This document shows, piece after piece, positions 1 through 64,000 of a stretch of 64,000 nucleotides of DNA. The position numbers and the translations under genes were made by a program. Source of the stretch: Sistotremastrum niveocremeum HHB9708 (taxonomy: Eukaryota; Basidiomycota; Agaricomycetes; Sistotremastrales; Sistotremastraceae); assembly GCA_001630475.1 (NCBI GenBank), contig KV419425.1, positions 169,397 through 233,396 of the forward strand, given 5' to 3'. Every line of letters starts with the position of its first letter. Position 1 is the stretch's first letter. The notes below the pieces were generated by a model. It was not told the origin of the DNA, did not search any database, and was given only the letters and a program-made list of their open reading frames with translations.

Positions 1-3000
1 TTATGATCGTTATCGAAGCCAATAATTCCAGTACTCTGGGTGATCTGGTTCAGCGCAAACATCGTGGTTGCGATGTCAGCAGATGGAACTTTCAATCGTT
101 GGTCCAAATCGTTGCTTTCGGCAAGTCATGTGTCGCTTTACCCACGCCGAGATACGGTATGGCATTCTCCGGAGCGACCATCTGAGCGACAACAGGCATA
201 TGGAGGCATTCTGTTCATGAGACCTCACCGTCCGAGTCAATTGTTGCGCTGGACATACCAGAAAAATGTAGGAAAGACTGTATCCCCAAAGAGCCGTCAC
301 ATCTCGTGGCATTTGCTTCCGAGATTGCAAGCCGATTGGGGTTTGGCAAACATCCGGCAACTATCGCGGTCAGCTCCAAGCTTCTGATGGCGGCGACTTC
401 GAAGTTCACATGAGAACAAGAACGAGGGTCTTATACAACTTGAGCTGAATGACAAAGCACGGAGCAACATATTGTGCCAGCGTGCTGACTGTCGATTGGG
501 CCCAATGCTCTTCGACATACCAGAGCCAAGGAGATCTGCATGGTGTCCGCGTACGTGGCATCCTTCATCAAAGCCATTGGTCGCTAGCCTCGGAAAATAG
601 CGGAAGAAGACGCCACAAAGCTCTTGAGAAGCATCCCCGTACCAGTGCAGGGTCTAGAACAAGAATCCACGTCCAACGAATCTTGGATGCTTTGCGTAAT
701 CTGATTGGAACGGCTAGATAATGAAATTGACACGGCGAAACTTGGCGTCAATTAAGAAGCGAAAGCAAGAAGAGATGAGAGACTTGGTTCGCTGACAGCT
801 TTTCTCACAGGTGCATGGCATTCCCAACAAGGCAATGAAAGCGGAGGCTTTATGAAACCATAATTGTCCGTCGAGGCACACGGAGCGAATTACGAGCTGG
901 ACCTGATTCAGAAGCTTAGGGGTATAGGCAATTAGAGCGGTAGAAAGGGGATGCAGAAGGTTCATTTACCCTGGAGTCGGGACGGGGTAGATGCTGACCA
1001 CGTGAAGCGTCGTAGGATCGGCCTGTCCACCAAAACTGCATGCTCGCCGGCTAATTGAATTTTCCTGCTCGACTCCGTGTTCTGATTACGGTCCCAGTGA
1101 ACACAATTGGTGGCGCCGGGATGAGATATCTACATTTGAGTTGCTTGGAGGATATGTTGCATGAGCTGAATATGGATTTTTCGATGAATGCACATGCGCG
1201 GCGATTAAAGATAACGCACTTATACATGTGAGATTGATTGATTATTCAATTGATGTTGGTCTGGGGGCAGCGCACATTTGATAGGAGGCCACTGTTGGCA
1301 CGGTGTCTCTACTGTCCAAACGGATGTAAATATCGCTGCGTGAACTACGCTTCAGATGAAGTGAAAGCGAACGGAGTGAAATAACCGGTGAATGCTGACT
1401 TGAACGACCGGTTCACATCCTAGAGAATGAATGGTCAAATGAATGAAAACGATGACAGACGTGGGATCAAGCAATTCCCCATTCTGCAATGAAGAGATCT
1501 GACGCAGAAGCTTTACGTCAGATGCTCAACTCGTCGTGAGAACAGGGGATCTGCCTAGAAATGGTCAGCGGCGAATTCGAATAGACTTGAATTGAACGCC
1601 GGATTAGGTACCGCACTTTATGTCCCAAATAAAATATCCTCATCAGGCTATCGATCAAAAATCTACGTCAGTACAAATCACAGATATCAAACGCGCCATC
1701 TCACCGGATGCGCGATCGTTGAACAAGTTGAGTGGCGTCGGGATGTCGGTGAGTCGAATTTACGGCTATCTAAAGTTAAGAATAAGCCGATCGTCTCGAA
1801 GGGACATGGTACCCCTGGGCAATTAGCGGAAGAAAATTTGAAGTGGAGTCAGGCACGTGTGCCTGAAGGCGCGCCGTCCGGCGGATTTCGGAACTGAGGC
1901 TTCCTTTCCTTCCCGCCATGCGTCGGGAGCCGCAACGCAACGTTCAATGACATTCAAGACAGATCCATTCGATCTGGTGACCCCGCTCACCCTCTGTTCA
2001 AAGTGGTATAGCGTCTTTGGATTAACCTATCAGAAGAAACATGAGATCGGTCCGGCGTCATGAGGGAAGCCTATCATGGCAACATTAATGACGGCATCGT
2101 AATGTCTTCCAACGTCCACTATAGACTATTTGGGCGGCGTGTTTCTCAAGAATATTTGGAGTTGAATCATCGTGTGTGAGTGGGACCCGGGGTTTCGATG
2201 TCCGAATCATACTGATTTCATCTGATTTGAAGTTCACTGACTGATCATCACCGGTGGTCGAGAGTCCGTCAAATTAACCAATGTTTGTCAGAATTTTGAC
2301 AACTGTTTGATGTTAGTTATCATCCTAGACCTAGCGACATGTCTCGTGATGTTACCCTAACAGGATACCACCCAGTTATTATGATCACGAAGACTTTATT
2401 ACTTTTCGGCTTCGGCGGGCAGAGACACATCATGTAGATGGCGTCAACAACACATGTCCAACCCTACCTCGCTTAGCGCTCTCTCATTCATTCTCAACAA
2501 CAGCGCCCCAATTCTCCAATCCAGCCACTATCTTACATGTACGAGATCCCAGATCCCAGATCCGTGTCCGAATTGTACTTCGACTTCTCGACTTCTTCTC
2601 CGTCGCTGCAGACCTGTCAACAGGCCGGACAATAATCCTCCGATGTCTCGTCTGAAGTTACATGCACGCATCCACGGCGAATCTGCATTTCTTGAGACTT
2701 GCTCCATTGTCGGACCCTCTGACGACCGGCTCCGAGATTTACAGGACCCGCGGCCTCCGTCCCATGTTGGATCTTTGGACTGTCTGAAGTTGACAGATGT
2801 GCTAACCTATTTCATTCTGACGTATCGACCACTGTGAACTGGGCAGTGGACATCAGTAGAGCCTTCTCAGCTTCGTATCAAACACGCAATGATCAATCGA
2901 GCTTGACGTGGTGGCAACACCGTGACCTCTGTTATTCTCTATCCCTATCTCAAGGCGACGTGTGAAAAAGTGATGTTGGATTTGAATGATGCGTTGACCC

Positions 3001-3326
3001 TCTCATGTCGTTCCTCAGGCCTCGGATTGAATGTCAGGCTTCATTGTCCTCCTATATTCTACGCATAGCGACCACTGATCACGAGAAGTATTTCACACCG
3101 ATCGTCTTTTGTTCGTCCAGTGAACCCATGACGGACCTCTCCTATCTCGAAACTCAAGTCACTTGACAATGACCGAACAACCTCAACACCCTCGCTCTCG
3201 TCCTTCGCTTCCGAATGACACCGTAGCCGTAATCCCTTCACCAACAATGTCAACACCAAATCATCCGATCCAATATCTTTTTTCCAGCACGAGATCACTC
3301 TTCAACCCCACATTTCGACTTCGACG
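1..3326. other. gene-poor region, no supportable gene
   Basis: No frame here combines length, plausible splice sites and protein-like composition. Frames are interrupted every 60-130 codons on both strands. One short stretch near 281-411 (plus) reads like an exon (alanine-rich helix, no stop) but has no convincing partner exons, so I do not call it. The DNA may be decayed repeat sequence or intergenic spacer. Confidence 0.5.
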
Positions 3327-3495
3327 TAAGGGGTCGTTTGGATGCGCCAATAAAATAGTATATAATGCCGAAATACAGTATTTTGAGTATTTCAGATATA
3401 TTTTGACAAGTCGCGTTTGTTTGCACCAAAATATATCTTTGCCAATATATCTTGTGGATATTTTGAGACGATATAACTGCCAAAATATACCAAAA

Positions 3496-3524
3496 AGTAA
3501 AAACAGGTCTGACCTGTTTTTACT
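3496..3524. repeat. perfect palindrome inside the MITE
   Basis: A 14-bp arm (AGTAAAAACAGGTC) is followed after one base by its exact reverse complement. It can form a strong cruciform or hairpin and lies about 170 bp inside the left end of the MITE. Confidence 0.85.
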
Positions 3525-3831
3525 CCATTTATATTCCTGCGCTCACTGCTGACTGCTCATGGCCTCTACATGTATGCTCGCTATATATGATCTGCCTACG
3601 ACTACAGTACAATTCTCGCAGGCTTCTATCTCTCTCTACGAGGCTCTCTGATACAGTTTCAGTCTCGGAACATTTTCCTGGAATATCGGGAGCCTCAGCG
3701 ACAAGAACCCGGATCTTTCTCGCAATCGCGACAACCTCAGACAGTTCCGTCTCGCCGCCGCCTCCGCCGCCTCGCGCCACCCAGAAGCTTCGCTGTCGTC
3801 GAATGCAGCGTCGTTGTTGCTGTCCGGTGTT

Positions 3832-3859
3832 GCCACGTCATCTGCAGAGGTGACGTGGC
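3832..3859. repeat. inverted repeat GCCACGTCA/TGACGTGGC inside the MITE
   Basis: Two perfect 9-bp arms (3832-3840 and 3851-3859) are separated by 10 bp. Each arm contains ACGTCA, the half-site of a CRE/ATF-type motif, so the element could carry regulatory sites as well as secondary structure. That role is inference. Confidence 0.6.
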
Positions 3860-4025
3860 GTAAAATTTGAAGTGTAGATATAATATTTCCGGAGTGGCTG
3901 TTTGGCAACTCCTCATGAATATAACAGAATAAAACGAGATATTGTATTTTGTATATCTCGAAATATAGTTTTGACATTATATACCGTTTGTGATATAATC
4001 GCGCGCGCATCCAAACGACCCCTAA

Positions 4026-7000
4026 GAGAACTCAGAATAATATATTCACGCAGTGAAGAGGAAACCTCAAAACCCAACAAGGAAGAAAGAAAGACCGATC
4101 GTAGCGGCCAACGGCCCGTCCCGGTCCACACATTCCTATGAAAAATACCCTTTAACACAATAACACTGTCAAAACAGTCTACCTGAAACGCCATACGGAT
4201 ACCTGGAGCTGAGAATGGAGTGACGTTCGAAGAATCGGAAGGAGAAAATTTGGATGGGTAATAAACGAAGGACCGAGGTGGACGAAATTTTCGAGGTCGG
4301 AATCGCGGTGGGACCGCAGCGCAGCACGCATGCTGCCAGTTTGAGGGTACGATTGAATGCGAGCTGGGGGATTTCTTTTGTTATCCGATTTTTGCGGTTC
4401 GGGCTCGATTATTCAAGAGGCGATCTTCGAAGAAACGGATAGAGAAAATTTGACCGGCGAATAGACGTAGATCCGAGTTTAGACGAAATTCCTAGCCGCG
4501 GAATAGCAATGGGGCCGCTCGTTGAGTACAAGTTCGGGAGTACGATGGAGTGGATGAGATCGGGAATTCTATCTCTTTCGTCTCGCAAGGACCAGCGCAG
4601 TGAGGTCCAAGGGACAGCACGCAAGAACAAGAAAGAAAACGATCGAAGCAAAGGAGATAGCCTGAGGAACATCGAACAAGTGAATCGACATCAACACCAT
4701 CTCGGGAATGTAAGTGGATGCTGAGCGCTGATCTGGGAACACACTATCAGACCGGAAAATGCGAGGGATTGAAATGAACAAAAAGACACACCGGAAAATC
4801 AACAGTTGATCGAAAAAATGAGAATCCCCGTCGGAGCGAATCATAATTTCAAGTTCGAACTTGATCAGGGCCGCCGGAATTCACTGACCATGGACAGCGG
4901 AATGTGAAAACTAGGAGATCCGCTGTTGAGTGTAGTTGTCGGGATGTCGGTGGACGCTGAGCGCTGATCGTCACGGTCGTGATCGAGAAACGTGGAACGT
5001 CGAGCATGGAACGGACAGTGCGAAGAGTGGACCGGGAAATACACCTATGATCGAGAAATTGCGTATTACCGTAGTAGCATCAAAAGGTCAGACCATGAAC
5101 CCGGAATATTCGCAAGGCACATCACTACAGGTAGAATATCTGTGTGTTGGAATGTCAAGTGGAGTACGAAGAACGGGAGGCTGGACTCTGGACTCAGGCC
5201 AGTCTCAAGCCTCGGGGTCGGGGTCGGCATCAGAATACTAGGAGAATGTCAATTCGAAGAAGGAGTGGAAAGCCAAATCGAGAACAAGGTTGACGGAAGT
5301 TATTAACGGAAGAAGATCGAACGAAGGGTCAGAGAATGTCAGTGGCGTCGTGCCTGAGTCCGGAGTGGAGACTGGACCGCGGGACGGCATGCCCACGCGT
5401 GCAACTTCAATATAGCTTCAATCCAGGGTTCGGGGATCGAGCTCGGGTTCAATGCTGTTCAATTAAGGGACCGTGCGGGATGTGGCATGTGGGGATGGCG
5501 TGCTCTTGCTACGTTAGTACTGTTGAAGCTGAAGAGGTAGGAATAATACGTGCTATGAGTTTTGTATATGGGCTGCGTGAGAACGGTCGGGTACGTACTA
5601 GACGCCCTAGTTAAATATTCGAATCAAAAATCAGAATATATTCCAATAAATCAAACTTCCCGAAGACAAGAGTACTGGCTCTAGCTCTCAAGAATTTTGA
5701 TGCCTATAAGCGCCCCGACCTCGACACCAAATCTAGCGATCCGATTTCTTCCATTCGCCGACATGATCTCGATTCAGCTCCCGATTCTCGAATCGGTGGT
5801 AGTGTCTCGAGGAATAAGCCGCATGATGTTCCGAGTTCGAGGGACCGTGTAGGCTGATCCTACGTAAGAAGGTGGTGAAATGTTCATCCGATTTTCAAGG
5901 AAGAGTTGTAGGAGCGCGAGAGTGAATACTGGGGACCGATTCGGGTGGGAATACTGGGAAGGTGTCGGCGTCGTGGCGTCGTAGGGTCGAGAATAATTGT
6001 ATGTACTGCGCGAGTATCTGTACGTCAAATCCAACAAGCAATTGATGAAATAGACCTCCACATCAATGAGACTTTCCGAGCCCGTCCGTGGAAAGCGGAA
6101 AGCGGAAGCGAATAGCCGACCCAGCGTCCAGCCTCAGCCTGTCTGAGCGTTCACCGTTGCGGACGTAGGGAACGGTGGGTACATGTTTGATAGTTTCGCC
6201 ATCAAAGCACCAACAAGGATCACGTTCACAAAAGCCGATATCAAACATCGTTAGTTCCGCAAATGCTTATTTAGGTCGGATGAAGTGTTCCTCCCTTCTT
6301 TATAGAACTTCGAAGCTTTCCGGCTTCCGGATTCGGAAGGACGTAGCGTGGTCTCGTGGGTCTTGCTTCCCCGCGCCTTCTTCTGATTGGCCGGTGCCTG
6401 AGACCCTGAGCTCGGGCGAGTGCTGGGCGCTTAGCGCTTGATCTGTTGATCTGTTTTGGAGCTGAACCGGGGGGATGGCGCGCGCTTGGATCGTTGGGAT
6501 CTTCTTTTATGCTTTGTGCTATTGAGCTTATTGAGCTTGTTGCGTGGAGATCTTATTGTGTTTGTTGCATAGCACAGTCATTATACATTCGTCAAAGAGA
6601 GAGAGAAAATGGAAAGATGAGTCTATCATGCGCTCGATTACATTACATTTCATCGTGAAGTTACTGTAATGGTAACGGTAATGGTGAATGTAATCGTAAT
6701 CGAATCGCGATTGGAATGACGGAAAGTAGGAAAATGAGGGCGTATATTGTTTACCCCTAGGATCGTCAGCCACGTGCTTTCGTTAATGTCCAGCGCTGAT
6801 CTTACATAATGAGAATCTCTGCGCTGTTCTCTACTAAAGGTACCGGGCCCTCCGCGCGTGGCCTTTGACAACATGAACCCTATTCTCCGAACTCTTTGAC
6901 CTCCTAGACTCACGGCCGATCACCAACACCGAGACAGGGGCCGCTACAGGAGAATTAGGAGTACGACGACGACGCGTGGCTTGACGTCCGTAATTCGTAA

Positions 7001-8160
7001 GATAGCATAGAGACCGTGACAGAGCTAGGAGACGATGAGACAAGAGAGGAGAATTGAATGAGACGAGAGAGAGACATCCGGCTCCGGGCGAATCGGAATG
7101 TAATCCGGGGTCGCGGTCGGGGTTTCGTATTCGAATTTCCTAAATAGGCGAAGTGGATGTGCCTGGACCTGGGGCCTGGATCTTCGGTCATCGTATCGGT
7201 TTCGGGATTTCAGATCGCGTATTCGTATGCGTTTGTGTAGGTTCGGACGTTTCGGATCGCTGTGTCATTCAGATTCGAGAGAAGACGAGAGCGGGCGAGA
7301 AGAACTGTCAAACTCGTCGTCCAGGCCTTTGGCTCGAGAACGAGAACAAACGAGCACGCAAGCAAGGCTGAGGTCGAGTCGAGTCTGTGTGCTGTGTTGA
7401 TGCTGTCAGCGTCGGGTTGGCCGAATGTGATTCCGAGGCGGGGAATGGCAATGGGGCTGTGCTGAATATGTATTTGTGTGTTGTAACAGTCGCGAGTAAA
7501 GAGGGATTTACGTAACGAATTGGTGAATTTGCCTTTTTGAGTGAATTGTTGTGCGATTCGCGTGAGGATGGATGGGGATGGGGAATTCCAGGCTGGCTGA
7601 GGATGTTCAAAGGAATGTTCTGTAATGGTGATTATCGATGGTAATGTTTCTGTTGGACGTTCGGATTGACCGATGTATGAAATGAACAATGAATGATTTA
7701 GCGATCAACGGAATGGACGTGGTAGCGATGGATCGAATATTCTGCATTTGACGAGCAGAATGGAGACCCTTGAGGATGTATGAGCTCATGATCAGCGTTG
7801 TCGAGCTCGACGTCGAATACGTCGCGCACCGAGAAGCGTCCGAGGGGGATTGACCGTGTGATCGGGGGCCTCTTGCTGACCCCAAACTTGGCAGGGGCCG
7901 CGCCCGAGCGCATAAACAGAGCCAAACACGACAAACTCTATTTCTCGTTACGGGAAGCGAGCAAGGCCCAGATCTGAGTTTGAACAAACGAGATTCAGTC
8001 TCCGCCCGAAAATCTTTTTCTTTGACTATTTTCCCGCAACGACCACGAATTTGGAGAGAAGCGAACGTCTCCGTCCCTTGATAAGGGGGCAGAGTCAGGT
8101 ACGCCATTTCTCGATCCCATCTTCCCCCTCGTTTCTCCCTCTCTCCAAGTCATTAGCAAC
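4026..8160. other. intergenic, degenerate repeats, no supportable gene
   Basis: This is a mosaic of diverged direct repeats. One example is a block containing GACGCTGAGCGCTGATC, near-duplicated at about 4701-4736 and 4938-4975. Open frames are short and overlap on both strands without codon-like bias. The last few hundred bases before 8161 are the probable promoter and leader of the zinc-finger gene. Confidence 0.5.
4226..4516. repeat. two diverged direct copies of a ~93-bp unit
   Basis: 4226-4318 and 4426-4516 align along their whole length. Both start TTCGAAGAA and share GAGAAAATTTG, GACGAAATT and GGAAT.GC..TGGG.CCGC, with a 200-bp period. Substitutions and small indels show that they are old. 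Similar words recur near 7420-7450, so this is part of a degenerate repeat field between 4.2 and 7.6 kb. Confidence 0.6.
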
Positions 8161-11100
8161 ATGGTCGACGTCCCGGCCGATACCGTCTCCTCGCCGTCGC
8201 CAACGTCCTCCCCGACCGTCAACACGTCCGCCGCACCCGCTCCCGCCGCCTCGTCCGCCAACGCCTCTGCTTCTCAGACCGCGACCACGGCTTCTGCATC
8301 CTCGAATAGCGCAAACAATGGCGTCACGAAGCGCTACCGCACCGCACCAGCCAAGACTTTCCAGTGTCGCGGCTATGGTGAATGTCGAATGGTCTTTTCT
8401 AGGAGCGAGCATCTAGCACGTCACGTCAGGTCTGTCTTTGCAGTCGCGCTTTTTTTCGAGACCAGCAGCTCATGCGCGAGTTTAGGAAACATACTGGCGA
8501 ACGACCATTCAGCTGTCATTGCGGGAAACAGTTTTCTCGTCTCGATAATCTTCGTCAGCATGCTCAGACGGTTCACGCTGACAAAACGGAGGCGAACGAA
8601 AACATGATGCGTGAGCTTACATCCCTTCACACCGGGATCAACTCTGGTAAAGGACCTCGCTCAAAACGGGGTGTCTCTTCAGCCAATGCATCAAATACGA
8701 GCAACATCGCTCCGAATCCTGCGCCAGTCGCCATCCCGCCGCCTTCCGCCGCTATCAAAGAGGAACCGCGCACGCCTATCTCGCCTGCGCAACCTCAGCA
8801 GGAATGGCTGAATCATTCGTTCATGCCGACGCAGCTCTCTATCCCTTCGCATCTCAACGTTCGGCCTAGTACGTCCGCTAGCTACGAGAGCGGCGCGTAT
8901 GGCAATGGTCTGGGCATGGGCATGTATGGTCCTCACGTCACGCATCCGAGCCTCCACAGCTTGCAGACGCAGCGTTCGCCTACCGACTCTCACGGCGCAT
9001 CAGGAGGAGCCGGCCATTCCTTTCGGCCCTCCCCTCCCCTCCTCCCATTTCCTTCCCAAGCGCCCCATCACTCTCTCCCATCCTCAACTCCTTTTCACGC
9101 CCATACCTACGCTGCACATACCTACGCCCAACAACATCAACAACAGCATCAAGGCGGAGGCGGGGGACACCCCGATTCACCAGATTCGTCAAGCGTCGTA
9201 TCACCCCTCAGCGCTATACCCCCTCTACCAACACCCACCAGCGAGCTACCACCCCATCAGCTCGGCGGGAGCGGGCCAGGAAACGGCGGGAGTAATCGCT
9301 CACCCCCCTCACACTCAAATACCCTCCCCTCCCCTAACGGACTCCCCACCCCTCCGAATCAGTCCAGATCAGGGAACGCAGGCGGAGGAGGAGGAGGAGG
9401 ACGGAATTCCTTTCGGAGTTCACCGACCGGTCAAGATGGAGGACATGGACACGGGCATTCCTTTCGGATTGTCGAGCAACATGGACATGGACATGGAGGC
9501 GTCGGTGTCGGTGTCGGCGGGGGGCCTACCCAGTCCTTTCTCGGAAGTGGCGGTAAGCCCATTTCTTTCCTTTCGCCATTCCCCTCCCCTATCCCCTTTC
9601 ATGCCTTTTGAGTTCTTTTCGTCCGAATTCGTGTTTTGAAAAATGACTGCGCGCTTCGAACGCGTCTTTTTGCTTTCTTTTCTGCTTTGCTTCGTCTCTC
9701 TGTACTACCTTGTGCTTTCTATTCTTGTGATATCTCCGCTTTTTATACCCTTTTCTTTCTTTTTCGTTTTTATGCAAAAGGCGGTCCCGAGGGACCTCCA
9801 AGTACGCCACGCACACACCCTACTCTCTCTCTATCGTACTATCCACCTTCACCGCACTTTACACTCTCCCTCCTGTCAGTTTTCCAGTCAAATTATCCGC
9901 TATCCAACGCTCTGATATCATCTCCTCCTCTCCTCCTCCAGGCTCCTCCTCTCCCACGCCGCCGTCAGCAGCGCACCATCAATCATCAGCCTCCGCAATC
10001 ACAGAACGTCCGCCTTCAACCGGCTCGCCCTATTTCCCACCGACGCCTACGTCCTCGACCCTCTCCCATTCGCACCTCGTCCATTCAAACCCGAACGTCC
10101 ATTCGTACACCTACTCCCATTCAATCCTCCCCATGGCCCACCAGACAGTCACAACAGCCTCAGGAGCGACATATCCACAACTCCCCTCTACCTACTCCTC
10201 CCATTATTCAACGTCCTACGCCCCCGGCCCACCCAACTCCCTCCCTCACGTCCAATCCGAAGCCCAGCAGGGATATTCATATTCGAACTCCTCCTCGCCG
10301 ATATATCACTCCCAGTCCATGGGAGGAGGAGGGGGAGCGGGAGGACATACGCCCATTAGTGCGAGTGCCGGGAGTGGAAGTGGAGGAGGAAGTGTCAGTC
10401 CCAGTCCGACGAACGAATACTTTCATCATCAAGCCGATCCTCATTCAGGGGCGCATGGGCACGGACATGGAGGGAATACGAACGCGAGCTATTCGGTCGT
10501 ATTCTGATGATGACCGTCGCTCGTCTTCGCCATCTGCTTCTGCTTCGCCCTTCGATTCGGGTTCGGTCGAGGATTTGAATTCAGTACTGAGTTCGAATCT
10601 GGGTCCGTCTACCTCTTCGCATTTGAATTTCGGTTCGGCGGGGGCGAGAATGGATGGATGGGATGATGGATTGAATGGATCGATTGGATCTGGGGATGGT
10701 GATGTGGCGGGCGTTTGCGCTGATGCGAATGCGGATACGGATACGGATGCTTTCGCATCTTCCGACTCGCGCGGAGACGTGGATCTAGACGTCTTCATCG
10801 ACGACGAAGGTTTCGAGGACCTCTTCGTCGAGCGAGACGTCGATGGGGATAATGATCGTGATCATGATCATGATCTTATGGACGACGGATGGGATCATCG
10901 ATGTAACATCGACATCGAATTCGGCGGGCAAAGTCGCGTTCTGGCCGGAGCCCGAGTCGGAGACGAGTTATCATTATCAGATGATGTGGACTGTTATAGG
11001 AGTTGGCACGAACAGGCCGATTTCCAATTTGGTCTGCCTACGCCGCCTGTGGATGACCCTTCGTCCACGTCCGGATATCTCGATTTCTATCCCCATGCTC

Positions 11101-11264
11101 ATCATCAGCCTCCTCTTCACGATTCCGGTCTTCGTCACGACTGCGGCTACGACGCGCCATTTCTTCCTACATCGTCCGATGAATCCTGTTCCGATGATCC
11201 ATATCCATCTTCATATCTTCTATCTCCTCTTTCTCCGGTGGCCAAAGCTTTTCTTTCGCTTTGA
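8161..11264 (+). CDS. C2H2 zinc-finger transcription factor (Adr1-like finger pair)
   Basis: Proposed exons are 8161-8429, 8486-9552, 9781-9801, 9942-10393 and 10449-11264, giving 874 aa. The DNA-binding module lies at about residues 65-115. Finger 1 is C-X5-C-X12-H-X3-H, with intron 1 falling within its last turn. Finger 2 is C-X-C-X12-H-X4-H with the linker KHTGERPF. This paired form ([10 protein letters not shown], then [11 protein letters not shown]) is typical of fungal Adr1/Msn-like regulators that bind GC-rich promoter sites in the nucleus. The rest is Ser/Pro/Gly/His-rich, with SFR-containing repeats and an acidic Asp-rich C-terminal part that could be an activation domain. The fingers and exon 2 are secure. 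The 21-nt exon 3 is optional, since skipping it keeps frame, and intron 4 (10394-10448) was chosen because its length restores the acidic frame. The true 3' end may lie further downstream (see the next entry). Confidence 0.65.
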
Positions 11265-11831
11265 ATACTTTGCATAATGAGTGCTGAGTGCGGATGTCCG
11301 GGTTCGATTCGATTCGAGGATGGGTGTTGTGTGCGCGAATGGCTTGGAATACGAAAAGAAATCAAAGAATCCACGAAAAGCGAATGAAGAACTCGAAATC
11401 ATAATTAATCGCGAAATTGCTCGTTCTTTATTTATCCGCTGCTTAATTTTTTTCGTCTCTATTGCTTTCCCACTGCTCTCTTCTCTTCATTCGCATTTTT
11501 ATTGTCTCTTTTTTGCGACTCTGGGGATTTATCTTGTCTGTGCCTCCTAATTCGTTCTCTGGGGACTTGAGTCGGCACCGTTATATTTTTTGCCATCTAA
11601 TTCTGTCTCTTTCTTTTCTTTTGGGTCTTATGGGTGTTCTCGAAATCTTGATATCTCTGTACTGCTAATACCCCGCTCTCTAACGCTTTTTTGGGATTCG
11701 CTTCCGAATACCCCTTTACGCTTGTCGAATCTTCGTTCCTGGCTCATCGTCCGGCTTTCGGAATTCTTTCTCTCATTTTCTCTCAATTGTGCAAATATCA
11801 ATGTTCTAATCAACTTCCTATAATAATTCAG
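11265..11831. other. T-rich gap, possible long intron or promoter
   Basis: A pyrimidine-rich tract ends in a good branch point and acceptor (TCTAATC, then AATTCAG at 11831). This fits either a 0.6-kb intron of one large zinc-finger gene or a spliced 5' leader of a second gene. No protein-like frame is seen. Confidence 0.5.
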
Positions 11832-13168
11832 GCTTCTCCTCCTCAACGTCGGCCCGATTCAACGTCAGTACCCCTCAACCCAATTATTTGCGTCCCTTTT
11901 TACTGATTTTGGCTCTTTCCCCTTTTTTATATTCTTTTTCTCTGGACGTATAGCGCGCCGCCAACGCTCACGATAGTCACGAACCCTATGCCGACGACGG
12001 AGGGCTATTTCCACCATCTCCCCGCGACAGACCCCCCACGCGAGACAGACTCAGCGATCTCCCCTCGTTCCCCCTACCAGGAACCTTTCGTTACGGAGCA
12101 TCAGCCAATTCCTCATCGACAGGTGCATCAGGACCACCACTCCCCTCATCATCTTACGGGTATGGGTCCTCAGCCGACCGAAGACCAGGGACCGCACCTG
12201 CAGCCTATGCACTATTCGGAGGAGGAGATCGTCGACGACCAGGGACGGCAGGTGGTGCATACGAGAACGGTGTCATGGGGGGAGTACGACACGGGGGCAT
12301 GGACGGACAATCACAACAACATGTACCAGGATCAGACATACTACCCTCCTCATCATCGGGGTACCGACCACCAAGTCTCGCCGCTGGAGGATCGTCGACA
12401 GGATACTCTGTCAGCGGAGGGTCAGATGGATCCCCGTTCTCCTTCCACCCTCCCCCACTCTTACACGGCAACTCCTCCTCCGGATCCAACTTACATGTCG
12501 GAGGAGATGGTGCAGTATACTCACGACCTGGGACCGGACGACCGAGGACTGGTACGGGAGGAGAGTCACGACCCCAGAGTCGTCGACTATCAGTCATGGA
12601 GATCCTCAATGAGGGAGGAGACGAAGATGCCGATGGAGAAGATGATATCCAACTACCACCCGATACAAGCAGCAGCGCATTCACCAATCTCACCGATCGA
12701 GACGGCAGGTTCGTACGATTACCAGAGTCTCGAAATCCAGCATCAGCTTCAGTCCATGATCATGACGCACACGTACCATCAGCATCATCTCCCACATTTT
12801 CAACGACCTCCAGTACAGGCTATCCATCAGACGTATCCGGTCGATCCGTACACGAACGGGAGCGCGAGCGTCGACAGAACGCACGAGTATCAACGCCTAC
12901 CGGACGGTCTGGTTCAAGTTCAGGTTCTGGGACACCGACCTCTCCTTCCTATGCGGCTCGACAACAGCAGCCCGCATCCCCTTACGCCGGGCGTCGACTA
13001 TCCACACACTCCTCACCCACACCTCCAGCGTCCGCAGGAGTACGGAATGTACCAATGGTCGGACAATACGTATCCAGACGTGGCTCCGTCACCGGTACAG
13101 CTGGAGGGAGCTCATCGTCTCCAGGAGAATTCGAACGCAGTCCATCCGCCGCTGGCGTCCGCGTTTAA
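11832..13168 (+). CDS. Ser/Pro/Gly-rich coding segment, possible 3' exons of the zinc-finger gene (5' partial)
   Basis: Exons 11832-11863 and 11954-13168 join in phase (donor GTCAGT, acceptor GTATAG). The product has RPGTAP and RPGTG boxes, SPFSFHPPP, and a basic-then-acidic motif RRLSVMEILNEGGDEDADGE. I associate these motifs with the C-terminal half of agaric Adr1-type C2H2 proteins, so this may be the end of the upstream gene rather than a separate one. Against that, the preceding frame stops at 11264, the gap 11265-11831 is T-rich, and no good phase-1 donor is visible. No initiator ATG is assigned. A second plus-strand frame is open for 394 codons over the same DNA, but it lacks these motifs and is taken as a shadow. 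Confidence 0.55.
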
Positions 13169-16100
13169 TTGATGTCCTCGCCCACCGTCAATGTTAATAT
13201 CCTTGTCTCACTTTGTCGTCTCTTTCTTCCCGAAATGTGAAGGACTCCCCTCTTCTATCACTGTCGTATGCGGCTTCTCTCGTTTTGTTTACTTTCTTCG
13301 ATACGTTCTTGCACATAATGGTCCACTCTTTGATACCCAAAAATCATTGGCATATCGGCGAGAGTTTTATTATCATTCGTCTGCTAATTTCTTCTGATAT
13401 GATATTACCTGTCGGCCAGGCTGACTCTTGTATTTGGTATGCAGTAGTCGACATCTATTTCTCCGTTCTCCCACAGAACGGCAAGTCCAAATTCCATTGG
13501 GATGTTTTCTATAGTGGGGTACACAAATCTACTTCATGGGGTTTTCGTTTGTTTTTTTCCGATCCTTCGTGTTGTTTAGTAATGTCTCTCGTGGTCTGTG
13601 TTTTCCAACCCGACTCGTGTATCCTAATTACATACATCGCTCAACCATATGCACGGCTACTGAATGGATCTGTGAGAGCCCGAGGCGCGCATATACACAT
13701 CAACCCGTTGGATCAAAACTTGCCTTTTTCGAAAACAAGACAGGAGGGTTCATTTGCATCCGATAGGTCTCGATCTCTTCTGTACGGCATGGCCTTCCAT
13801 AGCAGAGTGAAAGGAAAAACAGTCCTCTGATGAAGCGGAAGACGGGAGAAGTACATGTAGAGCGCAGAACACAACCTTGTCCGTTCATCCATCAGAAAAA
13901 CGGCGTTCTCCCTACCATGATAGGGTCGCAAAAGAAGGAAAATGCGTTGAATGATAACGTCCTCTCAGTCTCACTCGGAGTTTTCCTTCTCCGTACCATC
14001 GTCGCGATAATCGGCGCAGAGCGAAAACAAAACAAAACACGTGTGATAGAAAGGCAACTCTCTTTCTCCGGGTGTGCCTGAGATAGGGACCTCGGGGTCC
14101 AAGCTCCGATCATGGTTGTAGCGAGCCGATATTCTGGTATTTCGCGTTCCGCTCCGAGGACTCTTACCAACTCAAGCACTGGAGATGTGCTTTGGTGGAG
14201 TAAGAGGTTTGACGATTTGTCCTTTTCTCTCAGTCTGGTCAACCATAGCAAGCATGTTATTACGACCGTACAGGTAGGATTTCTCAATCCATTGAATTAC
14301 TTCCGTCGACGCTTTGACAAAGTGCGATATCAGCTGCGCAACGAGCAATGAGCCCGATTCAATCTGATCCTTTCTGAGCTTGTTTTACGGCAGCACCTGA
14401 CTTGCGCAATTTAGGATCAAGTCAATTGAAGGTTTTGTCACCGGACCTGATCAGCAGGCAATGAGATTTGATCAAGCGATCGGATAGGGATGACGTGGTT
14501 ATCGCTACACTCAGTTGGGATCACTAAATGGTAGCAGCGCTCTGCGCCTTGTTATCCCCTCCTCCTAGTCATTGAAATATTGAGAGTTGAATAGGATTGT
14601 ATATTCATGATTCTTTAGGCACAAGTCCAGCTCGACTCTGCTCGAGGCCCTCGTGCAACAATGATCTCTTCTTTCTTCAAAATAATATTTGACCATGTGT
14701 TCATATCTTGAGACGCACGATCAGGTATGGTATTAGTTGTTGTACTATCAATACTATATCGTTACTTTTCCATCCAACGAACATCGTAGCATATTGGCGT
14801 GCAAGTCGTCGACGTCGACTGTGCTGCACAAGTGACTTCGCGTCATGCCGGAGTTAACGGGTGGTGCAGTGATGTCATTTGCAGGGTCCCCCCAGTCGAT
14901 AACAAACCCTCCCCCTGAATTGCATTCAGGGAGGAGGGGATTCAATTCGAAATTCCATGTCGCGATCGGCTCTCAGCTATCACGCAGCTGGATATTGGGG
15001 CAATTTGTCCAAACGATTGCAAGGATATCTCTAACACACTAGGACTGCTAACATCCAGCAAGTCTACCATTCCTTGATTAGATGCCCCGTTTGCTCAGCG
15101 CTACTGCCCGGGTCAAGGACCAAGGTGAAATATGTTAGTGGGAAGTATCTGAGAAGTACAGTATCATAACAACATTGACTTACTCTAGCTGTGTACGCGA
15201 AGGGAGACGATAGACGCAATCGGTTCGCTCCGCTCGCTTTGTCGTGAATGAGTCTCGGACACTACAGTTCCCGAAGATGCCGGAAGACACGGACAAAACG
15301 ATTCTTCCACTTGGAGACAGGTTTATGGACTACAGTGATCGCTTCTTACTGCCACAGTACCCTGCTAGGAGAGTCACCACGATTTGAATAGCCCTTGGAG
15401 CGACTAGAGTTGCGACATTATTTCATGGAAAGAACGGTCCTTATGGTGAGAAGTGTCAAAGCGGGCTCCCCAAATCTTATGTGTATTCTTTCAGATCGAT
15501 CCATTATGATAGGTTACGCTGAGTTGAGGACTGCTTTGTTGAACTTATTTCAAGTCGACGCTTCATTACGGACCGTGTATATCCAGATCGCGGTAACGAT
15601 GAGTGCTCCAAACCAAGCATCGCATACTCGAGTTACCCAAGCCTCCAAATGGAGTACAAGAGGCTGGAATGGCTGAAGTGTGATTGCAGCGCTGGAGAGA
15701 ACGTACACAGTATGGCATTCACTAGGCTAGCACCTACTTTTGCAACTGCGTTGAGAGAATTTGCAAACTTGCGGTTGATCATATATTAACTGAAAGTTTC
15801 TAAATTATATGTAATCAAAGCGCTCTCCTCGTGAACACAGTCTCGTTCTTAACTAGTCTGCACCAAAGTAAACAAAGCGCGTGCTTTATTCGTACGTAAC
15901 TCATGAATTCGTTCGGCCGAACCGTCGGCCCGCCCCGAGCCCCCCCCTTGTGCGCGATGCCGATCGACATTCCTTCCTCTTTTACGCTGCTTGGGCGAGG
16001 CACTCTTCGAGCAGTCATCTCACCACCCGCCAGCTTTCACAATCGAAATTTTAGCTCATCCATTGCCAGACGTGAACACGCTTTGTAACAACAGGCGTGT

Positions 16101-17495
16101 GTCGGGAACAAAGACAATATAGTAATGAGGAAATCCTGCGTTACACGGGATAATACGGACGGTTAGTCCGTACCCCGATGGTCTTGCTCACAACCGGCTA
16201 GCTAGCAGCCTCTGCGTCCTAAGTCTGCGATGCACGCCTGCATTTCATTTTGGAAATTTGGGTTCCTTTTTTGTTTGTTTGTTCCGGGAAGTAGGACGTT
16301 GACAATCGTTTAAAGGTTCGACAAGTGGCTCTGGTTCAATTCAAGAAACCTCTGTACAACAATGAATGTTGAGTTTTCACGGCCCTCACCTTCCATCATA
16401 GACATACAGGCCCTCTTCTCATCGATTTCTGGCAACAGAGCTGAACATCTCTGTGGATCGTGTTCCAATGGCTATCTCATTTTCTCTTTCATAACCGCCT
16501 TCCCATCCTTCTTTGGTAGATGGAATTTCCCCTGGGAATTTAGCGCCCGAGTAATGCGAGACGACGTTCGCGCAGGAACTTCCGTGATAGCAGCGGTGGT
16601 ACATGGAGTCTCAACGATTGGGAGAAACCCACTCCATCGGACGTCTTCGATAAGACAAAGAAGTGGCTCGTTGAACGATTTAGAAGTCGTGGTTGGCGCT
16701 CTGATGACTGGGCAATGAGCGGGCACTCCAATGTATGTCGTGTTTATTTCACTCACACTTCGTAATACCATTCAGTCAGAGTATTGCTTGTGGAATATTT
16801 GGGACGTTCGAGAAAGACCAAAAACCGGGTGGAATGGGGACAGAGCCATCCGCGTTGAGTTTGTACGCGAAATAGTACAGCGGCGACTCATCCGTGCTGC
16901 TGTTAACTGTAATTGATATATTGATTTCAGACCGACGATGTTGACTGTGAAACCAGTCGGTATCCCCGAACTGCAATTGGATGTGAGCTAATGACTTTGC
17001 GTGCCCAAACGAAGGTCTTCAGGCTTCTTGTTGAAATGATCGGCCATGGTAAGCACGGAGGAAGTGAATATATCACGATTTTTGTTGGCTGATTCTGGGT
17101 TGCAAAGTAAGTTGTAAGATAAACTTCTTCTCCAATCCGGAAATCAAATGCCCATCTGTACGGTGATATAAAAAATTAACTTTAATTCAGGAATTATCAA
17201 CGGCTTCAACACTCGCCTTATGTAGCTGCCTATGCGGATGCCTTTAACCCATCGCAGCTCATCATTCTGTTCTAATGACCCAACAGTGTCATAATGCGCG
17301 GTGGACCTCTGATAGTCGAGAGGAATTCGGTGCCACACTGGCGAATCTGTCGACTCTGATTCGACCCATCCGATCTCGCCGCAAACCGGTTTGTCTCCCG
17401 TTAGGGTTTTCTCGATCTTTTCATTCTTTGCCCCCCACCTCAGCTCATTTAATATCAACCGGGCATTCTTTGCCGTTTTTCCTTCATTCAATTCT
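13169..17495. other. intergenic, no supportable gene
   Basis: Frames on both strands are short and lack recognisable motifs or consistent splice chains. The first few hundred bases are probably the 3' UTR of the preceding gene. A minus-strand frame at 16776-16976 looks mildly protein-like but stands alone. Confidence 0.45.
14907..14938. repeat. hairpin-forming inverted repeat
   Basis: CCCTCCCCCTGAAT is followed after 3 nt by ATTCAGGGAGGAGGG, giving a 14-bp stem with a single-base bulge. It is not next to a confident gene, so its role is unclear. Confidence 0.5.
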
Positions 17496-18007
17496 CTAGA
17501 ATATCCCTGAGCTCGAGAAATATTTGGCATATGTGTCAAAGGACATTGGGGCGTCCCACTGAAAATCTAGATAGGCTATCAGATAGTCATCAGGAAAGAG
17601 CTGGATCTGTCATACCTTTCCCTGAAGAAAGCTTACTCCTGATTAGAGTTGATCTCAGGATGCAATAATTCCGAGAGCTTACCTGAAGCTCCGCGGTGAA
17701 AATACGAGAGTGAGATTCGTCTCGTCGTCCATCGATGATGCCGAGTCCTCCAATGCGTAATCTGTTGTGTTTCTTGCTTAGCACAATGTCACCCAGCTAC
17801 ATCGTGTTCACTGTGTAACGGTAAGCACGTGGAATAAAGCATTGCAGTATTGCTTACCCCTCCTATCCAGGAACCATTGTTGTCATGGAGATAACGAAAT
17901 GTGGTCTGTGACATGTCGGAGAGCTCAAACGGACATTTATCGCGAACGCACCACAAACTCGCACAACTAAAGATAGTGAGTAGACAATCATCAGCAAATA
18001 CATCCAT
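17496..18007 (-). CDS. unrecognised small multi-exon gene (possibly 5' incomplete)
   Basis: Exons on the minus strand are 18007-17858, 17796-17683 and 17558-17496. All are joined in phase 0 with GTAAGC donors, giving 108 aa if translation starts at the ATG at 18007. I do not recognise the product. It contains CASLWCVRDKCP, TTFRYLHDNNGSWIGG and a basic stretch SKKHNRLRIGG. Further protein-like sequence lies upstream on the same strand (about 18030-18280, with the words YQYLEHLSGLEYLWERQR after a phase-compatible intron). The gene may therefore be longer, with an alternative acceptor at 17966/17967 replacing the ATG. The consistent phases argue that it is real; expression and function are unknown. 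Confidence 0.4.
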
Positions 18008-18900
18008 CTAGCTTGGCTAAACGTCGCATACTATTCGCTGTCGTTCCCATAGATACTCAAGACCAGAAAGATGTTCTAAATATTGATATGCAGAGACCGT
18101 ATCTGGGAAATCGATTAGAAATATAGGTGCAGACTCAGATTATTTCTTACCTCCTTCCATGAGAATCATGCGAGTTCTCTGACTTGGTATCACTCTTTGT
18201 TCTCTAGCCGGAAGTCTGGAAAGACTAGAGAGGTTCACTCCCCTGCTTGCTGTCCAGTCTGAGTATCTCCAGCCGCGAGGATATCCTCACCAAATTAATT
18301 TAACCCCGAGGACGTCATCCCTCGGGTGAGAACGTGGTGTACATTGTACCCTTCATCGCCTCCGGTTGATTTCACGATTGGCGAGAGAACCATTTCACGG
18401 ACAAGACTCCGTCTCATGTCTCATGCGGTTGCATTGTGGTGCTACTCCAGGTACCCGTGAAGAAATAAATCAGAGAGGTACAGCCGCTTCGAGCTCTCTT
18501 ATAGAGACTCACCAATTCAGTCACTTCACAGTGCAACAGCATTCCAAGAACCGCGATCTCTTTCTTCATGCTCCAAAAGCTTGGTTGCCATGGCAAGCGC
18601 CCTCGACACGTGGAGGCTGGTGATTCCGTCTGTTATGCATATTATGCGTTGTGGGTCCAGATCTCTCACGAGCTAAGCGGCGGGATTATCTGTGTTCAGT
18701 CTGTGACCGTCCAAAGTTTCCGGATCTGTCAAAATATGAATGGCATTAAAATGCATATTTTACCCTGGTCATCGACATTCACACCTTTCTCAAATCACTC
18801 CAGGCCCGGAGGCCTGGCAGGAGGGGAAAATTGGAAGGACAGGTTAATTCAGCAGTAGGCTTGCTGGTTGGATGCTTTCGACCGAGACTCGCAATTTGGT

Positions 18901-18909
18901 TATAAATAG
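18901..18909 (+). promoter_or_regulatory. TATA-like box upstream of the pRiA4b/MYND gene
   Basis: TATAAATAG lies 210 bp upstream of the chosen ATG at 19119. The distance leaves room for a leader. Weak evidence, based on the motif alone. Confidence 0.3.
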
Positions 18910-19118
18910 AGTTCCAGAGCTTGAAAGGGACATCGCGGTACTGATGGAACAAGCAAAAACATAGCCACAAAGTTCGCGTGTTCGAGTACCTCTGTGACAA
19001 ATTTGTGACATTTCGCGATTCGAAGTCCGATCCATGCCGAGACGATCGCCGGGCAACCCGATATTTTGCTCAGGTCTACTCTTCAATATTGCCTGGGGAA
19101 TTCTTCAACACAACTTCG

Positions 19119-20973
19119 ATGTCTCGCGCTGCTGAACGCAGACTCCTCCAGTTTCTCAAGGACATACTTCAGCCCAAATATGTAAAGCTTCATCCGGATG
19201 ACCTGGGCACCTATTTGGAAGAAATTATTCTCGAAGGTTAGGCTCGTGGCAGCTCAGCTCAGGGGTCTTCAATTTCAACTCACAGGCTCACAATGCCGAT
19301 GTAGATCCTGATGATTTTATTCCGAACAGGGATCCATACGGAGAGGCACGTTCATGGGGACTGAGACCATATGATGAGGATGGAAATGAGTGGGTCGATT
19401 TGATGAAAATTATGAATCGGAGGGTACGTTATGCCACTACTCATAAACCGTTGACGGGCGATACTGATACTATTTTGTGATTAAGATGTATGCTCAGATG
19501 ATGTACATGAGCTGGGAGCCGGGTTATCCTGAGGAACAATTCGTCAAAGCTCTTGCAATTAAAAAAGTACGTTTAGGGGTCGACCAATGTTTCACTTCCC
19601 TTATGACGTCCAGGCAGAGAAGTTGAAGGCTATGGACATCAATGATCTCCGGCGTCGCGACTTCATCATCAAGATTTCCATGCCGTATGTAGTCACGATG
19701 CGTTTACATATTCGTGCTTTTCACCTCTTTCGTCCAAGCGATATCCCTTCGAAATTCAGAACTCTGGACTACGTCAGAACTCATCTGAAAAAGGGAGCAC
19801 TCGGAGACAACCTCATCTATCGACGGTTCAAAGTCTCTGGTGGCATCAATTTGGAGGCATTACAGGATAAAGTCATTCAGCCAGTCATGGGCTGGTACGT
19901 TTTACATCAACTTTCTCCATCTCAAAATCCTCATCTCTATTGATATAGGGAACGCAATCTGCATGCATACGTCTTCATGGAGCTCACCGAAGGGGCTTGT
20001 TTCGGTCCTAGGGTGCGCGTCTTTTGTTATGGCAAAAAGGCACTCGTTATTAACTGTTGTGCAGAATCCCTCGACGGTAGACGTAGCACACAAGGGAACG
20101 ATCTGTTATGACTGGCTGAAAGCAGATGACTATGTGCTTGCACACCTTGTGCAAAAGAAAGGCGACAAAATGGAATATCTGTACGATTTTGGTGATCGTT
20201 TCCTTCACTGGCTTGAGGTCAGCTCTGGTGCTGCTTTCTCCGCCGACGTTTTAATAACTTCATCAGGTCGAAGATGTTCTGCCAGTAGAAGAAAGCGATG
20301 GTGCTGTTGTTGTCTTAGAAGGCCGTGGAATGTGTCCCGCGGAGAACTCTAGCGGTAATAGGTACGTGCCAGCTGCGTTCGATCTTGGTTTTGCTTGACT
20401 CTTGTAGAACATGGGCCGGAAAGATGTACTCCTATTATCATGGCACCCCGGAGGAAAAACAACAAGTCTTACGAGAGATGAACTATGCCCCCAACTATAA
20501 AGGCAAATCAATCGACGGACGATACGACCTTCTTCGCTTCTCAGTCGATGAATGTCAGAACGATATCGCCGTGGCTTTAGGATCTCATTCATCTGTTCGA
20601 AGCGGCGGCAAACAATACGTCCAACAGTTCTATCCGGGATCCCTCCATTTTGGGGGAGACAGAAAGAAAGGGCAGTCTATATCAAAAACGTTCGATCCTG
20701 AGACCATGTGTGAAGATCATCCGAACTATCTGCAAGAGACCATTTCGGAGCGCAGAGATCGGACAAAGGTGGCACTGTGTGCGGCTTGCGGTACACCTCA
20801 TGACTTGAAGGCGTGTTCGCGATGCAAAACAATATGGTACTGCGGAAGCGCTCATCAAAAGTACGTTCAATAATCAGTGTCTTGTGTCTTGACCAGCTTG
20901 ACGGATTTTCTTGTGTAGACAACATTGGAGAACTCACAAACCTACTTGCGTGCCTATATCAAAACCGACCTGA
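19119..20973 (+). CDS. pRiA4b Orf3-like domain protein with C-terminal MYND zinc finger
   Basis: Nine exons: 19119-19236, 19305-19423, 19486-19566, 19614-19894, 19949-20012, 20065-20217, 20267-20361, 20408-20860 and 20919-20973, for 472 aa. Introns are 46-68 nt and all phases agree. The middle (about residues 160-345) matches the plasmid pRiA4b Orf3-like fold, with YLYDFGDRFLHWLEVEDVLP around 258-277 and an acidic end. This domain is a passenger of bacterial mobile elements and recurs in fungi. The C-terminus has a complete MYND finger (about 428-465) with spacing C-X2-C-X8-C-X2-C-X5-C-X3-H-X7-H-X3-C. MYND fingers mediate protein-protein contacts, so an adaptor role is likely, but the substrate is unknown. 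The start at 19119 was preferred because it begins the conserved helical segment; an in-frame ATG at 18978 is possible. A decayed copy of the last exons follows at once. Confidence 0.9.
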
Positions 20974-21157
20974 TTTTACTCTACTTGATCGTGTGGACTG
21001 TCTTTTGATCTGTTGCGGTCTCGGGATTTTTATCTCTATTTACTGTGATGTGTTCGCGCCGCTAGGGTGGTTTTGCTACAAGCATTGGAATCTGCCGGAA
21101 ACACCAACATTCATATATATCATCGTTCAGAATTGGTTTAATGGTACGCGTTATACG

Positions 21158-21372
21158 GAGACTGTCGTAGAACGAAGAGAGGGTCTGTAGGCGGCTCTAT
21201 GTGCTGCCTGTAGATCTCCGCATAATCTGAAAGCGAGTTCCCAATGTAGTCGGGCATGGTATTGTGGGGCTGCCCACCAAACGCAAGGTGCAAGATTTAT
21301 CATCATTCCTTGTGCTTATCTTTTGCACAGTTTAAAACCCCTGGCAAGCTCACAAAAGCAACAGTGTCCGCA
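21158..21372 (+). pseudogene. decayed duplicate of the MYND-finger exons
   Basis: This segment translates to a diverged copy of the end of the preceding gene. ETVVERREGL is followed by a stop (21188-21190), then ALCAACRSPHNLKA and WYCGAAHQT, with an intron at the same place and a terminal PWQAHKSNSV equivalent to HWRTHKPTCV. One zinc ligand cysteine is now serine (AS for AC) and the final Cys is also Ser. An in-frame stop plus lost ligands make it a pseudogene, left by tandem duplication and decay of the rest of the gene. Confidence 0.78.
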
Positions 21373-21781
21373 AACCAAAGCAGGCGCCTACGCGAACGTG
21401 TCTTCGTTTTTAGGTTTATTCATATCATCTTGTTTGCCTGAAATTTCCAGAAGCATTGTGATCTACCTCATTTATCTCTCCGTTTCCCGCAAGCTTTCCT
21501 GTCAAATTCCTCTCGCCTTCGTTGTTTAACAAAGTCTTTATCTTGTTGCCCGCTCCAGTGTGCATAGCTTAGGTATCGTGAACGATATGCTTTCTTCCTC
21601 GCCCTCCTTGCAAGGGAACTCGCGCCGCCAACACAAGTCGGCAGCTGATGGACGGCCGGAAAATGCGACGTCAATGATAGCATGGCCGAGGACATCATTC
21701 TTTAGGAAGCAATAGAAGTTTCTCTGTGGAATTCTCTTCCGATGGAACAGAGGATTTTCCGGGTCGAGTAAATTCTCAGTA

Positions 21782-22130
21782 GGGTCCTTCAAAGTTCAGA
21801 GCGAGGAAACGCAAAACAGTTTTCAAGTGAAAACACCTTCCTTTTTGAGAGAAACAGCTTTCGAGCGATAAGCAGCTCGGGAGCTGCTTTTCGTTGCTTG
21901 TGTGACTGCTTATTGTGACACTTGTTTTCGGCTAAATCATGCACTGTGACAAGGACCCTTATCGCCCCACGCTGATGTCTCCGCAATATCCGAAAACAAA
22001 ACAGGCGCTCGCTGACGGTAACGCAAGCAAAGTTGCGAAACAAAGCACTCAAAGTTCAGAGAGCTGCTTTCCGTCGTTTTCGTTTGCGAAAACTGTTTTG
22101 CGTTTTGGTAGTCTGAACTTTGAAGGCCCC
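21782..22130. mobile_element. MITE, 349 bp, TA target duplication
   Basis: The left end GGGTCCTTCAAAGTTCAGA (21782-) and the reverse complement of the right end GGGGCCTTCAAAGTTCAGA (-22130) match with one mismatch. The similarity continues inward through AACGCAAAACAGTTTTC, for a terminal repeat of about 55 bp. TA flanks both sides (21780-21781 and 22131-22132). An extra internal copy of CAAAGTTCAGAG lies near 22049. There is no coding capacity. A TA duplication suggests Tc1/mariner-type mobilisation, but the G-rich ends leave other superfamilies open. Confidence 0.78.
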
Positions 22131-22132
22131 TA

Positions 22133-22984
22133 GTCTCAGGCACTTGGGCCCTCTTGCTCAAAATGAGCTCTTATAAATGTCTCGTGATTTTGATACGCTG
22201 CTCCATTTCACATCGACGGCTTACTCTTGGCGTATATTTTGCGATCCCCGAGCTTGGTTGGAGAATGCTGTCTAAAAGGATTCTGCTATCTATATTTTGC
22301 TCGAATCTCAGACTGGATCGACCTTTGATTGATGCTTCGAGCGTTTGATCGCCCCTTCATAAACAACACATTGAAGCCTGCTACATTTTCAACACGTTGG
22401 CAATTGCCGCTACACCCTGTGTCGCAGGACACCTAACTCCATTCTTTCAGGGTACAAATATTTTCTCTCCGTTTATGGCCGGTTTCGTTGATTGGCTAGT
22501 AGAACGTGCTCGGGCTGAAAACGGCTTAGTTTGCTGGAGCCGCCCTTCAGCGCTTCAGCTCCTTCAGAATGGAATGGGGTACGACCTCGGTGTGGGGAAC
22601 GATTTCACAGTAGAATTAGGAGTTGCGTTCTTCCGTAAAGCTTTGGCTGCATGATAGGACTGCGCACGATCAAATTCATACATGTATCTTGTGACCTTGA
22701 CGTGCGAAACGCCCTCCTATCGAAGATCATTGCCTTTTTTGGAAAGAATACCTTACGTAATTCGATCGCGTTAAAATCCGACAGATCAGGGTCCTGTTCA
22801 GCTGCGACCCTGACCAGGTCATCACCATCATTGGTTAAGCTCGTCTACTCACTACCTTCGGAATATGACTACCATGGACATTGAATAGCACTTCGCCTCC
22901 TCTAGCTTTCGTGTGTCTGATTACACTTCGTATTGCTCATCTTGCTTTTGTTGAAGTCTTGGGAAGGATCAAGTTCTTGGGGAA
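22133..22984. other. intergenic, one weak open frame
   Basis: A plus-strand frame from 22397 to 22654 (85 codons) is moderately protein-like (PFMAGFVDWLVERARAENG) and follows a possible acceptor, but no partner exons or known motif are visible. The rest appears non-coding and includes the promoter of the following gene. Confidence 0.35.
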
Positions 22985-25099
22985 ATGGTCGAAGCTAATC
23001 AACATGAGGATCAGCCCCATTGTACGTATTTCGGGGACATCGCGCCACTGGTTCTAATGAGCTGACTGACATGGCCTCAATAGTGAATGTTCTCCAGGGA
23101 GACGAAGGCATTGATGCAACGCCCTCTCTGTCCACAGCCTCGTCACCGTCGCTGGCAGACGCAAACCACGTTTCCCACATGCTCTTCGAGCCTGTTCACC
23201 TTATGAGCACGTCAACATCAACTCGACGCAATTCCAAACGACCTGAAATGTCTATTATGACTCAGACTGGGTTGGGTACCAATTGCCACCCAACGTTCCA
23301 GAAGTCAATGACTTCTTTTGCTCCCCATGATGGAGGTACGACGACGAATGACGAACGGCCTACGGATGTGGAACCAACAGGCATCTTTGGGGTGCAACAG
23401 AGCTGTGATGGCAATACGCAGCGTATGTCTTCCAATTTTCTTCACTGGCGTCGTTTACTAAAATGCCAGTGCGCCAGTTCACAACACCCTTGGGTTCAGC
23501 GCCTACCCCTCACCCGTGTCACCAGTCTCCATGAATGATCCGCAATCATTGCTGTTGTTCGGATCGAACGACAGTCCTTCGACCCAATTCGAGTACGAAG
23601 ACATCGCTCCTCCACCCTCTCCTCGTCCTCGACATCGTCAATTAACAGTTACCTACGATACATTCACGAATCCTACTTACGCAGCGAGTAGTGTCAACGC
23701 TGCTCTACCATCCCCTCCCCCCGATTCTGTATCATACACCACGAATCCGTCAGATTCCATCTGGACGTCATCCCTCTTACCTGCCACCTCCGCGCTGGGT
23801 CTAGAGGCCGCCCCTCATTCATCCTTAATACCGGAACCTTCAGGAGGCCTCCTGGATATATCTCGGCATTACTCCTTTGACGTTCTGGGACCTTTAGACG
23901 CGGGGAACCCACACGCGTTCGAGTTTGCCGTGTTGCCTCCGCCTCTTCTGGAGAGCGATTCAGATTCGCTGATGTCATGGGATACCGAGCCTCCATTGTC
24001 TCCGCGCCAGCATTCGATTCCGCTGCCTTTGTCGTCGGAAGGATTGCCTGAGATCGACGAGAATATCTTCCCATTCATCCCTTCGGATGAGCCGCCCTTG
24101 TTCTCTTCATCCGAACAGGCGGAAGACACTTTTCCGTCGCCCCTGAGCCCAGCGAGCAGCGTCGATCCCTATCAATCGACCCTGCAAGACGAGATCCGGC
24201 TACGTAAGCTCCTCCGGGAAGCTAAACAAGCAGCACGCACCGCTAAACAGACTGAATTGAGCTTAATTCAACGTCTGGAGGCTTTGCATCTGAAGGGAAA
24301 AGAAGACCCTATCGTCTCTTCTGACACCGACATCTTTCCGAATCGACCCTCCTCCGACTTCGCAGCCGTTTTCGCACCTTACTCTGATGACGGACGCGAA
24401 CGAGGAACATCGATTATCCCTTCTTCGCCTATTACTCCCGTTTCTTCTCTATCTCCATTGACTGTCGTCTCTCACAATCTTGGCCAAAGTGCAGGACCCA
24501 CATCTCCCACGAGTTCTGCGGATCGTGAAGACCTCAGCGGTCTTGTCGCTCGATGGTCACATCTTCGTACCGAAATGCACAAGCTTTACAAGCGCGAATC
24601 AGAATGGGCGAGAGAGCTGCAGCTTCTTCTACTATACGGTGCTACGCCTACTCCGCCGCCTTCTCCTGAAGGAGGACTTTACGATCTTGTCACCGCCGAA
24701 GACCCCGCTGGTTCTCCGAAGACACATTCAAGTCCTAAAATCAACTTTGCGAGAGGTCTTCAACTTTCGCTGCTTGATGCTATGAATCCCGAGATGACCG
24801 AGGATGAGCGGAAGAGGGGTATGAGGGCGTTAGCTTCGAAGATGATGCTTACCAGACGCGATCGGAGGACAAGAAGCGTTGTCAATGTATCCTATACTTC
24901 GGGGTCCTCCCAATCCGCTGTTGCAGGTGATGACGCATCGCCGTTGGCGGATGTCGATTCTTCTGGAGGGAGTGCGCGTCGCGTGAGGTCGGGAGGAGGA
25001 ACGGACAGCGGTGTCATTGTGCGTAAGAAGAGCTCCCTTTCGACAACGATGAGCTTTGAGGCAGAAAACGAGAATGACGGCATTAATATCATTGACTAA
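22985..25099 (+). CDS. Ser/Pro-rich protein with short coiled coil, unknown function
   Basis: Exons 22985-23021, 23084-23422 and 23478-25099 give 665 aa. Intron 1 has a GTACGT donor, a GCTGAC branch point and a CAATAG acceptor, and intron 2 has GTATGT. An alternative start without intron 1 is the in-frame ATG at 23071. The protein is mostly disordered and rich in Ser, Pro and Asp. There is a charged helical stretch at about residues 360-395 (LQDEIRLRKLLREAKQAART) and a second helical block near 475-505 (WSHLRTEMHKLYKRESEWAR). The C-terminal part is basic and serine-rich (RRDRRTRSVV). I do not recognise a family. The composition suggests a regulatory or scaffolding protein, which is inference only. 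It is convergent with the dehydrogenase gene, with 227 bp between the stops. Confidence 0.75.
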
Positions 25100-25326
25100 G
25101 AACTCTGTTTGGGTTGGCTCGTATGGCATTTCTCTTCATCTTCTGTAATGACTTTCAGATCACCATTCATGATTTGTATCTGTACATTTAGGCTATTGTG
25201 CCATCTCCACGTTTCGTACACGCTTTGCTTCATTGTATCGTTGCATCCTATCAATCATCCTTTGACCCTTCTGTTGTTGTACATATTGCTCGCGGTTATT
25301 TCGAGCTCTCCGCGGCGGATTGTTGT

Positions 25327-26785
25327 TCAAATACGCATATCAATCACAATGCGACCCGTGACCTGTCCTTTCTCCATGCTCTCATATATGCTAACCGTGG
25401 CGTTAGTGTTCGGTTCGGACCAGGCAACGCATGAACATACTGAGGTAGATCTGCAAGCTTCCGAACTTCGTAGTTGCATTTCACTTTCCCGTCTACTGCG
25501 TATTGTAACGCTTCAATAGCTTCTTGTCGATTGCTGTGAGAATATCCGGTCCGTTAGATACTGACGAACAACAGCCGATTGAACAGAATATATTACTGAC
25601 CCAACATTCGACCCGACAATTTTTGTCCCCTAAGTGACCACGTAAGCAAGATATTGAATCACACGATTCGATACTTACTTTAATGACAAGCAGGAGGATG
25701 TTCGCTTCCAAATTCCCGTTGGCGGTTGGGGGTAATCCAACAGCAACCAGGGTTCCGGCAGGCCGCAGATAACCAAATGCTTGTCCATAGGCAACGGCTT
25801 TAGAAGCAGTAACAATCGCGGCATGAGGACCTAAGCCTCCCGAGGCTGCAGCCACGGACTGGACGAGATTATCGGTTTGTGCAAAGTCTATCCACTTCTC
25901 CGCACCGAGCTTCTCAGCAAGTTGCCGTTTTTCGTCGCCGGTGTCTATGGCGATAACGCGGAGCCCGAGAGCGACAGCGTACTGGATAGCTTTACGAGTT
26001 TTAGCATGTTTTCGATCGTTCACTTCTAAGCCATGTTACCTAGATGACCCAGACCACCGCCAGCTCCGGGAATTGCAACCCAGTCGCCAGGCTTTGTGTT
26101 CGACTTTTTGAGAGCACTGTATACCGTGAGGCCCTGGATGGCAGTTAGTACGTTCAGAGAGGAATAAAAGCAGTGATTGATTCACAGCACACATAATTGT
26201 ACAAGCATCCTGACTGGAAATACCATCCGGGATAGGAGTTACATAATTCGTATAAGAAACCTTTTTGAAGAGTTTCAGTTTTGGGAACGAAAGCGTAGGG
26301 AGACGACATACCGTATACTGCGAGAATGTACCGTCGATAGCGTAACCAGATTGCTTGATATTTTGGCATACTTCCAAGACAAAATGAATAGGTTATAGCG
26401 AAGACAATGAAAGCGCCATCAACTTACGCGACTCGTTTTCCGTCCCGCAAACTTCGCAATGCAAGCATGTTGTCGCTAGCCATTTAATCCCCACTCTTTG
26501 ACCAACCGATACCGGAGAGTCAACGGTACCCGGCGCGATCGCAATCACCCTCCCTACGCCTTCGTGCCCTCCAACCAAAGGCAATTTCGGTTTGATAGGC
26601 CAGTCACCCCTCCTGATGCTCAGATCTGAAGCGCAAACTCCAGTACATTCGATCTTGATTAAGCATTGCCCTGGTTGAAGTGTAGAGATGTCTGGGACAG
26701 GATGGTCATGCACGATCTCTGGGACACTGCCAATTGAAGAAAGGACCGCGGCTTGTTGAACTTTAGGAATCTCCGGATTGGACAT
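25327..26785 (-). CDS. zinc-dependent alcohol dehydrogenase (MDR family, ADH1-type)
   Basis: Minus-strand exons are 26785-26428, 26370-26312, 26260-26186, 26133-26040, 25989-25679, 25629-25601, 25533-25441 and 25390-25327, for 360 aa, the usual length of fungal tetrameric ADHs. Catalytic zinc ligands are Cys51 (GVCASDL), His74-Glu75 (GGHEGVG) and Cys163 (IMCAG). The structural zinc loop is Cys107, 110, 113 and 121. The NAD-binding Rossmann loop GAGGGLG is at 187-193, and the C-terminus has the family ending GRIVIDMRI. It should interconvert primary alcohols and aldehydes with NAD(H) in the cytosol. No mitochondrial presequence is seen. Seven introns of 49-67 nt join in phase. It is not in an obvious cluster, though two FAD monooxygenases follow 2.3 kb away. 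Confidence 0.95.
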
Positions 26786-27814
26786 GTTTCGACAGAGAAC
26801 TTAGAGTTGAGCGGAGATGTGGACTTGGATGAGAACTGCTGCAAGGCGTGCAACCTTATGAAGTAGATGGCGGATTGATATGCAACTGGCGCAGCACCAT
26901 ATCCATGCAGGGTCGCCTGTTGAAGGCGCTCGGACTCGCCGTCTTGTGCCCGACGGACGTTCAATTCGTCATGGAGCGTGAGATTGAGGGTCACATGCTA
27001 TCCTTCCATTCAGCATGAGACCACGACTTCGAACTGAAACAGAAGGTCAATTACTCAGCTCGATTTGCCTCCTTTTAATAACGCCAGTTGGTTTAGTTTG
27101 ACGGTCCTGCATCAGTGAAAGCCTGAGAGCTTGGGTTCGAAGTCCGACAGCGGCTCGTTTCGTTGTATGCAGCATGCAGCAATATTAATGTGCAAACCCT
27201 AAGTTGGATTGGCCCTGCGTGATCAGGAAAATTTAGTGGATATGGGTAACGTTATGGATCACTTCTATTCCCCGTTTGATTCACTTACCCAGTCTTATAG
27301 ATTCGAAATTTACTACGGCTGATGTTCAAGTTCTCGCAAGTTATTAGATGCTCCCAGCTTTTCACTCAGACGACTTCAAAGCCTCTTGACATGTTGAGAC
27401 AACAGGTTGCGGAAATAATGAAGTCCATTCATATCGCGCCGGTGGCATCGACGTGCCCAAACTAGCAAAAATTCTGCGGTCAGAATTGAACATCGCGCTC
27501 TCCGAATAAGCTCTGTGACATGACTCTGCCTAAAGAAGTCGATCGTCCTCTTTGGTGTTGATTGTTTCGTGTGGACAACATCACATACATGTACGTCTAA
27601 CGCGCTTTGGTGCTATTACCTGACCACGGATCGGCGCCACAAGCTCAACGGCAACACGTCCTACACGAGAAAAGGCCGATGAAGTGGATGAAACACCTAC
27701 TGGCTCAAACAGAGGTGCAATCTTACTCGGAACTCAAAGTCTACTACATTCTGAACGCCCTGGATGAACTATGTCTCTCTCAAAATTAGGAACTCCAGAT
27801 AAAGCGTGGTGTTT

Positions 27815-27908
27815 CATCAAGCGGTCTTCATGAGTGCACTTCGTTCATCATGCAGGCTATACATCAAGCGGTCTTCATGAGTGCACTTCGTTCATCATGC
27901 AGGCTATA
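27815..27908. repeat. perfect 47-bp tandem duplication
   Basis: The unit starting CATCAAGCGGTCTTCATGAG occurs twice head to tail (27815-27861 and 27862-27908) with no mismatch, followed by the first six bases of a third copy. Perfect identity indicates a very recent slippage event, or an assembly artefact. Confidence 0.9.
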
Positions 27909-29002
27909 CATCAAACTTGAAGACTCGGGATGCCTGGCGCATATTCAACGCTCTACATGATGAGGAACGCCTCCAGGAACCCAGCAGTCGTGCATCATCA
28001 TGCTCGTCCAAAAGTGTATCTTCTGGATCCATTCCGTGTCTATGGCCATGGTCTTTGATAGTAGGAGCTCGTGGACGCGGAGGAGGAGGAGGAGGAGAAT
28101 GCACTACGCCCACCTAAGATGTACCGCTCTGGTAAATCATCACTGGTAATGAGGGTCCTTTACAGGACGAGACGCAAATCTGCCTCTGCATCTATTAGCA
28201 CTCGCTCTCCAAGAGGGTATTGAGCACCTTGTCTTTGATTTTTCTCATCGCCATCGATATATGTAACTGATGAAAAATGCCATTCGCTTGAATTGTACAT
28301 ATTCTGCAATATCAACACATCATAGGGCCAGGGTTGAAGAAAATCGCCCATTCCATCTCCGCCCAGCGATTGACCGTGTACTACATCGTCAACCACCTGC
28401 GGCAACTATTTCTTCAACGCTTTCATCTACCTTCTCAGATGTATGTCCGACTCGGACACCTCCTATCTTGTTTCTGCTCTGCCGTGCTTCCTAGGTTTCC
28501 GGCGCAGCACTTTTAGCGTGAGGATTCTCAGGACAACTATTCTTCGCTCAATTCAAGGATATCTCGCGCGTTTAGGTCCCTTCTTCAATACCAATGACTT
28601 GTCTTCTATTTGACACGATGTGAATGGCAGCAGTGAGTGTCCCTTCTGGCGACTTATGTCCCGCTAAATGGAGCCATTTGGCAGATCTCTCTGCACCGGA
28701 CGTGAGATAAGCCGACGACAACGACAACGACGATGCCAGCTTTTTCGACAGACAACAAATTCGTTAGACTCTGCTACAAATCAGTAGCATTCGCAAGGCC
28801 TCGATTTCTTATCAGACACTCTGGTATCACTGGATCGCGCGCTCGGTCGTCGATTTCGCTCAGCACGCAGCCCTGAGCTTGTGTACCTATCACTGCGGTG
28901 GGCTATCGGGAAGACACGGTCCAAGATTCTAAGTCCCTGACCAACGTTGCTTTTGCTGGGAACTGGGAATTGTTGGATCACCGAATGCCACCCATGCCCA
29001 CG

Positions 29003-29010
29003 TATAAAAG
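29003..29010 (+). promoter_or_regulatory. TATA box of the first FAD monooxygenase
   Basis: TATAAAAG lies 42 bp upstream of the ATG at 29052, with no intervening ATG. The position fits a core promoter with a very short leader. Confidence 0.5.
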
Positions 29011-29051
29011 GCGGCGCGATCGTGGAAATTCTCGGGGATTCCGTTGGGGGG

Positions 29052-30717
29052 ATGCCGCTACAAGTGATTATCGTTGGCGCTGGCCTGGCTGGCTTGGCGT
29101 CCGGGATCGCATTGAGAAAGCAAGGCCATATCGTCAATGTAAGCTACACCCCCACCGAGGCTTATTCGCGAGTCTTTCTCACCTGAAATACAGATATACG
29201 AGAAGTCGAAATTCACAACTGAGATCGGAGCAGCGATCAGTTTATCTCCTAATGCGAATCGTGTTCTGGCTGGATTGGGTTGGGATATCAAACGTGTCAA
29301 TGTTGCCAGTCATCATGCTGTGAGTCAAAGTTTGCATCTATCTGGTTAGTGTCTGACGTTCGTAGACCAAAAGCTTCCTCTCAGATGCACAGGAAGGAGG
29401 TCCCGCTATGGTCAACGGAACCAATTGCCAGGATGTTTATGAGCATGTCAGTGTTCCTTTTCATGGTCACGATCCAACAACGTACCGAACAGACTTCTTT
29501 AGCCGATGTGTATGGCTCACCGGGCAGATATCCACAAAGAACTCGCAAGATTGGCCACCGATATGGATGGCATCGGTCCGCCCTGTACCATTCATCTGGG
29601 CTCGGGTGTCATCCATTGCGACGTTGCGAAAGGCTCTGTCACGTTATCAGATCAGAGTGTCGTTCGTGGTGATCTGGTTATCGGTGCCGATGGAATCAAT
29701 GTGAGTTCCTTATCGCTCTGTTAATCAGCGTGTCCGTTGAGCTCCCGCCTAGTCCTTCATGCGCGAACATGTCCTGGGGCAGAAAATTGACCCGCAGCCC
29801 TCCGGTCTGGGCGCTTATCGCGTCGTTATCCCTTTCGAAGAAATCGCCAACAATCCTGAATTATCATACATAAGTGATGACCCTGATACAGTCGTCTTCG
29901 TGAGAGGAAAGGAGATCACGAAATATATCGTGTTTTATCCGTGTAGGGGGAGAGAGCTTCTGAATATTGTTGCGGTGCACCAAGACAAAAGACGCGGGAC
30001 TGTCAGTGATCTATGTGCGTTATCTCTTTATTGAAGTCTGGCGGATGCTTAAAGAATGTACACGTGTAGCGAATATAAGTGCACCATCAACGATGGAAGC
30101 TTTCTTGGATTCCTTTTCGGACTATGCCCCACGATATCTAGAGCTCGTCAAGCTGTCGAAGAAAGTAGTTCTTTGGCCTCTTCTGATATGGGACGAACTA
30201 CCCACGTGGACTAACGGCCGAACCTGCATTCTCGGTGACGCTGCCCATGCCATGTTCCCAAGTGCGTCATCCATCTTCTACACCGAACGTGAATCTCATG
30301 ACCGAAATCAGTCTTGGGACAAGGCATTTCAATGGGCTTGGAGGATGTAGCGGCACTTGGAGCTCTCTTCCCCCCTGATACACCTTCTGATTTCGAGACA
30401 ATTTCGTCCCGTCTTCGGTTGTGGGAAAGCATCAGAAAGCCGAGAGTGACGAAGATACAATCGATATCGAATCGTATGGGAAGAGGACTTCCTGGGATCA
30501 CAGTCTGTACGTCACATTTTTGTCTAGATCTCTTATGTCATCGATTTTGATGGCAAACGTGGCAGCTGGCGAATTGGAGACCGAGATCTACGGTTATGAT
30601 GCGGAGCGAGAGGCTAGGATGGCTTTGGAAGCTTCACAATCATCTGGCGAGCCTACCGTTGAAAATTCGCCCAGGACTCAGTTAGATGTCCCTCCTCAAC
30701 TGTTGGCGTCCTTGTAG
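29052..30717 (+). CDS. FAD-dependent monooxygenase, salicylate hydroxylase-like (copy 1)
   Basis: Eight exons: 29052-29138, 29194-29319, 29366-29446, 29503-29700, 29753-30014, 30070-30261, 30312-30506 and 30566-30717, for 430 aa. The N-terminal Rossmann motif is VIIVGAGLAGLASG (GXGXXG at residues 9-14). The DG motif is VIGADGI (about 157-163), and the second FAD motif is GDAAHAMFP (about 307-315). These three define the group A flavin hydroxylases that use NAD(P)H and O2 on aromatic or similar rings (salicylate hydroxylase/UbiH group). No signal peptide is seen. Copy 2 lies 0.6 kb downstream on the same strand with every intron at the same position and phase, so the pair arose by tandem duplication. 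The substrate cannot be read from the sequence. Confidence 0.95.
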
Positions 30718-30849
30718 AATTATAAATGACAACTGTGAGGTACATTGATAGATAGTATCTAAAGGAAAAATACAGATAGCATGCTATAATTCCGCTGTAT
30801 TGGGCTGGGTGTTCCCACGCGAGCACGCCGAGGCTCTTTTTCTCCCATC

Positions 30850-31094
30850 ATGTACGCCTATCCATCACGCAGATTCGCCGTGCCGTCGGGTGACACTAGT
30901 ATCAGGCTGGCAATGGATGCCATATATGCATATGGCAGTGCATTCTTCCTCAAAGAAGTTACTCGTCATGATTTGGGGGTGCGTCGACCTCCTTCCAATT
31001 GCGAAACTCAGTTTGATTGCTAACTAATCATCTCTTATAGCGGAACCATCTTTGGGATGCATACGTGTGGCTCAACATAAGCCCAGTCAATTGA
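30850..31094 (+). CDS. possible two-exon 60-aa small protein between the monooxygenases
   Basis: An ATG frame 30850-30978 joins at a GTGCGT donor, CTAAC branch point and TATAG acceptor to 31041-31094 in phase 0. The product contains MDAIYAYGSAFFLKEVTRHD and ends WLNISPVN. No family is recognised. It could instead be a remnant of a larger gene. The only support is the good intron and even composition. Confidence 0.25.
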
Positions 31095-31327
31095 GCTCAA
31101 TGGAAGGAACGGTATCTCGCATAGCTCTGGAGCTGGCACAGATCTTGGCTCCAGTGGACATTCTCAGTCGCTTGGAGCTACTCGTGGCAGGCCCACTACC
31201 GACCATGGTTCCTAATCAGAAGCCCCTCTTTTCTGAAAGCAATGTTCGACGTGGAAGAGATTACGTTAGAGGTGTCCTATAAAGATTGAACCTCACAGCG
31301 GAGGCTTCTCGGAACGCCATCAAGTCG

Positions 31328-32991
31328 ATGTCGTTACAAGTGATCGTCGTTGGTGCGGGCATCGCTGGCTTAGCAGCTGGAATTGCATTGAGGAGGCAGG
31401 GTCACATTGTTAACGTACGCCGCTCTTCATTCCCTTAACACTCCAGGCTCATGTTTGATACAGATTTATGAGAAATCGAAATTCACAACTGAAATAGGAG
31501 CTGCTGTGGGTTTGTCTCCAAACGCTACGCGTCTCTTAGCATCGTTTGGATGGGATATTGGTCGTGTCAATGTCTCTGATCATCATGCGGTTCGTCCTAT
31601 CTCCCAAAAGTGTCTTCATCCCGTCTGACAAACCGTCATTCAGACCAAACATTTCTTCTCGGATACACAAGAGGGAGGACCCGGCATGGTGCATGGGCTT
31701 GAATGCCACAAGGATTACGATCATGTTCGTTTACTCCTCCTGATTATATATATCTTCTGACTTCGTCTTTGTAGCCTGTGTGCATGGCCCACCGGGCTGA
31801 TCTGCACAGAGAACTGACTAGATTAGCCCTGGATCCGTACGCAATGGGTCCACCTTGCAAAATCCATTTAGGATCGGCAGTTGTACAGTGTGATGTTCGG
31901 AAAGGCTTGGTGACCTTATCAGATGGGAGAACGATTCGCGGTAATTTGGTCATCGGAGCAGACGGTATCAACGTATGTCGTTGGCTCTTGCTCGCCCGGC
32001 ATTTCAGTCTAACTTTGTGCTCAGTCTTTTGTACGCGAACATGTCCTTGAGGAAAGAATTGATCCCGAGCCATCCGGTATCAGTGCATACCGCACCGTCA
32101 TTCCGTTCTCGGAGGTGGCGGACAACCCGCACTTATCATTCATAACTGAAGACCCGGATACTATTTTCTTCATCCGAGGAAAGGAGATGAGAAAGTACAT
32201 TGTGTTCTATCCTTGTCGAGGGAGAGAGTTACTCAACATCGTTGGAGTGCACGAAGACGAAAGGTCCGGGAGCGTTAGTGAGCTGTGTACGTTTTCGCCA
32301 TGTTCCACGCATACTTCACATTCTTACATCATTATATCACAGCAAACGTCAGTGCTCCGTCGTCCAGGGAAGCCTTCCTTGAGTCCTTCTCAGATTACGC
32401 TCCGCGATACCTGGAACTCGTGAAGCTTACCGACAAAGTGATACTCTGGCCTCTTCTAATCTGGGATGAACTTCCTAACTGGAGCAACGGCCGTACGTGC
32501 ATCCTGGGTGATGCTGCTCATGCCATGTTCCCGAGTACGTAATTCCCATCTTCTCTTGAGTCCCCGATAAACACATTAATTGACACTGATAAACAGTCCT
32601 GGGTCAAGGGGTTGCAATGGGCCTTGAAGATGTTGCAGCGCTTGGGACATTATTCCCTTCGGATACGCCGGCTGATATCGAAACTATCTCGTCTCGCCTG
32701 CGATTATGGGAAGTCATCAGGAAACCGAGAGTGACGAGGATTCAGAGTATAGCGAATCGATTAGGAAGGGGATTACCGGCTATCACAGTTTGTAAGTCCT
32801 GACAACGCCAATGTTTCCACTTCGGATACTGATTGTGGGGTATTGAAGCGGGTGAATTGGAAACTGAGATATTCAGCTATGATGCGGAGAGAGTCGCGAG
32901 AGCTGCTCTTGAAGAATCTGGCTTGCTTAGACCACGAGATAACCGATGGCCTGATTTACATGCGCAACCTCAGTTGTTGGCATCCCTCTAG
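31328..32991 (+). CDS. FAD-dependent monooxygenase, salicylate hydroxylase-like (copy 2)
   Basis: Eight exons: 31328-31414, 31464-31589, 31644-31724, 31775-31972, 32025-32286, 32343-32534, 32597-32791 and 32849-32991, for 427 aa. The first seven exon lengths are identical to those of copy 1. Motifs are VIVVGAGIAGLAAG at the N-terminus, VIGADGI in the middle and GDAAHAMFP near residue 307. Segments such as KYIVFYPCRGRELLNIV are conserved between the two copies. The active-site framework is intact, so both copies are likely functional and may differ in substrate or expression. The last exon is three codons shorter and diverged. Confidence 0.95.
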
Positions 32992-33701
32992 GTTATAGTC
33001 TTTCCTTTCTTCGCTCTTTTGACGCGTTATTATGCTCGGAGGCCAGCCAGCATTCCACCGAAATATGGGCACCTTCTGAATACGAACAATGTCCTATAGT
33101 AGATTTGATATGAACACTGTTGAATCTGAGCTATCTCTTGTAGCACTGAGCCGGGAATGAGGATTGGAATAAATATATGTTTCCCGCTGAGAATTTTGTC
33201 TGCTCCGGCTTCTTCGGCTTTCTTTCGGCTACCTCTGATTCAAAGTTCCCACGCGGCGGCTACCTTGGCCAGCTCCTTCAATTTGGCCATGGCCATCCAA
33301 AGTCGCTGCGCTGCCTCTCTCGCTGTTGGCCCAACACCAGCCTATACTCTCTCAGTGTCCTCGTGCATCCACCCGGGAATAATCATCGATGACCAAAGGA
33401 CACACGGCCCGACGTGACTAACAGAAATGCCACTTACTAACAACAAGGCCACCCAGAAAGGCAAATGAAGGCTTCAGCTTTTGTCCATGGCGACAAGACA
33501 ACCAAATGCCACTTCCAGGACAAGGCATGTATCTCTTTATAAAGGGCCAATTCTGTTTCAAGGGTGCCTCTCCTTTCTGCGCGCACGAAACGTCAGACTT
33601 TGCTGGAGAAACGACTAACACCTGGTACGCGTCCGTCGTTCCTCTGTATCTAATTCTTCCTAACCGATTCGTCTCCTACAGAACCTCAGACTTGACTTGA
33701 A
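32992..33701. other. intergenic with F-box gene promoter
   Basis: This holds the 3' flank of copy 2 and the promoter of the F-box gene. TATAAAGG is at 33536-33543, followed by CCAAT at about 33545. A probable leader intron 33625-33681 (GTACGC donor, CTAAC branch point, CCTACAG acceptor) ends 20 bp before the ATG. No coding frame is convincing. Confidence 0.45.
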
Positions 33702-35775
33702 ATGGCCCCTCGTCACTCCCTCTATGAATTCGTTCGCTATTCCATCAATTCGCTGCTCTCCCCAAGTCGGGATCCAACGCGATATCTGCCTACGGATGTT
33801 CTTATCGAGATATGTCAATTATTATCCGTATACGACGTTCTTGCTCTCCGACGCGTGAGCATTCCTTTCCTTGGTATCATCACCTCTTGTCTCATATCTC
33901 GTTCTAGGTCAACCGCACCTTCTATCGGCTCACCCACGAACCGATAATCTGGAAGCAACTCCTTCTCAACTCGAAGTTCCGTCCTCCTCAACTCCCTCCG
34001 ACACCTTCGCACTCTCTCGGAGTCATCGAACAGTCCGCCGCAGAACTCGCTCTCCGCAGAGCATACACTCTAGAGATGGAGTGGAAACACGACAGTACAT
34101 GTGCATGCCACACGCAATTCGACTCTTTCGGTAAAGTGTTCAAGATGTCCATTGTTCCCGGAGGCAAATACTTGGTCAGCACATTGCTGGATGACCAGTC
34201 TCAACAGATCTGTCTCAGCCTGTGGGATTTGGATCATAAGAGAGGAGATTTCAGCGAGGCTCCGTTGGCGAAGACGATGCTTGGACAGGAAGTGATGGAG
34301 ATGAAATCGAGATATATGAGCGTGAGAGGGATTAAGGGTATCGTGATTGCCCTGTTGATGAAAGTAGAGGACTCAAAGAAGTGAGTGACGATGTTATTGC
34401 CAAGTTGTTCGTAATATTGACGCGACTGTTGCAGCAAAACTATGACCTCAGTTCTGTTCGTTCCTCTCAAACCCCTAGAGGATTTCGCACTACTGCGACG
34501 CAGCGCGGGAGTAAATCAAGCGGAAGCGGCAAATTTGGCCACATCGCAAAGCCCGCCGTTCATCAACATATACACCCGCGATGCTTCGAGTCGCGTCGAG
34601 GGTTTGACGCTAGAGATGATGGGCGGTGTCCCATACCTGGGGCTTATCAAGGACGCGAAAACAGTTGTTCTTCAGAGCCTTGAGACAGGACTTAGAACGT
34701 TCATCACACCCCATGACCCTCTAGTCGAACACAATCCGTCACTGGTAAGTCCCCCCGTCTTCGATGCAGCACTTTCTTGAGCTTTTTCTTCAGCAATGTA
34801 TCTGCCGTGCCATCAAAATCTTCCCCGCTCAACGACAAGTATTGGTCATACGCGAACTCCGACTTCGAGGAGAAAGATATATGAAATACTGGATTGAATT
34901 CTTTGACATTCCCCTTTCACACGGGAAATTCACAGAGTCGATGTCCACATACAAACAAGTCGTCGCCGCCGTGCATATCAAGACCTTTCACATCACGGAC
35001 GATGTCTACCATGATGATATCCATCTTTACGACGATTCAGTCAATGCTTTAGTGGCACCGCGCCACAAACCCCCGCCCGTCTCCATCTTCTGCGGTGTCT
35101 CGAGGACGAGTACAGAACCAACTCAACAAGGCCTGTTGGTCGTCCGACTCGAGCCAGAAGCGTATACCTCTCATATGACTCTCGATGGATCAAAGAGCAG
35201 TCAAGGCAGATTATCCTATCGATACGTCGTCATTCCCGATAATATCTGGTTTTCGACCCACCGGAGACATCATATTGTCCTGGGCGGTGCACAGCGCTCA
35301 CTATGGATCTCCGACCTCGACCCTTCCGAGCCTTCAAAAGACGGTACCAAAGCTCCTCCACCCAAATCTATCTCAGAATACGGCGACCCCTGGCGTCTGC
35401 GCCACATCGTTCGATATTTCCCGGCGAAGTTCACGCCTGGGATGAGTGCCGATGAAGTGGCGAAGGAACAGGCCAGAGCTGCGAAGTTAGTTAAGTTTCA
35501 TCCGGTTGTGGAGAAGGATATGAAGGAGGGTGTTTGTGCGATTGCGTTTGATGAAAGTATTGGAAGGCTTTGTGTTGCTGTGCGTGGGGGGAGGGTTGTG
35601 CATGTTATGGATTATGGAGAGGATATGTGAGTTTTTTTTTGACTTGTGGATGATGGGAGGGATGTTGAGCTGAGTTCGTGCTAGGGATTTGCTGCCTGAA
35701 TTGCAAGCGTTCTATACGAAGATGGATACGGACGAGAAGGCGGATTTGTTAGCTACGGCCATGGAACAAGATTGA
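33702..35775 (+). CDS. F-box domain protein
   Basis: Exons 33702-33854, 33908-34380, 34435-34744, 34794-35626 and 35685-35775 give 619 aa. The F-box is at about residues 27-70 (YLPTDVLIEICQLLSVYDVL, then RRVNRTFYRLTHEPIIWKQL), interrupted by intron 1. In this family the F-box binds Skp1 in SCF ubiquitin ligases, and the C-terminal part chooses the substrate. The remaining 550 residues look like beta-strand repeats, with phrases such as GGKYLVSTLLDD, CLSLWDLDH and ICLVAVRGGRVVHVMDYG-like ends. They resemble a degenerate propeller, as in many agaric F-box proteins. Target unknown. Introns are 50-58 nt and phases agree. Confidence 0.87.
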
Positions 35776-35912
35776 CGTACCAACGCCCCGGAACCAGTGA
35801 CAGCCCTTCTTTAGATGTCATGTATATAGTCTGTTAGTTCGAACATTGTCGTGTATAGACGGACACCGCTTTCCATAAAATTTTGAAGACTTTGGTTTTG
35901 AACTAACCCCTA

Positions 35913-35924
35913 TTACGTCACGTG
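35913..35924 (+). promoter_or_regulatory. overlapping ATF-like TTACGTCA and E-box CACGTG
   Basis: TTACGTCACGTG combines a CRE half-site with an E-box, 222 bp upstream of the coiled-coil gene. Motif evidence only. Confidence 0.25.
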
Positions 35925-36145
35925 CTAGTTTTGACTTCCCATTCCAGCGCGACGCTACAACTGCCTTACACGTTTCAGTCTCTCTCTCAAAGCTACCGGC
36001 ACACGCACTCAGACTATATCCCAGTCTGACAATCCATCTGTTATCCATCCAAATTCCAGAGCATTTGCCAAACATCGAGGCCAGACACGAACAGTCTCTG
36101 CATCCACGCAGGACCTGAACTCCAGCGGTCAACCGCGTTCCAGAG

Positions 36146-39100
36146 ATGTCCCACTCGCTAGAGGACATCTCAACACAATCATTAGGAGCTTTGCCCGGTC
36201 TTCCACCCCTTCCCTCATTATCCAACCTCAATAATTCATCGTCCTTCAACTCCAGCACCAACACCGCTGCATCTCCTTCCCAAAACAGATCTACATCTTC
36301 ACCAGCTGCTTCGTCCCAAGCCACCGCTATTTCAAACTCTGCTACACCGTTTTTGAGTCCCGCGAGACGTGTATCACGAACTCTAGAAGATGTTGCAACG
36401 CCGAGAGTCCGCAAGACTCCTCTCAAAGCCGTGAACGGAGATGAAGACACAGGGAATGACACCGCGCAGGAGACTCCGGTCAAAGAGCGCATTGATCTTC
36501 TCTCGAAGAAGGGCGAGAAGCTTGTTCCAGCGAAGAATATGACACTAAGAGAGCAAGAAAAGGTGCGCTCTCTATGTCACACGAGACTATCACGGGACTG
36601 AACCATGGCTTTAGACTATCGATACCTTAAACACTAAGGTTTGGAAGCTGCAGCTCAAGATTCACTATCTCGAAGAAGCCCTGCAAAAGACACGCTCCCT
36701 ACCGGAACATGCCATAAATCAGCAGAATGTCCAACTCAGAGTGGAATTCCAGGCTATGGAACGGGAGATGAAGAAATGCAAGAAGCTGATGCTGCGGATG
36801 GAGAAAGAGTTGGACCATGTCACTCAGACCGGGGAGCAGGAGAAGGAGTTGAAGGAAGCTTTGGCCGAAAAGACGGCGCAGTTGGAGGAGAAGGAAAGGG
36901 AACTCCGGGAGATGAAACGGAGAGGTGTAGCTGCCGACGACGAAGCTTTGCGGGACGCTGAGACGAAATATCGGGAGATGGAAGATCACATCGAGGACCT
37001 GGAAGACCGTCTGGACGAGGCTCGGGCTCGGTTGGAGGCCGAAGTGAGCGAAGGTGAAAGATTACGAGACATCTTGGATAGAGGAGGCGATGAAGGTCGA
37101 CTTCGTGAATTGGAGGATCTCAACGAGGAACTTCGCCAGCGCCTCGCGGAACTGGAAGACCTTGTCGTCCAGAGAGAGGAAGAACGCGAGGATCTCATCG
37201 ACGAGATTAAAGGGCTTCAACTCAAAGTCGAGGAAATGGAGTCTCGACGGGAAGCGGAGAATATAGAGAGGAGTCAGAGTCGCGCAGAGATTTTCGACCA
37301 GAGGGAGGAGAGGGAGGGTATGGAGCATGAAATCAACACCCTGCGAGACCGATTGGCCCGAATGACACTGGATCTCGAACAGGCAGAAGAGGAGATCGAG
37401 AAGAAGGATGTCGAGCTGGAGGATATCGAGGCCCAGATGAACGAGGAAATAATGACCAGAGAAGAACAATGGAGAGAAGAAGTCAATGAGGCGAAGAAGC
37501 AGAATGAGGAGCTCCGCGACGTAAGTTGCTCTCATGCACAGCGTTTATCATCTTGACTAATGAGCTGTGTCCAGGTGATACAAGAACGCGACGCCGAGTC
37601 GCGGGAGCTCCGCGAACGACTTTCTGAGCATGAAGCTGACACGGACGCCCTCCGTGAAGATCTGGAAGCTCTCGTTACGCGTGTCGACGAGGAAGCCGCG
37701 GAGAAAGCTCAGGAGATCGCTGCTGCCAACGCGGAAATCCAACGACTTAGCGACAGGATCTTCGAGTTGGAAGACGAGAAGGAAGAAACGGACAAGTGGA
37801 TCAGCGACGCGAAGGCTGACTTGGAAGAGTTGTCCGAACTTGTCAATGCGCTCAAGAGCGTAAGCTAACTCTCTGGCTACTTTCTAAACGTCGTGCTGAT
37901 ACACACATCACTTTGCAGAAACTCTCGGCGAAGAAGAACGAAGTACAGGAGCTCACAGCTACTCTCCAAGAATCCCAGAAGCAGAACATCGCGCATCGCG
38001 AACGCCAAGAAGAGCTCGCCCGACACATCGAAGATCTCGTTTCGACCATCAACGAAACACGTGGCGACTACGAATCTCTCCAACGCAAACTCGACGCGGC
38101 CAAGCGACAACACGAAGAAGAACTTCGTAAAGAACGTCAGGAAGTCGAAGCCAAAGATTCGGCGCTCAAGTCAACACTGGATGACCTGGCGAAGACGATG
38201 CGGGATTTAGCCTCGAGAGAGGCTGATCTCAGGGCGCTCGAGAATGCTGTCACGGATGCTAGACAATTGGGCGCCAGTCAGAGTGCGGATCGTCTGGGTA
38301 TGCAGGTCGAGATTGATCGTCTCAAGCGAGAAGTCGCCACCCTGGAGGACTTGTTGCAGCGTGCGAGGAAAGATCTTGATGATCGGGAGAATCGAGGACG
38401 GGATCGAGAATCGTCGTTGGATCAGCTTCACGTTCAGAAGCGAGAGTTGGAGTCACAGCTTGCTGCTCAGACTCAAGCACGACTTAATCTTTCTGAGAAG
38501 CTCGATGCGGTCCAGGCTGCGTTGAAGACGAACGAAACGGAGCTGACGACTGTCAAGGCGAAATTGAACGAGGCGGAAGCTACGCTGGCGAAGACTCAGA
38601 GGAGCATGTTAGGGAGCGAAAGCCAATATCGCGATCAGCTCACAGAGAGGAATACGCTGCTACTTACTATCTATCAGTACATGGACAAGATATTGGGTGT
38701 GGATAAGACACCGGTGAGCACTATCTTTTCTCAGTTGTTCATTTCTAACGCCTTGGACAGAAGAAAGCCGGTCAAGCCGAAACCAAGCCTTTCACCAACT
38801 TCGCCGTCTTCCACGACAATCTCATCACTCGCCTCAAATCGCTGAGCCAAGTCCAATCCGACTTCGAAAAGCGCTGCCATGAAGCGGAGAAACGATATGC
38901 CGATAAGCTCGACAGCATTCGCAAGATGCTTGACGGGAAGATGAGAGCTATCGAGAAGATGGAAAGCAACTCGACGAAGCTCGCCGACGCCAAAGCTCAA
39001 TGGAGACGCAAGTATCATGAGAAGGAACATGAACTAGAAAGTCTCAAGGTCCTTCAACCTTTTCATAACCAAAGAATATATCTAATCAAAGCACTTCAGG

Positions 39101-39573
39101 CGTCTCATTCCGGGACTGTATCTCAATTGACAGCTGCTCGTCGTGCGGCACCATCTGAATCTGCGGAGTTGAAATCTGCAGTGACGAGGGCGATCACGGC
39201 TGAGAGACGGGCGAATAATCATGGGAATCAGCTGGCGCAGGTTGAAGAGTCGCTGGCGCATCACAAAAAGCAGTGGGAGGAGGCCGAGAAGAAATGGGAG
39301 GCGAGGGTGAAGGAGTACCAGAATCGTATTCGAGAAGCAGAGGAGAAGTTGAAGAGAGAACGGCAGGGCGGGAAGGAGAGAATCCAGGAGTTGGAGAACA
39401 ACAGCAAGTAAGTGCTCGCGTCGCCTTCAATGACTCAGACTGATCATTTTCGACTTCCTACACGCAGGTTATTACAGCAACAGGTTGAAGGGCAAACGAA
39501 GCGTATCAAGCAACTGGAGGACTTGGTGAACGCTGGGAGGGCCACAACCAGCTCCGGAACACCTCATCGATGA
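36146..39573 (+). CDS. coiled-coil spindle pole/microtubule-organising protein with centrosomin N-terminal motif
   Basis: Exons 36146-36562, 36615-37520, 37575-37859, 37919-38713, 38761-39048, 39100-39407 and 39468-39573 give 1034 aa. After a Ser-rich disordered N-terminus (1-120) comes LREQEKTIDTLNTKVWKLQL (134-153, split by intron 1), continuing IHYLEEALQK. This is the centrosomin motif 1 (Cnn_1N), which in the Mto1/Pcp1 family recruits or activates the gamma-tubulin complex. The rest is an almost unbroken coiled coil (about 165-800 and 830-1020) with heptads rich in E, K, L and R. The protein should sit at the spindle pole body or other microtubule-organising sites. The 51-nt intron 39049-39099 is in frame without stops and has a weak GTCCTT donor, so it may be retained. 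I cannot separate Mto1 from Pcp1. Confidence 0.87.
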
Positions 39574-40006
39574 TGATAATCATGAGCATTGATCGCTCTT
39601 TGCATATCCTTCATACTTCGCCTTCGTATCAGACTTATAATCGGGCATTATGACCATGATGTAATACTACCACCCTGTATCATTATCTAGTGAACCCACT
39701 ACTATGTATTCTAGTCCTTCCCTGCCATTATCGCAATTTTTTGAAGGCAGCGAAGGCGTATTCATGAGCCTGTGCAATGGCCGCTTGAGGCTTCGGAAGG
39801 TTCAAGCAGGAAGACAGACCACCTATGTTCCAGTGAATATGAGGATGCTAATATTGATAAAATGATCGACGAGCAACAGTGTGTGATAGCAAAGTAGTAA
39901 GATATGATCAGCAATAATCAAGAACGCAAGGGTATGATGACGATACATCAAAAATGATTATAGATTGCGCGACCAGAATGCAGGTATTATGTGCAGTGAA
40001 TATATG
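39574..40006. other. convergent 3' flanks, nothing recognised
   Basis: The spacer between the stop of the coiled-coil gene and the stop of kinase-like K1. AT-rich, consistent with two 3' UTRs. Confidence 0.5.
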
Positions 40007-41397
40007 TCAGAAGAGCAAGCGAAGACGACCTAAAATCTTGGCTACAAGGGTCATCGGCTCTACTTCTTCCGTCTTCAATTCGGGGATAGGGGGTTGAATA
40101 GGATGATATCTCTTGACGCGAGCTCGGTAGATGTGTTTCCGAACGTCGTCGTCAACAACGTCGAGGTGCTCGCCAAAGCCTCTCAAGGGGGTGCGGAGGG
40201 ACGTCACGGTCTGCTCTTGAAGTAGTGAGTGAACTTTCGAAAGCACATCCATTGCTGAGGGTCTTTCTTTCGGGTTGTCTCGTTGCATCTCGGTGACGAT
40301 GGGCTTGATGAATTCCAGGCCTTTATAACCATAGTACGACTAAGAAACTGATCAGTGTCGAGTTAATATCCTGTTGTGCTCGTACTGCTGACCTCCCATA
40401 AAGCGTCGTGCAGCATGTCACCCATAGCACGTATATCCAAGGCGAAGGGATCATATGACTCTCCGGTAGCGAACTCCGGTACGTCCAAGTCATGTCCCAC
40501 CGCTCCATAGATGTATTCTCTTGCCTCAAAGCTTTCAAACATGACTGATTCGCCAAAGTCGATAATGAGATACTGAACCTGAGCTAAGGTCCTACAAGAG
40601 TGCGGTTCGTTTGAGGTGAGCTTGGGAGAATTTGGATTCGGAGCGTGAAGTAGAGGGCGAACATGGTGAAATCCTTTAGGGAAGAATCCCGTCTTTCCGG
40701 ATCCAGGATTCATCATCGTATTTTGATGACACATATCCCTGAAATAGTATGAAGAGCGGTATAAATCATAGAGAAAAGATACACACAGGTGTGCAATATT
40801 GTGTTCATGCAGAAAGGCAAGGCCCTAGAATACGTTGACCCGTCTGCTCGAGGTCAGGCAACATTTCTCACCTGAACCAAGTGATAGAGACAAGAAAGCA
40901 GTTCGCCCATCGTCTCGAACCGCAGAATACGATAGGTAACAAGAAGCGGCATAACAGTAAGGACGAAGTCGTCAGTGTCCGGAAGTGGATGAACCGCTAA
41001 GAGAGGTACAGAGTGGTTTCGAGGGTCAGACGCTCTCTCTGGTGAGGTCAGATATTGCCAAATAGGCAGCTCCTTAGTACGAGTAGGCACGAGTTTGAGA
41101 GCGACACGTCGTCCGTCGCTATCTCTGACTGCATCCAGAACCAGAGCTCGAAACTGCCAGTGAGCGATGATATGTTAGCTTCCTTGGTGATGAAAGTATG
41201 AACAGAGACCTCACATTGAGCACCAAAGAATCCTCGCTTTTCCTCTGAGGAATGCCACTCGTTAACCACGATGCTTTCCATTTTGGCTGGTATCGCCGTC
41301 GCAGACTGTATCCGATGCTTTTCAGCCATGGTTGATAGTGGGCCCACCGCTTCTCAGGACCAGCTAGCGTTTCGAATGCTGATCTCTCCCTGGGCAT
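40007..41397 (-). CDS. kinase-like protein K1 (cluster subfamily A)
   Basis: Minus-strand exons 41397-41215, 41153-40872, 40824-40787, 40738-40393 and 40339-40007 give 393 aa. The family has an N-terminal block (YQPWLKSIGY near residue 21), a beta3-type lysine (RRVALKLVP), and LPDTDDFVLTVMPLL as hinge. The catalytic loop is AHLDMCHQN, and the metal-binding motif is DFGES. VPEF and DIRAMGDM stand for APE and the helix F Asp. The HRD arginine is leucine, but the catalytic Asp, Asn, DFG Asp and Lys remain, while no glycine-rich loop is visible. It could be an active non-RD kinase or a pseudokinase. A TATAAAAAG on the minus strand (41456-41464) lies about 60 bp upstream of the ATG and supports this start. 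The N-terminal extension of its relative K5 is decayed here. Confidence 0.85.
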
Positions 41398-41455
41398 CTT
41401 GTTTCGGTTGAAGCTTTCCGCCTGCCATAAGACATTCTCTTTATCATGGTGCTCC

Positions 41456-41464
41456 TTTTTATAG
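41456..41464 (-). promoter_or_regulatory. TATA box of K1
   Basis: TATAAAAAG on the minus strand, about 60 bp upstream of the K1 start codon. It lies inside DNA that is coding in the K5 homologue, so K1 appears to start further inside the ancestral gene. Confidence 0.4.
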
Positions 41465-41988
41465 TGCTCTTTTGGGTCGTCTTGCAGCGACCAGAACAAG
41501 GTCAAGCAGACGGCGACCAAGGCCCAAACTATGGATGTCCTTGTCGAGTCGATTGAGCATGGAAATGCAACCTATTCCATCCAGGACAATGAAGACTTTG
41601 TACGGTAGCCCTTGTCTCGGGCGGCAACTGAGACATGTGCAGGACCGATCGTACAAATGAACTGTCTTGAACTTGAAGAGCCTCTGCATTTCACCGGATC
41701 CGGCAACAGCAACAGCAAGAGCCTTGTCTTCCATATTATCGCATGCGTTTGCATTTGCGAGTTCTTTATGTGGATGCTCCAGGACAGGAAGACAGCTGAG
41801 AGCATTCCGTCATCCCGAGATATGAGATTCGTATGATGGTTGAGGAGGAAAAGTACAGAAAATCAGGGTCGTACGCGCGACGGCAACGACAGCGCCACGA
41901 ATTCGAAATGGTCCTAATAAATACTAGTAGGATACGAAAGAAAGTACAAGTTCTAAATCATTGTTCCCAATCCACGTAGTTACCGACA

Positions 41989-42015
41989 CCCTGCTCGACG
42001 TGCATCCTCTCCCTG
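41989..42015 (+). pseudogene. relic of a subfamily B kinase-like exon
   Basis: Twenty-seven bases are identical to K4 exon 2 (the LLDVHPLP-coding region) but embedded in unrelated DNA, on the strand opposite to K1 and K2. It marks a lost plus-strand copy between them. The surrounding 41.4-42.3 kb is otherwise non-coding, apart from the decayed K1 N-terminal extension at about 41400-41750. Confidence 0.5.
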
Positions 42016-42359
42016 GATAAAGTATCTCCGATGGTTTCACAATGAAAAGCTTTGAGGGGCTGTCAAAACATATGACATCGGATTTTTCGACATCCTGATG
42101 ATGGAAGCGGCGCTCAATACCTCGCTGTATATTACAGTAGACGAGAGGACCTCTGGAATTCAGAGAAAACTCTGGAACTGCAAGCTCATCTTGCCAAAGC
42201 TATACCGGTATATATTATGTTAGATTGTGAAATGTCATTAGGTATGGGAGGGAAGTCGTATGAAGCAGTCCGCGTGGATGTAGGAATATACGAACACACA
42301 AAGCTCCGTAGAAATAAATGAGAAGGATAGATGACAAGAAAATACGACCAGCGTCGGAT

Positions 42360-43764
42360 TTACAGCCAGAACTTAAATCTGCTCCACCACCTAGACAAGA
42401 GCGAAAGAGGCTTGACCTCTTCAACCTTTAGCTCGGGGATAGAAGGTTGAATCGGATGGATGCCTTTTACACGTGCCTCAAGGACACGACGACGAACCTC
42501 ATACGGCACAGGACCAGAAGCTGATTCTCGATTTTTGAGTGGTTTTCTAAGTGATGTTACGGACTGGGCAGCAATCAGCGCAGAAAGCTCAGTGAGCGCT
42601 TCGTCCGCAGACGGGCGCTCCGTGGGATCATCAACGCGCATTTTTGCGACCAGGTCTTCGAGCAATTCGAGTTCGCTGTAGGTCTGAGATTCATTATAAT
42701 CAGCATCTATGCTCAGGAAACGCATAAAGAATGAATTACCAGAAGAAGTCCCTCGTTCAAGGTTTCTCCCAACGTCCGGACGTCGAGAGGAAATGGATCG
42801 TAAGGCTCATCTTCGTCCGCAAATTCTGGGACGTTCAGATAATGACCCACGGAGCCACTTATTCGATGCCTTCTCTCGTAGCTTTCGAACCTGACCGATT
42901 GCCCAAAGTCGATGTAATAAAATTTCACGAAGCCTAACGTCCTGGACGCATGCGGAAGAGACGAGGCCAGTCGAGGAGAATTCGGATCGGGCTGATACAG
43001 GGAAAATCGAACAGGATGGAATCCTTGCGGGAACAGTTTAGTACCAGGATCGTACATTGTATTATGAGGACAGATGTCACTGGTAATCATTTCAGCTCAG
43101 CAAATTTTACGAGCAGCCGTGTTGCTTACAGGTGTGTTACGTGATGTTCGTGTAAGAATGCAAGGCCCTAATAGTCGTCAGAGATATTCAAGACTTCAAC
43201 TATGACATACCTGTATAAGATGATATACACAAGAAATGACCTCGCCCACGGTGTCGAAGCGGGGTATTTGATAATTCAAGAGCAAAGGCATGACGGCAAG
43301 AACTGATTCGTCGGTATCTGGGAGCGGGTGAACAGCGAGGAGGGGGACGCAGTGATTGCGCGTGTCGGCGAGCATCTCTGGAGAGGAGAGATACCGCCAT
43401 ATGGGAATCTCTTGTGTAGCCGTTGGCACGAGTTTCAAAGCCACTGGAAAGCCATCGCTTGCTCTTTTCGCGTCCAATACCAATGCTCGCATCTATATAC
43501 ATGGTTGGGAGATTAATTCTGGATTGTGTAGAAAGAGGACAGAGACTCAACGTTTGACACCAAGTAGTCTTCACTCTCCAATTTAGGGTAATCACTCGTG
43601 AGCCAAGACGGTTTCCAATCCGGCTGAAACCTCGCGCGAAGGACGTATCCTATGCTCTTGAGCCACGGTTGATATCTTCCCCAATAAAGCTCGGATCCAA
43701 TGAGGTGTTCAGTGACTGACGGTTTCCGAATTATCTCTATGCATTTAGTGCTCGTAGAGTGCAT
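42360..43764 (-). CDS. kinase-like protein K2 (cluster subfamily A)
   Basis: Minus-strand exons 43764-43552, 43492-43211, 43167-43130, 43079-42740 and 42683-42360 give 398 aa. Exon lengths of 282 and 38 nt and all phases equal those of K1. Key motifs are YQPWLKSIGYVLRARFQPDW, VALKLVP, THLDICPHN (catalytic loop with HLD), DFGQS (the usual Glu after DFG is Gln) and DVRTLGETL. The C-terminal tail is HPIQPSIPELKVEEV, typical of subfamily A. The ATG at 43764 is the first in frame. Upstream DNA to about 44010 still resembles the K5 N-terminal extension (ALVHVSVIVRDKGYTSY) but is closed by an in-frame TAG, so K2 has either lost the extension or splices around it. Confidence 0.82.
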
Positions 43765-44224
43765 GCCTGTAGCTTGGAAAGAAGATGGAGGGGTTTCGGC
43801 GTCGAAGTCCTTGAGTACTGCGTGGGCGAGCTTGGAAATGCGAGACAAGCCATTGAGGTCAGTGTAGCTTGTGTAGCCCTTGTCTCTGACAATAACTGAG
43901 ACATGTACAAGAGCGGCCGTATGAGTGAAGCGTCTCTACAAGTACGCTTTCTCAGATGCGGCGGCCCGGGCAACAGCCTTGTCCAGCGCATGATAATCAC
44001 ATGCGAGGTTCGTGGAACATACAGTATACATAAGTTTGCGGATAATTTATATATGAAGAACATTTTAGCGTAATCAGTAGATCTATAGAGTGAGGAAGAA
44101 GGGCGAATGCATTCGTTGCGGCGTTGAGCCCGATAAGGGCAAGTATAAAAATTAGCATTAAAACGAGAATTCAGACTCTCAACCGAGTAGAAAAGAGTAC
44201 ATCCGAAGCGTGTAGACAATGAAG

Positions 44225-45880
44225 TTAGAACCAGAACTTGAGTCTTCCCCACCATCTGAATAGAAGCGGAAGAGGCTTGGCCTCCTCGAGCTTCAATTCG
44301 GGTATAGGAGGCTGAATAGGATGGACGCCTTTCACCCTGGCTTCAAAAACGCGGCGGCGGATGTCCTCCGATACTGGAGACGCGGTCATTCCTTGCACTT
44401 TCAGAGGCTTCCTCAGCGTCGTCAAGCTTAGGGTAGCTATCAGCGAAGAAACCTCGGATAATGCTTCTGCGGCGGATATTCGTTCGGTGGGATCATCCAC
44501 GCGCATTTTTGACAAGACTTCGTCAAGCAGTCCGAGATCTGTATGGCGCTAAAATCGAACCTAATCAAAAACAGCGCCGAAGATTAAAAAAGCGGAATAT
44601 TACTGATGAAAATCCTTTATGTAGTGTCTCTCCCAGTGTCCGGATGTCTAGCGGAAATGGATCGTATGGTTTATCCTCGGCAAACTCGGGGACATCTAGG
44701 AAATGGCCGACCGGGCCTGATATATAGTGCCTTTTCTCATAGCTCTCAAACATGACCGACTCCCCGAAATCAATGAAATGGTATTTCACGGGGGCAAGCG
44801 TCCTGAAAGAATATGGGCGTGATGTCATGAGTTGAGGGGATTGTGGATCTGGCGTGTAGGAGGATGGTTGAAGAGGATGAAAGCCTTTAGGGTACAGCTG
44901 GGACCCAGGATCGTGCATGGTATTTTGAGCGCAAATGTCACTTAAGCCGAAGGTTAGGTTACAAAACACGTGGATGATGATGCCTGGCTCACAGATGTGC
45001 TACGTTGTGCTCGTGCAAGAATGTCAGGCCCTTACGAGTGTCAGATATATTCTGTGCTGTCTCAACGAAATACCTGTATCAGGTGGTGGACGCAGGACAG
45101 TACCTCGCCCACAGTGTCGAATCGGGGTATCTGATAGTTCAACAGCAGGGGCATGACAGCAAGAACCAGCTCGTCGGTATCTGGAAGCGGGTGAATCGCA
45201 ATAAGGGGGACACAGTGATTGCGGCTGTCGACAAGCCTCTCCGGAGAGGAAAGATATTGCCATATGGGAAGTTCTTGAGTCGTCGTCGGAACAAGTTTCA
45301 AGCCACGGGAAAATTGTCGCACTCTCTTCTCGCGTCCAATACTAAAGCTCGCAGCTACGTATCTTATCATAAGTCGAAGAAGGACATGTAAATGACAGAC
45401 TCAACTTGTGCAACTAAAGAGTCTTCGCTCTCTGATTCTGGTCGGTTGCTCGTGAGCCATGACGGTTTCCAATCCGGCTGATATCTAGGACGAAGAATAT
45501 ATCCTATGCTCTTGAGCCACGCGGTCGGTATCTTGCCCAATAACGCTCAGCTCCAATGAGATGCTCGCTAATCAAAGAATCAGGGATTATGAGTGGGGAT
45601 TTCGTATGCTCAGAGTTCATGATTTCGAAAGGAGATGGAGGCGTCTCAGGATGGAAATTCTTGTGAGCCTGACTGCAGTATTGAGCTTATTAGCTTGATG
45701 ATGTAACGGGATCCATCCGGGGTAGTGTAGCTTTTGCAGGCCTTGTCTTAGGCAAGAACTTGTACTGAGACATGTCCAAGAGCCGCCGCACAAATGAAGC
45801 GCAGCGCCTCTAGATCTACATTTCCCAGCTGGCCAGGCACGGCAACAGCCAGACATGTGTACACATTTGAATAAGTACTT
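44225..45880 (-). pseudogene. K3, frameshifted copy of kinase-like K5
   Basis: The five-exon layout is preserved (3' exons 45030-44993, 44940-44604 and 44548-44225 are intact, with AHLDICAQN and DFGES), and the DNA is very close to K5. Three lesions break it. A one-base deletion near 45301 removes the frame at the VALKL lysine. A two-base insertion near 45520-45526 turns YQPWLKS into YRPRGSRA followed by a stop. An insertion of about 16 bp at 45668-45694, plus a stop before DKACK, disrupt the N-terminal extension. A truncated C-terminal product might still be made from an internal start. This is recent decay after duplication. Confidence 0.8.
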
Positions 45881-46163
45881 GCATTTGTGATCCCATGTTG
45901 CACATGTGAGTTTTACTATGAGGATGCCCCATATAACGGAGAGAGATGGCATTATGTTACGAGCGAGGCTGAAAGAAATCTTGCAAGAGGTATAATAAAG
46001 CAGTGCGTAGAGGATCTAGAGAATAGTACCGGTATAGATGATGGCCAAATAAGTAGAGAAGAGGAGGAAAGGAGGGTCGCGCGCGACTGCGCAGGTCAGT
46101 TTGCGACTACCCAAAACGAAAGAGTCCAGAGAGGTATAAGACGATAAAAAAGGCTATCGATTG

Positions 46164-48040
46164 CTATTGTGCTTGACTTTGAGTAGGGTTGTATTTCACT
46201 CTCCTAGCTTGACGACGCGGCAGTATCCAGCTTCTCCAAAAGGGTAGGTGATCCGGATCACCGCGTCGGATGGGTGGATAGTAGACAGCATGACTCGAAG
46301 GAATAGTCTTCAAAGTCTCGTCCCATGATACTGATTGAAGACCGTTGGGTCCCCGAAGTGCTTGGTCCCATTCTTCCTTGAATGCTGTTATAGTGGGCCT
46401 TTGCGACGGATCGGCCGACAAACAGAATGCGAGGAGAGGACGAAGCCTTGTTGGCAAACAGTCTAAATAATCGGCAGTTTCTTCATCGATGTACTCGTTG
46501 CTTCCATAGATGTAAAGTCTCTCCAGATCTCCATCGGAACCTCTGTCTCGCATGGGGACCTTTGAACGGGTGATAAGCTAATAAATTAATCAGGGGGGGT
46601 TCGCGCTTTTGTTGAGCTAAACGTGTTCGACATACCTCGAAAGCGGTCATCCCGAAACCCCAAAGATCAGCCTCTGCAGTCAAAGACAGCTCTGGTAGTG
46701 GAGGGCCATCGTTTTTCACATCCTGGTGTTTTTGCCGGACAATCTCAGGAGCAGTCCAGAGCGGATTACCGCCGACTTTTGTCGCTTGAACAGGCGTGGG
46801 AGAGCAGATCTTCGATAGTCCAAAGTCTGTCAGTTTAGCGACGGGATTCTTTGGCGTGCCAAAGAGCAAGACATTATTCTGCGTATGTCAATGAGAAACA
46901 AATGATGATCGATAGGAAGCGTGAACGGACCCCTTTTAGATCACCATGATAGACCGCATCGGCCTGGAGGTGCATATACTGCAGGCCATTCAAAATACCA
47001 CTCAACTATCATGCCAATGAATGAGCGGCACCCCAACTTGGCAGCAAGGCACTCACAATAGTAAGAGTTTGGTCTCGATTGACGCTGTCTTGAAGAAATG
47101 CAGTCGCTGTGCCCATGCCATTGACTGACACGTCTGCCCAGGGGCTTAAGATGACGATCGCAGGCTGTGGATTGAGGTTGTCGGACAGCTGAGCTTTGAA
47201 CACGTCGAAGAGAGGATTGATATTTTCATGATTCAGAAGTTTCCAGATATCGGCTTCTCTCGTGAAACGCTGTACGAACTTCTGAGTATGTTGTGATAGA
47301 ATGACATTAAATTAGAATGCTCACTCGTTCAGTGTTGATGATGTCGAGATCCCTTGGTTTTGGGGTCTTCATGGCCAGATACTGAGGGCGATCCGACCCA
47401 GTCTCGTTTGGTTGAAACCATACCATACGGACTTCGCCGTATCCACCGGCATCATGATATGTATCGTGATATCGTATTATACCCTTTGAAAACTGCAGGA
47501 AGTTCTTCCCCTTCCTCTCTTCTAAAATCTGCTGACTCTTCTGCAGACTTCATTAGACGATAGTCAATTGGCTATACAAACCGCCACCTACAGTCGTTTC
47601 TCGTTCGAGACGATTCACGTTTTCCGCGAGGGGCTTGAAGGCTACCTCCAGGCTGCGTGTACCACCAGCTTTCCGTTTGGCCATTTGCGTGCGCAACTCA
47701 TGAAGGCGCAAGGAAGCACTAGAAAAACTTCCGTGAACGTTGGACTTATATTCGATAAGTAGCAGCACATACTTGCTCATTCTGGTCTCTCTGTCCTTTG
47801 CTATCTCGTCCCCGACCCCGTGCTGGAAATCGGGATCTTCTTTCATGTTGAGGTGTAGCTGGGCGACTTTGGCTAGTATCTCTTGTGTCGCGGAACATCG
47901 AGCTGAGAGGAGAGTGATGAGAAAAGGCATCAAAGCGCACAGCCAAAGCAACTCTCACCAGGCAGCGACTCCTGTGGGTCATTTTGTGTATTGGCAGCGC
48001 TAGCACGCCGAATTTTCAGGTTCAGGGAAAGGAATGGCAT
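46164..48040 (-). CDS. TKL-like protein kinase KN1
   Basis: Eight minus-strand exons: 48040-47959, 47902-47773, 47718-47592, 47540-47325, 47281-47057, 47005-46931, 46878-46636 and 46577-46164, for 503 aa. The helical N-terminal region (about 28-125) has no recognised fold. The kinase domain follows: glycine loop GGYGEV (145-150), lysine in LAMKTPK (171), HENINPLFDVF before the hinge, catalytic loop YHGDLKGNN (Asp282), DFGLSKI (303-309), WTAPEI and a C-lobe ending near 480. The loop is HGD, so it is a non-RD kinase with all catalytic residues present. In related fungal TKL-like kinases the HGDLKG loop is common. The gene is head to head with K4 across 351 bp, and its exon plan is matched by KN2. 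Confidence 0.9.
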
Positions 48041-48391
48041 TTGAACGAGTGCCAGAGGTTGAGAGGACTTTGATTCAGAGACATGTCACAAGCCTTTATA
48101 GCTCAAGAGAATCCCTGACGACCCCAAGAACACAACAAGATCGATAAGCATGGAAGATCGATTCTGAAAAACATTTTTGAAAAGACATCGAGACGAACTG
48201 AAGAGCTTGAGCTTGACTAGGCAGCGGCTACGTTCGGCAAGCGGAATTTCAATTACGTTTATAGCACGCGCGGGTGCATTTCATTTATCGCGTAGTAATC
48301 ATGAACAAATTCAAATACTCTTTACGCATCTCCCGTGCCAACACAACTCCCCTGCAAATGGTCCTCCCTGGTCATACCAGCTAACTACATC
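48041..48391. promoter_or_regulatory. divergent promoter between KN1 and K4 (351 bp)
   Basis: The start codons of KN1 (minus) and K4 (plus) flank this segment. A minus-strand TATAAAGG (48093-48100) sits 53 bp upstream of the KN1 ATG. No clear TATA is seen toward K4. A single shared regulatory region for both genes is inferred. Confidence 0.5.
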
Positions 48392-49802
48392 ATGCCAACA
48401 TCGAGCTATCTGCATACCTATGAAAAGCGGAAGGAAGAGCATCTGTTAGAGCTCGGGAAACTGAGCTCGACCGAACAGCGATGGGCGAGCTACCAACCTT
48501 GGCTGAAGAGCATTGGCTACGACTTGAGACCCAGATATCAACCGGGTTGGAAGGCGTCGTGGTTAACATCTGGTATAGATGCATTCGATAGTGAAGATGC
48601 ACTCCTTCCAAACGTAAGACTAGCCTGCAGAGAGCCGACTGTAGCTAACGATGATGTTCCAGGTATATGGGAAGGTCATGGACGCTGTCAGACTGAGCGA
48701 TGACCTGCATGTTGGATTGAAGCTCCTTCCGACTCACCGAAAAGAGCTGCCTATCTTGACCTATCTGTCATCCGCTCCTCAAAGCGCGGACCCGCGTAAC
48801 CACGCCGTTCCCCTGCTCGACGTGCATCCTCTCCCTGACACGGACGAAGAAGTGCTGGTTGTCATGCCTCTCCTGGTCTATTTTGACAGACCACCCTTCG
48901 AAACAATAGGGGAAATTCTATTATGCATCTACACTTATCTGGAGGTATGACACAGTACCTGATGTTCATTCGAAGCTGACGCTGTTGTCGAAGGGACTCG
49001 TTTTCTTACATGAACACAACATCGCGCATCTGTGAGCCTTCTACATCTGCCACATCCCCTTTGACTAAGTTATATCAGAGACATTTGCGCCGCGAACGCG
49101 CTTCAGGATCCCGGAACGGAATTATTTCCTAAAGGTTTTCACCCAGCGCGACCAACTTATTATGTTCCAAAACCGAAGTCTCCCAGAATCCGCGGCGACC
49201 CCCCACACTCCTCTCGCACCCTATCACCCGTCAAATATTACTTCATCGACTTCGGCGAATCTGTTCGATTTGTTAGTCACGAATCGAGGACGCTGATTTA
49301 CGGGACTGTTGGCCACGATCTGGGAGTACCTGAGTTTGCCTCAGGCGGCGCTGATAGAGGATTTGATCCCTTCCGGCTTGACATTCGTGCACTAGGGGAT
49401 ATGATTCAAACTGATATGCTTGACGTGAGTCGAACTTCCTATGATTATGACCATATGAACGGAATTGAACAGGAATACTACGATTTGGATATGCTCATGC
49501 CGCTACTGGATGAAATGCGCAAGAATGTTCCTGAAGAACGACCCGAAGCAGGCGAAGCATTAGAGATAATGAAAAAGATTATCTCAGAGCAGAGCACAGA
49601 AGATTTGGCTGCCTTCGCACGACAGCGGAAAGTGTACACATCCCGGTCCATGATCAAGCAATACCACCGACATCGCTGGCAGTTGCAATTGATGGGTCGT
49701 CCTCCCATCTATCCGAGTATTCCTGGTTTGGAAATCCCGCCTCTGAAGCCTCTGAACTTTTTCTCGAAAACATTGACTCGCCTTCGCCTTTTAATTTCTT
49801 GA
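48392..49802 (+). CDS. kinase-like protein K4 (cluster subfamily B)
   Basis: Exons 48392-48613, 48663-48944, 48994-49031, 49079-49424 and 49473-49802 give 405 aa. The order is an N-terminal YQPWLKSIGYDLRPRYQPGW block, VYGKVMDAVRLSDD, Lys94 (VGLKLLP, where the usual Ala before the lysine is Gly), the hinge VVMPLLVYFD, catalytic loop AHLDICAAN (Asp182), DFGES (238-242) and DIRALGDM. The subfamily B tail is YHRHRWQLQLMGRPPIYPSI. The N-lobe is short and lacks a glycine-rich loop. Nearest relative in the window: K6. The gene pairs head to head with the kinase KN1 and is convergent with K5. Confidence 0.87.
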
Positions 49803-50435
49803 TATCATCTTTTACGCATCTTCATTTTCAACCTCATCCTGCATTCTTTACTAATCTAATTGACTTATCACGTTTGTCGAAACCAGTATAACAGGGCCGG
49901 TAATAATCTGTAGAGCTCGAACGATTTTTGTGCTTGTTCTCCCATTGCTCTTCGTATCTGACAAGCTTGTATTCAAAGTCATGTTGCTCACCGTTTCCAG
50001 TCATCTTCACATAGTGCACACGGGCTCTCGCTAAGCCAGATTCAGAAACACTCCCTCCGCATTTTGAATTGGGGGACGTTCAGTCGCTCGAGCACAATAG
50101 AAATGAGAAGGTTAACGCTAAATTTATGACTCTGTTTCAGAGTAGAACGAGTTGATGGGAAGCCCATCACGATACTTATATTTCGACTCCCGGCCACCTT
50201 AGAAAGAGGTACAGTAGCGCCCATCACAGAACTTCCGTGTAGTATGAGGGGACAGCGCTACTAAAATCCGAAGAGACATCCACGAAATGTGAGCGGGCCT
50301 TTATAATTCCGTAAGGACACGAATATATAATGGTGAATTGTGACTGCTAAACGGGTCTTGGGAGGGAGACTTTGTGAAGAAATACCGCAAGACGGATGGG
50401 AGAATATGGCAAGAGACACAGAGATAGATGACTAG
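49803..50435. other. convergent spacer between K4 and K5
   Basis: No gene-like frame. It carries the 3' flanks of both genes. Confidence 0.45.
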
Positions 50436-52068
50436 TCAGACTAAGAGCCAAAACTTGATCTTCTCCCACCATCTAGATAACAGTGGAAGACGCTTGACTT
50501 CCTCGAGCTCCAATTCGACTACAGGAGGCTGGATAGGATGAACACCTTTGATCCGTGCCTCAAAAATGCGACGGTGGATTTGTTTCCGCCCATAATCTGT
50601 CGCATAGGCTCGCTCTGTCACAGGCTTCCTCAGTATCTTCAAATCTTGCGTAGCTATCAGCGAAGAAAGCGCAGACAGTGCATCTGCGGCCGATATTCGT
50701 TTCGTAGGTTCATCAACGCGCATCTTTGACAAGATCGGATTGAGTAGTTCGAGGTCGGAGTAACGCTAGAATCAGCTCCCGTCAGAAATAGTGTCTAAAA
50801 TCAGAAAGGTGGAATATTCACAGATGCAAATCCCCTATGTAATGTTTCTCCCAATGCCCGGATGTCAACAGGGAAAGGGTCGTAGGGTTGATCCTCCGCA
50901 AATTCGGGAAGATCTAGGTAGTGACCAACCGAGCCAGATATGTAGTGCCTCTTCTCGTAACTCTCAAACATGACCGACTCCCCGAAGTCAATGAAATAAA
51001 TTTTGACGGGGGCAAGCGTCCTTGAAGAAACCGAGTATGACGGAACAAGCTGAGGAGAGTTTGGGTCTGGGGTGTAAGAGGACGGCTGAAGAGGATGAAA
51101 GCCTTTCGGGTAGAGCTTAGACCCGGGATCGTGCATGGTATTTTGAGTGCAGATATCACTGAGGCACAAGATTAAATCTCTAACACTCGAAAACATGAGA
51201 CACGCTTACAGATGTGTCACGTTATGCTCGTGCAAGAATGTCAGACCCTGGACATTGTCAGATGTGGCCTGTGATCTTATTGCAACAGCGTACCTGTAAC
51301 AGATGGTGAACGCAAGATAGCACCTCTCCTACAGTGTCGAATGTGGGTATCCGATAACTTAACAGCAGAGGCATCACAGCCAGAACGAGATCGTCTGTGT
51401 CTGGCAGTGGATGAATTGCAAGAAGCGGGACACAGTGATTGCGACTGTCGACAAGCCTCTCCGGAGACGAAAGATATCGCCATATGGGAAGTTCTTGAGT
51501 AGTTGTCGGAACAAGTTTCAAAGCCACAGGAAAATTGTCGCACTGTCTTCTCGCGTCCAACACCAGAGCTCGCAGCTATCTATACTATCAGAAGACGAAG
51601 CAGGACGTGTACAATGAGGACAGACTCAACTTGCACAACTAAAGAGTCTTCGCTCTCTGATTCCGGTCGGTTGCTCGTGAGCCATGACGGTTTCCAATCC
51701 GGCTGATATCTAGGACGAAGAATATATCCTATGCTCTTGAGCCATGGTTGATATCTTGCCCAATAACGCTCAGCTCCAATGAGATGCTCGCTCATTAAAG
51801 AATTCGGTATTGTGAGCGGGAATTTCGTACGCTCAGAGTTCATGATTTCGAAAGGAGATGGAGTCGTCTCAGGATGGAAGTCCTTGTGAACCTGACCGAG
51901 CTTGATAATGCAACGGGATCCATCCGGGGTAGTATAGCCTTTGCAGGCCTTGTCTTTGGCAAGAACTGAGACATGTCCAAGAGCCGTCGCACAATTGAAG
52001 CGCAGCGCCTCTACATTTCCCCACGGCAACAGCCAGACGCCTTCGAATCCAATACTACTTGCACCCAT
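50436..52068 (-). CDS. kinase-like protein K5 (cluster subfamily A, with intact N-terminal extension)
   Basis: Minus-strand exons 52068-51631, 51575-51294, 51247-51210, 51158-50822 and 50765-50436 give 474 aa, about 80 residues longer than K1 and K2. The extra N-terminal part (about 1-90; FNCATALGHVSVLAKDKACK) is open only in this copy. The kinase-like core has YQPWLKSIGYILRPRYQPDW, VALKLVP, THLDICTQN, DFGES and DIRALGET. It is probably the least damaged subfamily A gene and the source of pseudogene K3. It lies head to head with K6, 116 bp between start codons. The ATG at 52068 is the first in the open frame. An internal ATG (MNSERTKFP) would give a protein of K1 size. Confidence 0.83.
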
Positions 52069-52184
52069 GGTCGCGTGTTGAACATGTTGCTTTATTGTGA
52101 GGATGCCCCAAATCCATGTCTGGCTACAACGTAACCGCCCTGTAATCAATCACCCACTGGCATAGCATCTAGTTCTCCCAAATC
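52069..52184. promoter_or_regulatory. short divergent promoter between K5 and K6 (116 bp)
   Basis: Only 116 bp separate the two start codons, so both genes must share promoter DNA. No clear TATA box is seen. If K5 starts at its internal ATG the spacer is correspondingly longer. Confidence 0.5.
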
Positions 52185-53603
52185 ATGACGAGCCCCACGA
52201 ACATGTATACTCATGCACAACGGAAGGAAGAGCACTTGAGATATCTCGGGGAACTGAGGGTCACGGAGCAGCGATGGGCGAGCTATCTGCCATGGCTAAA
52301 GAGCCTGGGTTATGATCTGAGACCTAGATATCAACCCGGTTGGAAAGCCTCATGGTTGACCTCTGGCATAGGTGCTTTTGAAAGCGAGGACGCACTGCTT
52401 CCTAATGTGAGGACAGCAATGTTCAAGGAGCCTACTTGTCGCTGACAATCATGCACTAGGTCTATGGGAAGGTCATGGACGCCAAAAGACTAAGTGACGG
52501 CCGAGTTGTCGCCTTGAAACTACTTCCTACCCACCGTAAAGAGCTGCCCATCTTGACCTATCTATCATCAGCTCCTCGAAGAGCGGATCCCCGAAATCAC
52601 AGCGTGCCCCTTCTCGACATCCATCCTCTTCCTGATACGGACGAAGAGGTTTTGGCCGTCATGCCTCTGCTCGTATATTTCGACCGGCCGCCCTTTGAAA
52701 CGATAGGAGAGATTTTATTGTGTATCTATACGTACTTAGAGGTACGATTGATTCAGTCTGCATCATTCGAATCTTACCTGTTTTGTCAGGGACTCGTCTT
52801 CTTGCATGAACACAATATCGCACATCTGTGAGCTCCACCCCGACTGTCAGATCTTCACCTTATATGACTCCCCTTCAGAGATATTTGTGCAGCGAACGCT
52901 CTTCAGGATCCGGGGACCGAACTATTTCCCAAAGGTTTCCATCCAGCGCGACCCACATACTACGTCCTCAAACCTGGGACACTGAAAATCCGTGGCAATC
53001 CTCCACATACATCCCGCACCCTTTCACCAGTCAACTATCACTTCATCGATTTCGGCGAATCCATCAAGTTTGAAAGTCTCGAATCGAGAAAACTAATTTA
53101 TGGGACAGTTGGCCACGACCTAGATGTTCCCGAGTTCGCCGGAGGCGCCGCCGATAGAGGGTACGATCCTTTTCGTCTCGATATTCGAGCATTCGGAGAT
53201 ATGATTAAAGTTGAAATGTATGAGGTATGTCATATCTTTTCGATCATTTGGGCGTGTGATGAAGGTCAAACAGGAATATCATGGCTCGGAGATCCTGAAG
53301 CCTTTGATCGAAGCAATGTGCAGGGACATTCCCGAAGAGCGTCCCGAGGCCGTTGAAGCCTTGGAGATCCTAAAAGGGATTATATCATCCCAGACTCCAG
53401 AGACTCTAGCTGCCTTCGCACGACAGCGAAAGGTATATTCCGCCTCATACAGGGTCAAGCAGTATCACCGACATCGCTGGGAGCTGCAATTGATGGGTCG
53501 CCCGCCTATATATCCGAGCATCCCTGGTTTAGAAGTCCAACCCCCTCGACCGTTGAGCTTTTTCTTCCGAACATTGACGCGTCTCCGTCTTCTAATTTCT
53601 TGA
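52185..53603 (+). CDS. kinase-like protein K6 (cluster subfamily B)
   Basis: Exons 52185-52406, 52460-52741, 52790-52827, 52879-53224 and 53274-53603 give 405 aa. Every exon length equals that of K4. Motifs are YLPWLKSLGYDLRPRYQPGW, VYGKVMDAKRLSDGRVVALK, AVMPLLVYFDRPPFETIGE, AHLDICAAN, DFGES and DIRAFGDM, with tail MGRPPIYPSIPGL. It is closely related to K4, the ancestral VALK lysine context is kept here, and no disabling change is seen. It shares its promoter with K5 and is followed by a relic of another subfamily B gene. Confidence 0.88.
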
Positions 53604-53919
53604 AAATTACTTACGCTACAACGTTTCTCCCGCATCGTTTCGGATTCTTCACTCATAACATTATCGAGTTTCTACATGCTTGATTCTACGAGTCTCACAT
53701 GTATTCAAATCGCATTGTGGCTCAGACGTCCTTCCGCCTTATATTATCAATAGTATACCCTAGTTGTGGATCATGCTACTTACCATCATTTTGCATAATG
53801 ATTACCTGTCTGTGTCGCATTTCGTACTAAAAGTTTTTGAGCCATGGCTGACAGCCCGCAGAAGCTCAAGCTCTAGAAACCTAGATCATCACTGTTCCTG
53901 ACGTCGACCCTTGTGTAGG

Positions 53920-54035
53920 CATGTGTTTTGACGTACATTACACTCATGCACTACGAAAGGAAGACCAGTTGAAATATCTTAGATAACTGAGAGTAAGCTT
54001 AAGCGAGCAGCGAGGGGCCGCCATGCATCGATATG
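53920..54035 (+). pseudogene. relic of a subfamily B first exon
   Basis: About 100 bp align with the start of K6: TACTCATGCACAACGGAAGG and the following AAATATCTTAG.TAACTGAG blocks correspond to YTHAQRKEEH and YLGELR. The frame is broken by a TAG and TAA and the homology ends abruptly. It is the remains of a plus-strand copy between K6 and K7. The rest of 53604-54227 holds nothing recognisable. Confidence 0.65.
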
Positions 54036-54227
54036 GATAGGGACCATGCTCGTAGATTATGCAAGATAGCGGCAAACAACATGCGGGAAAACTAGGGTAT
54101 ACTGGTATACGCGCAATAAACCGGGGAAATATGAGCTCCAACCAATTCAGATCCCATACTACAAAGACGCTCATGTTAGCAAAGCACGATCCAGAATCCG
54201 AAGGTAAGCTTACAAATAGTGATAGGG

Positions 54228-55629
54228 TTAGGAAGTCAAAAGGCGAAGATGAGTCAGCGCTCTAGATATCAAGTTCAACGGCTTCGGGATCGGAAGCTCT
54301 AAACCTGGTATCTCGGGGTAGATGGGAGGACGCCCCAACAACTGAGCTCTCCAGCGGTGTCTCCGATATTGCTTAGTCAGGAAAGTCAGTAACACATTAT
54401 CAGACGGTCGTGCAAAGGTAGCCAAAGAGTCCGAGCTCTCATTCGAGATGATATTTTTCATCATCTCCAAGGCTTCAGAAGCCGTCGGCCGTCGTTCTGG
54501 TTCATCTCGGCACATCGCATCTATCAGAGGTTTCAACATATCAAGGCCAAGATACTTCTGAATCGCGGGATTACTGCAAGCTGTGATTCGGTTACTCAAC
54601 TACGCACCTCGTGCAGCTCTGCTTTAAGCATGTCCCCCATCGCCCTGACATCAAGCCTGAACGGATCGACTCCGCGTATGAAGGCGCCTGACGTGAATTC
54701 AGGCACGTCGAGATCGTGTCCAACCGTCGAGAAGATCAGTTGTCTGTCTTCGATGCTGTCATATTTAATCGATTCTCCGAAGTCAATGAAATAGTATTTG
54801 ACGGGAGCTATAGTGCGCGACTGATAGGGCGGCCCTGTGATGATTTTTGGAGAGCCAGGTTTGCTGACATAATAAGACGGCCTAGCAGGATGGAAGCCCT
54901 TGGGATAGAGGTCGACGCTTGGTTCTTGGAGTACATTTGCTGCGCAAATATCGCTGAATAAGTCTCGTGAATAATGGAGGAGACCAGGTTCGGTTCGCGC
55001 TCACAGGTGGGCCACATTGTGCTCGTGCAGGAAAGCCAACCCCTAAGATAAGTCAGACTTCGGTAAAGCAGCTGGATCATTATTACCTCCAGATACGTAT
55101 GCACGCACAACATAATTTCGCCCAACGTTTCGAACGGCGGGTCGTCGAAATAAATTAAAAGTGGCATGATGGCTAGAACTTCATCATCCGTGTCGGGAAG
55201 AGGGTGAACGTCGAGCAAGGGGGCGGAGTGATTGCGAGGATCGCTACTGAGTGCAGAGGATGAGAGGTATTTCCAAATTGACAATTCGTGGCGGTCGGTG
55301 GGCAGCAACTTCATCGCAACGACGCGACCGTCGCGCACCCTGGTCGCGTCCATGATCTTCCCATGAATCTAAATCATCGTTAGCTCTGCACTTCAGAAAG
55401 AGAGCAAACTCACGTTGGGTAGAAGAGCGTCTTCACTGTCCAAGACGCCAATCCTTGAGGTCAACCACGACGCGGACCAGCCAGGCTGATACCTGGGTCT
55501 CAGTTCGTAACCGAGGCTCTTAAGCCATGGTTGGTAGCTAGCCCATCGCTGCTCGCGATCGTTCAATTTCTCAAGGTATTTGGCATGCTCTTCTAGTCGT
55601 TTTGCATTGGGTCGAGCCGCGGCGGTCAT
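54228..55629 (-). CDS. kinase-like protein K7 (cluster subfamily B)
   Basis: Minus-strand exons 55629-55414, 55368-55087, 55042-55005, 54953-54608 and 54557-54228 give 403 aa. The product has YQPWLKSLGYELRPRYQPGW, IHGKIMDATRVRDGRVVAMK, AIMPLLIYFDDPPFETLGE, AHLDICAAN, DFGES and DVRAMGDM, with tail LGRPPIYPEIPGL. The IHGKIMDATR start of exon 2 is shared with K8 and differs from VYGKVMDA in K4 and K6, so K7 and K8 form a sub-branch. The frame is intact, but a LINE tail ends only about 100 bp upstream and a GA microsatellite lies in the leader, so its promoter is probably altered. Confidence 0.87.
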
Positions 55630-55644
55630 GAACGCTGGCGTACA

Positions 55645-55667
55645 AGAGAGAGAGAGAGAGAGAGAAA
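55645..55667. repeat. (GA)n microsatellite
   Basis: About eleven GA units in the leader of K7, about 16 bp upstream of its start codon. On the K7 strand it reads CT-rich, a common fungal promoter/leader feature that is also prone to length change. Confidence 0.85.
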
Positions 55668-55734
55668 ATTCGTATTTGTATACCGCAGGGGGCAAGCGCT
55701 AGTGGAGCCCAGACGCGGTCGGCCAGAGGCCGGC

Positions 55735-56370
55735 TATCTACTGTAGTCTAATATACATAATGTTAAATTACATGAGGTGGTGGGGAGAGTATGGGTATGA
55801 GATTGAAGGTGTATCGGGTCGAAATGAGCAGTGAATGTGACGAAACTTAAATGAAAATTAGGAGTTTGACTCTCCTGGGTGGGTCTCGCGGCCGGCTGCT
55901 TTGGCAAAGGCATCACTCCGTCGAATGAACTCTGCCAAAGCTTCGATTCCGTCTGATTCACCAAGCAGTCGCTGTAGTGATAGATCTCGGTCGTAGGTCC
56001 GAAGGATCTCTCGGTGTTCTTCAAACAGTGGACACTCTTGTATGATGTGTGCCCGAGTCTGGAAGTGTTCTCCGCATGGGCAATCTGTGGTCTCCGTCCG
56101 TACGAAGTCTGCGTAATATTCCCCAATAAATGCATGGCCTGTCCGGCATTGCAACGTGCGTCCGTATTTCCTTGGAAGCTTCTTGAAATGTTTCTTCAGC
56201 TTCCATGAGGGTGTCATTCGGTTGGCAGGGGCGAATCGACGAGAGGGCTGGCGTACAAGAGCTCGTACAGGCTGAGTAGATGCAATCGCGTTGCCGCGGC
56301 GCCGGGTCAGCCGTAATAGCGCGTATATGAATAAATTGCAAAGGAACTCTGTGGCATTGATGCATTGCAA
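55735..56370 (-). mobile_element. 5'-truncated LINE (non-LTR retrotransposon), 3' part
   Basis: A minus-strand frame (56370-55858) encodes the C-terminal end of a LINE polymerase protein: RTLQCRTGHAFIGEYYADF, then CPCGEHFQTRAHIIQECPLF, a CxC...H...C knuckle found after the RNase H region in many fungal LINEs. It ends PGESNS and a stop. The AT-richer tail to about 55735 is taken as 3' UTR. Reverse transcriptase and endonuclease parts are missing, as is usual after incomplete reverse transcription. No clear poly(A) or target duplication is visible, so the ends are approximate. Confidence 0.85.
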
Positions 56371-56564
56371 GTAAAAAAGGTGCGGTAGTAACCAGATGCG
56401 TCGGTGATGATATACATATTATACTACGGTATGCGAGGGGGAAATTGAAATAGGGTATATAATAATCACATGTGAGTGACAATCATAGCGCTGCTACTGC
56501 ATATTTTGAAGAAAAGTGACCATAAGTTGTGATCCATGAGGCAAAGTCCTCATTCTGAGTATCA

Positions 56565-58459
56565 TTACGCTTTCAGGGTAACTAGCTTGTATTTGGCCTT
56601 TCTGGCATCACGGCGAGGCTTCGCCGAATTACGCCACGAAGCTATCTGATCCAACGCTCCAGGGTTCGTAGGAGGATAGTATATGGAATGAGCTGGGGGA
56701 ACAGTTTTGAGAAGCTCTGGCCATGGCATCGAGGCCGGCCCCTGTGGTTCGGCGACAAGCGAGTCCCATCGCTTTTTCAGTTCCGATACGCTGGGCCTTT
56801 TCGATGGGTCGGCCGTGAGGCAGGAAGCCAAGAACGATCGGAGGAGATTGGGAATGCAATCCAGATATTCGGCCAATTCTTCATCGATATATTCTGAGGA
56901 TTCCGCATATAGAATCGAGAGAGAGATGCCTAGATGATCGCGTTCGCGCATAGGCCGCGCACGTGTTATGAGCTAAGAACAGGAAAGATCAGCAATAGAC
57001 AATGGGGGATTTTTCGAAGAAATTACCTCGAAGGCAGTCATGCCGAAACCCCAAACGTCTGCCTCGGCTGTCAGAGTCCGCTTGGCCCTTTCTGCATGTC
57101 CTATTTCCTCAGAAGCATCCTCCACCCATCGTGCTATCTCTGGAGCTGTCCAGAAGACGTTACCACCAACCTTCGTGGCTCCATTTGGTATCGGCGAACA
57201 TATCTTAGAGAGACCAAAATCAGTCAGTTTTGCGACCGGATTTCGTGGCGTGCCGAAAAGTAAGACGTTATTCTGAGAAATTCCCGCAGTTAAACCCGCA
57301 GTTAAAAACAAAGATAAGATAAGAGTCAAAGAATAAATTCACCCCTTTCAGATCTCCATGATAGACAGCATCGGGAAGTTCATGCATGTATCTGAGTCCT
57401 TCCAGAATACCGCTCAACTACAATAATCAGTCCAATCATGACGTGTGTAAACCTGGGAAATCAACGCACGATAGTCAGGGTATGCTCGCAATTCGAGATT
57501 TCACGGAGGAATGATGACGCTGTAGCATCCTGGGCGCCTGGGCAGAGAGGATCTGCCCATGGACTCAATAGTGTGACGACAGGTAATTCATCACCCGGCA
57601 ATGTAGTCTCGAACATGTCGAAGAAAGGATTGATGTTCTCGTGGCGCAACGACCTCCAAATCGCGGCTTCCCGAAGAGCTTGCTATGGATGATGGTCAGA
57701 GATATGATGAGACTGGGTGTCATAGAACATACTCGACGGACGGCTTCAACATCTTCATCTTCTACCTTGGCCGTTTTCATAGCTATATAGCGTGATTTCA
57801 CCGATGAAGTATCATTCGGTTCGAACCAGGCCTTTCTCACTACCCCGAAGCCGCCAGCGGCATTTGTTTCACTCTTGTAATAGATCGTGCCTTCTTGACA
57901 AGGCAAAGTGTGTTGTCCTTTCCTGTTCAACAGAGCTCTTTTAGTGCTCTAGGTTGCGAAGTCAACCGGATGTAGTCTGCATGTGGGAAATGAACCGTAC
58001 CGTTACTTCGATGCCGATATCCCATACACTCTGCTGCGTGACAGTAAAAACCTGGTCTATCCGTTGTTTCTCTTTATCGGAAGACGCTTTGCGATCTTGT
58101 AAACGAAGCTGTCCAAGACTATCGGAAAGACTTAAACGAGCGTTTGTTAGCTCTGGCAAGTCGTGGTAGGAAATGCAGAGTCCCGAACTTACGAGCACAT
58201 CGTCCGCTCCCGAGCTGAAGCCACATCAGGTCCGTATGTTGTAAGGAAATCTGGGTCGTCCATCATGTTAATATGGTCTTGCGTGGTCCGGGCCAACGTG
58301 TCCTGCGTCTCCGAATGTCGATCTTTGACAGGGAATGAGAATTTCCAAGACAGATTACGAAACAGAGAGGACAGGTGAGTACTCACCATACTCCGAGGGG
58401 AATTTGGGCCTGGTTGTTTTGGAGCGACGGGATATCGCTGATGAGAAGGATTCCAGCAT
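56565..58459 (-). CDS. TKL-like protein kinase KN2
   Basis: Eight minus-strand exons: 58459-58387, 58322-58193, 58130-58001, 57948-57733, 57682-57470, 57417-57343, 57272-57027 and 56972-56565, for 496 aa. Intron phases are the same as in KN1, and exons 2, 4 and 6 have equal lengths. The helical N-terminal region is followed by GGFGVV (143-148), Lys169 (YIAMKTAK), HENINPFFDMF, catalytic loop YHGDLKGNN (Asp276), DFGLSKI (297-303), WTAPEI and WGFGMTAFE. All catalytic residues of a kinase are present with a non-RD (HGD) loop. It is head to head with K8 across 358 bp, repeating the KN1/K4 arrangement. The LINE tail lies downstream. Confidence 0.9.
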
Positions 58460-58817
58460 TTTGGATGGAAAGTTGATGGTGTCAGGGAGCGAAGAGAACA
58501 GAGCGTGTCAAGCAACGAGGAACTTGAGACAGCCAAAGGGAGGAAACGAGCAAAGTGAAGAGCATGCGATCTAGAGGCTTGCGAATCTTTATAGATGCAC
58601 GGCAGTAACAGCGATACTTGAATTCGCTATTCATTATACTGTTACAAGAACCTGCAGAATCTGAAATTCGCCGGGCCCGGGGGAGACACGCTATCGGTTA
58701 CCGGATGTCTGTATTCATGTATGTAGTGGTTTTCATATTTAGTTTCATGAATACGCGTCACGCGCCTCTGGGTCACACACCGTTCATGCGTTTAGGCAAA
58801 AGCAGGTCCCCCTCTTC
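58460..58817. promoter_or_regulatory. divergent promoter between KN2 and K8 (358 bp)
   Basis: The spacer between divergent start codons is almost equal in length to the KN1/K4 spacer. A minus-strand TATAAAGA (58586-58593) lies 127 bp upstream of the KN2 ATG. Sequence similarity to the other spacer is not obvious by eye. Confidence 0.5.
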
Positions 58818-60223
58818 ATGACGGCTACTACGACGAGCAACGCGCTTTGGAAAGATAATTCAAAACTCCTCGAGAAACTTGACGGCAACGAACAGCGTTG
58901 GGCAGACTATCAGCCATGGTTGAAGAGCCTGGGCTATGACCTTCGACCGAGATACCAGCCTGGTTGGTCACCGTCATGGTTAACCTCAGGCCTTGCGGCA
59001 CTTTCAAGCGAAGATGCCCTACTACCTAATGTCAAGTCCTTCATTGTGTCATACTATACTACTGACCGATAGTTTACCACAGATACACGGGAAGATCATG
59101 GATGCGACGAGAACACGGGATGGCCGGACAGTGGCGTTGAAACTCGTACCCACCGACACCCAGGAATTGCCAATATGGACCTATTTATCGTCTCCGAAAC
59201 TTAAATCAGACCCTCGAAACCATTGCGTGCCGCTCTTGGACGTTCATCCATTACCTGATTCCGACGACGAAGTGCTGGCTGTGATGCCGATACTTGTTTA
59301 TTTTCATCGGCCGTCATTCGAAACTCTCGGGGAGATCATGCTTTGTGTTCATACGTACTTGGAGGTAAGTCTCCGTTCCCACTTCAGGTCCATCATTTCA
59401 ATTGAGTGTGCCCTCAGGGCCTCGCTTTCCTGCACGACCACCATGTTGCCCATCTGTCAGTCGCCCTCATGCCTCAATGTTGATTCTCGCTGACAAATCC
59501 TAGTGATATATGTACGGCGAATGTCCTTCAGGACCCTGGGAAGGATCTTTTCCCTGAAGGATTTCATCCTGCCAGGCCAACTCACTACTTCCCAAAACAG
59601 AACTCCTCCGAAGTCGCTATAGGTACGCCATATACGTGTCGCACTCTTGCGCCAGTGAAATTCTACCTGATCGACTTCGGAGAGTCTGTGCGATATGAAA
59701 ATTTCCAAGCAAGACGGCTTATGAACGGGCAAGTCGGCCATGACCTGGATGTCCCGGAATTTTCTGGCGACAAGTGGTATGACCCCTTCAGACTCGATAT
59801 TCGTGCTATGGGGGATATGCTTAAGACTCAACTGTATCAGGTACGTTCAAAATCGAGGTTAACACGAATGCTGATTTTCCAAAACAGGCTTACTACGGAT
59901 TGGAAGCCCTGACACCGCTGATTGACGTGATGTGCAGAGATCAACCTGATCAACGACCAACCGCGGCTGAGGCGCTGCGCATGTTGAAGGATATCATCGA
60001 AAAGCAGAGTACGCGATCCTTGGCCGCTTACATCGAACCGCAGGACCGCTACCTGCAGGCACTATCAGCCAGGAAGTATCGCAGGCATCGCTGGGAGATC
60101 CAACTATTAGATCGCCCTCCCATATACCCCGAGATCCCAGGATTGGCGAAGCCTATAAAGCCTTTGAACGTATTCTCAAAGACATGGACCCGATTTCGTC
60201 TGCTAACCACAACTGACCTCTAA
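58818..60223 (+). CDS. kinase-like protein K8 (cluster subfamily B)
   Basis: Exons 58818-59030, 59083-59364, 59418-59455, 59504-59840 and 59888-60223 give 401 aa. Motifs are YQPWLKSLGYDLRPRYQPGW, IHGKIMDATRTRDGRTVALK, AVMPILVYFHRPSFETLGE, AHLDICTAN, DFGES and DIRAMGDM, with tail LDRPPIYPEIPGL. All expected family residues are present and the frame is intact. Closest relative K7. It is transcribed away from the kinase KN2 and ends the cluster. Confidence 0.88.
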
Positions 60224-61012
60224 GAAAGTTGTGTGCCGCGTATTGGAATTTACTGTTGTATGTGAGGTGCTTGCTTAACAATGGTCTATTGCATGTTTTC
60301 TGCTTCTTCCTATTCGCTTAATTGCGCTACGGCTGGTTATCGACTAACGTCGTACTTATAATCATCTATCACATCATTGGCAGGCTCCTACTCTGTAGTA
60401 TCTACTAGCAATCTTTAGTAAAACCAAGCACCGTGCCGCAACAGCTTATTGGAGAACTGCCGACCGATTGGGAGAACGTTGGAAAGGTAGACAGCGATGC
60501 AAACATGAGCTCCAACCCGAACCTCGAAATCTCATATGAGCTCAAGTGTAGTTTGTACATGCACGAACGCAGGCGAACGCAGATTGAAACATATCTGTAG
60601 TCTAAGAAACACGGCCTTCCGAAATGACCTCCAGGGCTCCGCTCATCATATGTGGTACCTCTGGGAAACAGTCTCCCATCGGCTCCTTGTGCTTCCCTAC
60701 TTGATCTTGCTAATATTTCGTGTCATCATGGAAATGATTTCGTGTAGCGGAGAATACGCACAAGGTACGATATGAGAAGGTCTAACAGAGAGTCCTTCAT
60801 TTGAGACCACGCGGTTTTGACATTGATATCAGAAATACTCCGAGCAAAACCTTCGCCTTTGCTTTTCGGAGGATACTGCAAAAGTTGCCTTTTTGCCTTC
60901 TTGAGAGCCTTTGGAGCATCAGGTGCTGTATGCCACAAGACAAAAGTGGGGTGAGTACGTTTCCTATACGATAAATGTTGAGGCGAAGACAAGTTGAAAG
61001 TTTGAAGCGAAT
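60224..61012. other. intergenic, possible 3' exon of the next minus-strand gene
   Basis: Minus-strand sequence at about 60775-60935 reads ALKKAKRQLLQYPPKSKGEG and further helical residues. It could be a second exon of the small gene at 61013-61210 if an intron ending at CCAAAG (about 60925) is used. The remainder is non-coding. Confidence 0.3.
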
Positions 61013-61210
61013 TCATACGCACATCTTCACTATATCAGCTTTGAGCTCCTCTCCCACTGAGTCAATCAGGGGCTTCAGAAGAGTTTGAAGTTTGGTACGA
61101 GCATCCGGTGCTTGGTTAACTTTGCGGATGAGACTCTCTACTCGAGGTGAATTCGGAGGTTGAGAATCAAGACCAGCACGTTCAAGTTCAGTCGGAATAT
61201 TTGCCGACAT
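61013..61210 (-). CDS. small unrecognised protein, 65 aa (possibly 3' incomplete)
   Basis: An ATG frame (MSANIPTELERAGLDSQPPN) with a helical remainder (TKLQTLLKPLIDSVGEELKA) reads to a TGA at 61013. The composition is protein-like and a splice to downstream minus-strand helical sequence is possible, but the donor and phase are not settled. No family is recognised. Confidence 0.33.
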   Translation of the reverse strand: MSANIPTELERAGLDSQPPNSPRVESLIRKVNQAPDARTKLQTLLKPLIDSVGEELKADIVKMCV

Positions 61211-61236
61211 GGAAGAGAGGAAGATCAACGAAGAGC

Positions 61237-61279
61237 TAGAGTGGTTGAAAGCAAGGTTGAAAGCTTGGTTGAAAGCTGT
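61237..61279. repeat. short tandem repeat GGTTGAAAGC x3
   Basis: Three near-tandem copies of GGTTGAAAGC, and the nearby word GAGAGGAAGATCAACG occurs at both about 61210 and 61345, suggesting small local duplications. Confidence 0.6.
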
Positions 61280-64000
61280 GAGCGGAGTTCGATTCGGCTA
61301 GTTCACCACTCGATATCGATGATGCAGTCATACTGTATGCTTATGAGAGGAAGATCAACGTAAGACGACTTGATCTGTGTTGTCGTGCCAAAGTCTGCGC
61401 TTCAAGAGTGAGTAATCACTCTTGACTATAGTTAAAACAACTCACGATTCTCAAATCAAGTTGGAGTGGATAGCGCCGTCATGCTTGGGTGCGCGGTGGA
61501 CCTTGTGCATGAGACATGTTACTAGTCGGTGCGTATGACATCTGAATCCCTCCTAGAAGGCAGAATAATCGTCAAACGGGATATTACGAGGGGGATCATA
61601 CCTGGGAACCTTCAGTACTAAACCACGCCCCGCAACATAAACCTACGAGCGGGCACACGGTGTCCACTTTGGTGCGTGCGTGTCAGATATCTCTGTCGAG
61701 TTGAACAATCTTTTGCTCTAGCTTCAGACGTGAGCAGCAAATATTTCTCAGTTGAAGCACTTGAGCTCACAGTCGTTCGTTCAACAGAAAATCCAGCAAT
61801 TTTCCGTTGAATGACGAGCCCAATGGCTCACTGCTGCTCGATCGAGACTGGAGGGTCGGCGAAGGCTGTCGTAAAACGATTAGATGTCAAAGCCCATCAC
61901 TGCTGACAGAAATCGAGCCGACCTTCCGAAACAGCGGGGCGAATGGAGAGTAGATGGCTTTCAGCCTATTGATCTGCAAGGAAACAATCTAAGTCCGTTT
62001 CCCAAATCACTGGCTGGAATGGTTTGAATGAATGACGCAGACTTACCACTCTGTAGGTACATATTTCGTTGAAGATGCGCCACACGAGTTATTCAGACAA
62101 AGACATGCCTCGTGGAGAACGCACACAAAAGTCTTGTACTCATTTCTCTCCGTCGCCGAGGAGCCGGGGCACATAGAGATGGACGTACAACAAGTCTTTC
62201 CGTGAAACACGGGTCCTGGAGGATGTGAAAGAGGGCACTCGATTTGCAAGGAGCTCAATCTCCTATGTTGAAAAGCGGAATGGTCACGGTATGTGACCTC
62301 AAGACAAGAATTATTGCACTGTAAGCCTACCATCTTGTCCTTTTTTTCTTGTATAATGTATCTGGAATAGAAGACATTCGAAGAAATCATTCACGTGTTC
62401 CGTTTGGCATGACAGTTCCGTGACAGGAGAAGTTCACGTAAATCGCCGTGAGATCTCCGAGTCCGCGTTGCTACATTGTTACCTCATCAGGCCAAGGGTG
62501 CTTCCGACTGTTTTACTCAAACACGTCCATTCAAATTTCAAATTTCAAGTGAATAAATCCCACCCGGAATATTGATAATTTCTCTCAGCGACCTTTCCTC
62601 CCGCCCCAAAGTATCGGACGATAGCTCCAAACCTTGGACGATCAATCAAGAGAGGAAGCAATGAAAAGTTTGCCTGTGATCTCTTCGATTTTCTATCTAG
62701 TGTTCACCCCGCGAAATTCTCTGCAGAATCTAGGGGAGTAAATTCCACCTATACGATGCATTCCCATGTTATCTTTTGTGCCCGCGACTCCTGTTCATAG
62801 GATGCACCTTCAACTGGAGATATCAGTGTGAATCCTTCCACAGAAGCACTCTTGGAATGACCGCATCAAAGACCTCCCTTTCTTCCAAAACACATACGAA
62901 TTCGCCAGGCCATTCAATGGTCGCGATTCATTAATACTCATTGTCGTTTCCACAATTGATTTGGCTGTTTTACTCGGATCGTTCGGACGGCTTCGGCGTG
63001 ATCTCCTTGTCCAAAGTTTGTATGGATGGAACCTGTATGCTTGACCAACGGAGGCCTCCGTTGGGGCTATGTTGTAGTGAGCTCGCATCCCGATCCGCGC
63101 TAGGCAATGGCTATCTTCTAGTAACGTCTATCATGCGTTGGACCAACTGATACCTACTGGTCCTCGCGTAGTTGCTATTGCCTCCCCGCTTTTTTGTTTT
63201 TGTCTCCGTACGATGGTAGTCACGTCAGCATGATCATTGGCTCATTGCTGTTCCTACGAGCCACTATTATATACTCTCCAATCAGGAGGAACAGCCCCTT
63301 TGACTGCTTAAAGCATTTACTTCCGATAAACAATAGAAAAATTGCTCCCGCGTCCAGAAAAGGAAAAGAGAATATGCTATGTACAAATTTGGAGCATGAA
63401 TTGTCAAGCACGTGAACTGTCCTCATGGTTACCTCGTGCCTTGGGCATCCGATTTCCGAAGTCCGCGGACGGAAAACTCGGACCTTCGATGACCCTGAGA
63501 ACTTTGTGGGCGCATGTTGACGCTTCTGCTACGCCGTTTTCGAATATGCCTCGATTTGGATACATGAAAAGTATCGCCCTTCAGTTGTGGGAGGTTAACC
63601 GACTGAGCTTGCCATGTTGATATCTGGAAGCACTCGCCCCGCTCTCTGTAATCTCAATCAAAAAGCTCTGGGAGTACGATAGGCTCTTGATAAAGATGAG
63701 GGCTCCGAGTCTTCAACGCCACGCCCTCTGAAGCGGGAGCAGTAATAATGTATCATTGAACCTATCAGTAACCTGAGAGACACCTTTAGAATAATAATGT
63801 CACAAATCGCGGTGCCTAACGCCTGACGAAGTGAAGAATGTTATACTGCCGGAGGGAGGCTTTGAGAGAGAAGCTATTGAATCCCAAGAGAAATGACATA
63901 GATTGTGAAGAGTGCGTAGACACACGGTCTACGCTAGGGGATGCCTAAAAAGGCAGAGAAAGGGTTGGGTAGGCTTATGGGGCGTTCTTGATGTCTGGGT
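61280..64000. other. gene-poor end of window
   Basis: No frame is supported by motif, splice chain or length. A cysteine-rich minus-strand frame (62043-62390, 115 codons) was considered but has no recognisable family or signal peptide. The window end may cut unseen genes. Confidence 0.45.

Follow-up and report, generated by a model that had tools for sequence, protein, structure and literature searches.

The stretch of DNA analysed here (the window) covers 64,000 nucleotides of contig KV419425.1 (C32 below) of Sistotremastrum niveocremeum HHB9708, from position 169397 to 233396. Window positions 40007-60223 hold eight copies of a short, divergent kinase gene (K) and two genes for a more conventional-looking protein kinase (KN), exactly the numbers given in a first-pass annotation made from the sequence alone. 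The models were predicted from sequence with a custom spliced protein-to-DNA aligner, as were all other K and KN models used here, and their spans occupy 15.0 of the 20.2 kb (Table 1).

Table 1. Predicted K and KN genes and the stretches between head-to-head partners, in window coordinates
Feature	Position	Strand	Basis and remarks
K1, short divergent kinase gene, subfamily A, five exons	40007..41397	-	Spliced model; intact
K2, subfamily A, five exons	42360..43764	-	Spliced model; intact
K3, subfamily A	44228..45620	-	Spliced model; two frameshifts (exons 1 and 2)
KN1, protein kinase with extensions of its own at both termini, eight modelled exons	46164..48040	-	Spliced model; PF00069 94.9 bits
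KN1-K4 intergenic stretch, possible shared promoter	48041..48391	.	351 bp between divergent starts
K4, subfamily B, head-to-head partner of KN1	48392..49802	+	Spliced model; intact
K5, subfamily A	50436..51843	-	Spliced model; intact; upstream in-frame start at 52068 possible
K6, subfamily B	52203..53603	+	Spliced model; intact; alternative start 52185; divergent to K5, no KN between
K7, subfamily B	54228..55629	-	Spliced model; intact
KN2, protein kinase	56565..58459	-	Spliced model; draft protein PF00069 94.2 bits; first exon (58387-58459) rests on one of two models, the profile model starting at 58389
KN2-K8 intergenic stretch, putative promoter	58460..58817	.	358 bp between divergent starts; one exact copy of ATACATGAA and two with one mismatch
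K8, subfamily B, head-to-head partner of KN2	58818..60223	+	Spliced model; intact

The 20-kb boundary first drawn around this cluster is wrong. The array runs on outside the window to C32:346.0 kb, with 19 K genes within 137 kb (C32:209.4-346.0 kb). Searches of the 34.7 Mb assembly (111 contigs) by tblastn with K peptides, combined with gene models, recover 22 K genes, the remaining three lying singly on contigs C5, C10 and C34; all counts reported here come from this single genome. Two stretches of C32 inside or beside the array and beyond the window, at about 233.3-243.4 kb and 329.0-337.1 kb, read N and translate as X. Genes located there would be missed, so the K and KN counts are lower bounds. 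A weak K fragment (21 residues, E 0.002) occurs outside the window near C32:324.5 kb. The gene fragments claimed for the window itself did not hold up, as tblastn at E 0.05 finds no K or KN remnants there outside the models.

Several other sequences flank or interrupt the array. Immediately to its left, a gene at window positions 36615-37553 encodes a centrosomin N-terminal motif (PF07989, E 2.4e-13). An open reading frame (ORF) between K7 and KN2 (window 55861-56418) resembles by eye the end of a retroelement, and Pfam returns no match for it at E 0.01. Two longer ORFs, of 1918 and 1326 aa, lie between K genes at about C32:276.2-282.0 kb and 337.6-341.6 kb and look by eye like retrotransposon polyproteins. 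At about C32:398.5 kb is an ORF for a class II peroxidase, whose best matches are versatile and manganese peroxidases, in keeping with a lignin-degrading Agaricomycete.

All eight K models of the window follow the five-exon plan initially described for them, with intron phases 0,0,2,0. The exon sizes claimed as invariant are so in part. Exon 3 measures 38 nt in all eight models, and indeed in all 22 genome-wide. Exon 2 measures 282 nt in seven of the eight, a frameshift reducing it to 281 nt in K3, and in 16 of the 22. The division of K into two subfamilies with different tails is recovered in the tree, where subfamily A (K1, K2, K3 and K5) falls in a 100/100 clade apart from subfamily B (K4, K6, K7 and K8). 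Upstream of the subfamily A genes lies a conserved stretch (up to 93%; families D14-D16), at window positions 41605-41667 (K1), 43829-43935 (K2), 45692-45760 (K3) and 51899-52005 (K5). In K2 and K5 the stretch has no stop codon in the frame of exon 1. It could represent either a regulatory element or a longer N-terminus.

K3 is the frameshifted copy that had been recognized in the window. Genome-wide, frameshifts or a stop break five of the 22 K copies (K3, K11, K14, K15 and K16), although single breaks could be assembly errors. The other 17 models are intact, including K20 with its short first exon. Duplications in the K and KN trees are mostly on the K side. These two observations support the birth-and-death evolution that was proposed for the locus.

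The predicted K proteins carry the catalytic residues (Lys, Glu, HxD, Asn and DFG) by which members of the eukaryotic protein kinase superfamily are recognized. All 22 copies have the Lys, the Glu, H-L-D and, within DFG, the F and G; 21 have the Asn and 21 the D of DFG, the exceptions being the broken copies K16 and K14. The catalytic Asp is residue 179 in K8. In nine K proteins aligned and inspected by eye, no GxGxxG glycine-rich loop precedes the Lys. None of the seven intact K proteins of the window reaches the gathering score of PF00069 (31.7 bits); the best scores 27.5 bits and K4 has no match at E 0.01. Automatic annotation may therefore miss or misname these genes. At least one K copy outside the window matches PF00069 more strongly (best E 9.3e-11 among nine K proteins). 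A K profile finds kinase structures with a best E of 1.3e-5, some unrelated repeat proteins also being listed. The fungal kinase family FunK1 (Pkinase_fungal, PF17667) matches two of nine K proteins at E 1 or better (best E 0.0031). Its weak match to K1 spans 43 residues and, at 16.7 bits, falls below the curated cut-off of 24.1 bits. Two short peptide patterns each, run against viral_contigs and genome_contigs, confirmed no K relatives outside fungi.

The K C-terminus may form an amphipathic helix. Fewer than 5% of shuffles reach its amphipathic moment in six of the 17 intact copies and more than 5% do so in the other 11, which is suggestive only; a combined p is invalid for paralogues.

KN is clearly a protein kinase, as judged from its predicted sequence. 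HGD and DFG are kept in eight of eight copies, and KN1 scores 94.9 bits against PF00069 and 74.1 bits against PF07714. Its nearest solved kinases, at similar E-values, are STE-group STK24 (4.6e-12) and TKL-group B-Raf (4.2e-11), so that the label 'TKL-like' given to KN in the first-pass annotation is tentative. No domain above the curated cut-off is found in the N-termini of six of the eight proteins (KN1, KN2, KN4, KN5, KNc5 and KNc34), and for this reason an MLKL- or HeLo-like reading of the region was dropped.

A search of the genome with KN5 returns eight loci followed by weaker kinases (best on C44, E 2e-7). With KNc10 and KNc5 as queries, some KN members rank below certain other kinases, among them those on C1 (9e-12) and C2 (5e-10). 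Eight KN genes are recognized here, and further matches on C2, C36, C9, C7, C33, C23, C45, C11 and more were left out. The eight form one clade against four outside kinases (99/98) in a tree that carries a long-branch warning. The outside kinases lack the KN C-terminal tail and have intron positions in common with KN. Candidates for a ninth, unpaired KN gene on C44, C42 (one of three), C5 (354 kb), C1 and C49 were rejected, since their alignments stop at the C-lobe without the KN tail. Those on C42, C5, C1 and C49 also fall outside the KN clade in the tree. No K gene lies within 7 kb of the C44 candidate, and no K locus is listed in the 2.3-2.8 kb covered around the others. On C42, three matches to another kinase type are found within 6 kb (218.8, 221.2 and 225.0 kb); the one examined has intron positions as in KN, but has HRD and lacks the KN tail.

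Every one of the eight recognized KN genes, dispersed loci included, is flanked on its 5' side by a K gene transcribed away from it. These pairs are KN1/K4, KN2/K8, KN3/K12, KN4/K15 and KN5/K18, together with KNc5/C5a on C5, the pair of KNc10 on C10, and KNc34/C34a on C34. The gaps between partners are 351-905 bp. All eight are thus head to head within the 1 kb that delimits a divergent gene pair. Apart from the two pairs of the window, the gaps are 440-905 bp, where one end is the K start, or the first base modelled for K, and the other is the first KN exon recognized. For the remaining 14 of the 22 K genes there is no KN partner. K5 and K6 are also divergent, so KN with K is not the only head-to-head combination.

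The stretches between partners could act as shared promoters. The 9-mer ATACATGAA occurs upstream of four of the eight paired K genes and none of the 14 unpaired ones, with seven occurrences in 261 kb. This degree of sharing is matched by 0.5% of shuffles. However, the motif was picked from the same data, and tests with 7-mers and 8-mers were not significant (0.285 and 0.115), so it was set aside as a shared promoter motif and may serve as a lead only.

The partners also appear to have descended together. Distances among the eight paired K genes correlate with those among the eight KN genes (r 0.876), a value equalled by 2 of 40,320 relabellings, the true one included, but not once when eight K genes were drawn at random 20,000 times. 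When KN4/K15 and KNc34/C34a, each holding a broken member, are removed, r is 0.915 (1 of 720). KN1-KN4 have K genes on both sides, and for these the 3'-side K gives r 0.203 versus 0.868 for the head-to-head K, each from six distances. Three sister pairs are common to the two trees: K4 and K8 (81/86) with KN1 and KN2 (80/93), K12 and C5a with KN3 and KNc5 (100/100 in both trees), and K15 and C34a (98/99) with KN4 and KNc34 (97/96). Support for grouping KN4 with KNc34 is lost in the kinase-domain tree that includes outside kinases. The deepest KN branch, on C10, is also paired with K, so that the KN family of this genome probably inherited the pairing from its ancestor. Position and descent together support a putative joint KN-K unit. 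The 'paired signalling locus' raised as a possibility in the first-pass annotation is therefore upheld in a stronger form, with all eight KN genes head to head with K and co-diverging.

Mirrored trees would also result from co-duplication alone. K and KN may have been neighbours in the founder of an ordinary array of expanded mushroom kinase families and have been copied together, leaving an order that is functionally meaningless. This explanation is possible, if on the whole not probable. Kinase expansions are known in mushrooms: the available portions of two papers name FunK1, AgaK1 and TKL kinases as expanded in Coprinopsis and Laccaria (PMC4215621) and describe a TKL expansion in Laccaria (PMC2838846). 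Moreover, all 20 matches of an approximate consensus for a mushroom kinase-like family fell on K loci. However, silent sites are saturated in the three KN sister pairs, as in older K pairs, and yet all eight pairs have been kept. The K genes on the other side of KN are scrambled. Finally, the three dispersed loci, each of 9 kb, have no further flanking ORF in common. Wherever an ORF of at least 50 aa there matches the array or an ORF of another of these loci, it belongs to K or KN or runs antisense to them, within the stretch covered (about 4-5 kb beyond K and 0.25-1.3 kb beyond KN).

One pair of K genes in the window may trace back to a unit that lost its KN. K5 and K6 point in opposite directions with starts 359 bp apart, and their nearest relatives are K3 (81%) and K4 (80%), at dS of 0.47 and 1.06, respectively. 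It is as if the K3-KN1-K4 trio had been copied and the KN gene then lost, but the difference in dS indicates that this would not have been one simple event.

Maximum likelihood estimates of dN/dS for the four closest K pairs are 0.17, 0.25, 0.11 and 0.16; three of these pairs include a broken copy, and K4/K6, which does not, gives 0.11. Comparisons in which all copies are intact yield 0.13 (K2/K12) and 0.19 (K5/K12). Apart from the N-terminus, the least conserved K stretch corresponds to residues 326-350 of K8. By these ratios K paralogues are under purifying selection with one loose region, paralogues being no substitute for strain data. The first-pass annotation had likened the cluster to immune, incompatibility or allorecognition loci and had named dN/dS among K copies as a check. 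The resulting range of 0.11-0.25 for the closest copies speaks against a fast-evolving recognition locus, and a role of this kind is not supported.

HD1/HD2 mating genes and paired plant immune receptors consist of divergently transcribed, co-inherited partners. An allorecognition or incompatibility locus built on HD1/HD2 logic would have K and KN alleles that differ between strains, mismatched combinations setting off a reaction when hyphae fuse. In favour of such a locus are the broken copies, the expansion on one side, the co-inheritance of divergent pairs and the loosely conserved K8 stretch. Set against these are the low dN/dS values, and Pfam shows no recognition domain in K or KN, which makes this explanation quite unlikely. 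Among the matches listed from the somatic incompatibility literature, in the portions available, there is no lead to KN-K. Highly improbable is a selfish pair in which one kinase harms and the other protects: two tightly linked, co-inherited genes would suit it, and the kinase domain of the Spok drivers of Podospora is required for resistance (PMC6660238, available portion), but neither K nor KN shows a toxic domain, each retains its catalytic residues, and the copies are many, the pairs old and some K genes alone.

We lean, by a modest degree, toward a reading in which the window is part of an array of co-inherited two-kinase modules, amplified mainly on the K side. Each unit would pair two divergent genes, one for KN, a conventional-looking kinase extended at both termini, and one for the short divergent kinase K, and the two would be expressed together from the stretch that separates them. 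Both partners are probably active kinases, given the catalytic residues they keep, with K using an unusual nucleotide loop. K and KN could target each other or a single complex, and K is perhaps tethered by its basic amphipathic C-terminus. One-sided duplication would supply extra K genes, generating variants around a few KN partners. The likeliest setting of such a module is stress, biotic or developmental signalling.

The K family may belong to the AgaK1 kinases. AgaK1 is likewise a short kinase family, expanded in Coprinopsis and Laccaria according to the available text of PMC4215621. In the accessible portions of two further reports, a protein called AgaK1 fell 5.9- and 7.1-fold when Coprinopsis met two bacterial challenges (PMC4704728), and the genes down-regulated in a fungal co-culture of Sanghuangporus include an AgaK1 homologue (PMC13214342). 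The available text of the literature naming AgaK1 makes no mention of a head-to-head partner. KN resembles TKL and FslK kinases, the latter known mainly from Agaricomycetes (PMC3937382, available portion), in being a full kinase, and its intron positions are common to other kinases of the genome. It differs in forming its own clade, with a C-terminal tail absent from the four others. Expansions of mushroom kinases are already known. Among the literature matches listed on paired or clustered mushroom kinases, as far as their available portions go and with subscription literature mostly outside their scope, the head-to-head KN-K pairing is without report.

Two-kinase modules of this kind also invite a bolder analogy, which we consider unlikely. 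KN-K could be a class of recognition modules not described before in mushroom-type fungi, each a matched set of two kinases. K would lend variable specificity and KN the output, and partners would fit each other only if inherited together, much as in HD1/HD2 genes or paired immune receptors. KN-K is like those systems in being divergent and co-inherited, and unlike them in that both partners are kinases, for which allele matching or a part in mating or immunity would be hypothetical.

Large kinase families to which no role has yet been assigned are a feature of mushroom genomes. If every KN is tied to one K partner, through head-to-head placement and common descent, this would identify the proteins with which such kinases work.
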